A stretch of DNA of 64,000 nt from Fidelibacterota bacterium (lineage in GTDB: Bacteria > Fidelibacterota > UBA8477 > JABMPR01). The notes below the pieces were generated by a model, which saw only the letters and a program-made list of their open reading frames with translations, had not been told where the DNA came from and ran no database searches. Every line of letters starts with the position of its first letter. The first letter of the stretch is position 1. The DNA is taken from positions 1 through 64,000 of the forward strand of contig JAIPJF010000021.1 in NCBI GenBank assembly GCA_021734325.1, written 5' to 3'. Below, in pieces: positions 1 through 64,000 of the stretch. Both the position numbers and the translations under genes were made by a program.

Positions 1-110
1 GCCTTCATTACATTGTTACTATAAATTGGTACTGCAACTGCTGCCAATACACCAATGATCACAATTACGATCATCAGCTCAACTAGTGAAAAACCACTAT
101 TTCTTTTCAT
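1..110 (-). CDS. Type IV prepilin-like protein (5' fragment)
   Basis: Only the first 36 codons are in the window; the gene runs off the left edge. The start reads MKRNSGFSLVELMIV, a classic class III (prepilin) signal: a short basic leader, the G/F cleavage site for prepilin peptidase, Glu at mature position 5, then a hydrophobic helix rich in Ile and Val ending AAVAVPIYSNN. A strong ribosome binding site (AAGGAGG) lies about 8 bases before the ATG. After processing, such proteins assemble into type IV pili or type II secretion pseudopili in the cell envelope. The next gene downstream on this strand cannot be seen. The neighbouring minus-strand gene at 186-578 encodes a second protein with a nearly identical leader. 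Major pilin or minor pseudopilin cannot be decided from the fragment. Confidence 0.88.
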   Translation of the reverse strand, partial: MKRNSGFSLVELMIVIVIIGVLAAVAVPIYSNNVMK

Positions 111-185
111 CTGTTGTATCCTCCTTAAAGGATTTTTTTTCTGTTATGATTAACGCTCATGCTTTGTACAGGAGCTCAGGTCGGC

Positions 186-578
186 CTAGAGACCGCCCAT
201 GAGTTTACCCGAAGCATTCATTGTGAGGTTTGAGGGCAGGATATCACCCGTTACGCAGGTGATTAAATAATTATCTTCAGTGAATTCAATCACGTAGGAA
301 TAATCGTTAAAGTATTTACCTGTCAATTCACCCGACTTGATCTCATGCCAGGAAGCACCAATGACATATTTGCTGGATTCTGTGCTTGGGAAAGCACCAT
401 TTTCATTAAAATAGATACGGAGTTGGGTTCTGATCGTTCTGAGCGCAACATCTGCTTCACTCATTTTTGCCTTTGTTTCACTATTGGAATTGATGGGTAC
501 TGCAACTGCTGCCAGTGCACCACTGATCAAAAGGACGACGGTTAATTCAACTATTGAAAAGCCACTATTTAATCTCAT
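186..578 (-). CDS. Type IV prepilin-like / pseudopilin protein
   Basis: A 130-residue protein beginning MRLNSGFSIVELTVV: basic leader, G7/F8 cleavage site, Glu at mature position 5, and a hydrophobic helix to about residue 30. This is the prepilin N-methylation motif recognised by prepilin peptidase. The mature part is small (about 120 residues) and acidic, in the size range of minor pilins and type II secretion pseudopilins; only one Cys is present in the C-terminal half, so no pilin disulfide loop is expected. An AGAAGGAG ribosome site precedes the ATG. It lies upstream of, and codirectional with, the prepilin fragment at 1-110, whose leader it closely resembles, so the two probably arose by duplication and act in the same pilus or secretion machine. 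Substrate and exact role are unknown. Confidence 0.85.
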   Translation of the reverse strand: MRLNSGFSIVELTVVLLISGALAAVAVPINSNSETKAKMSEADVALRTIRTQLRIYFNENGAFPSTESSKYVIGASWHEIKSGELTGKYFNDYSYVIEFTEDNYLITCVTGDILPSNLTMNASGKLMGGL

Positions 579-905
579 GCTCTAGACTCCTTCTAAATGA
601 ATGATTCAAGTGACCAAAGCTAAAAAGAGCATCATTATCTGATATAAGGGTTCACCCTATTTATCTGTAGGAAATACCTGAGGCATGATGGAAGCACGGG
701 ACATTTGGATGGAATTGATGATGAATGGAGGGAAATTCGTGGAGGGGTCTGCGACCTTTTCAAAGCATGTTTCAAGAATTGCCTTTTCTAATTTTAAGGC
801 TTGTTCAGGAGACTTCGATCTTATACTTTAAGTCTGTTATTGTATGGAAATTACGAATTAATTCCCTCACTCGGATTCTAATATTAAAATAGCACAAGGT
901 GAAAA
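579..905. other. Divergent intergenic region, no gene seen
   Basis: About 330 bases between the minus-strand prepilin gene and plus-strand greA. It must hold promoters for both directions. A short hairpin (AGGGTTCACCCT) lies near 647-658. I see no coding frame with a ribosome site and no RNA gene. The greA ribosome site (AAGGTGA) sits at its right end. Confidence 0.5.
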
Positions 906-1364
906 ATGATTTACAGAAAAACATATAATCTGGTCCTGGAGAAAATTCGCGAAATCCAGGCAGACATCAAACAAAATAGCAAGGATATCAAACGGGCGGC
1001 TGATTTTGGAGATTTGAAGGAAAATGCCGAATATCATGCCGCAAAGGATAATCAGGCGCTGCTGCATAACAAGCTCCATCGATTTGAAAAACATCTCAGC
1101 AATCAGATAGCAGAACCCAAGAATATTGATCCCAACATTGTTTCCTTTGGGACACAGGTGACCTACACGGATGGTAAGGCCCCGATCACAGTAGCTATTG
1201 CTGGTGCGGCGGAATATGAATTGGAACTGTATGAAAATATTGTCACCACCACATCTCCCTTCGCCCAAAAAGTGTTGGGCAAAAAAGTTGGGGACACCAT
1301 CACGCTCGACCTGCCTGATGGTGAGAAAACCCTCACCATTACTGATATTCAACTCCTCGAGTAA
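906..1364 (+). CDS. greA: Transcription elongation factor GreA/GreB family
   Basis: Cytoplasmic factor that enters the RNA polymerase secondary channel and stimulates cleavage of backtracked transcripts. The 152-residue protein has the expected two parts: an N-terminal antiparallel coiled coil (about 1-75) and a C-terminal FKBP-like domain (about 80-152, ending with the family pattern of a hydrophobic strand pair). The coiled-coil tip carries the signature DFGDLKENAEYHAAK, with the acidic residues D36 and E39 that position the catalytic metal. Length is close to the usual 155-160. The stop codon overlaps the ATG of the next gene by one base (TAATG), so the aminotransferase is probably translationally coupled, an unusual neighbour for greA. 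GreA versus GreB cannot be settled by motif alone. Confidence 0.93.
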   Translation: MIYRKTYNLVLEKIREIQADIKQNSKDIKRAADFGDLKENAEYHAAKDNQALLHNKLHRFEKHLSNQIAEPKNIDPNIVSFGTQVTYTDGKAPITVAIAGAAEYELELYENIVTTTSPFAQKVLGKKVGDTITLDLPDGEKTLTITDIQLLE

Positions 1365-2527
1365 TGAGCAATTCTCTGCGAAATGAATTTCTCCTTGATT
1401 CAGATATCAAATATCTGAATCATGGTTCTTTTGGGGCCTGCCCCAAGCCCGTATTCAAAGCATATCAGGATTGGCAACTTGAACTGGAGCGCAACCCGGC
1501 GAATTATTATACACGACGAATCCAGGGCTTGTTTTCCCATAAGGCCGCCGGTCCCTTGGAAGAATCAAGGGCTGAACTGGCCCATTTTATAGGAGCTGAC
1601 CCAGAGGGCTTGATTTTTGTCCCCAATGTAACGATTGCACTAAATGCCATCGCTTACTCAATTGATCTGAAAGCCGGGGATGAGGTATTAACCACCAATC
1701 ACGAATATGGAACCATCATCGCCACGTGGCAGCGAAAGTGCGATCAGGTCGGTGCCGAGCTGCACCAGGTTGACATCTCATTACCAGTGACCACACAGAA
1801 CGATTATATTGAACAGTTTTGGTCTCAGGTTACCGCTCGAACCAAAGTTATCCTCATGAGTCACATTACTTCCGCTACGGCCCTGGTCCTGCCCGTGGAG
1901 GATATCTGTCGCAAAGCTCGAGAAGTGGGTATTACTACCGTGATCGATGGAGCCCATGCTGTCGGGCAGCTCGATCTGGATTTATCCCGCATAGGAGCTG
2001 ATTTTTATACGAGTAATTGTCATAAATGGCTCCTCACTCCCAAGGGAACTGCCTTTCTGCATGTACATGCCAGACAACGAAATAGTTATGAACCACTGGT
2101 AATCAGCTGGGCAGAGATCAATAGACCTTCCTTTGCCTTAAGGCATGAGATGTGGGGGACCCGTGATCTGGCTGGTTTTTTGAGTATTCCAGCAGCCTTG
2201 AAATTTCGAATTCAGCATGATTGGGGATCAGTACAATCGAATGCCCGATTAAACGTCCTTGAATACAGGGAAAAATTCAGGACCCTTTTCGATCACGAAG
2301 CAATCTGTGATGACTCGTGGCTCGGGCAAATGGCCAGCATTCTCCTACCCATGAATACACAGCCTGCGGAACTCTGGGAGTATCTTTGGGAGCATCACCG
2401 AATCGAAGCCATGATCACAAAATGGCAGGATAAACCCATCCTGAGAATCGGCTATAATGCCTACAATACAAGGGGCGAAATGGATGTTTTTGTAAAGGTA
2501 ATTGAATCCTATTACAACAAAGCGTAG
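1364..2527 (+). CDS. PLP-dependent aminotransferase class V (isopenicillin N epimerase-like)
   Basis: A 387-residue fold-type I PLP enzyme of the class V group (CefD/CsdA/selenocysteine-lyase relatives). Visible motifs: LNHGSFGACP near residue 18 (N-terminal substrate loop typical of the CefD-like branch), VIDGAHAVGQ around 190 (the Asp that contacts the pyridine nitrogen) and SNCHKWLLTPKG with the Schiff-base lysine at K221. The C-terminal small domain ends in the usual RIGYNAYNTREEMD-like pattern. It is not a clear cysteine desulfurase because the conserved mobile-loop Cys motif is not evident. The substrate is unknown; relatives act on amino acids or amino-acid derivatives. It starts on the last base of the greA stop codon. 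Confidence 0.85.
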   Translation: MSNSLRNEFLLDSDIKYLNHGSFGACPKPVFKAYQDWQLELERNPANYYTRRIQGLFSHKAAGPLEESRAELAHFIGADPEGLIFVPNVTIALNAIAYSIDLKAGDEVLTTNHEYGTIIATWQRKCDQVGAELHQVDISLPVTTQNDYIEQFWSQVTARTKVILMSHITSATALVLPVEDICRKAREVGITTVIDGAHAVGQLDLDLSRIGADFYTSNCHKWLLTPKGTAFLHVHARQRNSYEPLVISWAEINRPSFALRHEMWGTRDLAGFLSIPAALKFRIQHDWGSVQSNARLNVLEYREKFRTLFDHEAICDDSWLGQMASILLPMNTQPAELWEYLWEHHRIEAMITKWQDKPILRIGYNAYNTRGEMDVFVKVIESYYNKA

Positions 2528-2631
2528 CCAGACATCAACATCCCTTCATTCACTGATTGATAAATAGCTCAAAGTTTCCCTGTCATTTCCCCTCATATCA
2601 AAGATATTTAGGAGTGAAGGAAAGGATTCCA

Positions 2632-3738
2632 ATGTCTTCAAGAAATTCGTTAGCCCTGTTCATATTGATACCCCTCCTGTTCATTAGATGGGGATGGAAT
2701 TCTCACCGATTTATCAATGAGCATGCTGTGGATCACCTGCCAGCAGCCATGTTCTTCTTTGAAGACCACCGGAGCTATCTTTCAGAGCATTCTGTTGACC
2801 CGGATTCAGATGGGGATCCTGGCTATTACCATTACATAGATATTGACCACTATCCTGAATTTTTTACTGGGCAACTTCCCCATGAATGGCAGGCCATGAT
2901 TGATCGCTATGGTCAATACACAGTGGAAAATAATGGAGTAGTGCCCTGGGTGATTGAATGGTGGCTGGAAGATTTAACCTCGGCGATGCAAAACGGCAAT
3001 TGGACCAATGCCTGGCAGTTGGCTGCCGAAATGGGGCACTATATTGCCGATTCTCATCAGGCCCTTCACCTCACCGTCAATTACAATGGCTATGATACTG
3101 GCAATGATGGTATTCACTCCCGCTATGAGACAAAAATGATGGATGTCTATCGGTCAGGGATTTCCATGGATGATTCCATAGCAACTTTTTGGGACACCCC
3201 TCTGGATTCCATATTCAGCTACATTGACGATATCTATCCTCTGGTTGATCTGGTGATGGCTGCTGATGACAGAGCCTCTGCTGTGGATCGCTACTATGGC
3301 TCAACCTACTACAGCATGATGTGGGAGGACCTGGGTGAAGTAACAACGTGGTCAGTGCAGCGGGCAATTGTTGATGTGGCAGCCCTCTGGTATACGGCAT
3401 GGGAAAATGCCGGAAGACCCTACCCTGATGGGGTGGTTGGCGTGAATGAATTCAGTAAGCCTGAATCTTTTCAGTTGTTCGCTTATCCCAATCCCTTCAA
3501 TGGTCAGACGACATTAACCTTCCAACTTGCCGAGGCGGGCGAGGTATCAGTGGATATTCTGGATCTCACAGGTCGTCTTATCAGCACTCTATCGACAGGC
3601 TATCGCGGGGCAGGGGACTATCGTCTCACCTGGGATGGTTTTGATTTGAAGCATAATGCTGTATCTTCAGGGGTCTATTTGGGACAGCTAAAAACACATG
3701 AACAATCAAGTATTCAGAAATTGATATTGATAAAATAA
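2632..3738 (+). CDS. Secreted S1/P1-nuclease / zinc phospholipase C-like protein with T9SS sorting domain
   Basis: I start at the ATG at 2632, which has a GGAAAGG site upstream and opens directly into a hydrophobic signal peptide; an upstream in-frame ATG at 2557 would add 25 residues without export features. The mature end, near WGWNSHRF, matches the family in which an N-terminal Trp and His bind the trinuclear zinc site. Further zinc ligands are visible in GHYIADSHQALHL and GIHSRYE. Known members cleave single-stranded nucleic acids or phospholipids outside the cytoplasm. The last 85 residues form a type IX secretion C-terminal domain (YPNPFNGQTTLTF, then GVYLGQL, ending KLILIK), so export to the cell surface or medium is expected. 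Whether the substrate is nucleic acid or lipid cannot be told. Confidence 0.8.
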   Translation: MSSRNSLALFILIPLLFIRWGWNSHRFINEHAVDHLPAAMFFFEDHRSYLSEHSVDPDSDGDPGYYHYIDIDHYPEFFTGQLPHEWQAMIDRYGQYTVENNGVVPWVIEWWLEDLTSAMQNGNWTNAWQLAAEMGHYIADSHQALHLTVNYNGYDTGNDGIHSRYETKMMDVYRSGISMDDSIATFWDTPLDSIFSYIDDIYPLVDLVMAADDRASAVDRYYGSTYYSMMWEDLGEVTTWSVQRAIVDVAALWYTAWENAGRPYPDGVVGVNEFSKPESFQLFAYPNPFNGQTTLTFQLAEAGEVSVDILDLTGRLISTLSTGYRGAGDYRLTWDGFDLKHNAVSSGVYLGQLKTHEQSSIQKLILIK

Positions 3739-3774
3739 TTGACCTTGTAAACATGATAAATGGGAGTGAAAAAA

Positions 3775-4206
3775 ATGAATGATGATTTTTATCAACGGAT
3801 GAGAAAGGATATTCGGGAGTGGCTGCAATCCAAGGCTGGAAAAGGTTACAAATGGTCAGAATATCTATTACTGGCGCCGGATCTGTTTCATCTTTTGGCA
3901 AAGCTGGCCATGGACAAGGAAGTTCCCAGTGGGGAAAAGGCAAAAATCGCAGGGGCACTTGCGTATTTTATCTCACCCATCGATTTGATTCCCGAGGCAA
4001 TGTTCGGCCCCATCGGATATCTTGATGATGTTGCCCTGGCAGCATATGTAATCAACTCCATCATGAAAAATTGTGATCCCTCCATTGTTACCCGCCATTG
4101 GGCTGGTGAACAGGATGTCCTGACCATGGTGCAGCAGATTGTTGATGTGGGTGCCGATATGCTCGGGAACAAGCTCTGGGAGAAACTGCGCAACATCGTA
4201 CAATAA
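3775..4206 (+). CDS. YkvA family (DUF1232) protein
   Basis: A 143-residue protein with the compact DUF1232 core: AGALAYFISPIDLIPEA followed by GYLDDVALAAYVINSI at about residues 60-95. The SPIDLIPE and LDD patterns define the family. Members are small, often membrane-associated proteins of unknown function. The ATG at 3775 is preferred over the one at 3760 because a GGGAGTG ribosome site lies just ahead of it. The residues around the core are polar and charged, and the C-terminal tail has an amphipathic look (VGADMLGNKLWEKL). It follows the secreted S1/P1-like gene by 36 bases and may share its transcript. Confidence 0.75.
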   Translation: MNDDFYQRMRKDIREWLQSKAGKGYKWSEYLLLAPDLFHLLAKLAMDKEVPSGEKAKIAGALAYFISPIDLIPEAMFGPIGYLDDVALAAYVINSIMKNCDPSIVTRHWAGEQDVLTMVQQIVDVGADMLGNKLWEKLRNIVQ

Positions 4207-4291
4207 AAACAGCAAAGTTCTGCGCTATTTTACGCACTGCAATAGAAACGTCATGATAAAATGGACTGAAAAAGTGGACATCGACTAGCAA

Positions 4292-6349
4292 ATGTCAACA
4301 CGCGTTTATTTATTCACAGCTATCCTCCTTATATTCAGTTGTAAACCTGAAACTGGAAACCAGTTTTCCATTTCAAGCCCAAATGGTTCGATCACCCTTT
4401 CGCTGAACCTGGAAGCTGGCAAACCTACCTATTCTGTCATGGTCGATGGTGTCCCCCTGATTCGCCCTTCAGCTCTTGGCTATCAGTTACGGGGAATTCC
4501 AGATCTGGTGGGTCCCTTCTCCGTACGGCAAAAAGCGGAGAATGAGATCGAAGAGACCTGGTCACCGGTTTGGGGACAGGAGAAGCAGATCTATTCACAC
4601 TCAAACCAGCTAAAAGTTGAACTTGTGGAAAACCGTTCTCCAAACCGCAGCATGAATCTGTTTTTTCGTGTATTTGATGATGGAATCGGATTTCGCTATG
4701 AGATTCCCGATCAAGAGGGTCTAGATTCACTTTTCATCAGCTCTGAATTGACAGAATTTAATTTTGCTGAGAACGCAAATTGCTGGTGGATTCCTGCAGA
4801 CTATAACAGCTATGAAAAGGTGTATACCAGGAGCCTGCTTGGTGATCTGCTTGATTCGCTGCATACACCCTTGACCATGGAAACCCCCAAGGGACATTTC
4901 ATAAGCATCCATGAAGCCAATTTGACCAATTACCCAAGCATGACCCTGAAACCATCTGCAGACGATTCGTTAAAATTGATCTGCGATCTGGTTCCCTGGC
5001 CAGATGGAGATAAAGTTAAAGCCCAGGTACCCATGCTTTCTCCCTGGCGCACCATCATGATCGGAAGCGATGCCAGAGATCTTCTCGCATCCAGACTGAT
5101 ACTGAATCTGAATGAACCCAATCGCCTGGATGATGTTTCGTGGATCAAACCGATGAAATATATTGGCATCTGGTGGGGACTGCATATCGGCAAGGAAACC
5201 TGGGTGCAGGGAGAGCATCATGGAGCGACTACTGAAAATACGAAAAGGTATATCGATTTTGCTGCAGAGAACAGTATCCAGGGTGTCCTGGTAGAGGGCT
5301 GGAACCACGATTGGGAAAGATACGGTCAGGATAGGGCCTTTAAATTTACCCAGCCTTATGATGATTTTGATATTGCCGAAATCACGCGTTACGCAAAGCT
5401 TAAACATGTTTCGTTGATTGGGCACCATGAAACAGGGGGAGAAGCTCCCTATTATGATGAACAACTGGAGGATGCATTTGCCTTTTGCCGTAAATATGGA
5501 ATATCTGCCGTTAAAACTGGTTATGCCAGGACCAGCATAGAACCCATCGGCGAGACTCACCACGGACAATGGATGGTACAGCATTACCGTCGCGTGGTGG
5601 AAATGGCAGCGAAATATAAAGTTGCTCTCAACGTTCACGAACCGGTCAAACCGACAGGGCTCTCAAGGACCTGGCCCCATATGATGTCAAGGGAAGGGGC
5701 ACGAGGTATGGAATGGAATGCCTGGAGCGAGGGAAATCCTCCCAGCCATACCTGCATATTACCATTTACCAGATTGTTAGCAGGCCCCCTCGACTATACT
5801 CCGGGGATATTCGACCTCGAATTCAATCAATTCAAACCAGACAACAGGGTTCATACCACGCTGGCAAAACAATTGGCGCTCATGGTGGTCATTTACAGTC
5901 CCCTGCAAATGGCAGCTGATCTTATTGAAAATTATGAAGGGCAACCGGCTTTTCAGTTTGTTCGTGATTTGAATATTGACTGGGATGAGACACGCTATTT
6001 AAAAGCCGAGATCGGTGAACAAGTTGCCATTGCCCGTCGTCACGGAGAAGAATGGTTTTTGGGGGCAATCACCAATGAAAAAGAGCGTGATCTGCGCCTT
6101 CCCCTGGATGAGATCCTTGATTCTGTGATGGTAGCTGAATGTTATACGGATGCCGGCAATACCAACTGGGAGAGTAATCCCTATCCCATGCTTATAAAAT
6201 CATATCTTGCGTCACCATCAGATACACTCAGGGTCAAAATGGCTCCCGGGGGTGGTCTTGCCATCAGATTCAGACCGCTCCATGCGCATAAAGATAAATT
6301 TCCATCAATCACCGACCTTAGGCGTGATCAATTCGTTCAGAACTTATAG
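4292..6349 (+). CDS. Glycoside hydrolase family 97 lipoprotein (alpha-glucosidase-like)
   Basis: A 685-residue exported glycosidase. The N-terminus has a lipobox (LLIFSCKP, Cys about 17), so it is probably a lipoprotein. The order is GH97 N-terminal beta-sandwich (about 25-270), TIM barrel (about 280-570) and C-terminal sandwich. Barrel motifs match SusB-type members: VEGWNHDW, SAVKTGYA, NVHEPVKPTG and MSREGARGMEWNAW. In GH97, retaining enzymes carry a nucleophile Asp where inverting ones have Gly; here the matching segment reads KTGYA. With Glu in both VHEP and GMEW, that suggests an inverting alpha-glucosidase. This reading is from recalled family knowledge, not an alignment. It is followed 16 bases later by a GH20 gene, a two-gene saccharide-degrading unit without SusC/SusD genes. 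Confidence 0.9.
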   Translation: MSTRVYLFTAILLIFSCKPETGNQFSISSPNGSITLSLNLEAGKPTYSVMVDGVPLIRPSALGYQLRGIPDLVGPFSVRQKAENEIEETWSPVWGQEKQIYSHSNQLKVELVENRSPNRSMNLFFRVFDDGIGFRYEIPDQEGLDSLFISSELTEFNFAENANCWWIPADYNSYEKVYTRSLLGDLLDSLHTPLTMETPKGHFISIHEANLTNYPSMTLKPSADDSLKLICDLVPWPDGDKVKAQVPMLSPWRTIMIGSDARDLLASRLILNLNEPNRLDDVSWIKPMKYIGIWWGLHIGKETWVQGEHHGATTENTKRYIDFAAENSIQGVLVEGWNHDWERYGQDRAFKFTQPYDDFDIAEITRYAKLKHVSLIGHHETGGEAPYYDEQLEDAFAFCRKYGISAVKTGYARTSIEPIGETHHGQWMVQHYRRVVEMAAKYKVALNVHEPVKPTGLSRTWPHMMSREGARGMEWNAWSEGNPPSHTCILPFTRLLAGPLDYTPGIFDLEFNQFKPDNRVHTTLAKQLALMVVIYSPLQMAADLIENYEGQPAFQFVRDLNIDWDETRYLKAEIGEQVAIARRHGEEWFLGAITNEKERDLRLPLDEILDSVMVAECYTDAGNTNWESNPYPMLIKSYLASPSDTLRVKMAPGGGLAIRFRPLHAHKDKFPSITDLRRDQFVQNL

Positions 6350-6365
6350 ACAGAAACGGGGAAGT

Positions 6366-8711
6366 ATGGTGAGATTTTTAACCTTTAGTATTGGATTGAT
6401 TCTGAGCCTTGGAATACAATCCTGTGTTTCAACACCCAAACAGACAGAGTTGAACAAAGAAAGTGTGAATATGAATATAACCCCCAAACCACAATCAGTT
6501 GAAATACGTCCGGGTACATTTGTTTTCAAATCGGAGACCAGCCTGAAAATTTCCCCTGTGGTATCAAACAGGAACTTTTTTGAGAATTATCTGACTGCAT
6601 TGATTCCTGACTTGCAGGTCCTGGAACAGGGTAAAGCTGAGATAACCATCAATCTGAATTCTGATATGAATATTCCGGATGAGGGTTATCAGCTTGAAAT
6701 TGACCCCAAGGGTATTCAGATTACCGCAAGCGATGATCCCGGAGTGTTTTACGCCATCCAGTCTCTGCGCCAGCTCTTGCCGGTTGCAGTGGAGGGTGAT
6801 GGTCCAAATCTTGAGGGACATCAAATTCAAGCGGCGCTGATCAACGATTATCCTCGTTTTGAATGGCGGGGGATGCATTTGGATGTTTCCCGTCATTTTT
6901 TTCCAGTAGAATTTGTTAAACAGTATATCGATATGATCGCCCTTCATAAAATGAACACCTTCCACTGGCATCTTACAGATGACAACGGGTGGCGTCTTGA
7001 GATAAAAAAACATCCCAAGCTTACAGAGATTTGCGCCTGGCGGGTCGATCGTGAGAACGAGGATTGGAGAAGATGGTCTCCTATCCGTGAAGATGAACCA
7101 TCAAACTATGGTGGTTTCTACACTCAGGCGGAAGTACGGGATATCGTTGCCTATGCTGCAGATAGACAGATCAAGGTCATTCCAGAGATCGAAATGCCGG
7201 GACATGTCTCTGAAATATTCGCTGCCTATCCGGAACTATCCTGTCAGGGAGAGATCATCCCGGTCCGTCCGGGAAGTTATTGGCCGAACGAAGATATTTT
7301 TTGTGCTGGCAATGATTCTGTGTTTGCGTTTCTGGAAGACATAATTGATGAAGTGGTCGAGTTGTTTCCCGCAGAGTACATCCATATCGGCGGTGATGAG
7401 GCGTCCAAAACGCACTGGAAAACCTGTCCAAAGTGTCAAGCCCGGATCATAGCAGAAAACCTTAAAGATGAACATGAGTTGCAAAGCTGGTTCATCCAGA
7501 AGATGGAAAGATACATTTCAACGAAGGGGAAACGCATCATCGGTTGGGATGAAATTCTCGAAGGTGGACTGGCCCCCAATGCCACGGTGATGTCCTGGCG
7601 CGGAGAACGGGGCGGGATTGATGCTGCCAAAGCTGGCCACAATGTCATCATGACACCGACCTCGCATGTGTATTTCGATTACTATCAGGGTGATCCTGAA
7701 ACCGAGCCTCAGGCAATTGGCGGCTACGTCCCCCTAAAAAAAGTATATTTATACGAGCCAATCCCAGAAGAATTAAATCAGAATGAACACCAATATGTAT
7801 TGGGCACCCAGGCAAATCTCTGGACTGAATTTATAAAGACCCCTGATCATGCAGAATATATGGTGTTACCTCGAATGACTGCCTTGTCAGAGGTCCAATG
7901 GTCGGACAAGGGACAAAGGGATTGGGAAGATTTTCAACAGCGCTTACAGAGCCTTTTCCCGCGTTTTGATGCCCTCGGATGGAATTACAGCCAAGGAACT
8001 TTCCTGGTTGAGATCTTTCCAGGCAGAATCGATAATGAGGGAATGATTGAAGTTGAACTCACTTCAGAGCAACCGAACCTCGATATTCGTTTCACCAGAG
8101 ATGGATCTGTACCGCGTGCATCTTCAGAACACTATACTGAGAAGTTGCGTCTGAAGGAGGATGTTCAAGTAAGGGCAGCTCTTTTTGAGGGAAACAAACG
8201 AATGGGAAGGGTGATCCAGCGGGATTTTGCCTTTCATCGTGCAGTGGATGCCGGGACCTCCTATAAGTTTAAATATCATCCCCGCTATCAGGCAGGTGGT
8301 GACAGAGGACTGGTTGATGGCATTCTGGGCACTACGAATTTCCAGGATGGTTTCTGGCAGGGTTTTGAGGGCAATGATCTGGAATTGATTATTGATCTGG
8401 GCGGTACACAGGATGTATTCAGAACAGAGCTTAATTTTCTACAGTCCATCAATTCCTGGATATTTATGCCAGAGTACATTGAAGTTAGTCTTTCAGGGGA
8501 TGGAGAGAACTGGGAATTAATCAAACGAGTTGTGAATGAAGTACCTGAGACAAACGAGGTCGTCACTATTCAACGATTGACAGCCGATTTTCCAACCATG
8601 CAGACCAGATTTATCAAGGTCCTGGCCAAGAATCGAGGTGTTTGTCCGGGATGGCATCCAGGGGCAGGAAATAAGGCCTGGATCTTTTGCGATGAGGTGA
8701 TCGTGAAATAG
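6366..8711 (+). CDS. Glycoside hydrolase family 20 beta-N-acetylhexosaminidase (lipoprotein)
   Basis: Removes terminal beta-linked GlcNAc or GalNAc from chitin oligomers or glycans. I start at ATG 6366 (MVRFLTFSIGLILSLG), giving 781 residues and a lipobox (GIQSCVS); the longer frame from 6207 lies inside the GH97 gene. The order is GH20b domain (about 35-150), GH20 TIM barrel (about 155-510) with HWHLTDDNGWR and the catalytic pair D344-E345 in HIGGDEAS, then a chitobiase C-terminal beta-sandwich (SEQPNLDIRFTRDGS) and a discoidin-like domain (about 640-781). The substrate-assisted mechanism uses this Asp-Glu pair. It probably acts at the outer envelope together with the adjacent GH97. Confidence 0.93.
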   Translation: MVRFLTFSIGLILSLGIQSCVSTPKQTELNKESVNMNITPKPQSVEIRPGTFVFKSETSLKISPVVSNRNFFENYLTALIPDLQVLEQGKAEITINLNSDMNIPDEGYQLEIDPKGIQITASDDPGVFYAIQSLRQLLPVAVEGDGPNLEGHQIQAALINDYPRFEWRGMHLDVSRHFFPVEFVKQYIDMIALHKMNTFHWHLTDDNGWRLEIKKHPKLTEICAWRVDRENEDWRRWSPIREDEPSNYGGFYTQAEVRDIVAYAADRQIKVIPEIEMPGHVSEIFAAYPELSCQGEIIPVRPGSYWPNEDIFCAGNDSVFAFLEDIIDEVVELFPAEYIHIGGDEASKTHWKTCPKCQARIIAENLKDEHELQSWFIQKMERYISTKGKRIIGWDEILEGGLAPNATVMSWRGERGGIDAAKAGHNVIMTPTSHVYFDYYQGDPETEPQAIGGYVPLKKVYLYEPIPEELNQNEHQYVLGTQANLWTEFIKTPDHAEYMVLPRMTALSEVQWSDKGQRDWEDFQQRLQSLFPRFDALGWNYSQGTFLVEIFPGRIDNEGMIEVELTSEQPNLDIRFTRDGSVPRASSEHYTEKLRLKEDVQVRAALFEGNKRMGRVIQRDFAFHRAVDAGTSYKFKYHPRYQAGGDRGLVDGILGTTNFQDGFWQGFEGNDLELIIDLGGTQDVFRTELNFLQSINSWIFMPEYIEVSLSGDGENWELIKRVVNEVPETNEVVTIQRLTADFPTMQTRFIKVLAKNRGVCPGWHPGAGNKAWIFCDEVIVK

Positions 8712-8877
8712 AAAAATCCGACCTAACTCTGCAACATGCGAGGAGCGGACAGAAGACCCCCAGACTACGCTCATCCCCGCCATGGCGGTGGGTGATGGCT
8801 GGGGCCCAGGGTTTGCCACTGCCTTAGTCAGGGTTCAAACCTGCAAACGGCGAGTACCCAGGGGGATTGATCCTGGA

Positions 8878-11208
8878 TTAGAAGGAGATCTGGTACTTTC
8901 CAATTCCTTCGATCGAGAGAACCGGTTTTAACTGATCGCTCCTTGGAAACACGAGGTCCAGCTCAATGACTCCAGAATCAGGACCGATCTCCACCCTAAA
9001 ATCGTCGATCAGTGCCAATACTTGTCCGCTAGGCAGTCCAAGAACGGCGGTTTGTTCAGGTTCGATTTGAAAATCGGCGAGACTGATCCCACGCTTTGAT
9101 TTGAGTCGAGACCCATCGATGATGAGTTTTATAGAGAGAAATGATTTACCTGGTTTGTTCAGATACTTGGAGTCATTATTTGCTGAAAGAATCTGGACCC
9201 TGACATCTGCTTTAAGCCAATCCTCGCCGTTAAGGGCCTGCTGTCGATCAAGGTGTAGATTTATCCAGCTCAATTGCCTGTTAAAGACATCCAGCCGGTG
9301 ATTCGGTTCATCCATCCCGTGTCCCTCTCTGGGATAAACAAAGAAACGGTGGGGGACATCAAGTGTCTCCAAAGCCCTGGCCAATTCTCGGGAATTAGAG
9401 GTAAACGTATTTTCATCATCAGCACCATGGAGGATCAGAGTGGGTGTCTTGGCCTTTTTTATAAATGCAGAAGGTGACATCCTCCGGTAAAGGGAGGGGT
9501 CATCCCAGTATGGTTTTCCCAAATAATCAAGCTCCCATTGAGCGTAGATCGAATTGGAGAAATCATTTTTAAGGTCAAATATTCCATATCGGCTGACAGC
9601 AACTTTAAACATATTTGTCTGGGTGATCGCCCAGTTGGTCATGTAGCCGCCATAGGATCCGCCCATGATCACCAGACTGTCAGGATGGGCGATACCGCGT
9701 TTAATCAGGGCCTTCACCCCGCTTATAATATCCTGATAATCTCCCCCTCCCAAATCCTTATAGTTTGAGATCTGAAATTGAGCATTATAACCTTCGCTTC
9801 CCCTGAAATTTGGTGAGAACACGGCAAATCCCTGTGATGCCCATGCCTGATAGAGAACGAACTGTTCCAGAGCGATATCCGTGCGGCCGGCTGGTCCACC
9901 ATGAATGTCAACGATCAGGGGCAGGGGGTCGTAACCTGAATTCTGTGGCAGGACGACCAGTCCTTGAAGTCTGAATTTCTCATCCCGGCTTAGCCAGCTG
10001 AAACTTGCCTGGGGATTAATGATCAGATCGTCAAGTTCTGCACTCATATTTGTCAATACACGCCATGGTCGGCCGGCGCCTTTGCTGTACACAATTTCCC
10101 CAAGACTGGTAGCTGTCTGGCGAACAGCAACGATGCCTTGTGAGTTATGATTCGTTTTGCTGCGATAAAAATAGGCAGGACCACCAGTCAATTCTGAATA
10201 TGCTCCAGACAGATTTACTGCATACAGTTGATTATTCATCCCCTGATTCACTTCGAGGAGGATGGCTCCCGAATTATACCAGCTGTAATCGCTGATATGC
10301 AAATCCAAATCTCGGGTTAAACGGCGAACTTGCGACCCATTCCTGGTGATGACTTCAATTTCGGTTTGTGAAAATGGTTTTTTGGGGTCCTGGGGCCGCT
10401 TGTATGCGATCAAATTTCCACCAGGAGAAAACCGGGGTTCATCCTCTGCACCCTTAAATTCAGTCAGCTGCCGTATCTGGCTGCTATCGATGAGGGAATA
10501 CAAATAGAGATCCGTTTCGACCCAATCGTTCTCATCACCGGTGTAATTTGTGCTATAAACCAGGGTCTCATTTTTTGGATCAATATCAAAATCAGTGACA
10601 CCTGGATCACCGACAAACAGGCGAAGGTGTTCACAACTCTCTTTGCATACTGACCATAATTCAATATGTGGTTTCTCAGCAGTTCTATCCAGGGCATCGA
10701 AGCCTGAAGATTCTCTCTCCTCGATCCAGGTCTTGCTTCGCTCGGGGGTCATCTCAGGTGTGAGGTAGTAGATCTTACTGGAATTGCTGTCCCATTTAAA
10801 GTTGATGATCGTTCGATCCGGGTCGGTCAGGGGTTTGGCCTCTCCACCTGCCAGGGGCATGACCCATATTCGCGTCCCTCCCTTGTCGCTCTCATCAGGT
10901 CGATCGGAGAAAAATGCCACACAATGGCCGTTTGGACTGATCTGAGGACTCCATTCATTCCCGGAGCTGTAGGTGAGTTGTCGAACATTGTCGCCATTGG
11001 AACCCATGCTCCATAAATGATTTCGATAGGTGTTTTCATCGAAATCTGTGGTTCGGAGTTCATAAACAATGACCTGTTTCTCGGTATTCAGATCGAGACT
11101 GCGCACACTGGGAAAAGAAATAAGATCTCGAGCATCTATCAGTTTTTGAGTCTCTGCACCGAGCAACGTAATAGCTGAAAGAAGATATATGCGTATCTGT
11201 TTTCTCAT
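8878..11208 (-). CDS. S9 family serine peptidase (dipeptidyl/acylaminoacyl peptidase type)
   Basis: A 776-residue secreted or periplasmic oligopeptidase. ATG 11208 is preferred over the in-frame GTG at 11220 because GTGAGGA lies 6 bases ahead of it. A short hydrophobic signal (IYLLSAITLLGAE) follows. Residues about 30-400 form a TolB/DPP-IV-type beta-propeller (repeats such as WSPQISPNGHCVAFFSD and PRFSPGGNLIAYKR). Residues about 400-670 are the alpha/beta hydrolase with nucleophile in GGSYGGYMT, Asp in HGADDENTF and His in PREGHGMDEPN. An additional about 110-residue C-terminal extension after the catalytic domain is unusual and may be a small beta domain. It follows the butyrate kinase gene directly on the same strand. 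Confidence 0.92.
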   Translation of the reverse strand: MRKQIRIYLLSAITLLGAETQKLIDARDLISFPSVRSLDLNTEKQVIVYELRTTDFDENTYRNHLWSMGSNGDNVRQLTYSSGNEWSPQISPNGHCVAFFSDRPDESDKGGTRIWVMPLAGGEAKPLTDPDRTIINFKWDSNSSKIYYLTPEMTPERSKTWIEERESSGFDALDRTAEKPHIELWSVCKESCEHLRLFVGDPGVTDFDIDPKNETLVYSTNYTGDENDWVETDLYLYSLIDSSQIRQLTEFKGAEDEPRFSPGGNLIAYKRPQDPKKPFSQTEIEVITRNGSQVRRLTRDLDLHISDYSWYNSGAILLEVNQGMNNQLYAVNLSGAYSELTGGPAYFYRSKTNHNSQGIVAVRQTATSLGEIVYSKGAGRPWRVLTNMSAELDDLIINPQASFSWLSRDEKFRLQGLVVLPQNSGYDPLPLIVDIHGGPAGRTDIALEQFVLYQAWASQGFAVFSPNFRGSEGYNAQFQISNYKDLGGGDYQDIISGVKALIKRGIAHPDSLVIMGGSYGGYMTNWAITQTNMFKVAVSRYGIFDLKNDFSNSIYAQWELDYLGKPYWDDPSLYRRMSPSAFIKKAKTPTLILHGADDENTFTSNSRELARALETLDVPHRFFVYPREGHGMDEPNHRLDVFNRQLSWINLHLDRQQALNGEDWLKADVRVQILSANNDSKYLNKPGKSFLSIKLIIDGSRLKSKRGISLADFQIEPEQTAVLGLPSGQVLALIDDFRVEIGPDSGVIELDLVFPRSDQLKPVLSIEGIGKYQISF

Positions 11209-11216
11209 ATTTTTCC

Positions 11217-12320
11217 TCACTCCCCAGGTGATGTCTCGCCGTAGATCTTTATAGCTTCTCCACCCAGCATAACTCTAAATCCGGCCTGAGCCAGTGCTTC
11301 CAGTTCATCTTCACCGGCTTCAACAAATATTTGTGTCAAAGCCTGAACTCTTGCTGAAATGGCCTCACAGAGCTTTTGTGAATGTGCCATGCCACCTGTG
11401 AGCAGGATTCCATCAATTTTGAAGGCAAAAACTGAGGCCATGGCAGAAATCTCCTTGGCGATTTGATAGACCATGGCACCCACAATAAGCTGAGCTTTTG
11501 GGTCGGCTGAATCAAGACGCTCTTCGACTTCTTTGAAATTTGCTGTACCAAGATAAGCTTTTAATCCACTTTCATGGGACAGAAGTATTTCTAATTCATT
11601 TTGTGTGTATTTGCCTGAATAGGCCATTTTTAGCAATCCGGCGATGGGAAGGGCACCAGCTCTATCATGGCTAAAAGGTCCCATACCCAGCAGGGCATCA
11701 TTCACATCTATGATCTGTCCATTTTTGAGAGCGGCCACGGAGATCCCCGATCCCAGATGACAGACGACCCAGGAGCTGTGGAGGATATCTTTACCGATCC
11801 TTTTACATAGCTTGCGAGCACTGGCCTTGATATTGAGCGCATGACTTCTTGATTTTCGTTCTATTTCAGGAACGCCTGAGATTCTTGCCAGAGCCTCAAA
11901 TTCATCGGTTGTGACAGGATCAGCGATCCAGCAGCCGACACCAAGTTTTTTTCCAACCTTGTCTCCAATCAGGGCAGCCAGTCTGCTTGCATGGTCTCCA
12001 TATCGAGCTGTTTTCAAGTCATTCAGCATTTCCTGGTCAACAGCATACACGCCACCTGCCAGAGGCCGTAGCGGACCTCCCCTGGCCATAATCAAATCTG
12101 GCTTGATTCCTGTTGAGGATAGAAATTTTTCAACTGCATTTGAACGATAATCAAGTTGATCGATGATAGAACGACTGTTTCCGGGCTCAGCATTTGAGAA
12201 ATCCAGACTGGTGTGATGGATTTGACTCAGAGAAGAATTAGAGATGTCAAAAGAATAAAGCGCCAGCTTGGTTGAGCTTGCACCCGGGTTGATAACTAGT
12301 ATATGCCCACTTTTTGCCAA
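11217..12320 (-). CDS. buk: Butyrate kinase
   Basis: Cytoplasmic ASKHA-fold kinase that interconverts butyryl phosphate and ADP with butyrate and ATP; branched-chain acyl phosphates are also used by some members. The 367 residues match the family length. Motifs: ILVINPGASSTKLALY at the N-terminus (phosphate-1 loop), ARGGPLRPLAGGVY, SRSHALNIKA, VCHLGSGISVAALKNG (phosphate-2) and GILLTGGMAHS (adenosine motif). The partner phosphotransbutyrylase gene (ptb), often adjacent, is not within the window. The stop lies 8 bases before the S9 peptidase ATG, so the two are probably cotranscribed. Confidence 0.93.
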   Translation of the reverse strand: MAKSGHILVINPGASSTKLALYSFDISNSSLSQIHHTSLDFSNAEPGNSRSIIDQLDYRSNAVEKFLSSTGIKPDLIMARGGPLRPLAGGVYAVDQEMLNDLKTARYGDHASRLAALIGDKVGKKLGVGCWIADPVTTDEFEALARISGVPEIERKSRSHALNIKASARKLCKRIGKDILHSSWVVCHLGSGISVAALKNGQIIDVNDALLGMGPFSHDRAGALPIAGLLKMAYSGKYTQNELEILLSHESGLKAYLGTANFKEVEERLDSADPKAQLIVGAMVYQIAKEISAMASVFAFKIDGILLTGGMAHSQKLCEAISARVQALTQIFVEAGEDELEALAQAGFRVMLGGEAIKIYGETSPGE

Positions 12321-12395
12321 TATATCGGATCCTCTGTAGCGATGAAATTAAATCTTTGAGTGGATAAAGCACGGTATTCCTTGAGCAATATCAAA

Positions 12396-12423
12396 TTGAC
12401 GCTTATTCTGATTAGCATATGAC
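12396..12423 (+). promoter_or_regulatory. Possible sigma-70 type promoter
   Basis: TTGACG at 12396-12401 and TATGAC at 12418-12423 with a 16-base spacer, about 30 bases before the ATG at 12452. It lies in the divergent region between buk and the small membrane protein. It is a consensus-like match by eye only. Confidence 0.3.
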
Positions 12424-12451
12424 CTGACAATGGACATTTCTATATTGTATC

Positions 12452-12835
12452 ATGAAAATCATGACCAAAACGGTACAATGGTTCAATCCTGAAATTCATT
12501 TAATTGTGACCACTGTGATTTCAGCCCTCACCTCTCTGATCGCTTTTCGAGACGTGGAGCTCGAAACTCAAACATTGGGTACTTTTATTGCATTTTACCT
12601 GCTCCTGGTGATCATGATACTCCTGTTTGTCTATCGTCAGAAATTGAGCAATCCCAAAACGCAGCAGCTTTTACAGTTGGGTTACTTACTTCTGGGCTTC
12701 GTTTTAATGATCACCGGTATACTGGGTATCATGAACAGTAGCTGGACCATGGCATCCGTGTTTTTACTCATGCTGTTCCTGCCAGGATTAGCAGTCTTGA
12801 GAAGTGGATTGAACTTTAAAAAAATGAGGAATTGA
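12452..12835 (+). CDS. Small four-helix integral membrane protein
   Basis: I do not recognise a family. The 127 residues contain four hydrophobic segments at about 15-35, 43-62, 72-92 and 98-117, joined by short charged loops (YRQKLSNPK after helix 2), and a basic end FKKMRN. An inner-membrane location is likely. The stop codon overlaps the start of the next gene (TGATG), so the two are translationally coupled. The membrane protein may serve the lipoprotein hydrolase that follows, but nothing in the sequence shows how. Confidence 0.6.
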   Translation: MKIMTKTVQWFNPEIHLIVTTVISALTSLIAFRDVELETQTLGTFIAFYLLLVIMILLFVYRQKLSNPKTQQLLQLGYLLLGFVLMITGILGIMNSSWTMASVFLLMLFLPGLAVLRSGLNFKKMRN

Positions 12836-13680
12836 TGAATCGTTCGTTCGGAATAATGAGATTTACATTATTAAGCCTTCTACTTTGCTCACTACTCAGC
12901 TGTCCGGGAACACCTTCTCCTGGTCCCCAGATTCAATCTGGTGATAGAGGAGCTTCACAGAACCTGTCAGATGACAGACGCATTAGCCAAATTAACATTC
13001 AAACCTTTGATGAGTCCAAGGATATCAGGAGTGCAGGGCTCTATTTGATGGACAACCCTGCCGGTCCGATTAAGATCGTAAATGGGGAACAAGACAACGA
13101 TAGTGTGCTTGTTGTTGCAGTACATGGTTATCTATCAGAGGGTTATGAATGGATAACAGGCATACAGAATTTGGCTGTACATTACGGATCCCTGTTTTTC
13201 TATCGCTATGATTGGGATCGCTGTCCAGATGCTGTGTCAAGCGATCTGACACGGGCAATACACAGCGAGCTTAAGAAACATCCCTACAACAAATTAGTTC
13301 TCTTTGGTCACTCTTATGGTGGCCTGGTCGTCACCTTTGCCGCTTCTCAATTGGGCTCAGTCAATACAGAAATAAACGTGATCGCGGCTCCGCTGAGTGG
13401 TTTTTCAAGCCTGTTGTCTCCCTGCGAATCCTTGAATTATGATGTTGAGGGAAGTCTCGTATATCCACCATGGAAAAAGTCTGTCAAGGTGATCCAGCAC
13501 AGGACCGTCCATGGTCAGGATGGTGCTTTCCGTGATCTTGAAATAGACCCACAGGTGATCGAACTCCCCTTTGAACAGGTTCAGACATTGCCCCCAACTA
13601 TGGATGGTCATCGCCTTGGGCACAATTGGGCAGTGACCTGGGTCCTTGATCAACATGTTGGGAAACCGCATCGTTATTGA
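12835..13680 (+). CDS. Lipoprotein alpha/beta hydrolase (lipase/esterase-like)
   Basis: A 281-residue exported hydrolase. The signal peptide ends in a lipobox (LCSLLSCPG), followed by a Pro/Ser/Gly-rich linker. The hydrolase core starts near residue 85 with VVAVHGYLSEG (oxyanion region), then LVLFGHSYGGLV, whose Ser is the nucleophile in the GxSxG elbow; a late HRLGHNWAV may supply the catalytic His. It is small compared with typical lipases. The start ATG overlaps the previous stop codon (TGATG). An in-frame TTG three bases upstream is a less likely start. Substrate unknown; PGAP1-like or lipase class folds would both fit. Confidence 0.7.
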   Translation: MNRSFGIMRFTLLSLLLCSLLSCPGTPSPGPQIQSGDRGASQNLSDDRRISQINIQTFDESKDIRSAGLYLMDNPAGPIKIVNGEQDNDSVLVVAVHGYLSEGYEWITGIQNLAVHYGSLFFYRYDWDRCPDAVSSDLTRAIHSELKKHPYNKLVLFGHSYGGLVVTFAASQLGSVNTEINVIAAPLSGFSSLLSPCESLNYDVEGSLVYPPWKKSVKVIQHRTVHGQDGAFRDLEIDPQVIELPFEQVQTLPPTMDGHRLGHNWAVTWVLDQHVGKPHRY

Positions 13681-13802
13681 TTCCTTCTGAAATTTTTTGG
13701 GGTGAATGAGTACTTGCGCAAAATTTTTGAATTTATACTTTTATGACCTATGACTATGAGAACTGACAATTAATAGAACTTGTAGCCGGAAGGAGGTTCC
13801 TC

Positions 13803-14336
13803 GTGAAAAAGAATATGATCATATCCATGCTGGCCCTTATGGCATTTATCTCGCCGGTGCTTTCTCAAACACCTGATATCTATTGGGGGCTGGATTGGAA
13901 AATGTCTGTGACCCAGGTTGATTCAGTTTTTCAACCCATCCTTAAAGAAAAAAAGATCGCAACCAAAACCAACTATACAGACAACCGGCAATTATCTGGA
14001 TATTCCTATCGTGTTGATGAAAAGGGAATAGCCAAAATCTATGTCTGGTTCAATAGTAAGGGATCTGAAAAGGTTTCCATACATTCCATAGAGATATATT
14101 ATAGTTTTGATTATCCCTACGATGCGCAACGTTTCCTGGCAGCCTATTCAGAAAAGTATGGACATGAATTTATGGCAGAACCTGAGCTATATCAATTACC
14201 GGATGGCGGTTCAGTATTGCTAAGAAAAGTAAAGGAACCTGTGATAAATAAGCTTGGACAAAGCGTGTATCAGGTAAGTTTATTTAGCCCAATTCCCTTT
14301 GAAATGAGTGAAGAGGATATGGATTTCTTGTTCTAG
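13803..14336 (+). CDS. Secreted protein of unknown function
   Basis: I do not recognise a family. The GTG start is supported by a strong AAGGAGG site six to seven bases upstream. Residues 1-22 form a signal peptide (KKNMIISMLALMAFISPVLS, cleavage after SQT or LSQ). The mature part, about 155 residues, opens with IYWGLDWKMSVTQVDSVF, a pattern seen in small periplasmic proteins where a WG...WGMS-like segment starts an alpha/beta domain. There is no cysteine and no obvious catalytic motif. A good terminator follows 40 bases after the stop, so this is a monocistronic gene. Confidence 0.6.
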   Translation: MKKNMIISMLALMAFISPVLSQTPDIYWGLDWKMSVTQVDSVFQPILKEKKIATKTNYTDNRQLSGYSYRVDEKGIAKIYVWFNSKGSEKVSIHSIEIYYSFDYPYDAQRFLAAYSEKYGHEFMAEPELYQLPDGGSVLLRKVKEPVINKLGQSVYQVSLFSPIPFEMSEEDMDFLF

Positions 14337-14377
14337 GTTTAAAATCTGTACCGAGTCATTTTTCTTGCCAAATATTA

Positions 14378-14407
14378 TAGGAGCAGCAGGTCTGCTCCTA
14401 TTTTTTT
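14378..14407 (+). terminator. Rho-independent terminator
   Basis: A perfect 9-bp stem TAGGAGCAG / CTGCTCCTA with a 5-base loop, directly followed by seven T. It terminates the secreted-protein gene ending at 14336. Confidence 0.9.
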
Positions 14408-14564
14408 AAACAAATAAGCAAGCAGAAAACGAGTGTTTACTGTCATTTATCCTCCCTCTGTTGAAAAAGAATTTTAAAGCCGTAAGTAAAAAATTGCCAA
14501 CGGCATATTTTTTGCCCCCTATAAATCAAGATTAAAAACCAATTTGCAGGGAAGAGCTTTGCTT

Positions 14565-15188
14565 ATGATCCAACATATCAGTACCGGTCTCGGAGTCATA
14601 ATTCTGATAGTGTCAGCGATCACAGGTGGCATTTTATTGCTATCTCCCGGTTCGATACGACTCCAGCGCCCAGACTGCGGTTGGGCAGGCTGGCTTTTCA
14701 ATATTCTGAATTTGCTATTTTTTCTGATCATGATACCAATTTGCGGAATCATCATGATAAAACAGGTACAGATGCCCTATTTTATCTGTTTGCCGGCATT
14801 GGAATATGGGGGATACCTGTGGGTAGAACTCCTTGGTATCAGTATTTTCCTTATCGGAAGTATCCTTTTATTCTGGAGCAGGATATCCTTGCGGCGCAGT
14901 TTTCGGCTGGCTGGTGTCAAGCCCAGTCAATCGGATTACCTCACTTTGCATGGACCGTATAAACTGATCCGCCACCCCATGTATCTGGCTGCACTTGTTG
15001 TTTTGTTTGGATTGACCCTGATCCTTGCCTCTGCACTTTTAGCTACCATGTTTATCATCATGCTTTTCCTGATCATCAAATTGATACCACAGGAAGAGAT
15101 TCAGCTGGATCAAGCCTATCCTATTGCCTATATGGAATATTGTCGCAGGGTGCCTCATGCATTGTTTCCCTTCCGGCATGGCAAATAG
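14565..15188 (+). CDS. ICMT/PEMT-like integral membrane methyltransferase
   Basis: A 207-residue membrane protein with about five hydrophobic helices. The C-terminal part has the isoprenylcysteine carboxyl methyltransferase / phospholipid methyltransferase signature: HGPYKLIRHPMYLA, then PQEE, then YMEYCRRVPHALFP. This region binds S-adenosylmethionine in characterised ICMT enzymes. The substrate in bacteria is usually unknown (lipids or small molecules). ATG 14565 with GGGAAGAG upstream is preferred to the TTG at 14544. The gene stands alone, between the terminator at 14407 and a GC-rich hairpin at 15215-15232. Confidence 0.75.
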   Translation: MIQHISTGLGVIILIVSAITGGILLLSPGSIRLQRPDCGWAGWLFNILNLLFFLIMIPICGIIMIKQVQMPYFICLPALEYGGYLWVELLGISIFLIGSILLFWSRISLRRSFRLAGVKPSQSDYLTLHGPYKLIRHPMYLAALVVLFGLTLILASALLATMFIIMLFLIIKLIPQEEIQLDQAYPIAYMEYCRRVPHALFPFRHGK

Positions 15189-15348
15189 CAAACTTCATCC
15201 GCTTTCGCAGGTCACCCCGGGGTCATCCGGGGGGCTCCATATTTAAATAAAAAATCCAATTGATTTAAGAATTCCTTAATGCATTTAAACCGGACCATGG
15301 TTTATTATAATGCGCACAAATAGATCTAGATAAATTCAGGGAGTAATC

Positions 15349-16152
15349 ATGAAAATTTTCATTTCTGCTGATATTGAGGGTGTAACCGGAATCGGTCACT
15401 GGGACGAAACGGGTAAACAAAACGCCGGCGACTACTCATGGTTTCAAAAACAAATGACGGCTGAGGTATCCGCAGCTGCTCAGGCCGCTTTTGATGCTGG
15501 CGCCAGTGAGGTTGTGATCAAAGATGCCCATGACACAGGACGGAATTTGATTCTTGATGCCTTGCCTGAAGGGGTGAATGTGGTCCGTGGCTGGGCAGGT
15601 CATCCCCTGTCTATGATCCAGGAACTGGACGAGCATTTTGACGCCTGCATGTTCGTTGGGTATCACTCACGGGCAGGTCAAAACACCAATACCCTTGCCC
15701 ATACCATGTCATCAGCGAGGATAGCTCGCATGACATTGAATGGAAAGGACATGTCAGAGTTTTTTCTACATGGTCTGGCAGCGAGTTATTACGGGGTCCC
15801 ATCCGTATTTGTTTCAGGAGATCAAGGTCTGTGTGATGAGGTCAGGGAGCACAATCCAGAAATCAGAACAGTTGCCACTATTCGTGGTGAGGGAAATTCT
15901 GTAATTACCCAGCATCCCGCTGTATCACTCAGAATGATCAGCAAAGGCGTCGCTGAGGCTCTAAAGGGAGACCTGTCGAAGTGCATGTTAAAAGTACCGA
16001 AAGAACTATCATTTTCGATTGAGTTTAAGAAGCATCAGGACGCATACCGGGCTGCATTTTATCCTGGTGCATTCAAGATCGATCCTTTAACAATCGGTTT
16101 TAAGACCAATGATTATTTTGAGGTGATGAGGTTCAATCTTCTGGCATACTGA
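15349..16152 (+). CDS. dppA: M55 family D-aminopeptidase (DppA-like)
   Basis: A 267-residue metallopeptidase that in characterised relatives releases N-terminal D-amino acids from D-Ala peptides, for instance from cell-wall fragments. Metal ligands known from Bacillus subtilis DppA are matched: D8 and E10 in SADIEGVTG, H61 in KDAHDTGRN, H106 in GYHSRAG and a later Glu in MSEFFLHG; the catalytic His region reads LAHTMSS. The GGGAG site precedes the ATG. Length agrees with the family (about 270). No signal peptide, so it should act in the cytoplasm. It lies 28 bases before the next gene, but functional linkage is not obvious. Confidence 0.92.
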   Translation: MKIFISADIEGVTGIGHWDETGKQNAGDYSWFQKQMTAEVSAAAQAAFDAGASEVVIKDAHDTGRNLILDALPEGVNVVRGWAGHPLSMIQELDEHFDACMFVGYHSRAGQNTNTLAHTMSSARIARMTLNGKDMSEFFLHGLAASYYGVPSVFVSGDQGLCDEVREHNPEIRTVATIRGEGNSVITQHPAVSLRMISKGVAEALKGDLSKCMLKVPKELSFSIEFKKHQDAYRAAFYPGAFKIDPLTIGFKTNDYFEVMRFNLLAY

Positions 16153-16179
16153 TCAAAGGGATACAAAGCAAATAAATAG

Positions 16180-18054
16180 ATGAAATTCACTGTAAGCACT
16201 TTTCTGTTTTTCCTCACCCTGTTGATCTTCGCCAGGGCTGATGAGAGTGCCGATAGTACCATCGTACAAAATCCGCTTCAGGAATATATCAATGATCTGG
16301 ATGAAATGGGTCGTACACTCAGTGGATGGCAAGGTAAAGATGATGAATTTGGATCGTGGTTCTTTGGCTCCTATGCCTTACTCATTCTAAGCAATAATGC
16401 AGGTCATGATCGAGATCCATTCCCGACTCTGGAGGAATTGATCCCAAAATTATGGAGTGATTTGAAATACCTGACCCCTCGCTATCTGGTAGAATTGGCC
16501 GGAGGTGCACTTTCCTATGGTGATCTCATGCAAATTTCCAGGGAGAGGCCTTTCAAACATATCCGCAAAGAGGGAAAATTTATCCAATATGTTGCCGGTT
16601 TTAGCCATCTCCGGATGCTCGAGGCTACGGTAGGGGATTCCCTGTTTCAGGAAATCATTACTACAACGATGAGCAGTTGTGTCGATCCCAAGATGATCAC
16701 GGATACCCTTTCCTCCATGGTAGGGGTGTATGCCGGGGATGAACTTGAGGCTCAATTTCAATTGGCCTTAACGACAGGTAGCTGGATGGATGTCGAGATC
16801 AGCAAGGTTGAAAACCTGGGGGATTCCCTAGCTGTTCATATTCAACATAAAGGTGAATGGGCATTCCCGGTGGAAGTGCTTTTTATCTCGGCAGCAGGGG
16901 ACTCCAGTATCGTGAGATATCCCATCAATGAGACTCAGCCCATATGCATAGCCAAAGCTGATTGTGAACGTATCGAGTTGGACCCGGAGCACATTCTATC
17001 AGAGTTTTACCGCTATAATAATAAATGGCCCCGATTGAAAAATAATGTCAGGATTCAGCCCTTTGCTGCCCTGCCTGACTGGGAATATTATCGGGTACAC
17101 ATTAGTCCCAGCAAGTGGCATGATTGGGATGGTGACAGACGCTACGGAGTTAAGATTAGTTCTGGCTACGGGATAGATCTCTGGCCTGCCTATCCGAGCA
17201 ACTATCGCCACCGTTATTCACTGGAATTGAATTCGCATTCTCCAGTTGATCAGGAAAGCTCCTGGGGAGCCCGCCTGAACTATAGAAACCCACTGAGTGT
17301 TAAAAATAGATTATTCAGCGATATTCAGATGCATAGTTATGATGACTGGACAGGTTACAGTGCCGGATTGATCAAATATGTTGGGAAGCAGCGATTTTTA
17401 ATTCAGGGTTCAGCACTCAAGTATCAAAGATTGACCCTGGGTGTGGAACACGATTATTACGCAGACACGCTGATCTGGGAGGACCGGCAGAATATCCAGG
17501 TATTAAAGACCTCATACTCAGGTCTGTTAATGACCAGGGGTGGGGAGCGACTATATCTAAATTTCAGTGCCGCAGCTGGGAGCGGTCCAATAGGTGCATT
17601 TTCACTTTTAAAGTCTCAGGCTGATCTTTCGGGACTGTTTTGGGGCTGGCTGGTGGGAGGTGTACAGTTTGTGGCTGGAACACAGGACAATGAGACTCCC
17701 AGTCCCTACCAGTTTACACACACCTATGCCTGGCAGGATAATCTTGCAGCCTTGCCAAACTTCAGGGGGCAGAATAAAATTGAGCATAAGACGCATAACT
17801 ACATGGGTTTGAGCCTGTCAGGTGGTTACTGGCTCTCTGGTATTCAGATAAAATTATTTGGCAGCGGCATGATATATGATCAGGCAGGAATAGAATTACG
17901 TGAGGCAAAACCTCAGTACGCTGCTGGCTTTGGGTTTGAGCATAAATCATTCTTTACGGCCGGTCTCTATATGCCTGTCTGGCAATCCCATCCCATTGAA
18001 GGCGAGGAATCCTGGGCCTGGCGTTTCCAATGGCGCCTGTCATGGAACCTGTAA
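16180..18054 (+). CDS. Secreted protein with M1-peptidase-like remnant and C-terminal beta-barrel
   Basis: A 624-residue exported protein (signal peptide to about residue 20, LLIFARADES). Residues 30-290 resemble the C-terminal half of M1 metallopeptidase domains (GSYALLIL, then VAGFSHLRMLEATVGDSLFQEI, like the usual YxKGAxVLHMLRxxVGDexF stretch, then HILSEFYRYNNKWPR, like the usual end of the enzyme). The zinc motif HEXXH and the preceding domain are absent, so peptidase activity is unlikely. From about 310 the sequence alternates polar and hydrophobic residues and ends in FQWRLSWNL, typical of an outer-membrane beta-barrel. The M1 relation is my inference; the barrel call is more secure. 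It follows the DppA-like gene. Confidence 0.55.
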   Translation: MKFTVSTFLFFLTLLIFARADESADSTIVQNPLQEYINDLDEMGRTLSGWQGKDDEFGSWFFGSYALLILSNNAGHDRDPFPTLEELIPKLWSDLKYLTPRYLVELAGGALSYGDLMQISRERPFKHIRKEGKFIQYVAGFSHLRMLEATVGDSLFQEIITTTMSSCVDPKMITDTLSSMVGVYAGDELEAQFQLALTTGSWMDVEISKVENLGDSLAVHIQHKGEWAFPVEVLFISAAGDSSIVRYPINETQPICIAKADCERIELDPEHILSEFYRYNNKWPRLKNNVRIQPFAALPDWEYYRVHISPSKWHDWDGDRRYGVKISSGYGIDLWPAYPSNYRHRYSLELNSHSPVDQESSWGARLNYRNPLSVKNRLFSDIQMHSYDDWTGYSAGLIKYVGKQRFLIQGSALKYQRLTLGVEHDYYADTLIWEDRQNIQVLKTSYSGLLMTRGGERLYLNFSAAAGSGPIGAFSLLKSQADLSGLFWGWLVGGVQFVAGTQDNETPSPYQFTHTYAWQDNLAALPNFRGQNKIEHKTHNYMGLSLSGGYWLSGIQIKLFGSGMIYDQAGIELREAKPQYAAGFGFEHKSFFTAGLYMPVWQSHPIEGEESWAWRFQWRLSWNL

Positions 18055-18211
18055 CTATTTTACAACACCAAACATTAAGTCACGCTGACCCATAAGGCTC
18101 AGAGCCAACCCTTTCTCGTATCTCCTATATGCGTCCTTCCCTGAGCTTGTCGAAGGGGAAGAATCTCTCATCTTTCCCTGGTGCTGGAATCATAGCTATT
18201 AAAGAAAAATC

Positions 18212-18269
18212 TGAGATCCTTCGCAAGCCTGTACTGAGCGAAGCCGGAGTGCTCCAGGATGACACAACT
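18212..18269. repeat. 58-base dispersed repeat, copy 1
   Basis: Begins TGAGATCCTTCGCAAGCCTG and ends GATGACACAACT. It matches 18416-18473 at 56 of 58 positions. It contains an internal hairpin CTTCGC/GCGAAG, so it is REP-like. Confidence 0.85.
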
Positions 18270-18415
18270 GAGAGATTTTGGCGATGAGGGTATACCCACA
18301 AGTTCAGAAAGGTAATTGGTGTGAATCACTTTACTGAGTCTTTCTGAGTGGAGTAAAATGAAGCGAAGAATCTCTGATTTATAATTGCTGAAGATCTCCT
18401 GATGAGGTTGTGACT

Positions 18416-18473
18416 TGAGATCCTTCGCAAGCCTGTACTGAGCGAAGCCGAAGTGCTCAAGGATGACACAACT
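18416..18473. repeat. 58-base dispersed repeat, copy 2
   Basis: Second copy, same orientation as 18212-18269, differing at two positions. Here the outer arms ATCCTT / AAGGAT pair as well as the inner CTTCGC / GCGAAG arms, which gives a cruciform-capable element. Confidence 0.85.
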
Positions 18474-18564
18474 TCTGAATTTATAATGGCTGATTCTGGT
18501 GTAGTGTGAAGCTGAAGATCATGCTAATTTAGACTCATCTAAAAATTCGAACTGGAGACAAATT

Positions 18565-19419
18565 ATGGAATGGGTTCTATCGATTCGTGCAGAATGGCTC
18601 ACACCGATCATGAAGATATTTACGTTTCTGGGTGATGAGGAGTTCTTCCTGCTTTTCCTGCCCCTGGCCTACTGGTTATGGCGCAAAGATATCATGGGTC
18701 GGGCTGGTATGGTCCTTCTGTTCACTTTTGTACTGAATGCCCTGATAAAAGGCGTGTTTCAAATTCCACGACCGGAATCCATATCGCATCTTGTCCAGGC
18801 GGATGACTGGTCATTTCCCAGTGGTCATTCGCAGGCAGCCATGGTCTTATGGGGCTGGCTGGCCTGGGAGCTTAAAGAGAAACGGGGCACCATAGTCGCT
18901 GCGATTCTCATCGCTGGAGTGGGATTTTCCAGGATTTATCTTGGTGTGCATTATCCCAGTGATGTCCTGGGTGGTTTCCTCCTTGGATTGGCTACCATCG
19001 CAATCTATGGTTGGTTATTAAAACTCCGACCCACAGGCTGGCTATATTTGGGACCAACCCGCCAGAGTGTCATTATTTTTGTCCTGCTCATGGGGCTGTT
19101 CATGATCACCGGGGAGCTATCTGAAGTTGCCATAAAAGGCGGCGGCGCATTTATTGGTTTCGTGGTCGGTTATCTTCATGAGAAAAAATATCTATCCTGC
19201 AGCTTTAAACCAGGTATGGGGCTGATCCTTTCCAAACTGGTTACCGGCATTATAGGGATACTGATCTTGTGGATCGGTCTGAAGCAGGTCTTCGTTTCCA
19301 TAGGCTATACGACAAACATGGCCATGTTCATTCGTTATACCCTGATTGGAGCCTGGATCAGCTACGGGGCACCGTTTCTTTTCTGTCATCTGGGTTGGAA
19401 TGTTGAAAATAGAAAATAG
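18565..19419 (+). CDS. PAP2 superfamily membrane phosphatase
   Basis: A 284-residue inner-membrane protein of the type 2 phosphatidic acid phosphatase family, which removes phosphate from lipid phosphates such as phosphatidate or undecaprenyl diphosphate. The three catalytic motifs are present in order: KGVFQIPRP (residues about 72-80), FPSGHSQAA (about 91-99, His acid/base) and SRIYLGVHYPSDVLGG (about 131-146, Arg and nucleophile His). Eight or so hydrophobic helices span the length, with additional helices after the catalytic core (about 180-270). A GGAGA site precedes the ATG. The last codons (ENRK) lie inside a purine-rich tandem repeat that has run into the gene end. Confidence 0.9.
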   Translation: MEWVLSIRAEWLTPIMKIFTFLGDEEFFLLFLPLAYWLWRKDIMGRAGMVLLFTFVLNALIKGVFQIPRPESISHLVQADDWSFPSGHSQAAMVLWGWLAWELKEKRGTIVAAILIAGVGFSRIYLGVHYPSDVLGGFLLGLATIAIYGWLLKLRPTGWLYLGPTRQSVIIFVLLMGLFMITGELSEVAIKGGGAFIGFVVGYLHEKKYLSCSFKPGMGLILSKLVTGIIGILILWIGLKQVFVSIGYTTNMAMFIRYTLIGAWISYGAPFLFCHLGWNVENRK

Positions 19420-19470
19420 AAAACGGAAAATAGAAAACGGAAGATGGAAGATGGAAGATGGAAGATAGGG
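19405..19470. repeat. Purine-rich tandem repeat
   Basis: Repeated GAAAATA / GAAAACG units followed by four GGAAGAT units, almost pure A and G on the plus strand. It overlaps the last five codons of the PAP2 gene. Confidence 0.8.
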
Positions 19471-19703
19471 AATTGGTGTTGGGATAATTAGTTGGAAGTT
19501 AGGTTCAATCAATAGTACCAATAGTGTCATGAATTAAGCTGTTTTTCCTGCTGTGCGGGCTGGAAGAATAAAAGTATTACCCGTTCCATTCAAAGCTTCT
19601 TGGAAGTCGTATGGCTACGGGTTATAATCCTTGTCCGATGAAAAATTGCACTGCACGAAAATCAAACAATTTATTACCCAAAAAACGATATTAAGAGGTT
19701 CCC

Positions 19704-22295
19704 ATGAGAGCGATCAAACAACTCGTCATTTTAAGTCTGTTTAGCACATTAAGCTTTGGACAATTATTCATTAATGAGATCGACTATGATCAGCCGATAG
19801 CAGACGACAATGAATTTATCGAAATTGCTGGACCAGCAGGGACATATAGTGGAGTTTCTGTCGAACTACTCAATGCTGGTGTTACGTCATATGCCACAAT
19901 TGATCTAGGTACTTTTGTTTTAAGTGATGAATCCGCTGGATTTGGATTTTTTGTTCTCAGTGACCCGGGAGTGAGTAATTCAGATCTTATTCCTCCGGGA
20001 TGGGCCGATACAGAGCACTCTATTCAGAATGGCGCTCCTGATGCCGTCGTTTTAAAGGTGAATGGTATCATCATTGATGCGGTGTCATATGAGGGTGATG
20101 TGGCTGATATGGAAAATGCAGGAGAAGATTATCAGGCAGCAGGTGAGCTGGCTCAATCGGTAAGTCGTTTAGGTCTTGATGGTTCCCCCTGGGAAGAAAC
20201 AGCTAGTACCCCGGGTGCGGTCAATACCAATCAAACATTCGACCCCAGTGCCAATTTTAGTCCCGTTGCAAATGCCGGTCCTGATCAATCAGTCGACAGT
20301 GGCGAGACCGTGACTCTGGATGGAAGCAGCAGTTCCGACAGTGATGGTAGCATAGCTTCCTACCTATGGTCACAGGTATCTGGATCAACAGTTACTCTGA
20401 CCAACGCCAATACGGCAGTGGCCAGTTTTGTGGTGCCAACGGTTACTGAAACCAGTAGCTGGGTATTTATGCTAACGGTAACTGACGATGACGGTGCAAC
20501 TGACACAGATGAGATCACAATCACTGCCTATATTAGTACAACTCTGACCATTGCTGAGGCAAGAACCCAACCCGTGGGAACCCTGGTAACAGTCACTGGC
20601 TTGGTCAACAGTACCAATCTTTCCTCGAGCGGATCAGATTATACTTTCCAGGATGCCACGGCCGGGATAGATCTTTATTTCACCGGAGCCAAACTTGATC
20701 TTGGTTTGGGAGATGAGATCACAGTTACGGGTGCGATTGGCGTTTATGCAGATAAAATTGAAGTTATACCGACGTTTGAAACAGATATCGTCGTGAATAG
20801 TACAGGAAATACCCTGCCTGATCCTCAGGTGATAACAGTAGCCGAACTATTAACAAATGGGTCGGATTATGAGAGTGAATTGATCCGCATTAACAATGTT
20901 TCCAATAATGGCAGTGGTGATCCATGGCCAACTGCAGCCGGTAATGCCAATGTAGATATAACGGACAACGGATCAGATATATCCGTGATGCGTATTGACG
21001 ATGAAACTGATGTTGATGCCACACCGGAACCAAGCTGGCCCCTGGATGTCATCGGCATTGGCTCCGTTAATTATGGTGTATATCAGATCACGCCACGTAT
21101 GCTCACCGACTTAATTTCCGATCCCTTTGTGCCAAGCTTTACCAACGAATCTTTCGATAAGACCTTTTACACAGAGGCAAACGAGATCACTTTTAATATA
21201 GATATTGTTCCTGTGGATGGTTCAGTATCCATCAGCGCAGCCAAGATCTCTTATGGTACAGATGGAAGTTTTCAAAATGATGTGACTATCTATAGTGTGG
21301 GTGGCAATTCCTGGCTGGGCGTGATCCCGGCACAGGATGGCAATAGCCTGTTGCAGTTCAAGGTCGTTGCCACTCAGTCCAACGGAACAGATTACGAATC
21401 TCGCATTTATAAAGCACTCATCGCCTCATCAACACCGATCGATATCAGTGCGATCCAGGCCAACCCGAGTGGGATGGAGGGTCAGGTGGTGACAGTAGAT
21501 GGTATTCTTACCATTGGCTCGGGGGTTCTTCAAGCAGGCATGACCAAGGCCTATATCCAGGACGGATCAGGTCGCGGCATCAATCTTTATGCTGATGACG
21601 AATATACCTTGGTCCGCGGCGATAGAGTAACCGCAGTAGGTGTCGTTGAGCTCTATTATACAACGGTGGAAATAACTGACTTCAATTATAAGGTCGTATC
21701 TCAAGGGAATACCCTGCCAGCACCGGCGAATATAAGCGTTGGGCAAGCGAACTCCCCGGACTGGGAAGGGACATTCATAGAATTTGAAGGTGAGATAACC
21801 GTTTCTGCAGCCATAACCGGCGGCACCAAACTTACCATCGAAGAAGGGGGAAACTCCACGATCGTCATGATCTGGAACAGCACAGGGATCAATACGGCTT
21901 CATTAACAGTGGGAAGCAGTTGGTCCTTCACTGGAGTGGGAAGTCAGTATTCAACAGATTTTCAGCTTCTTGTCGGATACGAGGATGACATCAAAACTGC
22001 TACCAGCGTTGATCATGTGTCAATGAATCCCCATGATTTTTCACTTGCCCCTGCTTTTCCAAATCCATTTAACCCCAGCACAAAACTCAGCTGGTCCTTA
22101 CCGGAGCAAAATGCCTTTACCATCAAGGCATTCAATCTACAGGGTCGGGAAGTGGCTATAATAGCAGCAGGGAATTTGCCTGCTGGTCAATATACAAGTG
22201 AGTGGAACGCGTCTAATCTTAGCTCTGGCCTGTATATCATCCAACTCCAGGCCGGTGAGCATCAGGCGATGCAAAAAGTTCTCCTGGTGAAATAG
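19704..22295 (+). CDS. Secreted lamin-tail / PKD / OB-fold protein with T9SS sorting domain
   Basis: An 863-residue surface or extracellular protein. Signal peptide 1-19 (cleavage before QLFINEIDYDQ). Residues 20-170 are a lamin-tail-type domain (INEIDYDQ...NEFIEIAGP, then VVLKVNGIIIDAVSYEG). About 190-280 is a PKD-like domain (ANAGPDQSVDSGETVTLDGS, SDSDGSIASYLWSQ). About 285-470 and 585-760 contain OB-fold repeats of the YhcR/DUF5689 kind (GTLVTVTGLVNS, YTFQDATAGIDLYF; GQVVTVDGILTI, AYIQDGSGRGINLY). The end (FPNPFNPSTKLSW to KVLLVK) is a T9SS type A sorting domain. Such lamin-tail and OB-fold sets accompany extracellular nucleases; no catalytic domain is present here. It probably works with the nuclease genes downstream. 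Confidence 0.8.
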   Translation: MRAIKQLVILSLFSTLSFGQLFINEIDYDQPIADDNEFIEIAGPAGTYSGVSVELLNAGVTSYATIDLGTFVLSDESAGFGFFVLSDPGVSNSDLIPPGWADTEHSIQNGAPDAVVLKVNGIIIDAVSYEGDVADMENAGEDYQAAGELAQSVSRLGLDGSPWEETASTPGAVNTNQTFDPSANFSPVANAGPDQSVDSGETVTLDGSSSSDSDGSIASYLWSQVSGSTVTLTNANTAVASFVVPTVTETSSWVFMLTVTDDDGATDTDEITITAYISTTLTIAEARTQPVGTLVTVTGLVNSTNLSSSGSDYTFQDATAGIDLYFTGAKLDLGLGDEITVTGAIGVYADKIEVIPTFETDIVVNSTGNTLPDPQVITVAELLTNGSDYESELIRINNVSNNGSGDPWPTAAGNANVDITDNGSDISVMRIDDETDVDATPEPSWPLDVIGIGSVNYGVYQITPRMLTDLISDPFVPSFTNESFDKTFYTEANEITFNIDIVPVDGSVSISAAKISYGTDGSFQNDVTIYSVGGNSWLGVIPAQDGNSLLQFKVVATQSNGTDYESRIYKALIASSTPIDISAIQANPSGMEGQVVTVDGILTIGSGVLQAGMTKAYIQDGSGRGINLYADDEYTLVRGDRVTAVGVVELYYTTVEITDFNYKVVSQGNTLPAPANISVGQANSPDWEGTFIEFEGEITVSAAITGGTKLTIEEGGNSTIVMIWNSTGINTASLTVGSSWSFTGVGSQYSTDFQLLVGYEDDIKTATSVDHVSMNPHDFSLAPAFPNPFNPSTKLSWSLPEQNAFTIKAFNLQGREVAIIAAGNLPAGQYTSEWNASNLSSGLYIIQLQAGEHQAMQKVLLVK

Positions 22296-22346
22296 TTGAC
22301 AAGCAGCTGAAATCACCAAGAACAAATTTTGAAACGAGATAAATTT

Positions 22347-24305
22347 ATGCTCAGAAATTTCCTGTTATTCCTGCCCTTGTTCATAATGGCGGCACCAGAC
22401 CATCTCATCTTTACAGAATTGGTCATGGAGCCTTCGACGGCAGAATATGTTATCATCAGCAATCCAACGGCCTCTGCCATCAATCTATCTGATTACTACA
22501 TCACCGATGCCACTGACATTGCCAATGGAAAATACTACTACAATCTGCCATCAGGTGTTGATTACTGGTCAGGGGCAGCCACGGATTTTATTGTCCGCTT
22601 TCCTGATACGACACTGGGAGCTGGAGCATCCATAAGTCTATGCCTGGATGGTGAAAGTGCATATAACGGTGATCTTGTGCCTGACCTCTGGCTGATGAGT
22701 GACATGCTGCCTGCGATGAGTGGTCAATCAACGATCGGAACCACACCGATCCTCAGATTGAGCTCATCGGCTGAAACACTGATTCTCTTCCATTGGGATG
22801 GTGTGACCACGACGGTCCAGGATGTGGATTACCTCATTTGGGGTGACAACTCTCACGCTATCGATAAATCTGGAATTGGCACATATGCCAACGATACGCC
22901 AGTTGCCAGTCAATCTGTCCTGCCAGTACACACGACCGGGAATAAACTCATCCGCAGCAATGCCAGTGATGAGGGCACCGAAACACTGGTGGGCGGTAAT
23001 GGAATCACGGGCCATGATGAAACCAGCGAGAATTTAGCGAGTACCTGGTCCATTGTTGATGTTGCTGTGGTCAAACCCGTTATCAAAAATATCAGTTCTT
23101 CACCAACTGCACCAGCAACCACAGAAAGTATAACCATAACAGCAGATGTAACCGACTCAACGGCCCTGACACAAGTAAATTTGATATACAATTTTCCAGC
23201 TGGCGTGGATCCGGCAGTCACTACTCCCATGTCCAATACTGCGGGAGATACGTATTCAGTAACCATTCCTGCAACTGGCGTTGAGGGTGATCTCGTGTAT
23301 TATATTCAGGCCACCAATACGCAGGGGTTGACCCGGACTAGTTTAAAGTATACAATCAGTATTGCAGATCCGCCACCTCCTGTCACGATCCAGACCATTC
23401 GTGAAGATTTTAATACCTATAATGGTCAAATCGTGAATTTGAACGTCGTTGTTGCCATTGGTTCGGGGATAACCAGAACGGATAGAACAGAAGTTTATGT
23501 CCAGGATAATTCGGGATATGGAATTGTATTGTCTGCGAGCGGTCTCCTCAGCCCGGCCCTTGTCCAGGGGGATTCTATCAATTTGGTGGGCGAGGTGTCT
23601 GAATATCTTGGCACCATACAGATCCAGAATTTTACCACAAGCTTGCTGGATACCGGTCGGCCCGTTCCTGGAATCAGAACTCTTTCCAGCTCAGAAGTTG
23701 CTCTGGCTGAGAATCAAGGTAGTTTTGTAAAAATATGGGGTGCTGTCCAGTCTCGTTCAGATGGAATTGGCGGCGGATCCAACATCGGGATTGAAGATGC
23801 AGATGGACTTCTGACTGTCAGAATATGGGATACGACTCACCTGTTGGATGACCCTAGTGCTGACAGCTTGCTGCAGGTAGGTAATCTGGTTCAGGTTTTT
23901 GGTGTGGCCAGCGAGTACAATGGCGATGGACAATTATTGGCCGCGTATAGTACAGATGTACAGGTCTACAAAGAGGGCGAGGACAGTGACGGAGAGACAA
24001 GATTATTGGTAGCTCCCTACCCCTTTGTCCCCAAGTTGGCGGAAAAAATACAATACAGCTACAAATTCCCGGCAAATTCTCGCGTGACCCTGCGAATTTT
24101 CGATCTTTCCGGTCATTTTATTACCACCCTGTTCGAGGATTATCGCTCTTTGGCCCTGGAAGTGACAAAAACCTGGGATGGTCGAAATGAGATATCACAG
24201 TTTGTTCCCCCAGGGACCTACATCATGCATCTGGAGACGGTCAATCGATCCACTGGTGAGATCAAAACTGATATGGCTCCTGTAGTCATCGGGACAGCTA
24301 ATTAA
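22347..24305 (+). CDS. Secreted lamin-tail / OB-fold protein, FlgD-like C-terminus
   Basis: A 652-residue paralogue-like neighbour of the preceding protein. The ATG at 22347 opens straight into a signal peptide (LRNFLLFLPLFIMAA); the TTG at 22329 is less likely. Residues 20-235 form a lamin-tail domain (LIFTELVMEPSTAEYVIISNP), about 250-340 an Ig-like domain with a proline-rich start, and about 350-530 two OB-fold repeats (GQIVNLNVVVAIGSG, VYVQDNSGYGIVL, then GSFVKIWGAVQ, IEDADGLLTVRIW). The last 100 residues resemble the FlgD-Ig/T9SS-type end (RVTLRIFDLSGHFITTLF, WDGRNE, GTYIMHLE) but finish in a longer tail instead of the usual KxxLxK. It lies 51 bases after the upstream gene and is probably in the same operon. 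Confidence 0.78.
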   Translation: MLRNFLLFLPLFIMAAPDHLIFTELVMEPSTAEYVIISNPTASAINLSDYYITDATDIANGKYYYNLPSGVDYWSGAATDFIVRFPDTTLGAGASISLCLDGESAYNGDLVPDLWLMSDMLPAMSGQSTIGTTPILRLSSSAETLILFHWDGVTTTVQDVDYLIWGDNSHAIDKSGIGTYANDTPVASQSVLPVHTTGNKLIRSNASDEGTETLVGGNGITGHDETSENLASTWSIVDVAVVKPVIKNISSSPTAPATTESITITADVTDSTALTQVNLIYNFPAGVDPAVTTPMSNTAGDTYSVTIPATGVEGDLVYYIQATNTQGLTRTSLKYTISIADPPPPVTIQTIREDFNTYNGQIVNLNVVVAIGSGITRTDRTEVYVQDNSGYGIVLSASGLLSPALVQGDSINLVGEVSEYLGTIQIQNFTTSLLDTGRPVPGIRTLSSSEVALAENQGSFVKIWGAVQSRSDGIGGGSNIGIEDADGLLTVRIWDTTHLLDDPSADSLLQVGNLVQVFGVASEYNGDGQLLAAYSTDVQVYKEGEDSDGETRLLVAPYPFVPKLAEKIQYSYKFPANSRVTLRIFDLSGHFITTLFEDYRSLALEVTKTWDGRNEISQFVPPGTYIMHLETVNRSTGEIKTDMAPVVIGTAN

Positions 24306-24306
24306 A

Positions 24307-24335
24307 TGGTGAATGATAAATGATAAATGGTGAGT
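24307..24335. repeat. Left imperfect inverted repeat of four-helix-bundle cassette
   Basis: The 29 bases starting TGGTGAATGATAAATG match the reverse complement of 24699-24727 at about 21 positions. The repeat is built of short GATAAAT units and contains the proposed start codon of the gene at 24327. Confidence 0.6.
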
Positions 24336-24635
24336 GTGAGTAAAAACATAATAAAAGAAAAAAGTTTTGATTTCGCGCTGAGAATTATAGAACTCACCAA
24401 GCTTCTTGTGGAAGCAAAGGAATTTGTGTTAAGTAAACAATTGCTCAGAAGTGGAACAGCAATTGGTGCTTTGGTCAGAGAGGCTGAGCATGCAGAAAGT
24501 AAAGCCGATTTCATTCATAAAATGTCGATTGCACAAAAGGAAGCAAATGAAACAGATTACTGGATTGAGCTTCTCTATAAATCAGATTATCTGAAAAAAT
24601 CAAGCTATGAATCTGTTACAAAAGATATAGGCTAG
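24327..24635 (+). CDS. Four-helix-bundle (S23/IVP-like) protein, truncated by in-frame TAG
   Basis: A 102-residue protein of the family of 23S rRNA intervening-sequence proteins, related to the avd accessory proteins of diversity-generating retroelements. Recognisable core: SFDFALRIIELTKLL, VLSKQLLRSGTAIGALVREAEHA and FIHKMSIAQKEANETDYWIELL. The family normally ends with a helix of the type xRILxSIIxTSK. Here that helix is encoded immediately after the TAG at 24633-24635, in the same frame (INRILASIIITSKK), so a point mutation or recoding has removed the last helix. Function in bacteria is uncertain. It is flanked by imperfect inverted repeats and interrupts a run of secreted-protein genes, which suggests an inserted cassette. 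Confidence 0.8.
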   Translation: MVSVSKNIIKEKSFDFALRIIELTKLLVEAKEFVLSKQLLRSGTAIGALVREAEHAESKADFIHKMSIAQKEANETDYWIELLYKSDYLKKSSYESVTKDIG

Positions 24636-24698
24636 ATTAACAGAATATTGGCATCAATAATAATTACATCAAAAAAACCGGACCTATGAAAAAAACTA

Positions 24699-24727
24699 AT
24701 TCACAATTCATAATTCATAACTCACAA
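24699..24727. repeat. Right imperfect inverted repeat of four-helix-bundle cassette
   Basis: The 29 bases ATTCACAATTCATAATTC... are the inverted counterpart of 24307-24335. They lie between the four-helix-bundle gene and the PorV-like gene. Confidence 0.6.
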
Positions 24728-24745
24728 TTAAGGAAGACCTGAAGA

Positions 24746-25660
24746 ATGAGAGCACAGAAAATGTCAACAGCAATCTTCCTATTTGTACTTTTATCAGGAT
24801 TTACATTTGCACAAGTAACCAGCGACGCAGCCTACAAAACGCCTGCCATGGGTGCCCTCATGGGGAGTAATCTGGCACTGTCCAGCGATGGGAGCAGCCT
24901 GCTTTTAAATCCAGCCTCACTCATGAGCGTTGAGAATGGATTTGTACAGGCAGCGACCCAGAACATCTACAACCAAAGCTTTCTGCCCTACAACGTCCTG
25001 ACTGCAGGAACACGACTGCCTGGCGGTTTTGGAATGATCGGCCTCAGTTTTGAATCCATGACCGTTTCGTATCAGGGAGAGACCCTGAGTGGGGAAACAG
25101 CTGTTGGGATCACCCATGCCTTCGCCTTGAGAAAAGACAGGATTTCATCCCTGAATATGGGTTACACTGTAAAATATTTGACTGTTGACTATGGAACATC
25201 TGCTGGAACTGAAGGGGATGGTTCCAACGGGATGGATCTGGGAAGTGCAGAAGCATTTGGTTTCGATCTGGGATTTCAGGCGACCCTCTCCAAGAGGCAT
25301 TGGCTTGGTGTTGTTGTCCATAATGTGAACCGACCCCAGATAGGCTCTGGTTCAGCCAGCTCAATGTTGCCAAGAGATGTTCAAGCCGGCTTCTCATATG
25401 CACCGACACGGGAAGTGGTAACCAGCTTTAGCCTGGCAAGCAGCCCCGGATTAGCAACGGAACTTCATGCTGGGCTGGCTTACGCGCTGAATACTCATTT
25501 TGAGCTGAGAGCGGGAATCCAATCCCAGCCAAATCGCTTTGGGACTGGCTTCTCCTTTCATGCAAAAGGAATTGCCCTGGATTATGCCCTGTTGACACAT
25601 CCGATCCTTCCAGTCACCCATCAATTTTCACTCGCCTATGCATTCGGCAGATCCTTCTAA
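24746..25660 (+). CDS. PorV/PorQ-like outer-membrane beta-barrel protein
   Basis: A 304-residue protein with signal peptide (to TFAQ, about residue 23) and alternating beta-strand pattern to the end (LAYAFGRSF, terminal Phe as in many barrel proteins). The mature start, YKTPAMGALMGSNLALSSDGSSLLLNPASL, matches the PorV/UPF0164 pattern in which a helix-like plug is followed by a conserved NPA(S/G)L turn. In Bacteroidetes-type secretion, PorV shuttles T9SS cargo to the cell surface; in related phyla many paralogues exist. It sits between T9SS cargo-type genes and a helix-hairpin-helix barrel. Whether it serves T9SS or is a general barrel is not settled. An AAGGAAG site precedes the ATG. Confidence 0.72.
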   Translation: MRAQKMSTAIFLFVLLSGFTFAQVTSDAAYKTPAMGALMGSNLALSSDGSSLLLNPASLMSVENGFVQAATQNIYNQSFLPYNVLTAGTRLPGGFGMIGLSFESMTVSYQGETLSGETAVGITHAFALRKDRISSLNMGYTVKYLTVDYGTSAGTEGDGSNGMDLGSAEAFGFDLGFQATLSKRHWLGVVVHNVNRPQIGSGSASSMLPRDVQAGFSYAPTREVVTSFSLASSPGLATELHAGLAYALNTHFELRAGIQSQPNRFGTGFSFHAKGIALDYALLTHPILPVTHQFSLAYAFGRSF

Positions 25661-25669
25661 GGGTATGCG

Positions 25670-28177
25670 GTGAGTAAGCAAATGAAAGACCGGCTACATA
25701 AAATCGCTGCCTTGTTGCTCCTGCAGGGTGTCTTTGCGCTCAGCGCAATTGCTGCAGAGCAGATCGATATCAATAACGCATCCCTCTCTGATTTGGCTTC
25801 TTTACCCCTTTCTGTCGAGCAGGTTGAGGCTGTCTATGAATATGTCCAATACCAGGGTCCCCTTGAGAGCATCTATGAATTGGTCAACGTAAAAGAATTA
25901 AGCAATGAGGATTTTCAGAATCTCAAACGTGCTCTGGTGATCAAACCGGATGAGAACGCGTCATCAAATACCCGTCTGGAAGATCAATATCGGAAAGTGG
26001 AAAACTGGACTTCGACTGAAGGTGCCAGTGAAGGTTTGATGGAACTGTGGCTGGAACGTCTGGCCGAACCCATGAATGTGAATACAGCTTCTTACGAGGA
26101 TCTGGTATCCCTCCAGAATGTCAGTCCTGTGGATGCTGTTGCTGTGATGAAACTGAGAGCCGAATCGGGATCCATCGGATCAGCTCGCTGGCTCAGGAAT
26201 GCCATTGGGTTATCCTATTACGGCTATCAGAACATGCGTGACTTCATCACCTATGATGAAGCTGAAAGTGGTCAATGGCATATCTGGTACAACATGGTCA
26301 TGAAAACTATACCCTCAACGAATGCGACGGATGAGGAAGCCACAAATCCATTGCTCGGTGTTGGGAGCGCACCAGACATCCTGCACAAGTTTTCGTTTAG
26401 CAATTCTACCCACTGGAAGGCGGGTTTCTCATATAATCGTCAGTTTGGTGAGGCAAACCGATATTTTAAAGGAACTGACATTCCCGAGGTAAAGGCATCC
26501 TTGACACTGTCAGATTATAATCTCGGTGGATTTCACCTGGATCGTCTGGTCCTGGGGAATTTTTCTGCGACCTTTTCACAGGGCTTGATCTTTGAGAGTA
26601 CGGATTTTCGGTCCCCGCGTCGCTCTGGTTATGGCTGGAACAAGCGGGTCCATGGTATCTTCTCGGATCTTTCCAGATCTCAGGAGTATGCTCAGAGAGG
26701 GGTTGGGATTCAGGGTTCCCTATATAGCAAATTAAAATTTATAGGCTTTGTTTCCAAAAACGATCGGGACGCTGTCTTGAATCCAGACGGAGAATCTTTT
26801 ACCTCCCTTATCACCCTTTATCCACGGACTGATACTGGATTGATCACTGAGTTGTCACAACCATTGCTGGATGTTGTCGATGAGGTCACTTATGGTGGTA
26901 ATCTGAGATATGAACTATTCACAGGGACTTTCCTGGGAGTTTCCGCCTACGAAAGCCTCTACGACAAAGAGTTAAACCCCCAGCCGACACTCTCCATCAT
27001 TCACACTGATAATACCGGTCTTTTTCTGAACTCGTCAGGGAATGGTGGTGACACAGAGATAGCCGCCCTCCACGCTTCTTCCGCACAATCAAATTTGTGG
27101 AAAGACGCTCGTGCGAATAGACGCATTCAGGGACTTGAGTTTAGTACGGTGATCAAAAATCTGGCTTTTCAGGTAGAATGGGCCTATCTGGACAAGGATT
27201 CCGTGGGCAGCATTGACAATGAAGCATACAATGTGGCCATTAAAGATGAGCCACAGGCCCTGGTGGCAAATGCATTTCTCCAGTTTGATAATTTGAATTT
27301 CATGGTCCTGTATCGGGATTATGATCTGGCCTATGATAACCCATATCAGCGCAGCTTTTCTAATTATCAGCGTTACAAGAGCAGTATTTACGAGGATGAG
27401 TTTTATCTCAAGGATCCGGTCCTGTCCTACCTCTACACCGGAGCCTCGCAACCCCAGGCAGAAAGGGGTGTCTATATCAGTTCTCGGTATCAGATTCACC
27501 GGGCCTGGGTTATGACAGCCAATTTTGATACCTGGACCCGTGTCGCTGATGGATCCCGCTATTACCGGACGGTTGCGACTGCTGAATTCCGCCCAACTTT
27601 TAATTATCGGATAAATATTCGACAAAAATGGCAGGCCAGGGGTAGCTTTAATATCTTTTCCCCGACTGGATACGAAAATCGGGAAACCATCATTCGGGCA
27701 CGAATGCGACTCTCAGGTTTTGATCAGCTCCAGGTCACATATGTAAATTCTGCCACTCTTTTTGATCCCAGGAGAAGATTGACCATTGATCTGGCGAGCG
27801 GGGTTAGTAACGTTTCCCCAGTGGGGCAGGCAGCCAGCCCAGGGAATGCTTTGGGTTTTGTGCTTACCCATAATTTTACACCCATGTTCAAACTGATTGG
27901 ATCGGTTGTCTACTATAAAGGGTTCTTCTGGAGTTTTGAAGACACCGACTTTCGCGTTTTTGATTCTCCCGACGGCTCAATTCGCTGGTGGCTGACAGGA
28001 TTTTCTCGTATTGGCAATCACTGGGCTGTCAGGGCAAAACTATCCTGGGATGAGGGCTCTGCGCTTTCGAACTATGCCTATGGACTGGCACCCTATGATC
28101 CTCGCGTACTGGATAAGGGAACGACCTGGTTTGGTGAAGCCGTTGATTTTCGCCTGCAATTAGACTATGCATTTTAA
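25670..28177 (+). CDS. Helix-hairpin-helix protein fused to probable outer-membrane beta-barrel
   Basis: An 835-residue exported protein. After a signal peptide (to IAAEQ, about residue 29) come ComEA-type helix-hairpin-helix repeats: IDINNASLSDLASLPLSVEQ (about 31-90) and MNVNTASYEDLVSLQNVSPVD (about 135-195), the kind of fold that binds DNA backbones in ComEA. From about residue 215 the sequence alternates as a large beta-barrel and ends in DFRLQLDYAF with a terminal aromatic residue. The GTG at 25670 or the ATG at 25682 may be the start; neither has a strong ribosome site. It begins 9 bases after the PorV-like gene. Function is unknown; a DNA-binding periplasmic or surface domain on a barrel would fit a nucleic-acid uptake role (inference). 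Confidence 0.72.
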   Translation: MSKQMKDRLHKIAALLLLQGVFALSAIAAEQIDINNASLSDLASLPLSVEQVEAVYEYVQYQGPLESIYELVNVKELSNEDFQNLKRALVIKPDENASSNTRLEDQYRKVENWTSTEGASEGLMELWLERLAEPMNVNTASYEDLVSLQNVSPVDAVAVMKLRAESGSIGSARWLRNAIGLSYYGYQNMRDFITYDEAESGQWHIWYNMVMKTIPSTNATDEEATNPLLGVGSAPDILHKFSFSNSTHWKAGFSYNRQFGEANRYFKGTDIPEVKASLTLSDYNLGGFHLDRLVLGNFSATFSQGLIFESTDFRSPRRSGYGWNKRVHGIFSDLSRSQEYAQRGVGIQGSLYSKLKFIGFVSKNDRDAVLNPDGESFTSLITLYPRTDTGLITELSQPLLDVVDEVTYGGNLRYELFTGTFLGVSAYESLYDKELNPQPTLSIIHTDNTGLFLNSSGNGGDTEIAALHASSAQSNLWKDARANRRIQGLEFSTVIKNLAFQVEWAYLDKDSVGSIDNEAYNVAIKDEPQALVANAFLQFDNLNFMVLYRDYDLAYDNPYQRSFSNYQRYKSSIYEDEFYLKDPVLSYLYTGASQPQAERGVYISSRYQIHRAWVMTANFDTWTRVADGSRYYRTVATAEFRPTFNYRINIRQKWQARGSFNIFSPTGYENRETIIRARMRLSGFDQLQVTYVNSATLFDPRRRLTIDLASGVSNVSPVGQAASPGNALGFVLTHNFTPMFKLIGSVVYYKGFFWSFEDTDFRVFDSPDGSIRWWLTGFSRIGNHWAVRAKLSWDEGSALSNYAYGLAPYDPRVLDKGTTWFGEAVDFRLQLDYAF

Positions 28178-28255
28178 AAACTTAAACGCTGAGAATGCAA
28201 AGGGTGCATTGGTATTAATGATGAACCATCTAAAGCACAAAGCAAAAAGTAGAAA

Positions 28256-28356
28256 CGTCATCGCGAGCGATCCTGGCTTGCCTGGAGAGCGCGGCGATCT
28301 CAAGTTTGAGATTGCTTCGTCAAGCCGACATACATGTCGGCTCTCCTCGCAAAGAC
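28256..28356. repeat. Dispersed REP-like repeat, copy A
   Basis: Starts CGTCATCGCGAGCG, has a near-palindromic centre GCGATCTCAAGTTTGAGATTGC, and ends CTCCTCGCAAAGAC. It shares its core and right end with 41118-41201 (same strand) and with 31729-31820 (opposite strand). It also carries an extra inner hairpin GCCGACAT/ATGTCGGC. Confidence 0.8.
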
Positions 28357-28396
28357 TAGAAACAAATATTTAAAAATAAATATGAAGAAGAAATAT

Positions 28397-29734
28397 ATGA
28401 AGAATTCAATCAATTTACTGTTTAGGACGCTCACCCTTCTGCTGACCCTGAGTACAGCACTCATGGGACAGAGTTATTTCAACGCTTTGTTTATAGATCA
28501 GCTTAACACAAATAATGCAGAAGATATGGCCCTTTCCGGAGCTAACACCTCTGGATACAGCAGCCCCTTCAATACCTTTAATAATCCTGCGAATCAGGGG
28601 CAATTCAAGGGATTGAGTGTAACTGGAAGTGTGGCTGCCTTGGCGACGAATGAAAACCGTTCCTATCCCGCCATCGATCAGTTTGGCGATCGTGTAACTG
28701 ACAATATCTATGTCGTTTCGAGAGGACTCCAGAGCACTTATTCAGCGGGCATTTCCTGGGGTACTGGAAAGCTGGGTGTTTCTATGGCGAGTACGCCCTT
28801 CCTTACACCTGCATTCTTCTTCAAAGAAGAGATACGGGGAAGTCTCTATCCACCAAACGTGAATCGTGATCCCTTGATTGGTTATCATCATGTAGAGCAA
28901 ACAGGCGTAATACAGGGAACAGGTGCCAGCCTTGCATCTTCATTCGGTTCACTGTTATTAGGGGCTGGTGTGAGAATACTGCATGGAATTGGATTGGAAA
29001 GTCAATTTGGCGTTTCGGTCATCAACGATGCTGATACTTCAGCACTGGCAAGTGGAACAACATTTTTAAAAACTGAGACCTGGTCCCTGGATAACTCACC
29101 GCTGGTGATCAATTTGGGTGTGATCAAGGATTTAAATTTACACTGGCGGGTTAGCGCAAGCTATCAGTCAAAATATACCCTTGAATCCCAGCGGCAGAGT
29201 GCCATCCCAACGTGGGATTCAACCCTTGTTTATGGCCCCCTGTTATCGTGGAACGCAGACAGTCTGCTATTAACGACTGAGATTCCAGCCAAATTTGAGG
29301 TCGGATTACGCATGCGACCTTCAAATCCATTACCCACTTCCGTATATATCTCCATTGCGTATCAGGATTGGTCTCAATACAGTCTGAGTTATGGGGACAG
29401 TCTGGCAGATGGGACGAAGATCTTTGATTATCCGATGCAGGAGACCTTTACGATCAGCGGTGGTGTTGAGCACTGGGTGACTGAACATGTTCCTTTCCGT
29501 GCCGGCTTCTCCTGGATTGAGTCACCCCTTGCAGATAAACTGGCTCAAAGTCGATTTAGTGCAGGATCAGGTTGGGTGAGTGGACCCTTCCAGTTTGATA
29601 TTGCCGTTCAACTCAGCACCATTCAATACACCTTTACTGACATTTTTACGCCCACTGGGTTGACTCCCAATGTCTGGGAAAATGTGAGAGAGACCAATAC
29701 AAATTATTCATTTAGTGTGAGCTATAAACTGTGA
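28397..29734 (+). CDS. FadL-like outer-membrane beta-barrel protein
   Basis: I place the start at ATG 28397 (MKNSINLLF, GAAGAAG upstream); ATG 28382 is equally possible, and the longer frame from 28334 only reads through the dispersed repeat. A signal peptide (to LMGQSYF) is followed by a mature start with NNAEDMALSGANTSG and NPANQ, similar to FadL/OMPP1 and PorV proteins, and alternating beta-strands to the end (YSFSVSYKL). About 445 residues. A role in transport of hydrophobic or other solutes across the outer membrane is possible but not shown. Its stop codon overlaps the start of the next gene (GTGA), so it is coupled with the metallophosphatase-like/EEP fusion. Confidence 0.65.
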   Translation: MKNSINLLFRTLTLLLTLSTALMGQSYFNALFIDQLNTNNAEDMALSGANTSGYSSPFNTFNNPANQGQFKGLSVTGSVAALATNENRSYPAIDQFGDRVTDNIYVVSRGLQSTYSAGISWGTGKLGVSMASTPFLTPAFFFKEEIRGSLYPPNVNRDPLIGYHHVEQTGVIQGTGASLASSFGSLLLGAGVRILHGIGLESQFGVSVINDADTSALASGTTFLKTETWSLDNSPLVINLGVIKDLNLHWRVSASYQSKYTLESQRQSAIPTWDSTLVYGPLLSWNADSLLLTTEIPAKFEVGLRMRPSNPLPTSVYISIAYQDWSQYSLSYGDSLADGTKIFDYPMQETFTISGGVEHWVTEHVPFRAGFSWIESPLADKLAQSRFSAGSGWVSGPFQFDIAVQLSTIQYTFTDIFTPTGLTPNVWENVRETNTNYSFSVSYKL

Positions 29735-31695
29735 AGGTAACAACAAAAAATCGGCTTGCCATCATCTGTTTAGGTTTCTTCCTGAGCGTAGTTGGCATCA
29801 TTGAAGTTCAAGCCGCGACCTATAATCAAAAATTCGAGTCACCGGAATATCTGAAGATACATCTGCTTTTTACCAACGATCTCCATGGTGGGATTGCCCC
29901 ATCAAAAGCCTGGTTCATGAATCCTGAATTCCCGCCGGACCTTGGTGGGGGAGCAGCCATGTTCACGTATGTAAATGAGATTCGGGAAGAGGCTGCGACT
30001 GAAGGAGCAGAAGTACTCCTCCTGGATGGTGGGAATATTTACCAGGGGACCCCTTTGGGGATGGCAGATTCCGGGCGTGCCATGATCGACTGGATGAATC
30101 AGATGCAGTATGATGCTTCCGTCATAGGTCTTCAAGAGTTCATGTTCGGAATGGATAATGTTTCAGCGCTGGATAAGCGATCAAATTTCCCGCTCTTAAG
30201 TGCGAATGTGCGCTCAGATGAGTACGATCCACAGGATTACCTGATCAAGACAATTCAGGGAATCAAGATCGGGATTCTGGGTCTTACCACCGTTAATACT
30301 CCCAATAAGCTTCTTCCAGAGCAGACCGCGGGGGTTACGTTTGATAAAGAACTGCAAGTTGCAAAATCCTATCAAAAAGTATTCAAGGAAAAAGGGGTCA
30401 CCTGCACCATTGGTTTGTTTCATCTCGGCGTCCCCTATCAACGTGAAGATGAATTCGCTGAATTCGTAGACACCTATGAAGATGAAAGTGATTTCGGTGA
30501 TCGTGTCATAACCAATCTGGAAATGGCACACCTGGCAAAAGGAATCGATCTGATCGTCTCCGGTGGAACCAATGCGGGATATAATACTCCCTGGGAGGAT
30601 CCCCAGACCCATACTTTGGTGGTGCAGGGCTATGGTGGTGCCAGCAATATCGGTCATATCATTTTATACATTCATAAGAAGACTGGAACTCTGGCCGGTT
30701 ACAAACAACCCTTCTCAAGAGGGGTGCTGTTAACACTGAGTACAGATGATATTCAGCCTGACCAGACCATGACCAAACACTTAATCAAGCTGGAGGCTGA
30801 GAGAAGCAGACATCAAAAACAAGAATTTACTGCCCAGCCTGCTTCCGGTTCTGTCACTGATACCGGGAGCAAATTAGATCGCTGGAAATTGACGATTCCC
30901 GATTTCAACAAGGATGACCATCTGGAGGTAGCGACCTGGAATATGGAATGGTTTCCCAAGGCTCACGATAGTACCATCACAGCCGTTGCTGAAATCATGC
31001 AAAAAGTCAATGCGGATGTTTATGCAGTTCAGGAGATTGGAAGTCTCAAACAATTTGCAGAAATGATGGATCTCCTGCCAGGATATGATTTCCAGGTGAC
31101 GCGGCAATCCTCATTCTTTGACCAGGCGATCATTTACAAGACCAGTGTACTCAGCTATGTCGGTCGGAATGAACCTTTTGCCGACTCAGATTATAATTTT
31201 GCTGGACGACCACCTCTGCGTGTTGACTTTCTCTGGACCCATAGTGGTAAAAAGGAACCCATCTCCATCATCGATCTCCATTTGAAGTGTTGTGGAAATG
31301 GATTGGAGAGGCGCAAGAAATCGATCGATGAGCTGCATGAATATTTAAGTCTTGGTCTGGAATGGGGTGAGGATAATATCATCGTCATGGGTGATTGGAA
31401 TGATCAACTTGATGATGTTGGCATGGTTCAAAGCTTTGGTGCATTTCTGGATGACCCGCAAAATTTCTATTTTGTCACCAGCAAAATTGCCGGAGATGTT
31501 GAACAGGCCTCTTATCCGACCTGGCCCAGTTTTCTCGATCATATCCTTATCGGAAAGGGACTTTTTAATGCCTTTCATGATGGAGGTAATATTCAGACGC
31601 TTCCCGTAGAAAAGTGGTTGGGAAGTTGGGAAAATTATGAATCGATCATCTCTGATCACCGTCCAGTGCTCATGCAGCTTGACATGTCGCGCTAG
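29731..31695 (+). CDS. Degenerate 5'-nucleotidase-like domain fused to EEP-family nuclease/phosphatase
   Basis: A 654-residue exported protein with a signal peptide (to VQAAT, about 30) and a GTG start overlapping the previous stop. Residues 40-360 follow UshA-type metallophosphatases (FTNDLHGG, YQGTP, LLSANV, GLFHLGV), but several metal ligands differ: DAGD reads DGGN, GNHEFD reads GLQEFM and GGHTH reads SGGTN. This domain is therefore probably inactive or changed. Residues 400-654 form an intact endonuclease/exonuclease/phosphatase domain: ATWNMEWF, QEIG, DLHLKCC, GDWND, FLDHILI and SDHRPV with the catalytic His. EEP enzymes cleave phosphodiesters in DNA, RNA or lipids. Context with OB-fold and HhH proteins favours extracellular nucleic acid. 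The standalone EEP gene that follows is a close relative of this half. Confidence 0.82.
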   Translation: MKVTTKNRLAIICLGFFLSVVGIIEVQAATYNQKFESPEYLKIHLLFTNDLHGGIAPSKAWFMNPEFPPDLGGGAAMFTYVNEIREEAATEGAEVLLLDGGNIYQGTPLGMADSGRAMIDWMNQMQYDASVIGLQEFMFGMDNVSALDKRSNFPLLSANVRSDEYDPQDYLIKTIQGIKIGILGLTTVNTPNKLLPEQTAGVTFDKELQVAKSYQKVFKEKGVTCTIGLFHLGVPYQREDEFAEFVDTYEDESDFGDRVITNLEMAHLAKGIDLIVSGGTNAGYNTPWEDPQTHTLVVQGYGGASNIGHIILYIHKKTGTLAGYKQPFSRGVLLTLSTDDIQPDQTMTKHLIKLEAERSRHQKQEFTAQPASGSVTDTGSKLDRWKLTIPDFNKDDHLEVATWNMEWFPKAHDSTITAVAEIMQKVNADVYAVQEIGSLKQFAEMMDLLPGYDFQVTRQSSFFDQAIIYKTSVLSYVGRNEPFADSDYNFAGRPPLRVDFLWTHSGKKEPISIIDLHLKCCGNGLERRKKSIDELHEYLSLGLEWGEDNIIVMGDWNDQLDDVGMVQSFGAFLDDPQNFYFVTSKIAGDVEQASYPTWPSFLDHILIGKGLFNAFHDGGNIQTLPVEKWLGSWENYESIISDHRPVLMQLDMSR

Positions 31696-31728
31696 CATTT
31701 CAGACTTAATCTTGCAAACAATATGATT

Positions 31729-31820
31729 CGTCATTGCGAAGGAAGTATGACTGAAGCAATCTCAGACCAGAGATCGCTGCACGCTCCAATTGATATTGCG
31801 AAACGTTCGCGAAGCCGAAA
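31729..31820. repeat. Dispersed REP-like repeat, copy B (forms gene 5' end)
   Basis: CGTCATTGCGAAGGAAGTATG opens the copy, followed by GCAATCTCAGACCAGAGATCGC and CGTTCGCGAAG. It aligns along its length with the reverse complement of 41118-41201. It contains AAGGA plus ATG and stays open in the frame of the EEP lipoprotein gene. Confidence 0.8.
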
Positions 31821-32712
31821 GTTGGTCTATCTAATTTGTCTGATGATAGCCTTATTGGTCTCTTGTGCTGAGCCTGTCGTCTCCGGTGGAAATACCGGAC
31901 CAACCATCCCATCCATTGATGATGATGCCAGCATCAGTTTGGTGACCTGGAATATTCAAGATTTTCCTCAGTCAGGAAGTAAAACCATTGCCAGAGTTGG
32001 ACTGATCATGGATTCCCTCGATGCTGACTTTTATTGCCTCCAGGAAATTCGGGATAAATCAGCTTTGCAGGATGTTGTTAACGGATTGGACCAATATTCA
32101 GTCATTATATCCGATGATACCTACTACTTACATCTCGCCATCATCTACAAGCAGGAATACTTCCTACCAGTGGATGTGACCAGTTTGTTTGTCCGGGATG
32201 ATGATAATTTTGCCGGACGACCACCCTTGAAGATCGCTTTTGCTTACGAATTGGCTGGGAAGGAACAGGTTCTTAATCTCATCGATTTGCATATGAAGTG
32301 CTGTGAGGAATTTCCAAGTGATCTGGAGAGAAGACATGATGCGAGTGTAATGCTCCATGATTATATAGCATCATCGGGAGCAGAAGGAGACAGTAATTTC
32401 GTTGTCCTTGGAGATTGGAACGATGACATTCATGACCCGGATAACTCGGGTCAATATGCCTTCGAACCTTTCCTTAATGATCGGGAGAATTTCTATTTTG
32501 TGACGGATAGTCTGGCAGCGACGCGATCAGTGCGAAATGCATCCTACCCAAGCTGGAATAGCTTTCTGGATAATATCCTGATCAGTCGATCACTCTTTGA
32601 TGAATTTACAGCTTCGCATGTGAAGACTCTTCTCCTGGATGAGGTTTTTGGAGATTATACCACAGTGGTCTCTGATCATAGACCGGTTCTGTGGTCATTT
32701 AAACCGAATTAG
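31747..32712 (+). CDS. EEP-family nuclease/phosphatase lipoprotein
   Basis: About 321 residues. The proposed start, ATG 31747 (MTEAISDQ), lies in the dispersed repeat, with AAGGA six bases upstream; an earlier ATG at 31723 has no ribosome site. The repeat-encoded segment supplies a basic n-region (KRSRSRK) ahead of a lipoprotein signal (LMIALLVSCAEP). The catalytic domain has TWNIQDFP, LQEIR, DLHMKCC, GDWND, SFLDNILI and SDHRPV, all the expected EEP residues. It shares DNFAGRPPL, the KCC insertion and NFYFVT with the C-terminal half of the preceding protein, so the two arose by duplication. A surface-anchored nuclease is the likeliest role (inference). Confidence 0.82.
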   Translation: MTEAISDQRSLHAPIDIAKRSRSRKLVYLICLMIALLVSCAEPVVSGGNTGPTIPSIDDDASISLVTWNIQDFPQSGSKTIARVGLIMDSLDADFYCLQEIRDKSALQDVVNGLDQYSVIISDDTYYLHLAIIYKQEYFLPVDVTSLFVRDDDNFAGRPPLKIAFAYELAGKEQVLNLIDLHMKCCEEFPSDLERRHDASVMLHDYIASSGAEGDSNFVVLGDWNDDIHDPDNSGQYAFEPFLNDRENFYFVTDSLAATRSVRNASYPSWNSFLDNILISRSLFDEFTASHVKTLLLDEVFGDYTTVVSDHRPVLWSFKPN

Positions 32713-32849
32713 TATCTGTGCCCAAAGTTAGTTTTAAACAGATTCTATTGTTGTTTTTCACAGCGAAATTGACGAGTATCACGAAAAAGCATTAACTGTT
32801 TTTGCGATTTTCGGTTGTTTCTTTGTGAAAGAAGAGTTTAAAGACTGAC

Positions 32850-32865
32850 CCTGATTAGGATCAGG
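32850..32865 (-). terminator. Hairpin at end of rnc (weak terminator candidate)
   Basis: CCTGAT-TAGG-ATCAGG, a 6-bp stem overlapping the rnc stop codon in the convergent region. On the minus strand it is followed only by a short T-rich stretch, so terminator function is uncertain. Confidence 0.3.
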
Positions 32866-33631
32866 ACTGGATTTTATTCGAAAAAAAGACATCCCAGTTT
32901 TTCAGACTGTCCTCTGATGCGTGCTGGCTGGCTTCTTTTTTATTCCGACCTTCACCAAATCCAACCACGGTACCGTCAATAACAACCTGGATCATATATA
33001 TCGGATCATGATCTGGCCCTGTCGTCTTCGTGACTTCAAATACCGGATTCCCCAGCTTGAGCCGTTGACATTTTTCTGCCAGCTGCCCCTTGTAGTTAAA
33101 GGATTGGAGCTCTTCGGCATAATCTGGCTTTTCAGCGATCACATGCTTCATGATCCATGTTTCGGCAGGGGCGAAGCCCCCATCAAGGTATATGGCGGCA
33201 ATCAGTGATTCGATCACATCCGCCATAATAGAGTCATTTTCACGCTGACCATTCAGGCGGCTCGAGTCACTCAGAAGTATCCACCTGCCCAGATTCAGTC
33301 TCATTGCGCATTCAGAGAGATAGCTGCCGTTTACGAGGATGGTACGGTATTTTGTCAGGGTACCTTCATTCAAATGAAGGTGTGTTTTGAACAGATAGTC
33401 TGATACGACGAGCTGAAGTACGGCGTCACCGAGAAACTCCAGGCGTTCATAGGAATATCCCATATTGTTTTGACTTACGAATGAACTATGGGTGAGGGCT
33501 CTTTCCAGCAGGTGAGGTTTTTTAAATGTGTACCCAAGTGTTTTTTCTATTTCTGAACGATCTCGTAAAAAGGTTTCAGAAACATCTGATGTCTGCTCCG
33601 CTTTTCGAAAGAATATTTGCAGTAAGCTCAT
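32861..33631 (-). CDS. rnc: Ribonuclease III
   Basis: Cytoplasmic double-stranded RNA endonuclease for rRNA and mRNA processing. The 256 residues contain the RNase III domain (about 25-175), with the signature YERLEFLGDAVLQLVVS and the second acidic site DVIESLIAAIYLDGG; the Asp and Glu of both segments bind the catalytic magnesium. A double-stranded RNA-binding domain follows (about 180-250: NYKGQLAEKCQ...GEGRNKKEASQHAS). The N-terminal extension of about 25 residues is slightly longer than in Escherichia coli. It ends the lipid synthesis cluster, 11 bases after fabF. Confidence 0.96.
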   Translation of the reverse strand: MSLLQIFFRKAEQTSDVSETFLRDRSEIEKTLGYTFKKPHLLERALTHSSFVSQNNMGYSYERLEFLGDAVLQLVVSDYLFKTHLHLNEGTLTKYRTILVNGSYLSECAMRLNLGRWILLSDSSRLNGQRENDSIMADVIESLIAAIYLDGGFAPAETWIMKHVIAEKPDYAEELQSFNYKGQLAEKCQRLKLGNPVFEVTKTTGPDHDPIYMIQVVIDGTVVGFGEGRNKKEASQHASEDSLKNWDVFFSNKIQS

Positions 33632-33642
33632 ACCCGTGTTTA

Positions 33643-34884
33643 TCAGTCGATAAATTCCCTTATCGCCAAAACTGCGTTGTGGCCGCCAAATCCAAAGGAA
33701 TTGCTGATGGCCGCCTTTACCTCACGTTGTACTGCGACATTGGGTGTATAGTTAAGATTGCATTCGTCGCACGGATTCTCATGGTGAATGGTTGGGGCAA
33801 TGGTATTGGTCTGAACGGTTTTTACCAGTGCAGCCAATTCGACACCACCTGATGCACCAAGTAAATGACCCGTCATCGATTTGGTGGAGCTTATCGCCAG
33901 TTTATGGGCATGATCCCCAAACACACTTTTAATCGCGTAGGACTCATTTTTATCATTCGCATGTGTGGAAGTACCATGAGCATTGATGTAGTCTATGTCT
34001 TCAGGGAGAAGACCGGCATCATCAATAGCCATTTTCATGGCTCTCTGGGCGCCTTCACCTTCTGGAGCTGGACTGGTAATATGATAGGCATCTGCAGTCA
34101 TCCCAAAACCTGAAAGTTCGGCCAGAATAGTTGCTCCTCTGTTCTGGGCGTGCTCCAAACTCTCCATGACAAATACACCACCGCCCTCGCCCATGACAAA
34201 GCCATCACGACCCTTATCAAAGGGACGGCAGGCAGTTTCAGGATCAGGATTGAATGAGAGTGCTTTCATATTGGCAAACCCGGCAAAGCCCATGGGAGTC
34301 AGAGCGGCATCTGCTCCACCACAGACCATAACATCAGCATCTCCATATCTGATAGATCGCAATCCCAGACCAATGGCATGGGCAGCCGTTGCACAGGCCG
34401 AATTGATTGAAAAATTCGGGCCTTTTAAACCCCAGATAATGGAAACAAATCCAGCGGCAATGTCTGGGATCATCATAGGAATGAAGAATGGACTCACACG
34501 ACGATGTCCGCTTTTAATCAGCATATTATGCTGCTCTTCGAAAGTGAACAAGCCACCGACACCGCTACCAATAATAACACCAATCCTTGTGGGGTCTTCT
34601 TCCTTAATGTTTAAACCACTCTGATTGAGTGCGGCTTTCGCAGAATGAACTGAATAGCGTGTGAAGGGATCCATGCGCCGTGATTCTTTAAAGTCGACAA
34701 CATCAGCGATATCCAGATCATCTTTGACTGCTGCCGCAACTGTGGCGTTGTAACCTTCTTCTACCAGCCAATCCTGAGTAGTGATTCCATTGGTTCCAGA
34801 GACAAGATTATTCCAGAACGTTTCCACTTCATTTCCAAGTGGTGAGACAACCCCCATGCCGGTTATTACAACACGCTTCTTCAT
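33643..34884 (-). CDS. fabF: 3-oxoacyl-ACP synthase II (KAS II)
   Basis: Condenses malonyl-ACP with acyl-ACP in fatty acid elongation, and is the KAS that makes cis-vaccenate in many bacteria. The 413 residues match FabF. The catalytic triad is visible: Cys in NSACATAAHAIG, His in NAHGTSTHAND and His in MTGHLLGASG. The start MKKRVVITGMGVVSPLG is canonical. It follows acpP by 100 bases and precedes rnc, the common order in many phyla. Confidence 0.97.
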   Translation of the reverse strand: MKKRVVITGMGVVSPLGNEVETFWNNLVSGTNGITTQDWLVEEGYNATVAAAVKDDLDIADVVDFKESRRMDPFTRYSVHSAKAALNQSGLNIKEEDPTRIGVIIGSGVGGLFTFEEQHNMLIKSGHRRVSPFFIPMMIPDIAAGFVSIIWGLKGPNFSINSACATAAHAIGLGLRSIRYGDADVMVCGGADAALTPMGFAGFANMKALSFNPDPETACRPFDKGRDGFVMGEGGGVFVMESLEHAQNRGATILAELSGFGMTADAYHITSPAPEGEGAQRAMKMAIDDAGLLPEDIDYINAHGTSTHANDKNESYAIKSVFGDHAHKLAISSTKSMTGHLLGASGGVELAALVKTVQTNTIAPTIHHENPCDECNLNYTPNVAVQREVKAAISNSFGFGGHNAVLAIREFID

Positions 34885-34984
34885 GATTATTTCCTATAAA
34901 AAAACTGGATTCATCGTAAAGCCTGACTCAAATGTCGGACCTCTCGATGAACCCAGATTTATACCAAAATTTTAAACCTTGAGT

Positions 34985-35218
34985 TTATCCGAGTTTGCTG
35001 TCCACGTATGAAACTGCTTTTCCAACAGTTGTAATGGTCTCAGCATCTTCATCGGGAATCTCAATATCAAATACTTCCTCGAACTGCATAATGAGCTCAA
35101 CTGTATCTAATGAATCCGCACCTAAATCATCGATGAATGAGGCTTCCTCGGTGATCTTGGCAGCATCAACACCTAATTTTTCAACAATTACATCACGTAC
35201 TTTTTCGAAAGTTGACAT
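34985..35218 (-). CDS. acpP: Acyl carrier protein
   Basis: A 77-residue acidic carrier. The phosphopantetheine attachment Ser is in [13 protein letters not shown], followed by the recognition helix [15 protein letters not shown]. All fatty acid synthesis intermediates are carried on it. An AGGAGG-type site precedes the ATG. It lies between fabG and fabF, as is usual. Confidence 0.97.
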
Positions 35219-35245
35219 GTTATTCTTTCCTCCTAACGTTCTAGT

Positions 35246-35995
35246 CTATCCTTGCATGACCAGGCCACCATCCACATTGTAGACCTGACCGGTGATATAT
35301 CCAGCTTGCTCAGAAGCAAGAAATGCTACCAGATTGGCAACATCGCTTGAATCTCCAATGCGACCCAAAGGGATCTGTGCAAACAACTTTTCTTTGGCAT
35401 CGTCTGTGATTACATCTGTCATATCGGTGGCAATATAACCAGGTGCAACTGCATTCACAGTGATTCCTCTTGATCCAACTTCCTTTGCCAGAGACTTGGT
35501 AAATCCAATAATACCAGCCTTCGAGGCTGCATAATTAGCCTGGCCGGCGTTCCCCATCTGCCCGACAACAGAAGTAATATTTATAATTCGTCCCCCTCGT
35601 AATTTCAGGAAATTCCTGAGCAAGACCTGGGACATATTGAATACACTTTTGAGGTTGATATTCATAATGTCATCCCATTGATATTCTTTCATACGCATCA
35701 TGAGATTATCCATGGTTACACCGGCATTATTCACCAGAATATCTACCTGACCGAATTCCTCAAGGGCAGCATTTGCAAGCGCCTTGCAATCTTCCATGGA
35801 TGAGACATCAGCTGCGACCCCTATGCAGGTATGCCCTAGGGATCTAAATTCCTCAGCCACTCTCTGACAGTCCTCTGCATTTCGACTGCTCAGAACGATC
35901 TTGCCGCCCAGTTCGGCAATCTGCAGCGCTATCTGGTGGCCGATCCCTCGTGTAGAGCCAGTGACAAGGGCCACTTTGTTTGTTAAATCGATCAT
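35246..35995 (-). CDS. fabG: 3-oxoacyl-ACP reductase
   Basis: NADPH-dependent short-chain dehydrogenase that reduces 3-oxoacyl-ACP. The 249 residues have TGSTRGIGHQIA (cofactor loop), NNAGVT, the catalytic Ser in INITSVVGQMG and YAASKAG with Tyr and Lys, and a C-terminus GQVYNVDGGLVMQG. The start overlaps the fabD stop (4 bases). It is a clear FabG in a fatty acid synthesis operon. Confidence 0.97.
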   Translation of the reverse strand: MIDLTNKVALVTGSTRGIGHQIALQIAELGGKIVLSSRNAEDCQRVAEEFRSLGHTCIGVAADVSSMEDCKALANAALEEFGQVDILVNNAGVTMDNLMMRMKEYQWDDIMNINLKSVFNMSQVLLRNFLKLRGGRIINITSVVGQMGNAGQANYAASKAGIIGFTKSLAKEVGSRGITVNAVAPGYIATDMTDVITDDAKEKLFAQIPLGRIGDSSDVANLVAFLASEQAGYITGQVYNVDGGLVMQG

Positions 35996-36906
35996 GATAT
36001 GGCCTCCAGTTGTTCCAGATTACTTAGGCCAAGACACTGAGCATCGCCATGAATTCTACGAATCAATCCTTGCAAAACACGTCCCGGACCAATTTCAACA
36101 TACTCGGAAATTCCCTCTCGGATCATTGTTTCCACACTGTCCTCCCATAGTACCGGACTCTCCAACTGTTTGATCAGGTTGGATTGTATTTTCTCGGGAT
36201 CCGTGGTCGGACTCGCATCGACATTAGCAATAACAGGCACTTTTGCCACATTAAATGTTGATGCTGCGATGATTTTTTTTAGCCCACTTACTGCCGGGGC
36301 CATTAAGGGTGAGTGAAAAGCACCGCTTACCTTGAGTTCGACAACCTTCCGCGCACCTAAATTTCTGGCAATTTCCATGGCATAATGAACAGCTCCCGTT
36401 TCACCGGAAATAACCACCTGCCCAGGTGAGTTAAAGTTTGCTGCCTGAACGATTCCGCGGACACTGGCATTCTGACATACCTTCTCAATATCTTCTCGGG
36501 TCATATTCAAAATGGCAGCCATGGATCCGTCCTGACTTTCTCCTGCGGCCTGCATACCTTCAGCTCTGACTTTTACAATGGATAAGGCATCCTCAAAACT
36601 CAAAACCCCGGCAGCATACAGTGCGGAATATTCACCAAGACTATGACCGGCAACCAATTGGAATTCAAAACTATGTGGGAGCAGCGAAAACAGGACGGCA
36701 GAATTTGCAAACAGGGCAGGTTGAGTAACCCTGGTTTCCGTCAAGGCTTCCAGCGGTCCGTTAAAGCTGATATCAGACAGGTCAAATCCAAGGATATCCC
36801 GGGCTGTGCTGTAGAGGGATCGTACAGATTCAAAGCGATCAAAAACATCCTGCCCCATACCAACAAGTTGTGACCCTTGTCCGGGAAATACGAGTGCGCG
36901 TCTCAA
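35992..36906 (-). CDS. fabD: Malonyl-CoA:ACP transacylase
   Basis: Moves the malonyl group from CoA to ACP. The 304 residues start FPGQGSQLVGMG and carry the Ser nucleophile in GHSLGEYSAL; the partner His is in SGAFHSPLM and a Gln in the N-terminal GQGSQ loop. It lies 3 bases after fabH and overlaps fabG by 4 bases. Confidence 0.97.
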   Translation of the reverse strand: MRRALVFPGQGSQLVGMGQDVFDRFESVRSLYSTARDILGFDLSDISFNGPLEALTETRVTQPALFANSAVLFSLLPHSFEFQLVAGHSLGEYSALYAAGVLSFEDALSIVKVRAEGMQAAGESQDGSMAAILNMTREDIEKVCQNASVRGIVQAANFNSPGQVVISGETGAVHYAMEIARNLGARKVVELKVSGAFHSPLMAPAVSGLKKIIAASTFNVAKVPVIANVDASPTTDPEKIQSNLIKQLESPVLWEDSVETMIREGISEYVEIGPGRVLQGLIRRIHGDAQCLGLSNLEQLEAIS

Positions 36907-36909
36907 GGC

Positions 36910-37908
36910 TTAAGCCTTTTTCCCGGGTCCGTATCTGAACAGAATGCTGCCCCAGGTATAGCCAGCCCCAAATGCGGCAAGGAGCACCAGATCACCATCC
37001 TTGATCCGTTTTTCACGAACCACTTCATCCAGACCCAGCGGAAGGGTAGCAGCGGTTGTGTTTCCATATTTATCAATATTTAGCAGAACTTGTTCGTCAG
37101 TAAAGCCTGCTTTACGAGCCGCAACATCAATAATTCTTTTATTTGCCTGGTGTGGAATAAAAATGGCTACATCCTCGGCCTTAAAATTATTCTTGTTCAG
37201 AATATCCACACTGACCTGGGCCATATCCAGGGAAGCACGCTTAAAAACAGAGCGACCATCCTGATAAATGTAATGTTCCCTGGCGTCCACCGTTGCATGG
37301 GTAGCAGGTTTACGACTTCCTCCGGCTTTCATGTACAGGGCGTCAGCCCCTGAGCCATCAATAAATAGAAGATCATCGATCATTCCATACTGCTCATCCT
37401 CAGTGGGTTCCAGGAGGACGGCACCGGCACCGTCACCAAACAGGATGCATGTATTTCGATCGGTATAATCCAGGATGGAGCTCATGGTGTCAACACCAAC
37501 AACAATAACCTTTTTATGCCCGGTCTGGATGAGCGAACTGCCAGATTTTAAAGCGAATAGAAATCCTGAGCAGGCTCCGGATAGGTCATAACCCCAGGCT
37601 TTTTTCGCGCCGATCTTCTCTTGAATCAGGGCAGCGGTTGAGGGAAAGAGCATGTCCGGGGTGACTGTTGCAACGATTATAGCATCAATATCTTCAGCTT
37701 TTGTACCCGTTTCCTTGAGCAATTTGTTAACAGCTTGCACGCTCATATCTGAACTGGCTTCACCTTCTGCTGCAATATGCCGTTCACGGATTCCAGTCCG
37801 GGACACGATCCATTCATTATTGGTATCGACTAACTTTTCAAGATCGAAATTGGTTAATATTTTTTCAGGTACATAGGAGGAAACACCAGTTATTGCTGCT
37901 CTGATCAT
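36910..37908 (-). CDS. fabH: 3-oxoacyl-ACP synthase III (KAS III)
   Basis: Starts fatty acid synthesis by condensing acyl-CoA with malonyl-ACP. The 332 residues contain the Cys-His-Asn triad: Cys in SGACSGFLFAL, His in FIPHQANKRI and Asn in YGNTTAATLPLGL. The N-terminus TGVSSYVPEKILTN and WIVSRTGIRERH are typical. Its acyl-CoA preference (acetyl or branched) cannot be read by eye. It lies 18 bases downstream of plsX. Confidence 0.97.
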   Translation of the reverse strand: MIRAAITGVSSYVPEKILTNFDLEKLVDTNNEWIVSRTGIRERHIAAEGEASSDMSVQAVNKLLKETGTKAEDIDAIIVATVTPDMLFPSTAALIQEKIGAKKAWGYDLSGACSGFLFALKSGSSLIQTGHKKVIVVGVDTMSSILDYTDRNTCILFGDGAGAVLLEPTEDEQYGMIDDLLFIDGSGADALYMKAGGSRKPATHATVDAREHYIYQDGRSVFKRASLDMAQVSVDILNKNNFKAEDVAIFIPHQANKRIIDVAARKAGFTDEQVLLNIDKYGNTTAATLPLGLDEVVREKRIKDGDLVLLAAFGAGYTWGSILFRYGPGKKA

Positions 37909-37926
37909 TTATTTGTTCCTAGATAT

Positions 37927-38967
37927 TTAGTGATGGATGATTTCTTCATCCATATCCGTATATTTAATCGTGGATAGGGATGCCGTGATTTCCTGCTCGA
38001 TTGCCTCAATCAAATTCGAGTTGATGAGGCGTTGAGCTTCAAAAAGTGCGTTTTTAATGGCTTTTTCATTCGAGCTGCCATGGGCGATAAGGGAAATCCC
38101 CTTGATCCCCAGTAATGGTGAGCCGCCATAATTATTTGGGTCAAAAATACCTACAAGTTCAGTGAATACTGGTTTGATAAGCCGTGCTCCGATGAGTCGA
38201 GACGGTCTGTCAAGACGACTTTTGATCATGGTAAAAAGTGTTTTGAATGTACTCTCGGCCAACTTTAGACAGACATTCCCCGTAAATCCGTCAGTCACAA
38301 TGACATCAAACTTATTGTTAAAAATGTCTCGTCCTTCAGCATAGCCCTGGAAGTCAATATTTGCCTCTTCCAGCAATCGTTTGGCTGCTTTGACCAGGGG
38401 AGTCCCTTTTTCGCCTTCCTCACCAATACTCATGAGAGCAACACGGGCTGATTTCTTTTTTGTGATCTGGCGATAAACGATGCTTCCCATGATTCCAAAT
38501 TGGAGCAGATTCTTGGGTTTTGCTTCAGCGACTGCTCCAACATCAAGGAGGAGTGTTGCTCCTTCCTCATGGGGCATAAATGCGCCGACAGCTGGTCTAT
38601 CAACACCGGGAATTCTGCCCAGGGTAAGCAGTGAGTAGGTCATGGTTGCACCCGTATTGCCAGCGGAGATAAAAGCATCCCCTTCCCCCCGTTTCACCAG
38701 TTCAATACCAACCTTCAGGGATGAATCTTTTTTCTCTTTGAAGGATCGGGTGGGTGATTCATCCATTGCGACTACTTGTGAGGTATGATGGATATGCAGA
38801 CGAGGACTCTCGAATGATTGTGCCTGAAGCTCTTGACGGATCAGGTTTTCCTGGCCGACAAGGATGATATCGCCGACACTGCGAGGATCATTCAAATATT
38901 GAATAGCACCTACAATATTGATAAAAGGGGCGTTATCGCCCCCCATTGTATCAACCACAATTTTCAT
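37927..38967 (-). CDS. plsX: Phosphate acyltransferase PlsX
   Basis: Makes acyl phosphate from acyl-ACP for phospholipid synthesis; a peripheral membrane enzyme. I start at ATG 38967, since MKIVVDTMGGDNAP is the canonical N-terminus; the longer frame to 39033 would run into rpmF. About 346 residues. Motifs: ISAGNTGATMTYSLL, LLDVGAVAEAKP, DGFTGNVCLKLAES and NYGGSPLLGIKG. It lies 8 bases after rpmF. Confidence 0.96.
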   Translation of the reverse strand: MKIVVDTMGGDNAPFINIVGAIQYLNDPRSVGDIILVGQENLIRQELQAQSFESPRLHIHHTSQVVAMDESPTRSFKEKKDSSLKVGIELVKRGEGDAFISAGNTGATMTYSLLTLGRIPGVDRPAVGAFMPHEEGATLLLDVGAVAEAKPKNLLQFGIMGSIVYRQITKKKSARVALMSIGEEGEKGTPLVKAAKRLLEEANIDFQGYAEGRDIFNNKFDVIVTDGFTGNVCLKLAESTFKTLFTMIKSRLDRPSRLIGARLIKPVFTELVGIFDPNNYGGSPLLGIKGISLIAHGSSNEKAIKNALFEAQRLINSNLIEAIEQEITASLSTIKYTDMDEEIIHH

Positions 38968-38975
38968 CGGATGGA

Positions 38976-39158
38976 TCAGACCTCTTTGGGAATGATTACC
39001 TGTTTTCCTTTGTAATATCCGCAATGTGGACACACACGGTGTGGTAATTTTGGCTCATTGCAATTGGTGCAAGTAATTAGACCGGCTAGAGTTGCCTTCC
39101 AGTGTGTGCGACGTTTATCTCTTTTGGCCCGTGAGGTTTTTCTTTTTGGTACAGCCAC
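38976..39158 (-). CDS. rpmF: Ribosomal protein L32
   Basis: A 60-residue basic protein of the large ribosomal subunit. It starts [17 protein letters not shown], typical of L32, and keeps the zinc-binding cysteine pairs CTNC and CPHC. Its position between the DUF177 gene and plsX is conserved across bacteria. Confidence 0.97.
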
Positions 39159-39171
39159 GAGTTAATATCTC

Positions 39172-39660
39172 CTATTCATTGAACAAATCTTTTAGCTTAG
39201 CCCAGCGGTCATCCGATTCCGCCTCAGCTTCCATACTTTTTTTGAGAGCCTTTCCGGCATCACAATCAGGACCACATATATGCGAAATGGGGATAGCCAA
39301 CAACACGGTGTCATGAACATATGGATATAGATCGAACTCTATCTGATTTGCAGTCAGGAGGATGATATCTTCACTCTCATTCTCATCAAGATGTTTCGGA
39401 TTGTAAGTCAGGAAGAGCTCGAAATTTCCCTCGAGAGTATCCTCAAAATCTTCCATCCCAAATTCGCAAATAAAAATTCCGGTACAAGCAACCTTGCCCT
39501 GGAGATAAAAATTCTGATCCTGTCGATCAATGGATAATTTCAGCTCCAGCTTGAGTGGTTTCCACTCAATAGTATCATCGTGCTGTAGTTGTGCTATGCT
39601 GTCAAAGATCTGCTCTGATTTGCCTCTCGGCAATGTGTTCAAACTTAACTTCATTGTCAA
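39172..39660 (-). CDS. YceD/DUF177 family protein
   Basis: A 162-residue protein of the DUF177 family, almost always found directly before rpmF and linked to 23S rRNA accumulation in plants and bacteria. It shows the family pattern CTGIFICEFGMEDFE (a conserved Cys/hydrophobic turn), YPYVHDTVLLAIPISHICGPDCDAGKAL near the C-terminus, and an acidic end. Gene order DUF177-rpmF-plsX agrees. M1 or M3 may be the start. Confidence 0.88.
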   Translation of the reverse strand: MTMKLSLNTLPRGKSEQIFDSIAQLQHDDTIEWKPLKLELKLSIDRQDQNFYLQGKVACTGIFICEFGMEDFEDTLEGNFELFLTYNPKHLDENESEDIILLTANQIEFDLYPYVHDTVLLAIPISHICGPDCDAGKALKKSMEAEAESDDRWAKLKDLFNE

Positions 39661-39728
39661 AGCCGCGCAATATAGATGGGAGTTATTCGCATGTCAAACG
39701 TTTAACTTGTTGTGAAATCAGGTGCATA

Positions 39729-41183
39729 TCATGGATTCATGATAGCTTCGATCTCTGCTATTGTCTTAGGTATTTCAGCACTCAAAATTCGATGCCCCTC
39801 GTCAGTAATTAAAACATCATCCTCAATGCGGACCCCGATATTCCACCACTTCGGGTCTATATCCGCTGCCTCCTGGATATAGATACCTGGCTCGACAGTA
39901 ATCACCATCCCGGCTTTAAATTTGTGCTTTTCACCACTATCATCAAGATAACCACCAACATCATGGACATCCAGTCCCAGCCAGTGACTTGTTCCATGCA
40001 TAAAGAATTTTTTATATTTTCGCTCAGCGATCAAAGTTGCCGGGTCACCACTTAACAGGCCCAAATCGACCAGACCATTGGTAATTACTTCAATGGCGAT
40101 CCTGTTTGTCTCCTTAAAAGCGACCCCGGGTCTGATACTTTGAATAACGGCCATCTGCGCATCCAGAACGAGCTGATAGATTTTTGCCTGTTCAGAACTA
40201 AAGCGACCGCTAACGGGCACGGTCCGGGTAATATCTGCTGAATAATAGTCCCATTCAGCGCCGATATCCATAAGAATAAGTTCGCCGGAGCTAAGCGCTC
40301 CTTTATTATCCTCATAATGCAGAAATGTGGCATTTTTTCCCGAGCCAACGATCGAAGGGAACCCGAATCTCTCAACCCCACGTTTTTTAAATCCGTACTC
40401 TATTTCAGCTTGAACTTCGTATTCGTATTTTAAATCAGGGATCTTTGGGAGGGTCTCGAGTAATGAAGCTCCAGTGATATCAATGGCTCTCTCAATGGCC
40501 GTGATCTCAAAATCAGACTTGAATAAACGCATACTTTTAATCAGGGAATTCGCTTCCTGCACAATTTGAGGGTGGTGGTAACTTCCTTCAAGGGAATGGC
40601 GAATTTGATTCTCAAAGTCCCTGTCACCGCCGCATGAAATCACCAATCTCTCATAGGGTTCAATTAATTTTGGCAGATAGTCGAAAAAGTTTTTGTAGGC
40701 GATTGATTCATTGATCTCCGGAAGCTGGCCCGCTTCTGAAACACCTGGTCTGGGTCCTGTCCAGAGTTCTCTTTTTATATCCCGTTCCGGGACAAATAAA
40801 GTCGCCTCAGCCTCCTTTGATTCATCTTCTTTTGGACTCAACACGAGTACTGCATCAGGATACACCCAGCCGGTGAGATAATAAAAGTTTGATTCCTGCC
40901 GGTATGGGTGATCAACACCATTGTTCCTTTCCACTTGTGCAGCCGAGTGGATGACGGCAATTGCATTCAATTCTCTTAATTCATTGAGCAGGACTGCCCT
41001 TCTTCGGGCAAATTCATCGCTTGGCAGTTTTCCACCTTTGGACATTCCCTGGACTATGGCTATGCTAATGATGAGGGATGCAAATATTTTTACATTTCTC
41101 GAAGCCCAAAATGGTCTGTCTTCGCGAGTCCCGAGTGAATCTCCGGGACGTGGCGATCTCAGCCTTGAGATTGCGTCGGTCAT
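39729..41183 (-). CDS. M24B family Xaa-Pro aminopeptidase, exported
   Basis: A dinuclear-metal peptidase that removes N-terminal residues before proline. The start I prefer is ATG 41183 (MTDAISRL), inside a dispersed repeat, with GAGGGA about 4 bases upstream; the frame is open to 41264. The repeat-encoded segment leads to a hydrophobic signal (VKIFASLIISIAIVQG), so export is likely, which is uncommon for this family. The creatinase N domain (about 70-230) is followed by the pita-bread domain with metal ligands in LMDIGAEWDYYSADITRT (two Asp), FMHGTSHWLGLDVHD (His), VEPGIY (Glu) and GVRIEDDVLIT (Glu). It is the last gene of a three-gene run with the D-Ala-D-Ala dipeptidase and glycosylase genes. 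Confidence 0.88.
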   Translation of the reverse strand: MTDAISRLRSPRPGDSLGTREDRPFWASRNVKIFASLIISIAIVQGMSKGGKLPSDEFARRRAVLLNELRELNAIAVIHSAAQVERNNGVDHPYRQESNFYYLTGWVYPDAVLVLSPKEDESKEAEATLFVPERDIKRELWTGPRPGVSEAGQLPEINESIAYKNFFDYLPKLIEPYERLVISCGGDRDFENQIRHSLEGSYHHPQIVQEANSLIKSMRLFKSDFEITAIERAIDITGASLLETLPKIPDLKYEYEVQAEIEYGFKKRGVERFGFPSIVGSGKNATFLHYEDNKGALSSGELILMDIGAEWDYYSADITRTVPVSGRFSSEQAKIYQLVLDAQMAVIQSIRPGVAFKETNRIAIEVITNGLVDLGLLSGDPATLIAERKYKKFFMHGTSHWLGLDVHDVGGYLDDSGEKHKFKAGMVITVEPGIYIQEAADIDPKWWNIGVRIEDDVLITDEGHRILSAEIPKTIAEIEAIMNP

Positions 41184-41201
41184 ACTTCCCTCGCAAAGAC
41201 G
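41118..41201. repeat. Dispersed REP-like repeat, copy C (forms gene 5' end)
   Basis: On the plus strand it runs from TCTTCGCGAG through GGCGATCTCAGCCTTGAGATTGC to ACTTCCCTCGCAAAGACG. On the minus strand it reads GCGAGGGAAGTATGACCGAC, giving a ribosome site and ATG for the M24 peptidase gene. It matches copy B (31729-31820) closely. Confidence 0.8.
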
Positions 41202-41253
41202 AAAAATGATTGATACATACGATCTACACTTGTGCAGCATTCTATGGTTTCCA

Positions 41254-41940
41254 TTATTCAACAATATGGTAGTTTAAGCGGGCTTCCTTGACACTCACTG
41301 CATTGAAATGCCACCACTCAATTGAAATTGTCTGGAATTCTGCCTCGGTCATCACCGTCCTGAGAAGCCTTCTGTTTTCCAACTGCTCCTTACTTAATTT
41401 TCCCTCTTTCAGAAATTTATCCTCAAATCTTGGCTGTGCGAGCTTTCCAAAATAATCAAAAGGGGTTCCCATGTCGAGAGGAACTCCCTCGTTCGTAGCA
41501 ATGGTGAGATCAACGGCTGATCCAAAATTATGCACAGACCCAGTTTCAGGATTTGCTACATAATCCTGGGAGGGAGTACCATAAACAAGGGTCCACATTT
41601 TCCTTTGGATAGAGCGCGGTCGAGCACCATCATAAATTAAAAGTGTGAGTTCCGGGTTGATCTTTTTAAGATTCATTTGGGCTTGTGCCAGCATCCTTGC
41701 GGCCATTGGCTGGAGATAGCAGTCATCAAGTTCACCATACGTGTCCGCACCTAAAAAATTATCCATGGTCGAATACTTTAATTCGACCAGTATATCTGGT
41801 GCCAGGCTATGAATATTTACCAGGCCTTGCGCCTGCAGCTGTTTTTCAAGACCTGGGGTTGTTTGAATCTCTTGTCCCCAGATCGTGGAGATCAGGCTAA
41901 GAACAATGATGATTCGCTTGCTTAACAATCTGATTATCAT
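41254..41940 (-). CDS. D-alanyl-D-alanine dipeptidase (VanX/DdpX type, M15D)
   Basis: A 228-residue exported zinc dipeptidase. The signal peptide ends near IWGQEI. Zinc and catalytic motifs are present: SVHNFGSAVDL (SxHxxGxAxD, zinc His and Asp), IEWWHF (ExxWH: catalytic Glu and zinc His) and DGARP in the substrate site. Family members hydrolyse D-Ala-D-Ala, for cell-wall turnover or glycopeptide resistance. With no vanA/vanH nearby and a signal peptide, peptidoglycan turnover or D-Ala scavenging is likelier. The start overlaps the stop of the glycosylase gene (ATGA). Confidence 0.9.
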   Translation of the reverse strand: MIIRLLSKRIIIVLSLISTIWGQEIQTTPGLEKQLQAQGLVNIHSLAPDILVELKYSTMDNFLGADTYGELDDCYLQPMAARMLAQAQMNLKKINPELTLLIYDGARPRSIQRKMWTLVYGTPSQDYVANPETGSVHNFGSAVDLTIATNEGVPLDMGTPFDYFGKLAQPRFEDKFLKEGKLSKEQLENRRLLRTVMTEAEFQTISIEWWHFNAVSVKEARLNYHIVE

Positions 41941-42626
41941 GGCGAGAAGATAGTGTACTCTTTGCCATTCTGCCAGTTTCGAACACTGAGAGGATTTTTT
42001 GTTGAGTATTTTGTATATCTGGCATCGATGAAGCGGTATGGCAAATGCGCATCTCGATGTGGGGGAATGCCAAGTCGGGTACTCTGGATGATCTGGCTGG
42101 GATTGTAGAAATCATCGATCATGGTAAACGTGTCCTCGTCAAGTTGCCGCGCATTCCAGTCAGGAACCCTTAGTCCCATGGCCCTGCAAAGCAGTGTCTG
42201 CCCGGCACACACCTTTTCCAGAGGTCGAGGTTTCCCATTCTTAAGGGGATTGTTCGCCAACATGAGAGCCACACTCTCCTGGTCCTGCTCCGAGTGGGCA
42301 AGGGGGAAAGCTGATTTGATCAGCACGGCGTTCCCCTCACCTTGGCATGAAAAATTCAAAGAATCTCCACCGCGAGCATAATACATGTATATCGTGCCGG
42401 GAGGCATAAAAAGGGCGCGTCGTGAATAAGTGTTGCCGAGGGAAGCATGACTACCCCGCTCATTGATAAGATAGGCTTCTGTTTCGATGATCCTGGAAAA
42501 GAGCCATTGATTATCCTGCCTTACCTGGAGGACTTTTCCAAGCAGGTCCTGAGCAAGAACCCTGGCATCCCGGTCAAAAAAATCTGAATCCAGTCTTTTT
42601 GGCGTGGCAGTCTTAAGGTACTCCAT
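41937..42626 (-). CDS. mpg: DNA-3-methyladenine glycosylase (AAG/Mpg family)
   Basis: A 229-residue base-excision repair enzyme that removes alkylated purines. Motifs: FFDRDARVLAQDLLGKVL at the start, RIIETEAYL with the catalytic Glu, HASLGNTYSRRALFMPPGTIYMY and the SLNFSCQGEGNAVLI strand of the base pocket. The length agrees with the bacterial family (about 200-230). It is the first gene of the minus-strand trio, overlapping the dipeptidase gene by four bases. Confidence 0.9.
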   Translation of the reverse strand: MEYLKTATPKRLDSDFFDRDARVLAQDLLGKVLQVRQDNQWLFSRIIETEAYLINERGSHASLGNTYSRRALFMPPGTIYMYYARGGDSLNFSCQGEGNAVLIKSAFPLAHSEQDQESVALMLANNPLKNGKPRPLEKVCAGQTLLCRAMGLRVPDWNARQLDEDTFTMIDDFYNPSQIIQSTRLGIPPHRDAHLPYRFIDARYTKYSTKNPLSVRNWQNGKEYTIFSP

Positions 42627-42689
42627 CCTGAAGATTAATCAATTATGACAGAAGCAAAATAGAAATTCAGAGGTTTGAGGAGGATATTC

Positions 42690-42729
42690 TCCCATTTGAG
42701 AGAATGCCTTCCCGTTTCTCAGACAATGC
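42690..42729. promoter_or_regulatory. Near-direct repeat upstream of MerR gene
   Basis: TCCCATTTGAGAGAATGC (42690-42707) and TCCCGTTTCTCAGACAATGC (42710-42729) form an imperfect tandem pair in the 134-base region between the divergent mpg and MerR-family genes. It may be an operator. Confidence 0.3.
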
Positions 42730-42750
42730 GTCTTTGTGAACATATGAATG

Positions 42751-42765
42751 AACAAATAATTTGTT
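42751..42765. promoter_or_regulatory. Palindrome AACAAAT-A-ATTTGTT
   Basis: A perfect 15-base palindrome 72-86 bases before the ATG at 42836. MerR regulators bind palindromes in promoter spacers. The preceding base extends it to GAACAAATAAT, which recurs at 59432-59442 upstream of the cytochrome b/c gene. Confidence 0.35.
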
Positions 42766-42835
42766 TACGCAACTACATCTCCTTTCTTTAAACGACAATT
42801 ATTATTTAAAAATTTGCAGAGATTTGGCTAAAAAT

Positions 42836-43390
42836 ATGGGAATCCAGGTCATTTGGAGTGATTCCCGCCCCTTTGGCATGCACTTTGTAAATACTGTATT
42901 TCAGAATACGGAAAATATATTGAAATTATCTCAACATAATACGAATCAGCCTGAGTGTCTGTCAGAAGAGACCCTATACTCGCCCCATGACGTGGCGACG
43001 ATGCTTAACCTCTCCGTGGAGACGCTTCGACTCTATGAGCGAGAAGGGCTTTTCGTCCCTTACAAATTGTCTTCTGGCCACCGGCGATTTACCAAGAGTG
43101 ATATCGAATGGATAGAGTGCATTCAGAAACAGATCCATGAGAACAAACTGAATTTTGCCGGCATTCGCTATTTGCTCTCCATGCTGCCCTGCCATGAGAT
43201 GAAAGATTGTTGTATGGAAGATTATAAAGCTTGTCCCGCAGGTGATAAAAGTTGTCGTCCATGCTGGGATTTCGAAGGTACGCCTTGTAGATTAAGGGGC
43301 GAAAACTGTCGGACTTGTGTTGTGTACCAACAAGTTCTAAACATTGATCACTTAAAAGAAATATTATCGGTGAAATTCAAATGCGAATAA
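42836..43390 (+). CDS. MerR-family regulator with Cys-rich C-terminal sensor
   Basis: A DNA-binding regulator. The MerR helix-turn-helix and wing are clear: LYSPHDVATMLNLSVETLRLYEREGLFVP, then SGHRRFTKSDIEWIECIQ. After the dimerisation region comes a 45-residue tail with about ten Cys (LPC, DCC, AC, SCRPC, TPC, NC, TC), far more than a metal-sensing MerR loop needs, so an iron-sulfur cluster or several metal ions are plausible. The start is uncertain: TTG 42761, ATG 42836 or TTG 42920; I chose the first ATG clear of the palindrome at 42751. The last ten bases overlap the start of the multiheme cytochrome gene, so regulator and cytochrome are coupled. It probably controls this gene set in response to redox state or metal. 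Confidence 0.8.
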   Translation: MGIQVIWSDSRPFGMHFVNTVFQNTENILKLSQHNTNQPECLSEETLYSPHDVATMLNLSVETLRLYEREGLFVPYKLSSGHRRFTKSDIEWIECIQKQIHENKLNFAGIRYLLSMLPCHEMKDCCMEDYKACPAGDKSCRPCWDFEGTPCRLRGENCRTCVVYQQVLNIDHLKEILSVKFKCE

Positions 43391-44934
43391 CAAAAAGATT
43401 TGTCCTGCTGGCTCTCGTATTCCCGAGCCTCTTGTTTGTTAGTTGTGATGCCATCAATCCCAAAGATGGCGATCTGGTCGATTTCAGCTGCGAAGGATGT
43501 CACACCAATGCAGCAGCACTCACTCGAATTATTTCCAGCTTGGATCTGGAGGTCGAGGCTGAAGAGAGTGCGGCCCCTGGCTGAGGTGGCGGAGCGGAGT
43601 CGTTGACTCTCAAGGACAAGGTCTATATTAAAATTAACGCGACAGCAAATATTACGTCATTTGCCGACATTGATCCCACCCATGCCAGCATCGGATGTAC
43701 CGGTTGTCATGGTGGTCTATCGCCAGTTGATGCCTCAGATGATACATCAGCCTATCGCGCAGCTCATGCTGGCGTGAGTCGCGATCCTTCAGCTATTGGC
43801 GAGGAAGGCTGTAGTGGTGGTCTCTGTCATGGGGACATCGTTCGCAGGAATGAAACCAGCCTACACAGCAATCTCTGGGGCGAAAAGGCCCATGTAGCTC
43901 GCAGAAATGGCTATGCAACATTTGAAAGCTGCCCGGCTGAGATCCAGGATGGTTTTTCAAAGGATTGTTCCAGCTGCCACACAACCTGTGGTCAGTGTCA
44001 CATCAGCCGACCCAATGCCGCCGGTGGTGGTTTCATGGAAAATCGTCTGGGATACAGTCATAAATTCATCAGGACACCCAGTGAAGAGAATGTTTGTACA
44101 GCCTGCCACGGATCCCGTGTAGGTGATGACTGGAATGCCAATCAGGAACGTGTTCCCGGTAATGTCCCAGATGCACACAACCAGAATGGATTTAGCTGTC
44201 TGGATTGCCACGAAGAGGATTTTCATGGCAACGGTCCCTCAGACGCTGAATACACATCCCGATACGCTGTGCAGGATATTCCACAATGCACTAATTGTCA
44301 TCAGGGTGATCATGATGACAATGCTTTTCATGCTGAACATTGGCCAAACGCCGATGCAAGTGATGGTGCTGACCTGGCCTGCTTCGTGTGTCATTCACAA
44401 CAATACAATAATTGCAATACCTGTCATGCAGGGACCTGGAAAAGTGAGTATGAAGCCGACAATTCGGGTGAATACAGAGTTTATCCTCAATTCAAATTGG
44501 GGAAGAATCCCTATTATGGCGTAGCGGATCATCCACACACCGACGCTAAGTGGATCACAGTGAGACACGTTCCTGTCTCTCCTGATGCATTTAAAAATTG
44601 GAATGTCGATCCCTGGGATATTGAGACCATGCCCGATACACGGAATATGGAAACCTGGAAGTACTCCAGTCCTCACAATATCCAGCGCTGGACAAGCAGA
44701 ACTCTAGTGGACTCGACCTGGCAAGATTCAGCTGGATACACGACAGGCACCTGTAATGACAATTGCCACATGCATGGGTCTTTCGGGCCTGGAACGATGC
44801 AGAATGTTGGTATATACTTAACGGACAACGACATGTTGCATGACATCACGAACGATAACCTGAGCAATGAGATTGAAGCCAATGCTTTGACCAGCCTGGG
44901 CACTCAAAGCGGAAGTTGTGCAGTATGTCATTAG
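43381..44934 (+). CDS. Multiheme c-type cytochrome lipoprotein with in-frame UGA (candidate selenoprotein)
   Basis: One reading frame of 517 codons, interrupted only by TGA at 43582-43584 (codon 68). The N-terminal part has a lipoprotein signal (LLFVSC, Cys 22) and a first heme site CEGCH. After the TGA, the same frame continues through GGGAESL and CTGCH, CSSCH, CGQCH, CTACH, CLDCH, CTNCH, CFVCH, CNTCH, a final CAVCH next to the stop, plus variant sites CSGGLCH and CNDNCH: ten CXXCH and two variants. The downstream part alone has no signal peptide and could not receive heme, so it must be translated with the start. A SECIS-like hairpin follows the TGA, suggesting selenocysteine; a sequencing error, natural nonsense mutation or readthrough are the alternatives. 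It is coupled to the MerR gene and followed by a rhodanese lipoprotein. A role in extracellular electron transfer is likely. Confidence 0.75.
43596..43610 (+). promoter_or_regulatory. SECIS-like hairpin after in-frame UGA
   Basis: GAGTC-GTT-GACTC (43597-43609), extended by a G-U pair (43596/43610). The stem begins 11 bases after the TGA, and the apical loop begins 17 bases after it with G first. From memory, bacterial SECIS elements need an apical loop about 16-37 bases downstream, a 4-16 bp upper stem and G within the first two loop bases; all hold. Confidence 0.5.
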
Positions 44935-44977
44935 TAATATCCCATAAAGAACAAGTTAATAAACCTAAGGAGGGGAA

Positions 44978-45949
44978 ATGAAACTTGATTGGAGACTAGT
45001 ACTGGTAATGGTGCTTTCATTAGGGCTTATGGTAAGCTGTGAGAGTACAGATGATGAAGAAACAGCAGCCACAGCATTTGAGACCTTGAGTAAATACATG
45101 GTTGACAATGATATGGATGCCACAACCGTTGTTGCAGGTTGGACTATTGGTGCCTCGACACTTTCCGGAAATGAAGCGAACTATTTCGTAGTAGATATTC
45201 GTTCAGCCGATGTGTATGCCACTGGTCATATTCCTGGTGCAGTTAACTGTGCCAGAACAGACATATTAACGACAGTTGAAGATGGAAATACCAATAATCT
45301 TCCTGTTGTTGTGACCTGTTATTCTGGCCAATCTGCGACTCTTGCTGTCGTAGCTTTACGCTTAAGTGGGTACACAGACGCCAAGTCGCTTTTATGGGGA
45401 ATGAGTGGCTGGGCCACGCAATTTGACTCATGGTCAAGCAAAGTTGATAGTGTCGCAAAGGGAAATACAAACTGGGTGACAACTGCTGCCCCTACCCATC
45501 TTTCTGGCAATGCTGAGCCGGAGATTGTAACTGAGTATACGGATGGTAGTGCAATTCTGGCTGAACGTGTGGAACTTATGTTAGCGTCAACAAAAAGCGT
45601 TGCGGGCGCGGATGTGTTAGCTGCACCAGAAAATTATGAGATCATTAACTTCTGGGGTGCAACAGATTATGATCACTATGGTCATATTGCAGGTGCCTAT
45701 CAGGTTACTCCAGATCCAAATGAATTAACAATTGCGAATGATGGATTAGATATTCTTGATCCTGCGCAGACCATTGTAACCTATTGCTGGACTGGTCAAA
45801 CTTCGGGCATGGTGACTTCATGGTTGCGAGTCCTTGGATATGATGCTACCAGTTTGTCAAATGGTGCAAACAGCATGATTTACCATAAACTCGAAGGTCA
45901 TAAATGGGGAGCTTTAGCTACCAGTTATGATATGGAAACGGGTTTATAA
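44978..45949 (+). CDS. Tandem rhodanese-like lipoprotein
   Basis: A 323-residue lipoprotein (lipobox LGLMVSCES, Cys about 21) behind a strong AAGGAGGGG ribosome site. It contains two rhodanese folds: residues about 60-160 (YFVVDIRSADVYATGHIPGAVN, then Cys in VTCYSGQSATLAV) and about 210-310 (NFWGATDYDHYGHIAGA, then Cys in VTYCWTGQTSGMV). Both keep a loop Cys, but the loops read C(Y/W)(S/T)GQ(S/T) instead of CRxGxR, so thiosulfate specificity is doubtful. Rhodanese lipoproteins next to outer-membrane cytochromes are known from Geobacter-type electron conduits (ext clusters). It probably handles sulfur or selenium species or acts as a redox partner outside the cytoplasm. It is 43 bases after the cytochrome gene and ends at a terminator. 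Confidence 0.8.
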   Translation: MKLDWRLVLVMVLSLGLMVSCESTDDEETAATAFETLSKYMVDNDMDATTVVAGWTIGASTLSGNEANYFVVDIRSADVYATGHIPGAVNCARTDILTTVEDGNTNNLPVVVTCYSGQSATLAVVALRLSGYTDAKSLLWGMSGWATQFDSWSSKVDSVAKGNTNWVTTAAPTHLSGNAEPEIVTEYTDGSAILAERVELMLASTKSVAGADVLAAPENYEIINFWGATDYDHYGHIAGAYQVTPDPNELTIANDGLDILDPAQTIVTYCWTGQTSGMVTSWLRVLGYDATSLSNGANSMIYHKLEGHKWGALATSYDMETGL

Positions 45950-45988
45950 AACCTGTTTGAATAGCAACTATTCATATGGCCTAAATGA

Positions 45989-46024
45989 GGGGAGCCGAAT
46001 TATATTCGGCTCCCTTTACTTTTA
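45989..46024 (+). terminator. Rho-independent terminator after rhodanese gene
   Basis: A 10-bp stem GGGAGCCGAA / TTCGGCTCCC with a 5-base loop, followed by TTTACTTTT. It separates the MerR-cytochrome-rhodanese unit from the conduit operon. Confidence 0.85.
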
Positions 46025-46122
46025 ACGATTTATGTTGTTCTGTTGTCAGGAAATATGTTCGATACGATTGAGTGGGGACAAGCCTCCTCGATCCTCACGC
46101 TTAGCTTAAGAGAACCTATGTT

Positions 46123-47142
46123 ATGTTAAAAATGATTCTCCGACCAAGATTCACCTTTCTCCTGTCCTTGATTTTCATGCTCGCACAGCCACTTCATAGT
46201 GATCAGGCTGATTCTGAAAATTGCTCCCTTTGCCACGATCTTGCATCTCTGGTATTAATGGGGGACACAGGCTCGTTCAGGAATTTAGAGATTTCAAGCA
46301 ATTCTTATAGACATTCAACACATAGAAATGTGATTTGCCGGGATTGTCATACCGATATCAATACATTCCCACACCCGACAACGGTTCAAAAAGTTGATTG
46401 CGCAAAAAATTGTCACATCACAAAACCTTTCGCATTGACTGGCTATTCACATGTGGATCAATCAGAAGCACATGCCATCAGTGCCCACGGGAAAAATCCA
46501 AAATATTCAGACCAGAAAAATGCCAGTAAGCCTGATTGCAAATATTGCCATGACAATACCTTTAGAAATGTCATTGAGGATGAAGTGTTGGCCGCTAACA
46601 GCAAACACTGTGGTCGCTGCCATGAGGATGCTGGTCTGGCCGGGGTAATTTTGCACGTAAGTTCACATTCCGGACATCGTTCAGCTTCTGCATCTGTTAA
46701 GGTCGTTGAATTATGTTCCTCCTGTCATGCTGATGAAAGTCGTATGAAAAATTTTGATGTAAACCTGACTCAGGTCAGCGGATATGAAAATCAATTTCAT
46801 GGCAAAGCCTTAAAGCGAGGAATGGACAATGTTGCCAATTGTATGGATTGCCACCGCAATCACCTGAATTTACCGGCAGATGATCCAAATTCCAGTATTC
46901 ACCCCAACAACATACAAATGACCTGTAGCGCCAATACTTACTGCCATAGCAATGCCACAGCCAAATTTACAGCAGCAGCCATCCACTCGAAACCGACACC
47001 TTCAAACAATCCCATCGCATTTTATGTTGAGTGGGGCTTTATCCTTTTGACTGCAGGCACCATGGCGATGCTATTCGCCCACATCTTTCTTGATTTTGGC
47101 CGATGGGTTGGGGACGCGTGGATGCGGAGGAGAAAACAATGA
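46123..47142 (+). CDS. Membrane-anchored multiheme cytochrome c (about 8 heme sites)
   Basis: A 339-residue protein with a signal peptide (to LHSDQ, about 27), a periplasmic heme domain and one C-terminal membrane helix (FILLTAGTMAMLFAHIF) followed by a basic tail. Heme sites: CSLCH, CRDCH, CKYCH, CGRCH, CSSCH and CMDCH, plus CAKNCH (CX3CH) and CSANTYCH (CX5CH), the last uncertain. The design matches the N-terminal part of CbcL-type proteins, and the next gene supplies the missing cytochrome b part: a split version of the fused protein encoded at 57397-59343. It likely oxidises menaquinol with that partner and passes electrons to the periplasm. First gene of an eight-gene operon; the stop overlaps the next start (ATGA). 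Confidence 0.88.
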   Translation: MLKMILRPRFTFLLSLIFMLAQPLHSDQADSENCSLCHDLASLVLMGDTGSFRNLEISSNSYRHSTHRNVICRDCHTDINTFPHPTTVQKVDCAKNCHITKPFALTGYSHVDQSEAHAISAHGKNPKYSDQKNASKPDCKYCHDNTFRNVIEDEVLAANSKHCGRCHEDAGLAGVILHVSSHSGHRSASASVKVVELCSSCHADESRMKNFDVNLTQVSGYENQFHGKALKRGMDNVANCMDCHRNHLNLPADDPNSSIHPNNIQMTCSANTYCHSNATAKFTAAAIHSKPTPSNNPIAFYVEWGFILLTAGTMAMLFAHIFLDFGRWVGDAWMRRRKQ

Positions 47143-47831
47143 GTCGTGAATATACTCGTTTCAGCGTAAATCAGCGTCTACAACACTTTTTCATGTTTGT
47201 CCCCTTCATCATTCTTGTTATCACGGGTTTTCCTATCAAGTATCCAGAGAGTAGTTTTGGGAGCTTTGTTTTTGCAGCCATTGGCGGAATTGAAACGGCA
47301 AGAAGTGTACACCGTTTTGCGGCTGCCATCATGATCCTGGATTTTGTGTTTCACGTCGCTTATGTTGCCTACAATATTCTGGTGAATAGGGCACCGCTCT
47401 CAAAATTATATCTATTACCAGGCAAGAAGGATGCTCAGGATATTCTCAAGAATTTGAAGTATTTTCTTTTCCTCAGTGATGAACGCCCGAGATTTCATAA
47501 ATTCTCATATATAGAAAAATTTGACTATTGGGCCGTTTTCTGGGGTATGTTCATCATGGCTGGAAGTGGGATCATTTTGTGGTTTCCAGTGGAATTCAGC
47601 CGTATTGTACCAGGTGTGGTCATTCAGATCGCCTATATCGCCCATAGTGATGAAGCACTGCTCGCGTTCCTGGCCATAATAATATGGCATTTTTATAATG
47701 TCCACTTCAACCCCCGGGTTTGGCCGGCAAATAAGGTCTGGTATAAAGGGACCCTGACTGAAGAGGAGATGGAACACGAACATCCCATGGAACTGGAAGA
47801 GATAAAAGAGAAAGAAAAGGAAGAAAGATGA
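47139..47831 (+). CDS. Cytochrome b subunit (FdnI/HydC/CbcL-type)
   Basis: A 230-residue integral inner-membrane protein with four main hydrophobic helices. Likely heme b ligands: His in QRLQHFFMF (helix 1), two His in SVHRFAAAIMILDFVFHVAY (helix 2) and His in IIWHFYNVHF (last helix), the arrangement of diheme quinol-oxidising subunits. The long charged tail (EEEMEHEHPMELEEIKEKEK) is unusual. The ATG at 47139 overlaps the previous stop; the longer frame from 47103 is inside the upstream gene. With the multiheme c protein before it, it should form a menaquinol:cytochrome c oxidoreductase feeding the conduit. Confidence 0.88.
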   Translation: MSREYTRFSVNQRLQHFFMFVPFIILVITGFPIKYPESSFGSFVFAAIGGIETARSVHRFAAAIMILDFVFHVAYVAYNILVNRAPLSKLYLLPGKKDAQDILKNLKYFLFLSDERPRFHKFSYIEKFDYWAVFWGMFIMAGSGIILWFPVEFSRIVPGVVIQIAYIAHSDEALLAFLAIIIWHFYNVHFNPRVWPANKVWYKGTLTEEEMEHEHPMELEEIKEKEKEER

Positions 47832-48625
47832 AGCGATTCCCGAAAATCTTATATGGCCTGGGGGTCCTGTGCCTGGGTATCTTCCTTTCCATTTCCCTGA
47901 TCAATAAAGCCACCTCACACGACACTGCCCATGTCGAAGTTGCACCAGCAGACACTCTGTTCCCTGATTATGTCAAGATGTTCAATACCTATTATAAACA
48001 ATTTGAGAACCGGAAAGGGCATTTTCATCAAACGGCTGAGCGAACGATGTTACCAATGGAAAAACAGGAAAATTGTTTAACCTGTCATTCCTTGTGGCCA
48101 CATCAGAAAGATAATCGGACAAGGGCCTTCAATAATCAGCATTCCCGCTATATGACCTGTATGGTTTGTCATATAGATGAACAGGTTGGTCGTCCCGTGA
48201 AATTTGAATGGTATGACTTTGGCGTAGATAACTCCATTACCCGTGAAGGGCCGTTCGGTATTGAAAGAATTGCAGATAAAGGTCTTAGTGCAGAGGAGAA
48301 TTTTATTACCAGGATAGTTCCGATTATTGTTGACGGGGATATTAAAAGTAGATTGTTCGCCACATACGAAACGCCTGTTTATCGTCAATTTCGTGAGGAT
48401 TCCCGAGCCGGTGTGACTGTCAATGCCCAGGAAGTACGCAAACAGGCAGAAGCTTTGCTGGGAAAAACGCCGCTCACGTGCTCCCAATGTCATGCTGAAG
48501 CATCTCAATTTCCCTGGGCGGAGTTGGGATTTGCAGGAATGCGGGCAGATGAAATGTTACACTCGGCCGTGGTCGGTATGGTAGAAAAATACGAGAATTT
48601 TTATTTTCCAGCTGTTTTTGAATAA
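47828..48625 (+). CDS. Triheme c-type cytochrome, membrane-anchored
   Basis: A 265-residue protein with an N-terminal hydrophobic anchor (LYGLGVLCLGIFLSISLI) and no clear cleavage site. Three CXXCH sites are present: CLTCH and CMVCH close together (about 82-115) and CSQCH (about 218). The rest carries no known domain, and the 100 residues between the second and third sites are unusually free of Cys. It is likely a periplasmic shuttle or connector between the quinol-oxidising pair and the outer-membrane cytochromes. The start overlaps the previous stop (ATGA). Confidence 0.82.
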   Translation: MKRFPKILYGLGVLCLGIFLSISLINKATSHDTAHVEVAPADTLFPDYVKMFNTYYKQFENRKGHFHQTAERTMLPMEKQENCLTCHSLWPHQKDNRTRAFNNQHSRYMTCMVCHIDEQVGRPVKFEWYDFGVDNSITREGPFGIERIADKGLSAEENFITRIVPIIVDGDIKSRLFATYETPVYRQFREDSRAGVTVNAQEVRKQAEALLGKTPLTCSQCHAEASQFPWAELGFAGMRADEMLHSAVVGMVEKYENFYFPAVFE

Positions 48626-48632
48626 GGATTGC

Positions 48633-49514
48633 ATGAAGCGCAATATACAATATAAAATATTATTAATACTAAACATGTGTTTGGTATTAATACCTATCGG
48701 GTTTGCGCAGGAAATAGAATTTTCGCAAGTACTGAGTGTAAAAGCTGATTTTAATTTCCCAACGGACATCTGTGGCAATGAAAATGGAGACGCATTTGTC
48801 CTTGATGCCTTGAATGACCGCGTGGTAAAAATCGCGGCATCCGGTCGCAGCAGTGAAATAAAGCCACAGCGAGATACTTTCTATAAGGCGGTCGGTATTG
48901 CCTGGATCGATAGTGAACTCTGGATTGCTGATACGCCTCGTTCAAGACTGATAAATCTGGCACTAAACGGCCGGATAAAGCAGATCATTGAATTAGGGCA
49001 CGATATCGAACCAGTTGACCTGACAGGGATCAACGGGAATCTTGTAGTCACCGACCGTAAAAAGCATAGCATAACGGTACTTGATAAGCAGGGAACTGAG
49101 AAATATCACTGGGGAAAACGAGGAGATAAAGTAGGGGAGTTCATTAACCCTGGTTTTATTACCACTGGCCCTGAGAATAATATGATTGTCTCTGATATTC
49201 TAAACCGCAGGGTGATGTCCTATTCTCCAAGCGGTAGATTCCCCCAAATGATTGTCAAATCTGGTGTCGAAAGCGGCCAGATACTGAGACCAAAGGGTGT
49301 TGCCCTGGATAGTGAAAAGCGTGTCTGGGTGGTGGATGGATATACTGGATCGCTCCAGGCATTTTCAGTATCAGGAAAGTTCCAGGCTCTTGCCTACAGT
49401 CAGGGAAAGGTGATCAGACTTTTAACCCCCATGGGTATCTGGATTGATAAAAAGGATCGCATCTGGATCGTCGAATCCAATGCGAATACTGTGAGTCTCT
49501 GGCAGAAAAAATGA
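48633..49514 (+). CDS. Secreted NHL-repeat beta-propeller protein
   Basis: About 293 residues. ATG 48633 has AAGGA upstream; TTG 48618 is less likely. A signal peptide (to GFAQE) precedes six-bladed NHL-type repeats: DICGNENGDAFVLDALNDRVVKI, IAWIDSELWIADTPRSRLI, GNLVVTDRKKHSITVLD, MIVSDILNRRVMSYSP, RVWVVDGYTGSLQAF and RIWIVESNANTVSLW. There are no heme sites. NHL propellers commonly act as protein-binding scaffolds and are often found in electron-conduit operons, where they may position cytochromes. The stop overlaps the next start (ATGATG). Confidence 0.82.
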   Translation: MKRNIQYKILLILNMCLVLIPIGFAQEIEFSQVLSVKADFNFPTDICGNENGDAFVLDALNDRVVKIAASGRSSEIKPQRDTFYKAVGIAWIDSELWIADTPRSRLINLALNGRIKQIIELGHDIEPVDLTGINGNLVVTDRKKHSITVLDKQGTEKYHWGKRGDKVGEFINPGFITTGPENNMIVSDILNRRVMSYSPSGRFPQMIVKSGVESGQILRPKGVALDSEKRVWVVDGYTGSLQAFSVSGKFQALAYSQGKVIRLLTPMGIWIDKKDRIWIVESNANTVSLWQKK

Positions 49515-51589
49515 TGAATATTCACACCAGATCATCTGCTCTGTTATTCCTGTTAATCCTGGTTCCCGGTCTTTGCTTTGCTCAACCCAGGAGCAGAGAT
49601 CGTCAGTTAAGCTTTGATTGTGTCGTCTGTCATGTTGGTTGGCATGACAATATTGATAAAGCCAAATCCCTTCTACCCGAACCAAAGGCACCCATCCAGA
49701 TCGAGGGCCTGCCTGCCCATGTGCCTGTATTGGACATGTGTGTTACCTGTCATGATGGAACCGTAGAGGATTCACGAGAAGTTTTTTCATCCAACAATCA
49801 CCAATTGAAGGGTATGGATCCTGGTAAAATTTCAGTTCGTGATTTGCCGCTGGATAAAAATAATCAGATCTATTGTGGTACCTGTCACACACCACATTCC
49901 TTGAAACCTGACCAGCCTGGTGGTCTGGCACCCTTCATGCGAGTCGACCCAAAAAATTCATCACTCTGTCTTAATTGTCACAGTGAACAGGCGAAAGACC
50001 ACTTTAATCACCCCATCCACATCAAAGTGCAGGCCAATCATAAAATGCCACCGGATACCTACTTTGGCGAAAATAATACCATTGAATGCATGACCTGTCA
50101 TCCCATTCATGGAAAACAGGGAACGATTGGAGTTACTGGTGATGATCGAACAGAGCTATGTTCTGCATGTCACGAGGACTATTTCAGTGTTGCATCAACA
50201 GACCATGACCTGACCCAGATGACGAAAAATAGATCAGGCAGAATTGGTCCCAGTTTTGAGGACAGAGATGTCTGTGCTTCATGTCACCAGAGCCACAATG
50301 GGAAAGGTGAACACATGTGGGCCATGGATCTTAATCAGACAGATGGAGCGAATGGCTACTGTATTGGCTGTCATAGCGAGACTGGACTGGGCAAATCCAA
50401 ACTGTATATCCATTCGGGCCATAAAGTAAGCGGAGCGAAGATTCGAAAGAATGTACCTGCACTGGGAATCAGCATAAATGATCAAATTCTCTGTACAAGC
50501 TGCCATGATCCTCATCAATGGGAGTTTTCAGGGAAGCATGCGGTGACCGAGGCCAATGAAGAAGGTACAGAATATACGTCATTTTTAAGACTCCCTGATG
50601 ATGCTCAGGGACAATTATGCTTAGCCTGCCATTCAGAAAAATCAAGCATCAGAGACTCTGATCACAGTGTTGTCCGGGAAGGTTTTCAGCAGCATTTTCG
50701 CGGTGAAAGTAAATTCAGGGGTCAGTGCTCTGCCTGTCATGAAACTCACGGGCTGGCAGGATATACAGGCGAAGAGAACGTCCCCAAGGGTGACCTGGCC
50801 AGGGAACTTTGTGAATCTTGTCATTCAGAGGCTCATTTCCCGACTTCTGTTGGTGGCTTCGACCATCCTTTAGGTGCTGCACTTCAAGCGGGAATTGGGT
50901 TGCCCGGGTACAATGGAACGCTCAGTTGCATCACTTGCCATGATCCCCATACCTGGGGTCAGGTCAGGGAGAAATCACCAAATGTCGATCTGGATGGTAC
51001 AGATGCAAATTCATTTCTCCGTATCTCGAATTGGCCTGAACCAAACCTCTGTCTTTCCTGCCATGGAGAGCAGAAAGGGGTCCGGAATACTGATCATGAC
51101 CTCACAGATGATAATCATAGTTCATGCTCTTTCTGTCATTCAGCCCACAATGCACAAGCTGAATATGGAATCCTTAGATATTGGGTGGAATCAAAAGGCA
51201 GGTCGTATAATGAGAGATTCTGCTTTGCCTGTCACCAGGAGGGTGCCATTGGAGAAAAAAGGATCCCCAGGGCCTGGGAACATCCCCATGAATATGGAAC
51301 AGTAGCTCTTACAGAACGCGGTGATGGGAAGTGGATCGATTTCCCCCTGTTCAGTGAGGAAAAACCACAGGAAAATTTTGGATTCATAGACTGCTTTACC
51401 TGTCATGACCCACATAAATGGTCATTCAATGATCAGATTAAACCCAGTTCGGGAAATGATGAAGGTGACTTTATGTCATCATTTCTGAGAAATCCCAGCT
51501 CAGAAACCTTATGTACAGATTGTCATGGTATTGGTGCACTCTGGAAGTATAACTATTACCATGACCCGGTTAAGAGGAAACGTTACTAA
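49511..51589 (+). CDS. Large multiheme c-type cytochrome (18 CXXCH)
   Basis: A 692-residue exported protein (signal peptide to LCFAQ, about 25). Eighteen CXXCH sites are spread evenly, many as doubled-motif units (CxxCHDPHxW...L), e.g. CITCHDPHTW and CFTCHDPHKW, plus extra His between them for axial ligation. This regular paralogous-repeat layout is common in outer-membrane cytochromes that form heme wires. No lipobox is evident, so it may be periplasmic, lodged in the barrel, or secreted. It is the largest heme carrier in the operon and, together with the barrel at 52605 and the 12-heme protein at 54203, a candidate core of a porin-cytochrome complex. Confidence 0.92.
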   Translation: MMNIHTRSSALLFLLILVPGLCFAQPRSRDRQLSFDCVVCHVGWHDNIDKAKSLLPEPKAPIQIEGLPAHVPVLDMCVTCHDGTVEDSREVFSSNNHQLKGMDPGKISVRDLPLDKNNQIYCGTCHTPHSLKPDQPGGLAPFMRVDPKNSSLCLNCHSEQAKDHFNHPIHIKVQANHKMPPDTYFGENNTIECMTCHPIHGKQGTIGVTGDDRTELCSACHEDYFSVASTDHDLTQMTKNRSGRIGPSFEDRDVCASCHQSHNGKGEHMWAMDLNQTDGANGYCIGCHSETGLGKSKLYIHSGHKVSGAKIRKNVPALGISINDQILCTSCHDPHQWEFSGKHAVTEANEEGTEYTSFLRLPDDAQGQLCLACHSEKSSIRDSDHSVVREGFQQHFRGESKFRGQCSACHETHGLAGYTGEENVPKGDLARELCESCHSEAHFPTSVGGFDHPLGAALQAGIGLPGYNGTLSCITCHDPHTWGQVREKSPNVDLDGTDANSFLRISNWPEPNLCLSCHGEQKGVRNTDHDLTDDNHSSCSFCHSAHNAQAEYGILRYWVESKGRSYNERFCFACHQEGAIGEKRIPRAWEHPHEYGTVALTERGDGKWIDFPLFSEEKPQENFGFIDCFTCHDPHKWSFNDQIKPSSGNDEGDFMSSFLRNPSSETLCTDCHGIGALWKYNYYHDPVKRKRY

Positions 51590-52599
51590 TGACTAAAAAT
51601 TATTTTCAAATGATTATCCCTCTCGTTCTGATTATTATGACTTCTTGTGCACACAGGCAGGCGGATCTAAAACCACTCACCTTTCCTGCAGACATGGACC
51701 AGCCCTTTCTCAGCTTAACGAATATTGTTGGTGAAGAAGTGAAAACTTCCGACAGCTTTATCGGTGGCCTGGCATTAAAAGTGAAGGGTCCCCAGCAACT
51801 AATTTCAATGGCAAGACCAACTGCAGTTGCCATTTACGGTGAAAACATACTTTTTGTGGTTGATGCTGATGCAGGTGAGATATTAAAGCTCCAATATGAA
51901 CAGGGTCAGTTGAAGACAGTTATGAGCTTCGGAGATGAATGGTTGTCGGCTCCCCTCGGGATAGCTATTTGGGATGACATCATCTACATATCAGATTCTC
52001 AAACAGGTCAGATCCACAGATTCTCTCTTGATTTGGAATACCTGAATTCCCTTACGATACAGGATCTTCAAAGACCGGGACAGCTAAAGCTCAATACGAT
52101 CAGGAATGAATTGCTGGTGGTTGATACAAAAGCCCACCAAATTCTGGCCGTTAATGCTGAAGGTGATGTGAAGGCGACCATTCAGAATGCCGGTAAAAGG
52201 AAAGCGGTCCTAAATGGCCCCCTGGCTCTGGATATTGCCCCTGATGGAAAATTAGTCGTGCTGGATGCTTTAACACGCAGAGTTGAATTCTACTCGCAAG
52301 ATTATGCTTACGTGGGAGGGTTTGGAGGTTATGACCACGTACCTGGCAGTTTTTCCAACCCGAGGGGTCTGGCAGTTTCGTCAGACGGATACATTTTTGT
52401 CTCTGATGCTGCTTTTGGCAACATCCAGATCTTTGACAGTCAAGGTGCGCTCCTCTACTTTTTTGGCAAGAATGGCACGGGGAGAGGCGAATTTTTGATG
52501 CCAGGTGCACTCTATTTTGACTCTTTAAATAATCTATATGTGATCGATCAATACAATAACCGGATTCAAGTCTTCAACTACGCGGTGCAGGGAGGTTGA
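51589..52599 (+). CDS. NHL-repeat beta-propeller lipoprotein
   Basis: A 336-residue lipoprotein (LIIMTSCAH, Cys about 20). NHL-type blades run from about 75 to 330: IYGENILFVVDADAGEILKL, IWDDIIYISDSQTGQIHRF, RNELLVVDTKAHQIL, PDGKLVVLDALTRRVEFY, DGYIFVSDAAFGNIQIFD and LNNLYVIDQYNNRIQVF. It differs from the propeller at 48633 by its lipid anchor. The first base is the last base of the previous stop (TAATG). It probably lies on the outer membrane as a scaffold or cap for the multiheme proteins (inference). Confidence 0.82.
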   Translation: MTKNYFQMIIPLVLIIMTSCAHRQADLKPLTFPADMDQPFLSLTNIVGEEVKTSDSFIGGLALKVKGPQQLISMARPTAVAIYGENILFVVDADAGEILKLQYEQGQLKTVMSFGDEWLSAPLGIAIWDDIIYISDSQTGQIHRFSLDLEYLNSLTIQDLQRPGQLKLNTIRNELLVVDTKAHQILAVNAEGDVKATIQNAGKRKAVLNGPLALDIAPDGKLVVLDALTRRVEFYSQDYAYVGGFGGYDHVPGSFSNPRGLAVSSDGYIFVSDAAFGNIQIFDSQGALLYFFGKNGTGRGEFLMPGALYFDSLNNLYVIDQYNNRIQVFNYAVQGG

Positions 52600-52604
52600 T
52601 CGTG

Positions 52605-54206
52605 ATGAATAAAATCATTGGTTCATTGTTTCTATTTCTGAGTGTTCTTTATGCTGCTCCATTTCAGCAGGCAGGTTTTATTGAAAGTAAAATGAGTATC
52701 TCACTGGACACGCTTCAGGATGGAGGAAGTTCATTTATTCACCAGGAAAGGATCAACTGGGGTTTTGAAGGAACTCAGGATTTCGTAAATCTTGATTATC
52801 GGATAAATATTGGTGGTGTGCTTCGGGGTAATACAGCTTTTTCCATGACCCAGTTTACGCCGGAGTATGGCTTTCGTGCCAATGCACAGCCTCATCGAAC
52901 CATGGACCTGGCACTGTTCTCTTATTCCAGATTGCGCAATCCCATGCAAATTTTATCCGACTCTCTGCAGTACAAGGAATTCGTCCATGGCCTGAAACTC
53001 GGGACTCAAATATCCGCGACCACCAGATTATCAGTCGCTACCGGTCTCAAATCTCAGGATATCACTCACCGCGATACAATCAGCAGTAGCCAGCAATTTA
53101 TTCAACTTGGTCTGGACCAGAGAATTGCCGGCATGCAGATCCGATTTTCCGGTGAAACAGATATGTGGGAACGCGATGGCATGGGAAGCAGACAGAATAC
53201 GCTCCTCGCATTACAGTGGTATGGAAGTCCGGCTGCCGCCTTGCGCTGGAATGCATCCAATTCACTTTACCTTACCGATGACTATAGCTTTTGGCGCATC
53301 TCCCATCGCATGAATTATGATCTCTCACAGAGACAAAAAATCTGGGTCAATTATAACCAGGGTGATTTTGCGTATGGGGCGCAATCCTTAATTCGCCAGA
53401 CTTATGACCTGAGATATCGATTCCAATGGAAACCGGCCATGGGGATAGACCTTGCAGTGAAAGGTAATCGGGTAAGTGTGGCGGATTCGATTGATATTTT
53501 TCATTGGCGATCCTATGGCGTCAGTACCTTCTGGAACAAAGGGCGGTCTGGATTTGCCCGGGGAAATTTGGATGTGGGCTTCAAAGAGTCTTTCCTCTAT
53601 GGAAAAGGGCTGGATCTGCTGGTCAATAGCAGTGAATCCAAACAAGTTTATCGTTCAAACGCGCTTGCAGTCCAGTTGAGGGATGATCTCAGTGCTGAAT
53701 ATTTTCAAAGAATGGACGAAACTGACGATCCACGATATGATATTCGCCACAAATTCAGGATAACAACAGAATTCCTCCCAGAAAACAAATTCCGTATCGG
53801 AAATCACATAAAAGTACATAATCATTTTGGCTCCGACCTGGATTTCTCCCCTGATACCTTGAGAAATGCCGTCATTGATGAACTTTATGTCAAAAGCTTT
53901 AGCCAAAGATCTCAGTTCTCTGTTTTCTACAGGACCGTATTCGAGCTGGTGGAACCGGATAATGATCTCCAATTCAATTTGAATACGCGTTACTTCAGGC
54001 AGCTTTCACGTACACTTAGCTGCAATTTTATGAGCTTATATAGATTCCAATCAGAGAAGTATCCTGATTATTTATGGCTGAGCGCTGCCCTGAGATATAA
54101 TACAAGTCTATTTAGTTATGCAATTGAACTTCAAAGCGGTGGTGCTCCTGATATGGCATTTAAGCAAGATTCCCAGATTTGGATGCGGTTTGTGAGGCAA
54201 ATATGA
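52605..54206 (+). CDS. Outer-membrane beta-barrel of the electron conduit
   Basis: About 533 residues. The GGAGG site at 52591 supports ATG 52605, or GTG 52602. After a signal peptide (to LYAAPFQQ) the protein shows more than twenty alternating strands with aromatic girdles and ends IWMRFVRQI. There are no heme motifs. Position between the 18-heme gene and the 12-heme gene is that of the porin in porin-cytochrome complexes (MtrB or OmbB analogues), although I see no specific MtrB motif; it is a non-homologous or highly diverged barrel. The stop overlaps the next start (ATGA). Confidence 0.78.
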   Translation: MNKIIGSLFLFLSVLYAAPFQQAGFIESKMSISLDTLQDGGSSFIHQERINWGFEGTQDFVNLDYRINIGGVLRGNTAFSMTQFTPEYGFRANAQPHRTMDLALFSYSRLRNPMQILSDSLQYKEFVHGLKLGTQISATTRLSVATGLKSQDITHRDTISSSQQFIQLGLDQRIAGMQIRFSGETDMWERDGMGSRQNTLLALQWYGSPAAALRWNASNSLYLTDDYSFWRISHRMNYDLSQRQKIWVNYNQGDFAYGAQSLIRQTYDLRYRFQWKPAMGIDLAVKGNRVSVADSIDIFHWRSYGVSTFWNKGRSGFARGNLDVGFKESFLYGKGLDLLVNSSESKQVYRSNALAVQLRDDLSAEYFQRMDETDDPRYDIRHKFRITTEFLPENKFRIGNHIKVHNHFGSDLDFSPDTLRNAVIDELYVKSFSQRSQFSVFYRTVFELVEPDNDLQFNLNTRYFRQLSRTLSCNFMSLYRFQSEKYPDYLWLSAALRYNTSLFSYAIELQSGGAPDMAFKQDSQIWMRFVRQI

Positions 54207-55816
54207 GACTGATTAAGATCTTCATGTCATCACTGACGATGACACTGGTGTTCGGACAGAGCACAGCTGATTTAGGTGATAAGAGCAAGGTTGCCTTTAC
54301 TCCACACAACTTCAGTGGCATCGAGACTGTTGGCGGTGACGGTGTGGTCTACGATTTCACCCTCTGCCGTCAATGTCACACACCATCAAAAATGGCTCCG
54401 ATTGAACCACTCTGGTATCGCAAGGAAGCAGTGAACGTATTCGAGGTAAAAAACCTTGTTCAGGGGCAGGACGATGAGGTGTTGCCCTCAGATGCAGCCA
54501 GCAGGAATTGTTTATTCTGTCATGATGGTGGCATCGCTCCCGGATTTCCCCATCACAGTTTCAATGGGGATAAGCAAGTAGCTCTTAATGGTGGTATGGA
54601 ACAATCCATACCCAATCAAAATCTGCATCTTTTTAAATTTCAGAAGCAGAGTGCCCAGACACATCCACCGGAGTCTGAGAGTCAATTACGTCTGAATAAA
54701 TATGGTCAGATAAGTTGTACGACCTGTCATGATCCCCACAATAATGAGTATGGAAATTTCCTGCGGGTGGAGGCTCAAAATTCACAGATCTGCTTTGAGT
54801 GTCATGAAATGGCGAACTGGGAGCTTTCGACCCACGGAAATCCGGCAGATCCAAAATTCTCCGGTTTGGGTGATAATGCCTGTGCTACCTGTCATGATAT
54901 TCACAGCGTACCTGCAGAGGAATCTCTATTAAAAACCGATCAAAACACCCTCTGTCTGACCTGTCACGATGGAATGAAAAATTCGTCGGAAGAAATCGCT
55001 GCCAACGCAGATTTAGCCTCTGTTTTTGACAAGACCTTTATTCATCCAATTCGGGTGAATGCATCAGGGAATCGTCATACAGATATGGATGCCTGGAGCG
55101 CAGGGATTGCTGATGATCGTGCTGTTGCCTGCAGTGACTGTCATAATCCCCATGCAACTTCTGATCAATCTTTGTCCCCCTTTCTGGATGGATCACAGCT
55201 CTATGTTGACGGGGTAGATAACCGTGGGTTTCCCAAGGCTTTTGTAGATTATGAATACGAGACCTGCTATAAATGTCATGGCATGAATCAGAATGCTGGT
55301 TTGGGGAGAGATGTGGGTAGACTATTTGCCCGGACGAACATGAGTTATCACCCTGTCGAAGCACCTGGCAACAATCCCTATGTTCCAAGCTTGAAAACTG
55401 AATGGAGCGAGCAATCCATGTTGAGCTGTACGGATTGCCATGGTAATGATGATCCACTGGGAGCTCAGGGTCCCCACGGCTCTAATGTCCCCCATATTTT
55501 AAAGGCCAGTTTCGCTGATTTTCCTTTCTCAAGTGTTGAAGAGAACAAATTATGCTTCCGTTGTCACGAGGAACAACGCGTGGTCCAGAGCAACGGATTT
55601 AAATACCATCAACTCCACATTCAAGATGCCGGGTATTCCTGCTCTGCATGCCACAACCCCCATGGGAGCATAGAATATCCTGGATTAATGGATTTGAGTC
55701 AGGGCTTTATTCAACCTTTAAATAATGGCGTTCTTGAAATTGTTCAGACAGAACCTGGTCATGGCTATTGCAGCTTAAAATGTCATGACAAGGCTCATCC
55801 AACACAAACCTATTGA
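54203..55816 (+). CDS. Multiheme c-type cytochrome (12 heme sites)
   Basis: A 537-residue exported protein with a short signal peptide (MRLIKIFMSSLTMTLVFGQ). Eleven CXXCH sites (CRQCH, CLFCH, CTTCH, CFECH, CATCH, CLTCH, CSDCH, CYKCH, CTDCH, CFRCH, CSACH) and a last CSLKCH (CX3CH). DPHNNEYG, NPHATSD and NPHGSIE next to several sites resemble the repeats in the 18-heme protein, so the two may be related by duplication. No lipobox is visible. It completes the operon; a 9-bp hairpin follows. Whether it sits inside or outside the barrel is unknown. Confidence 0.9.
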   Translation: MRLIKIFMSSLTMTLVFGQSTADLGDKSKVAFTPHNFSGIETVGGDGVVYDFTLCRQCHTPSKMAPIEPLWYRKEAVNVFEVKNLVQGQDDEVLPSDAASRNCLFCHDGGIAPGFPHHSFNGDKQVALNGGMEQSIPNQNLHLFKFQKQSAQTHPPESESQLRLNKYGQISCTTCHDPHNNEYGNFLRVEAQNSQICFECHEMANWELSTHGNPADPKFSGLGDNACATCHDIHSVPAEESLLKTDQNTLCLTCHDGMKNSSEEIAANADLASVFDKTFIHPIRVNASGNRHTDMDAWSAGIADDRAVACSDCHNPHATSDQSLSPFLDGSQLYVDGVDNRGFPKAFVDYEYETCYKCHGMNQNAGLGRDVGRLFARTNMSYHPVEAPGNNPYVPSLKTEWSEQSMLSCTDCHGNDDPLGAQGPHGSNVPHILKASFADFPFSSVEENKLCFRCHEEQRVVQSNGFKYHQLHIQDAGYSCSACHNPHGSIEYPGLMDLSQGFIQPLNNGVLEIVQTEPGHGYCSLKCHDKAHPTQTY

Positions 55817-55838
55817 TTTTAAGTAAATAATCCAACCA

Positions 55839-55866
55839 CCAGGCGAGTTTTTCAATTCTCGCCTGG
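55839..55866 (+). terminator. Hairpin at end of conduit operon
   Basis: CCAGGCGAG / CTCGCCTGG, a perfect 9-bp stem with a 10-base T-rich loop, 23 bases after the stop of the 12-heme gene. There is no T-run after it, so it may act as an mRNA 3' stabiliser or a weak terminator. Confidence 0.5.
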
Positions 55867-55890
55867 ATGGATGATGTGGAAATTATTATG

Positions 55891-55902
55891 TGCTAAAAAG
55901 CA
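55891..55902. promoter_or_regulatory. Candidate operator TGCTAAAAAGCA
   Basis: A 4-base inverted repeat around AAAA, 42-53 bases before the DUF134 gene start. A near-identical TGCCAAAAAGCA lies at 59444-59455 upstream of the cytochrome b/c fusion gene. Confidence 0.4.
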
Positions 55903-55943
55903 AATAATGCTTCTTGTTAATGAGCATATGCCTATATTGTGTC

Positions 55944-56423
55944 ATGGAAGATTTCATCAGAAGACCTGGGCGCCCAAAGCGTTGTCGAAATATAGAGCAT
56001 AAGTTGGATGATTCATGCTTTATCCCACGGGGAGCTCACAAAAAGGAGCAGGTTAGCCTTGATCCAGATGAACTGGAGGCGATCCGGTTGACCAGTCTTG
56101 AGGGGCTTTATCAATTGGAAGCTGCCAGAAGAATGAACATATCCAGACAAACCTTGGGCAGAATTTTAAAAACAGCCCATTTTAAAATAGCGGATTCACT
56201 CATTAATGGAAAAATATTAAATCTTAAGGGAGAAAACATGCAACATCAACATCGGGGTAAAGGAAGTCATGGATACTGTATATGCCCCAAGTGTGAAACC
56301 AGAGAGCAACACACACCAGGACAACCATGCCAGTCAACCCCGTGTCCTAAATGTGGTATGAAAATGCTCAGGGAAGGTTCAGAACATCATCAACAATGGC
56401 TCAACAGGAGAAATGAAAAATGA
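55944..56423 (+). CDS. DUF134 (UPF0251) family putative DNA-binding protein
   Basis: A 159-residue protein. The N-terminus RRPGRPKRCRNI matches the basic start of the family, and VSLDPDELEAIRLTSLEGLYQLEAARRMNISRQTLGRIL is a sigma-like helix-turn-helix. After about residue 100 there is a C-terminal extension with cysteine pairs CPKC and CPKCG, a likely zinc ribbon, and a His/Gln-rich end. DUF134 proteins are frequently coupled to NifX-like genes, as here, where the stop overlaps the next start (ATGA). It is a candidate regulator for the cluster. ATG 55944 fits the family; the upstream in-frame stretch adds eleven residues unlike it. Confidence 0.85.
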   Translation: MEDFIRRPGRPKRCRNIEHKLDDSCFIPRGAHKKEQVSLDPDELEAIRLTSLEGLYQLEAARRMNISRQTLGRILKTAHFKIADSLINGKILNLKGENMQHQHRGKGSHGYCICPKCETREQHTPGQPCQSTPCPKCGMKMLREGSEHHQQWLNRRNEK

Positions 56424-56794
56424 AAATAGGTATCGCAACAGACGATCAAATAAACATTGCCCAGCATTTTGGCAGAACCCTGGGATTTGTGATTGTGGAC
56501 ATTGAAAATGGTAACATCGGTGAGAAAGAGTACAGAAAGAATACATACTCCAATCACATGCAGGGTAGAGATCATGAACATGGGGAACATGGACATTCAC
56601 ACACCAGCATCCTGGAAGCCCTCAAAGACTGTAATGTTGTCCTCGCAAGGGGAATGGGGCGCAGAATCTATGACGATTTGCGATCAGTCAATATTGAGTC
56701 CATGATCACAGATAAAATAACCGTTGATGCTGCCCTGGAGGCTTATCTCGCAGGAACATTAGTTGATAATCCTGACAAGGGGTGTGTCCATTAA
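56420..56794 (+). CDS. NifX/NifB-type dinitrogenase cofactor-binding domain protein
   Basis: A 124-residue protein of the NifX/NafY/MTH1175 family, small ribonuclease-H-like domains that bind iron-molybdenum-type or other metal clusters. It starts MKIGIATDDQINIAQHFGR (the HFG motif), with a central His-rich loop (HMQGRDHEHGEHGHSH) and VLARGMGRRIYDDLRS, then a C-terminal AYLAGTL pattern. No nitrogenase genes are in the window, and these proteins also occur in non-fixing organisms with metal-related functions. It is translationally coupled to DUF134. Confidence 0.87.
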   Translation: MKIGIATDDQINIAQHFGRTLGFVIVDIENGNIGEKEYRKNTYSNHMQGRDHEHGEHGHSHTSILEALKDCNVVLARGMGRRIYDDLRSVNIESMITDKITVDAALEAYLAGTLVDNPDKGCVH

Positions 56795-56845
56795 GATTCA
56801 CCGATCAAATTGCTGGTAGACAACAATGAAGAGGGGGAAAATCCT

Positions 56846-57376
56846 ATGACTGATCTGAGTCATCTCACTCGCACTCAGCTTCTCGGGATGCTGGATGATT
56901 TTGCCAAAAATTGGTTGGCACACGATGGACTGTGGTTTCAGGCGGTTGAAAATGAGTTTGGTCTGGAAAAGGCAATCAGTTGCGATGCAGAGGCCTGGCG
57001 GTCATTTTCAGTCATTGAGGCCAAGAGGATTCTGAAACGGCATGATATGGAGGGAAGTTCAGGTTTGGAAAGCTTGAAGAAAGCTTTGAATTATCGCCTG
57101 TATGCCAGGCTCAATGATCAGGAAATCAGTGACGAATCCGAAAATAGCTTCGTGTTCAGAATGAAGGATTGTCGCGTGCAGTCAGCCAGAAAGCGGAAGG
57201 GGCTATCAGATTTCCCCTGTAAATCGGTTGGCCTGGTTGAATATACAGAGTTTGCGAATGCAGTTGATCCCCGGATTAAAACCCTATGCATTGCCTGCCC
57301 GCCAGACGAGCATCCAGAAGAATATTACTGTGCCTGGCGTTTTTCTCTTAACCAAGAGAAGCAGGAAGAACGTTAA
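56846..57376 (+). CDS. DUF6125-like protein
   Basis: A 176-residue cytoplasmic protein that I associate with the DUF6125 family (function unknown). ATG 56846 has GAGGGGG upstream. Conserved-looking elements: LLGMLDDFAKNWLAHDGLWFQAVE at the N-terminus, FRMKDCRVQSARKRKG, FPCKSVGLVEYTEFANAVD, RIKTLCIACPPDEHPEEYYCAWRF. The four to five Cys in the second half could bind metal or a cluster. The family link rests on recall of the pattern. It follows NifX-like gene by 51 bases, and meets the CbcL-like gene tail to tail. Confidence 0.6.
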   Translation: MTDLSHLTRTQLLGMLDDFAKNWLAHDGLWFQAVENEFGLEKAISCDAEAWRSFSVIEAKRILKRHDMEGSSGLESLKKALNYRLYARLNDQEISDESENSFVFRMKDCRVQSARKRKGLSDFPCKSVGLVEYTEFANAVDPRIKTLCIACPPDEHPEEYYCAWRFSLNQEKQEER

Positions 57377-57396
57377 GTTCGCCTTACCCCTTTTTC

Positions 57397-59343
57397 TTAG
57401 CTGGCACCTGGATGGTTAATATCTGAATCAGGCTCAGTACCACCATGTTCATGTTCGAACATGGCCCGGGGCATCTTACCTGAAAGCCAGCTGGTATTCA
57501 TGGGAGCCACGCTAGGTCGGAAAACAGTATTGTAGAGATGCCAGATCAAGATGGCCAGAGTTGCTAACCAGGCTTCCCAATAGTGAATGACCAATGAAAC
57601 ATCTAGCACAGCAGGTGATAAGAGCTGGATAAAGAAGTTATCAAACCACAGAACCAATCCTGTTCCGATCATTACGGCGTTACCCCATGCGCCGGCCCAG
57701 TATTCCAGTTTTTCGGCATAAGCAAAGCGGCCAAATCTTGGTTCGTGATCACGAAAGTCGAAGAAATACAGAATCATTTCCCAGAAATCTTTAATGTCTT
57801 GCACACCTGGAATCATATCCTTGACAAATCCCCGTCCTCGTTTTGTGAACATGAAGATTAAATGCCAAACTGATCCAAAAATCAAGAACACGGCAGCGTA
57901 GCGATGGAGAACGCCACGGAACTCGAATCCACCATCCCAGCCAAAGAAAAATTCAGCAATCCAGGATTCGTTGAATCGTAACGAAAACCCCGAAATAACC
58001 AGAGTAAAAAAGGATAATAAAAGGACAGCATGCTGGGCGACTTCCAACCCACGCATGCGTCTAATTGATGGTTGCTTCATCTGTAGGCGAACCTGCTTGA
58101 GGTAGTCCAGGAGGGTATGCAGGAACATTCCGCCAATGACCACTCCAATAAGTATGATGTAAATCTTCTCTATAAGAATCGCCAGAGGTGCCCTTGGATC
58201 CCCATCCATACCATGAATGGTCACTGCTGCCAGCTCACTGCTGATACCGGCATGACATTCGCCACAGGTGGCAGCCAGGTTGCTTGGGTGAATGGATGAT
58301 GTGGAGTCAGAGCTTGGCAGGATGCGATGAGCACCATGACAGGACTCACAGTTGGCTACACGGAGATCCCCAGCCTGGCTTTTTAATCCATGATAACTGT
58401 CTACATAGCTACTAATCTTTCCCTTGATTCCAAGCTGTTGGTTTAGACGAGTGGACTCGTGGCAAGGCTCGCAGGTGGCAGAAGCGACATTATGTTTTGA
58501 TACAGGAGACCGAGGGTCTGAAGGTGATATGATACCATGCTCACCGTGACAATCTGTACATACAGGAGCGTTAGCTTTACCCTTTTTGGCCAGTTTCCCA
58601 TGGATGCCCTCCCAATAGGCTTTGGTTTCTTCAGCATGGCATTTGCCACAGGTCTCAGGAATATTCAAATGATAAATGGACGATTTGGGATTGGTGGGTG
58701 GATAGATCTCATGTGAACTTCCACCAGATGAATGACAATCATCACAGGTAGCTGCTTTCGTATTCCCACTCCCAGTGGCTTTGCCATGAACACTGGTGTT
58801 GTATAGCTCCATTGGGTGATCCACCAGAATTTCATACCGCTTAACGAGATCGATGTTCTCATGGCAATTGCCGCAGGTTTTGGAAATATTTCCGGCATTA
58901 ACAGTTGAATTTTTCATATCGCTGGGAAGAATATTATGATCACCATGACAGCTTGCGCACGAGGGTATCTCACTTGATTTCAGGGTAGTCGAGCGACCGT
59001 GTGATTGATACTGGTCTGACTCCTCCTCATGGCAGGAACGACAGCCCTCATAGCCAACCTCAAATTCGGATGCGTCTTCTCGGTGGGGATCCGTATCATG
59101 ATTAACGTGACAATCCAGACATTCAAACCCTGCATGAATTGAATTCTCAATGTCGGCTTCCAAATCCGTGCCCATCTCACTTTCGTCATGACAGTCGATG
59201 CATTGGTCACTTTCAAGTGGCTCATAATCATCAGCTGCCCAAATATTCACAGGACTCAAGAGAGTTAACAGCAGCAAACTGGAAAAAAGTGCCATGTTGA
59301 AATATTTTTGCATGAGATTTGTTTTTCTGGATGAAAACCACAT
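57397..59343 (-). CDS. Fused multiheme cytochrome c / cytochrome b (CbcL-like quinol oxidase)
   Basis: A 648-residue inner-membrane protein. ATG 59343 has GAGGGG upstream; the TTG at 59388 is less likely. Signal peptide to IWAADD. The periplasmic domain (about 50-390) has eleven CXXCH sites: CIDCH, CLDCH, CRSCH, CASCH, CGNCH, CDDCH, CGKCH, CTDCH, CEPCH, CESCH and CGECH. Residues about 400-620 are a four-helix cytochrome b domain with His in AQHAVLLL, LHRYAAVFLIFGSVWHLIF and ILIWHLYNTVF. This matches the architecture of Geobacter CbcL, which transfers menaquinol electrons to periplasmic cytochromes at lower potentials. It is separate from the conduit operon and is on the opposite strand, with its own upstream region. 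Confidence 0.9.
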   Translation of the reverse strand: MWFSSRKTNLMQKYFNMALFSSLLLLTLLSPVNIWAADDYEPLESDQCIDCHDESEMGTDLEADIENSIHAGFECLDCHVNHDTDPHREDASEFEVGYEGCRSCHEEESDQYQSHGRSTTLKSSEIPSCASCHGDHNILPSDMKNSTVNAGNISKTCGNCHENIDLVKRYEILVDHPMELYNTSVHGKATGSGNTKAATCDDCHSSGGSSHEIYPPTNPKSSIYHLNIPETCGKCHAEETKAYWEGIHGKLAKKGKANAPVCTDCHGEHGIISPSDPRSPVSKHNVASATCEPCHESTRLNQQLGIKGKISSYVDSYHGLKSQAGDLRVANCESCHGAHRILPSSDSTSSIHPSNLAATCGECHAGISSELAAVTIHGMDGDPRAPLAILIEKIYIILIGVVIGGMFLHTLLDYLKQVRLQMKQPSIRRMRGLEVAQHAVLLLSFFTLVISGFSLRFNESWIAEFFFGWDGGFEFRGVLHRYAAVFLIFGSVWHLIFMFTKRGRGFVKDMIPGVQDIKDFWEMILYFFDFRDHEPRFGRFAYAEKLEYWAGAWGNAVMIGTGLVLWFDNFFIQLLSPAVLDVSLVIHYWEAWLATLAILIWHLYNTVFRPSVAPMNTSWLSGKMPRAMFEHEHGGTEPDSDINHPGAS

Positions 59344-59440
59344 TATTTGAGTCCCCTCTATGAGTTCGCAATATTGAATTGTGATCAAGCAATCAACCTT
59401 ATAAAAGATTGCGCATTTTGAATATATACAAGAACAAATA

Positions 59441-59458
59441 ATATGCCAAAAAGCATAT
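59441..59458. promoter_or_regulatory. Palindrome ATATGC-CAAAAA-GCATAT upstream of CbcL-like gene
   Basis: A perfect 6-base inverted repeat with a 6-base A-rich spacer, about 100 bases before the minus-strand start at 59343. Its core TGCCAAAAAGCA resembles the motif before DUF134 at 55891. Confidence 0.45.
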
Positions 59459-59628
59459 TTAAAAATACTGATTCCAGGGGAATTGATAGTCAGATCCCAT
59501 ATTAGGCAAGATAAAATGAAATCATCAAAAACCTCAAGTGGATAGGGAAAAATATCTTGCCATATATGATATGTTTTGTCATCTTATGGATACAAGTACA
59601 ATGAAACCATAATTAAGGTATAAAACAT

Positions 59629-59958
59629 ATGATCCAGATAAGTGAAACAGCGGCAGAAAAGATCAAGGTGTTGATTTCAGAGCAGTCCCTGACAGAAGAA
59701 GGCGGTTTACGCATTTACGCCAATTCAGGCTGCTGTTCAAATAATTCCTACGGCATGTCTCTTGAGAAAAAACAGTATCCAGAGGATAATGTTTTTGTTT
59801 CTCAAGGTGTCCGAATCCTGGTAGACCCATCCAGTTTTGCCCAATTGGAAGGTGCCAGTGTAGAGTACTATAAAGATGATAGCACAGAGGGCTTTACGAT
59901 AGCAAAGCCCAACAAACACACACAGTGTGGATGTGGTGGCGGCGGAGGTAACTGCTAA
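59629..59958 (+). CDS. HesB/IscA-like iron-sulfur protein
   Basis: A 109-residue A-type carrier-like protein. It follows the family fold: ISETAAEKIKVLI at the start, GGLRIYANSGCCSNNSYGMSLE, then VRILVDPSSFAQLEGASVEYY, FTIAKPN and a C-terminal CGCGGGGGNC. In IscA the three Cys are Cys-Gly-Phe type and C-x-C; here the first motif is SGCC and the tail has three Cys. This branch is sometimes a selenoprotein in other organisms; here it has Cys only. It may deliver iron-sulfur clusters or be a stress-related relative. A terminator follows. Confidence 0.82.
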   Translation: MIQISETAAEKIKVLISEQSLTEEGGLRIYANSGCCSNNSYGMSLEKKQYPEDNVFVSQGVRILVDPSSFAQLEGASVEYYKDDSTEGFTIAKPNKHTQCGCGGGGGNC

Positions 59959-59978
59959 TACCACAACTCTCCTCAACT

Positions 59979-60008
59979 AAAACCCCGGCTCATCACCGGG
60001 GTTTTTTT
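59979..60008 (+). terminator. Rho-independent terminator after HesB-like gene
   Basis: AACCCCGG / CCGGGGTT stem with a 7-base loop, followed by a run of T (60002-60008). Confidence 0.93.
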
Positions 60009-60192
60009 GTCAATAATCTGATGGATATTATCTCCTTAATTAAGTGACTTCAGATAAATAGAATCATTTATCTATTTATTAGCCTGGCAATAAACACAGA
60101 CAGCATGCATGATATGTTAATTTGATCGAATCAAATCTGCATTAGCCTGTATTGAATACTTGGTTAGTTCCACTTTATGCTTAATATGCACA

Positions 60193-61173
60193 ATGAACCC
60201 TCCCACCAATAAACTGGACAAATATTCCTGGCTGGATAGACTGTTTAAAAATCCCATTCCGGTAATGTTAAAGGCCGCACCTCTACCCATTCGGTATCAG
60301 GTTCTCAGGGATATCATGGGAGATGAGGAGTCAGGTGATTTTCTGGCACTTCAAAAGAATTTGCGCAAACATGAATCCAGACGGAAGTTGCTCAGTGACC
60401 AATCTGCTCAGGGATTGTGGCCAATTGATGGTAAGCTCAAAGGACTTGATGATGAAAAGGTCCAGACACTCCAGTTTATAAAGCAATTGGAGACCCTCCA
60501 TGAACTACTGAATCTACTGGTGACCAGCAAGCAAAAAAAAATACTGCTGGGTATGCGGGAAGTTATCAGATATCTGGCTGAAAATAAATTGCCCTTAAGA
60601 ATTCACTATCATACACAGGCCATTTATTTGGCAATTGCCTTCAACCTGGACAATAATCCCATTATCAAGCAACTGATCTGGGACATCCTCAAGCGACAAA
60701 ATGCAGATGGGGGTTGGTCCAGTCTTCCTGGAGAATCTGAATCATGCATCTGGAGTTCGCTGTTTTTTCTGTGGACACTCGGGCAATCAGATTCCTTTCA
60801 CGCAAATCGCACGTTGAAAAAGGGGATGCAGTATGTTGAGACCAATTTATTAACTGCGGATCAAAGCCATTTACTTCCAGGAATGCAGGCATGGGACACA
60901 CTGACATCAGGAACCCACGGATTGAGTATTCTTAGTGGTGGAACTTTGAGATATTTGGAAACAGTCCAATTGTACTCTGAAGGAGAACGTAGTAGAAAGG
61001 CTGAAAAGCGGGTGGACTGGCTAATTGGCACACAATTGAAGACAGCTCTTTGGCCCAGCATCGTAAATCGCGATAAACAGGGTGATTACGCTGTGACCCT
61101 GAGAGTGCTCAAGATATTGAAACATTTTGAGAATCAGCGCATAATTGAAACGATGAATTACGATGATGAATAG
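60193..61173 (+). CDS. Prenyltransferase/squalene-oxidase-repeat-like protein
   Basis: A 326-residue cytoplasmic protein without signal peptide. It has an alpha/alpha-toroid pattern, with the repeat motif QNADGGWSSLPGE around residue 175 and weaker repeats LLSDQSAQGLWPIDGKL near 75 and LIGTQLKTALWPSIV near the end, all resembling the QxxDGxW motif of terpene-cyclase and prenyltransferase beta-subunit folds. The catalytic DxDD of terpene cyclases is not seen. The start ATG 60193 (MNPPTNK) is more plausible than the upstream frame. Function unknown; it sits directly before lon. Confidence 0.55.
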   Translation: MNPPTNKLDKYSWLDRLFKNPIPVMLKAAPLPIRYQVLRDIMGDEESGDFLALQKNLRKHESRRKLLSDQSAQGLWPIDGKLKGLDDEKVQTLQFIKQLETLHELLNLLVTSKQKKILLGMREVIRYLAENKLPLRIHYHTQAIYLAIAFNLDNNPIIKQLIWDILKRQNADGGWSSLPGESESCIWSSLFFLWTLGQSDSFHANRTLKKGMQYVETNLLTADQSHLLPGMQAWDTLTSGTHGLSILSGGTLRYLETVQLYSEGERSRKAEKRVDWLIGTQLKTALWPSIVNRDKQGDYAVTLRVLKILKHFENQRIIETMNYDDE

Positions 61174-61236
61174 AAAGAACTGTCAGTATTGACCATGATT
61201 GGGAAAAATTTGAGCATAGAATAGATGGAGAAAATA

Positions 61237-63621
61237 ATGTCAGACATCAAATCGGAAAACGCGTTACCTGTAATGCCTTTGAGGAATACCGTGCTATTTC
61301 CTCAACAGGTGATACCTTTATATATCGGTCGGGAACGATCTCTAAAACTCCTCCGGGAGCTCCCTTCAGGGAAAAAGACAATTGTTGTCGTCGCACAACG
61401 TGAAGGCTCTGTCGAGAATCCAGATGTCACTGATCTTTTTACCATTGGCACCACTGCCTCTGTAATGAAAATATTGGATATGCCTGATGGCAGCCAGAGT
61501 GCTATTGTTCAAGGCGGAGAACGCGTGATCATCAAAAAATACACTCAGACGGAGCCATATTTTAAGGCGATTATAGAAAATATCGAAGAGAACTATGATG
61601 CCGATCTTGAGACGGATGCCATGTCTGCCAACCTGCGCGCACTCTTCAGGGAACTGTCCAAAGTAGCTGAATATATTACCCAGGAACATATCTCACTGCT
61701 TTCCAATATCCAGCATCCAGCCCGTTTAGTGGACCGTGCCATCTCCATGATGCAATTATCAAATGTTGAGAAGCAGGATATTCTGGAAGAGATGAATGTG
61801 GATGAACGATTAAAAAAGGCCACCATCCTCATCAATCGTGAAATTCAACGCCAGGAAATTGGGGAAAAGATCCAGACGGAAGTTCAGGAGGAGATATCCA
61901 AAAGCCAGCGTGAGTATTTTCTTCGGGAACAGATGAAAGCCATCAAAAAGGAGCTGGGGGAGGACGACCAGACTCTGGAGATAAAAGAGCTGGAAGAGAA
62001 AATCATCAGCGCCGGGATGCCGGAAGAAGCATTAAAAGTCGCCAATAAGGAAATCGACCGGCTGCAACGTATTCCTCCATCATCTCCTGAGTATACAGTT
62101 TCCAGAACCTATCTGGATTGGCTGGTAGAACTCCCCTGGAGTAAAGAGACTGAAGATCGCGTTGATGTCCAGGAAGCCATGAACATCCTGGATCGCGACC
62201 ACTATGGTTTGAAACGGGTCAAAAATAGAGTCCTGGAATTCCTGGCTGTTCGAAAATTAAAGATGGAGCAAAGTCCGGATGCCCCGATCAAAGGACCGAT
62301 CCTGTGCTTTCAGGGACCTCCTGGAACAGGAAAAACCTCATTAGGCAAATCGATTGCAGATGCCCTGGGACGTGAATTCGTAAGAATCTCTCTGGGAGGT
62401 GTTCGTGATGAGGCTGAGATTCGAGGACACAGAAGGACCTATATTGGCGCCCTGCCAGGTCGAATTATTCAGGGACTGAAAAAGGCAAAAACACGTAATC
62501 CGGTCTTTATGCTGGATGAGGTTGATAAGCTGGGTACGGATTTTCGCGGTGATCCTAGCTCAGCCCTGCTTGAAGTCCTGGATCCGGAACAAAATTATTC
62601 ATTTAGTGATCATTATCTGGAAGTGACCTTTGACCTCTCAAAGGTCATGTTCATTGCCACTGCCAACTGGCTTGATCCAATTCCCGGTCCGCTTCGCGAT
62701 CGTATGGAAATAATAGATTTTCCTGGATATATCGAGGAAGAGAAGATCCATATTGCCAAATCTTATCTCATTCCAAAACAGGTTGCTGAACATGCAATGG
62801 ATGAGGAGCAGATCACGTTCATGGATACGGCTATCGCTGAAATAATTGGTCGTTATACATATGAGGCAGGGGTTCGTAACCTGGAACGTCAGATTGCCAA
62901 TGTATGCCGAAAAGTTGCCCGGGAGCGAGCTGAAGGCAACGCCAAGCCCAGGCGAATCACCAAAGGTAGTGTTACCAAGTTGTTGGGGCCACCCAAAAGG
63001 CACAGCGAGATTGCTGAACGCATGTCCAATTATGGTATCGTCATTGGATTAGCCTATACCTCAGTCGGTGGTGATATCCTTTTTATCGAGGCTATGAAAA
63101 TGGAAGGCAAGGGCGGGCTCAAGCTCACCGGACAACTGGGTGATGTGATGAAAGAGTCGGCCCAGGCTGCATACTCCTATATCCGCTCCAATGCGGAGCG
63201 CTTTGGTGTGGATCCAAATTTTTATAAAAAATATGATATCCATGTGCACATCCCGGCTGGTGCGGTTCCAAAGGATGGGCCTTCTGCAGGTATTACCCTG
63301 TTTACCGCCATGATCTCATTACTGACAGAGCGTTTGGTTAAGAGCAATCTGGGGATGACCGGAGAGATAACACTTCGTGGGGCAGTCCTGCCAATTGGTG
63401 GCATTCGTGAAAAGGTTATGGCGGCCAACCGTGCCGGATTGACCACAGTCATCCTGCCCAAAAAGAATGAGGCGGATTTGGTTGAGCTGCCGGATCAGGT
63501 CAAAAAGGAGGTCGAGTTCAAATTCGTGGATGAGATCTGCGATGTTATCGAATTGGCCCTGGAACCGATTGATCGGAGCAAAATCAAGTCAAAAAAAGAG
63601 AAGGTTTTGGCAAAAAGCTAA
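61237..63621 (+). CDS. lon: ATP-dependent protease Lon
   Basis: Cytoplasmic AAA+ serine protease that degrades misfolded and regulatory proteins. The start ATG 61237 (MSDIKSEN) has GGAG six bases upstream. The N domain (about 10-200, LPVMPLRNTVLFP), a coiled-coil linker, the AAA+ module with GPPGTGKTS from residue 360 and FMLDEVDKLG, sensor NWLDPIPGPLRDRME, and the protease domain with Ser683 in DGPSAGIT and the later Lys in REKVMAANRAGL. About 794 residues, standard for LonA. Confidence 0.97.
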   Translation: MSDIKSENALPVMPLRNTVLFPQQVIPLYIGRERSLKLLRELPSGKKTIVVVAQREGSVENPDVTDLFTIGTTASVMKILDMPDGSQSAIVQGGERVIIKKYTQTEPYFKAIIENIEENYDADLETDAMSANLRALFRELSKVAEYITQEHISLLSNIQHPARLVDRAISMMQLSNVEKQDILEEMNVDERLKKATILINREIQRQEIGEKIQTEVQEEISKSQREYFLREQMKAIKKELGEDDQTLEIKELEEKIISAGMPEEALKVANKEIDRLQRIPPSSPEYTVSRTYLDWLVELPWSKETEDRVDVQEAMNILDRDHYGLKRVKNRVLEFLAVRKLKMEQSPDAPIKGPILCFQGPPGTGKTSLGKSIADALGREFVRISLGGVRDEAEIRGHRRTYIGALPGRIIQGLKKAKTRNPVFMLDEVDKLGTDFRGDPSSALLEVLDPEQNYSFSDHYLEVTFDLSKVMFIATANWLDPIPGPLRDRMEIIDFPGYIEEEKIHIAKSYLIPKQVAEHAMDEEQITFMDTAIAEIIGRYTYEAGVRNLERQIANVCRKVARERAEGNAKPRRITKGSVTKLLGPPKRHSEIAERMSNYGIVIGLAYTSVGGDILFIEAMKMEGKGGLKLTGQLGDVMKESAQAAYSYIRSNAERFGVDPNFYKKYDIHVHIPAGAVPKDGPSAGITLFTAMISLLTERLVKSNLGMTGEITLRGAVLPIGGIREKVMAANRAGLTTVILPKKNEADLVELPDQVKKEVEFKFVDEICDVIELALEPIDRSKIKSKKEKVLAKS

Positions 63622-63753
63622 ATTCTGCTGCAACGAACTTCACGAAAAGGACGAAAAGAAGTATAAGCTGGTCTGAAAAATTATTCGTAAATTTCGACCG
63701 CTTCGTTGTGAAAGGTTAGTGAATCCTGGAAGAAAAGGTTTAGAGAACTACTC

Positions 63754-64000
63754 ATGAACTGTCCCAAATGCCGACATTATATGAAGCGGATCGAGTATCG
63801 GGGGATTGAAATTGATCGGTGCACCCGTTGCTACGGATTATGGTTCGATAATTTCGAATTGGAGGAATTGAACCATTTAACTGGATCTGAGGTCATTGAT
63901 ATTGGTGATACCGATCTGGGACATGAACAGAATGCCCGGACTCATATTCTGTGTCCCCAATGCAGCCCACCGGTGCTCATGCGCTCTGAATCAGATAAAA
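63754..64000 (+). CDS. Zinc-ribbon (TFIIB-type) protein, 5' part
   Basis: The gene runs off the right edge; 82 codons are visible. CPKC and CTRC near the start (MNCPKCRHY, IDRCTRCYGLWF, LEELNHL) match the zf-TFIIB family of small proteins, and a second pair CPQC appears at the end of the window, so two zinc ribbons are likely. The family has no defined function. It is 132 bases after lon. Confidence 0.75.
   Translation, partial: MNCPKCRHYMKRIEYRGIEIDRCTRCYGLWFDNFELEELNHLTGSEVIDIGDTDLGHEQNARTHILCPQCSPPVLMRSESDK

Follow-up and report, generated by a model that had tools for sequence, protein, structure and literature searches.

A candidate selenocysteine-containing multiheme cytochrome family of Neomarinimicrobiota and its putative rhodanese partner

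Introduction

Few cases of selenocysteine (Sec) in multiheme cytochromes are known, so far without an explanation for its presence. One of these is ExtKL (GSU2937-2936) of Geobacter, which has been predicted to be a Sec-containing cytochrome since 2007 (PMC1914089). The corresponding gene cluster, extHIJKLMNOPQS, also codes for the rhodanese lipoprotein ExtH, the barrel or porin ExtI, and a cytochrome b (PMC6148476, PMC5877670). Deletion of extI impairs the reduction of selenite and tellurite (PMC5877670). ExtKL is one of 119 selenoprotein families of prokaryotes catalogued in 2026, which also include an octaheme cytochrome and a protein of the GSU2204 type; none of them is like the cytochrome described here (PMC13188914).

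The locus reported in this study was found in a 64,000-nucleotide stretch of DNA (contig JAIPJF010000021.1), hereafter called the window. It resembles the ExtKL system in that it codes for a multiheme cytochrome with a predicted Sec at an in-frame UGA codon, and in that genes for a rhodanese lipoprotein, a putative porin, and a cytochrome b are located nearby (PMC1914089, PMC5877670, PMC6148476). However, ExtKL carries five hemes before its Sec residue and the rest of the protein has no similarity to known proteins (PMC1914089), whereas the cytochrome in the window has one heme motif before this position and nine CXXCH motifs after it. In addition, ExtKL is a pentaheme protein described as periplasmic (PMC6148476), whereas the cytochrome in the window carries a presumed lipidation cysteine. 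Identity with ExtKL was rejected because model NF040886 yields no match to the cytochrome.

The cytochrome was also compared with other known systems. ExtM (NF040943), which is encoded in the same Geobacter operon and is not listed as a selenoprotein, weakly matches 3 of 18 family members (best value 1.3e-9), and the match begins past the Sec segment. The L129 protein scores 34.4 bits against a cut-off of 800 and the window protein is unmatched, which does not place the family in ExtM. The tetrathionate reductase family octaheme cytochrome (TIGR04315) is likewise a Sec-containing multiheme cytochrome (PMC13188914), and no match to it was present among our NCBIfam results. Outer-membrane cytochromes similar to MtrC and MtrF are also multiheme lipoproteins, and residues 142-280 of the window protein give a borderline match to the corresponding model PF22113 (4.1e-7), with 30.1 bits against a gathering cut-off of 30. 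The Shewanella Mtr system is not known to include Sec or a rhodanese.

Results and discussion

A multiheme cytochrome gene with an in-frame UGA codon

The cytochrome gene and its neighbors are listed in Table 1. A sequence-only reading of the window had noted that the cytochrome frame is open except for a TGA at codon 68, and that the coding regions on both sides appear intact. Our examination of the frame bears this out, with one CXXCH motif located 5' of the TGA and nine located 3', plus one CX4CH and one CX3CH motif. A survey of TGA-split frames in the window (open for at least 60 codons before the TGA and at least 100 after) identified this as the only case in a real gene. The only two further long frames of this kind run antisense to real genes and were dismissed as noise.

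Table 1. Features of the locus (coordinates are those of the window).
Feature	Coordinates	Strand	Remarks
MerR-type regulator, Cys-rich C-terminal tail	42761..43390	+	Overlaps cytochrome start; upstream of most homologues
Predicted selenocysteine multiheme c-type cytochrome lipoprotein	43381..44934	+	517 aa; 10 CXXCH + CX4CH + CX3CH; presumed lipidation Cys22
In-frame UGA, putative selenocysteine 68, motif PGUGGG	43582..43584	+	One column in 35 homologous genes; Cys in L058
SECIS-type hairpin GGAGUC-GUU-GACUCU	43596..43610	+	Co-variation; 12 nt past UGA (11 with outer G-U pair)
Two-domain rhodanese lipoprotein, putative partner of the Sec cytochrome	44978..45949	+	Pfam PF00581; both catalytic Cys conserved; co-occurs with Sec
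Multiheme c-type cytochrome (Cytochrome_C7-like), C-terminal membrane helix	46123..47142	+	
b561-type membrane cytochrome b	47103..47831	+	
c-type cytochrome	47828..48625	+	
NHL-repeat protein	48618..49514	+	
Large multiheme cytochrome (paired CXXCH, MtrC/MtrF-like domain)	49511..51589	+	
NHL-repeat lipoprotein	51589..52599	+	
Putative outer-membrane barrel	52596..54206	+	Inferred from sequence; no Pfam or NCBIfam match
Multiheme cytochrome (paired CXXCH)	54179..55816	+	

An AlphaFold2 model of the cytochrome built from a 42-row alignment has a mean pLDDT of 71.0, with residues 31-50, around the first heme site, predicted well. An alignment with only 18 rows gave a poor model (pLDDT 37.9). In the 42-row model, residues 60-69 have values below 50, suggesting that Sec68 probably resides on a flexible loop, rich in Gly, that connects the first heme to the main heme domain. 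Searches of the PDB by sequence, and by fold using this model, revealed no matching entry.

Distribution of the cytochrome family

A profile search, which covered Neomarinimicrobiota, identified the family in 42 of 245 genomes distributed across 18 genera. Beyond the phylum, we relied on a pattern scan for close relatives, whose named hits are Candidatus Neomarinimicrobiota MAGs, and on a plasmid search, which yielded nothing. All genomes that carry the family are MAGs. Among 42 homologues, Cys22 is invariant, as are most heme motifs. The family is not represented in NCBIfam, and a literature search combining Neomarinimicrobiota with selenocysteine found no paper. These cytochromes appear to constitute a separate selenoprotein family, which is widespread in this phylum.

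TGA occupies a single alignment column in 35 genes. The next codon specifies Gly in all 35, and a Gly-Gly pair follows in 34, giving motifs such as PGUGGG, GGGUGG, and GEGUGG. Because the window derives from a single MAG, its TGA could in principle reflect a sequencing error or a decaying pseudogene. This is exceedingly improbable, given that the identical TGA is present in 35 genes from different MAGs, that both flanks are in frame, and that the heme motifs are conserved. A second Sec subfamily, carrying the GEGUGG motif and preceded by a rhodanese gene, is found in the genus of the window's genome (L129, L130, and L131). In two genomes (L132 in G009 and L133 in G011), the contigs both stop near codon 57 of the cytochrome, just 5' of the TGA.

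The expectation that homologues carry either UGA or a Cys codon at this position was borne out in part. The aligned TGA codons and a single Cys replacement (L058, PGCGGE) agree with it, but some copies carry neither residue. The column is occupied by His in L056 and by Asp in L124, and the entire Sec segment is missing from L102, L103, L104, L110, L127, and the second copies in L059 and L060. A tree of the family requires six changes between Sec and non-Sec states, at least five of them on supported branches. Copies without Sec or Cys also do not have the rhodanese partner described below, and thus the absence looks like a loss of function.

A co-varying hairpin downstream of the UGA codon

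The earlier reading had also identified a hairpin, GAGTC-GTT-GACTC, and its description of both the sequence and the spacing from the TGA proved exact. The stem is formed by nucleotides 43597-43601 and 43605-43609, which flank a loop at 43602-43604, and an optional G-U pair at 43596/43610 extends the helix. RNAalifold favored another, poorly co-varying pairing for a short alignment of this region, and therefore the named hairpin was tested directly. A search of Rfam with the cytochrome gene gave no match.

Strong evidence for co-variation supports the six-pair stem. Among 33 distinct sequences, 88.9% of the positions are paired compared with 70.6% after shuffling, and the co-variation score is 0.495 versus 0.166 (sd 0.023), a value reached in none of 500 shuffles. 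There are 35 double-compensated cells, and versions of the stem that were slid along the alignment score far lower. Resampling of synonymous codons gives only 50% pairing and a co-variation score of 0.118, and none of 1000 runs reached the observed values. Thus, the protein sequence does not account for the hairpin. Furthermore, when 5297 hairpin windows were scored across a codon alignment of the whole gene, the top three were variants of this post-UGA hairpin.

The GUU loop is invariant. In L056 and L124, where Sec has been lost, three of the six pairs are left, and the Cys copy L058 keeps all six, two of them as G-U pairs. A divergent Sec copy (L113 in G146, approximately 6200-6260) has the motif STUGD and two extra codons. 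Inspection by eye revealed a different hairpin past its TGA, TTCCTGA-GGT-TCAGGAA, located slightly further on.

Selenium machinery of the genome

The genome that contains the window is a MAG of 2.93 Mb in 37 contigs and is 84% complete. The sequence-only reading had proposed a search for selA, selB, selC, and selD, and all four are found: selA and selB, which are located close together, a tRNA-Sec gene with the anticodon TCA, and selD. The selD gene (G000:C24:43738-44658, L063) has an in-frame TGA of its own within the motif AAGUAGK, and so its product is itself a predicted selenoprotein. The selD TGA is followed 12 bases on by GGTCC-AGG-GGACC, a hairpin with the same geometry as that of the cytochrome gene. 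Three other genomes with the Sec cytochrome (G013, G081, and G221; 70-86% complete) have no selA match above the cut-off.

UGA is an ordinary stop codon elsewhere in the window, as the earlier reading had maintained, and the stop codons of the genes that end at 12835, 47831, and 49514 are TGA. With this usage, and with a TTG start available at 43603, the UGA could be a true stop that separates a short one-heme lipoprotein from a downstream cytochrome translated from an internal start. We consider this arrangement very unlikely. The UGA and its surrounding residues are conserved in one frame in 35 genes, three orthologues have Cys, His, or Asp codons at this site, the nucleotide co-variation goes beyond what the protein sequence demands, and the genome carries Sec machinery. 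The recurrence of the TGA in one frame led us to reject the ordinary-stop and pseudogene interpretations. Decoding of UGA68 as selenocysteine is strongly supported by these sequence features and is almost certain. The initial proposal of a candidate Sec cytochrome is now supported by the Sec machinery, the aligned TGA codons, and the co-varying hairpin.

A rhodanese lipoprotein that tracks with selenocysteine

At Sec loci, the cytochrome gene adjoins a gene for a two-domain rhodanese lipoprotein, which is located downstream in nearly all cases and upstream in L129-L131. In the window, the PF00581 domains of this protein include catalytic Cys loops. Phylum-wide, 34 of the 35 genomes that carry a Sec copy have a rhodanese of the same family, either full or cut by a contig end. 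The lone exception is G021, in which the Sec gene itself is cut by a contig end. At the same threshold, the rhodanese is found in none of the six genomes that carry only non-Sec copies (G002, G019, G072, G073, G076, and G125). Fisher's test gives 1.6e-6 for this association, uncorrected for kinship, and common descent contributes in part to what is a statistical link. selA is retained in five of the six genomes that carry only non-Sec copies, and thus selenium use was not simply lost. Among the remaining genomes with this rhodanese, G014, G024, and G077 have it at a contig end, G007 has only a fragment of the cytochrome, and G043 is described below.

Gene order points in the same direction. 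No rhodanese is found near the non-Sec loci L056, L124, L102, L104, and L110. At the Cys locus L058 a rhodanese is present and has lost its second domain. The barrel gene directly follows the cytochrome in L104 and L102, whereas the rhodanese is located between these genes in Sec loci such as L106. The L104 operon is equivalent to that of L106 minus Sec and minus the rhodanese. The Sec-less second copies (L059/L060 and L127) were left out of the count of rhodanese losses, since they either accompany a Sec copy as paralogues or are located at a contig break. Co-occurrence and synteny support the new finding that Sec and the adjacent rhodanese appear to be gained and lost together. In L116 (G152), a TAA at about 8146 splits the rhodanese gene beside an intact Sec cytochrome, which could be an error or early decay.

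A possible chalcogen-redox module

We consider it fairly probable that the Sec cytochrome and the rhodanese constitute a chalcogen-redox module that operates as follows. SelB and tRNA-Sec would decode UGA68 at the downstream SECIS hairpin to yield a lipid-anchored c-type cytochrome with approximately 12 hemes. The neighboring rhodanese lipoprotein would hold sulfane sulfur (or Se or Te) as a Cys persulfide, and the Sec68 selenolate might exchange the chalcogen with it while the heme chain supplies or removes electrons for this exchange. The pair would serve as a redox module for polysulfide or thiosulfate, or for selenite or tellurite, tied to the operon's cytochrome b and multiheme conduit, wherein the downstream b-type cytochrome and multiheme genes would link the pair to the membrane. 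These two groups of compounds are the leading substrate candidates, and selenite and tellurite are included because their reduction is impaired by the extI deletion in Geobacter (PMC5877670). The MerR-type regulator could be a sensor of metal, metalloid, or redox state.

Sec might instead be decoded for some purpose other than chalcogen transfer, with the rhodanese being a separate member of the operon. The residue could serve as a heme or metal ligand, form a diselenide or selenosulfide cross-link, or act as a peroxide-reducing or redox-protective site. The Gly-rich, flexible nature of its segment and the lack of a nearby partner Cys fit such roles. However, several lineages have gained or lost Sec and the rhodanese jointly and kept the barrel, the MerR regulator, and the cytochromes. 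We regard another role as a lesser but still serious possibility.

The retention of Sec only where the rhodanese is also retained is a clue to the role of Sec and leads to a testable two-protein mechanism. This mechanism would tie a need for selenium to the redox chemistry of sulfur or metalloids in low-oxygen waters. The family is found in many genera of this abundant and as yet uncultured marine phylum, and gene callers that end genes at UGA would truncate these cytochromes. A broader proposal, which we offer tentatively, is that Neomarinimicrobiota and Geobacter (ExtH/ExtKL) independently evolved, on different cytochromes, an extracytoplasmic couple in which Sec takes sulfane sulfur (or Se or Te) from a rhodanese lipoprotein and heme electrons reduce or oxidize it. 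If true, these separate origins would provide a general rule that accounts for the uptake of Sec by electron-conduit cytochromes.

Rhodanese loci without the cytochrome

Like ExtH and ExtI of Geobacter, members of the rhodanese family adjoin ExtI-like porins at two loci (L136 and L137), although the ExtI matches, at 63 and 53 bits, are below the cut-off of 150, and the models that match the rhodanese do not include ExtH. L137, a second rhodanese locus in G018, carries no cytochrome and has the porin gene adjacent. L136 (G043, 1419-8628) has no Sec cytochrome and forms a sulfur island that codes for three rhodaneses, a YeeE-type sulfur transporter, a DsrE-like protein, and an FAD oxidoreductase in addition to the porin.
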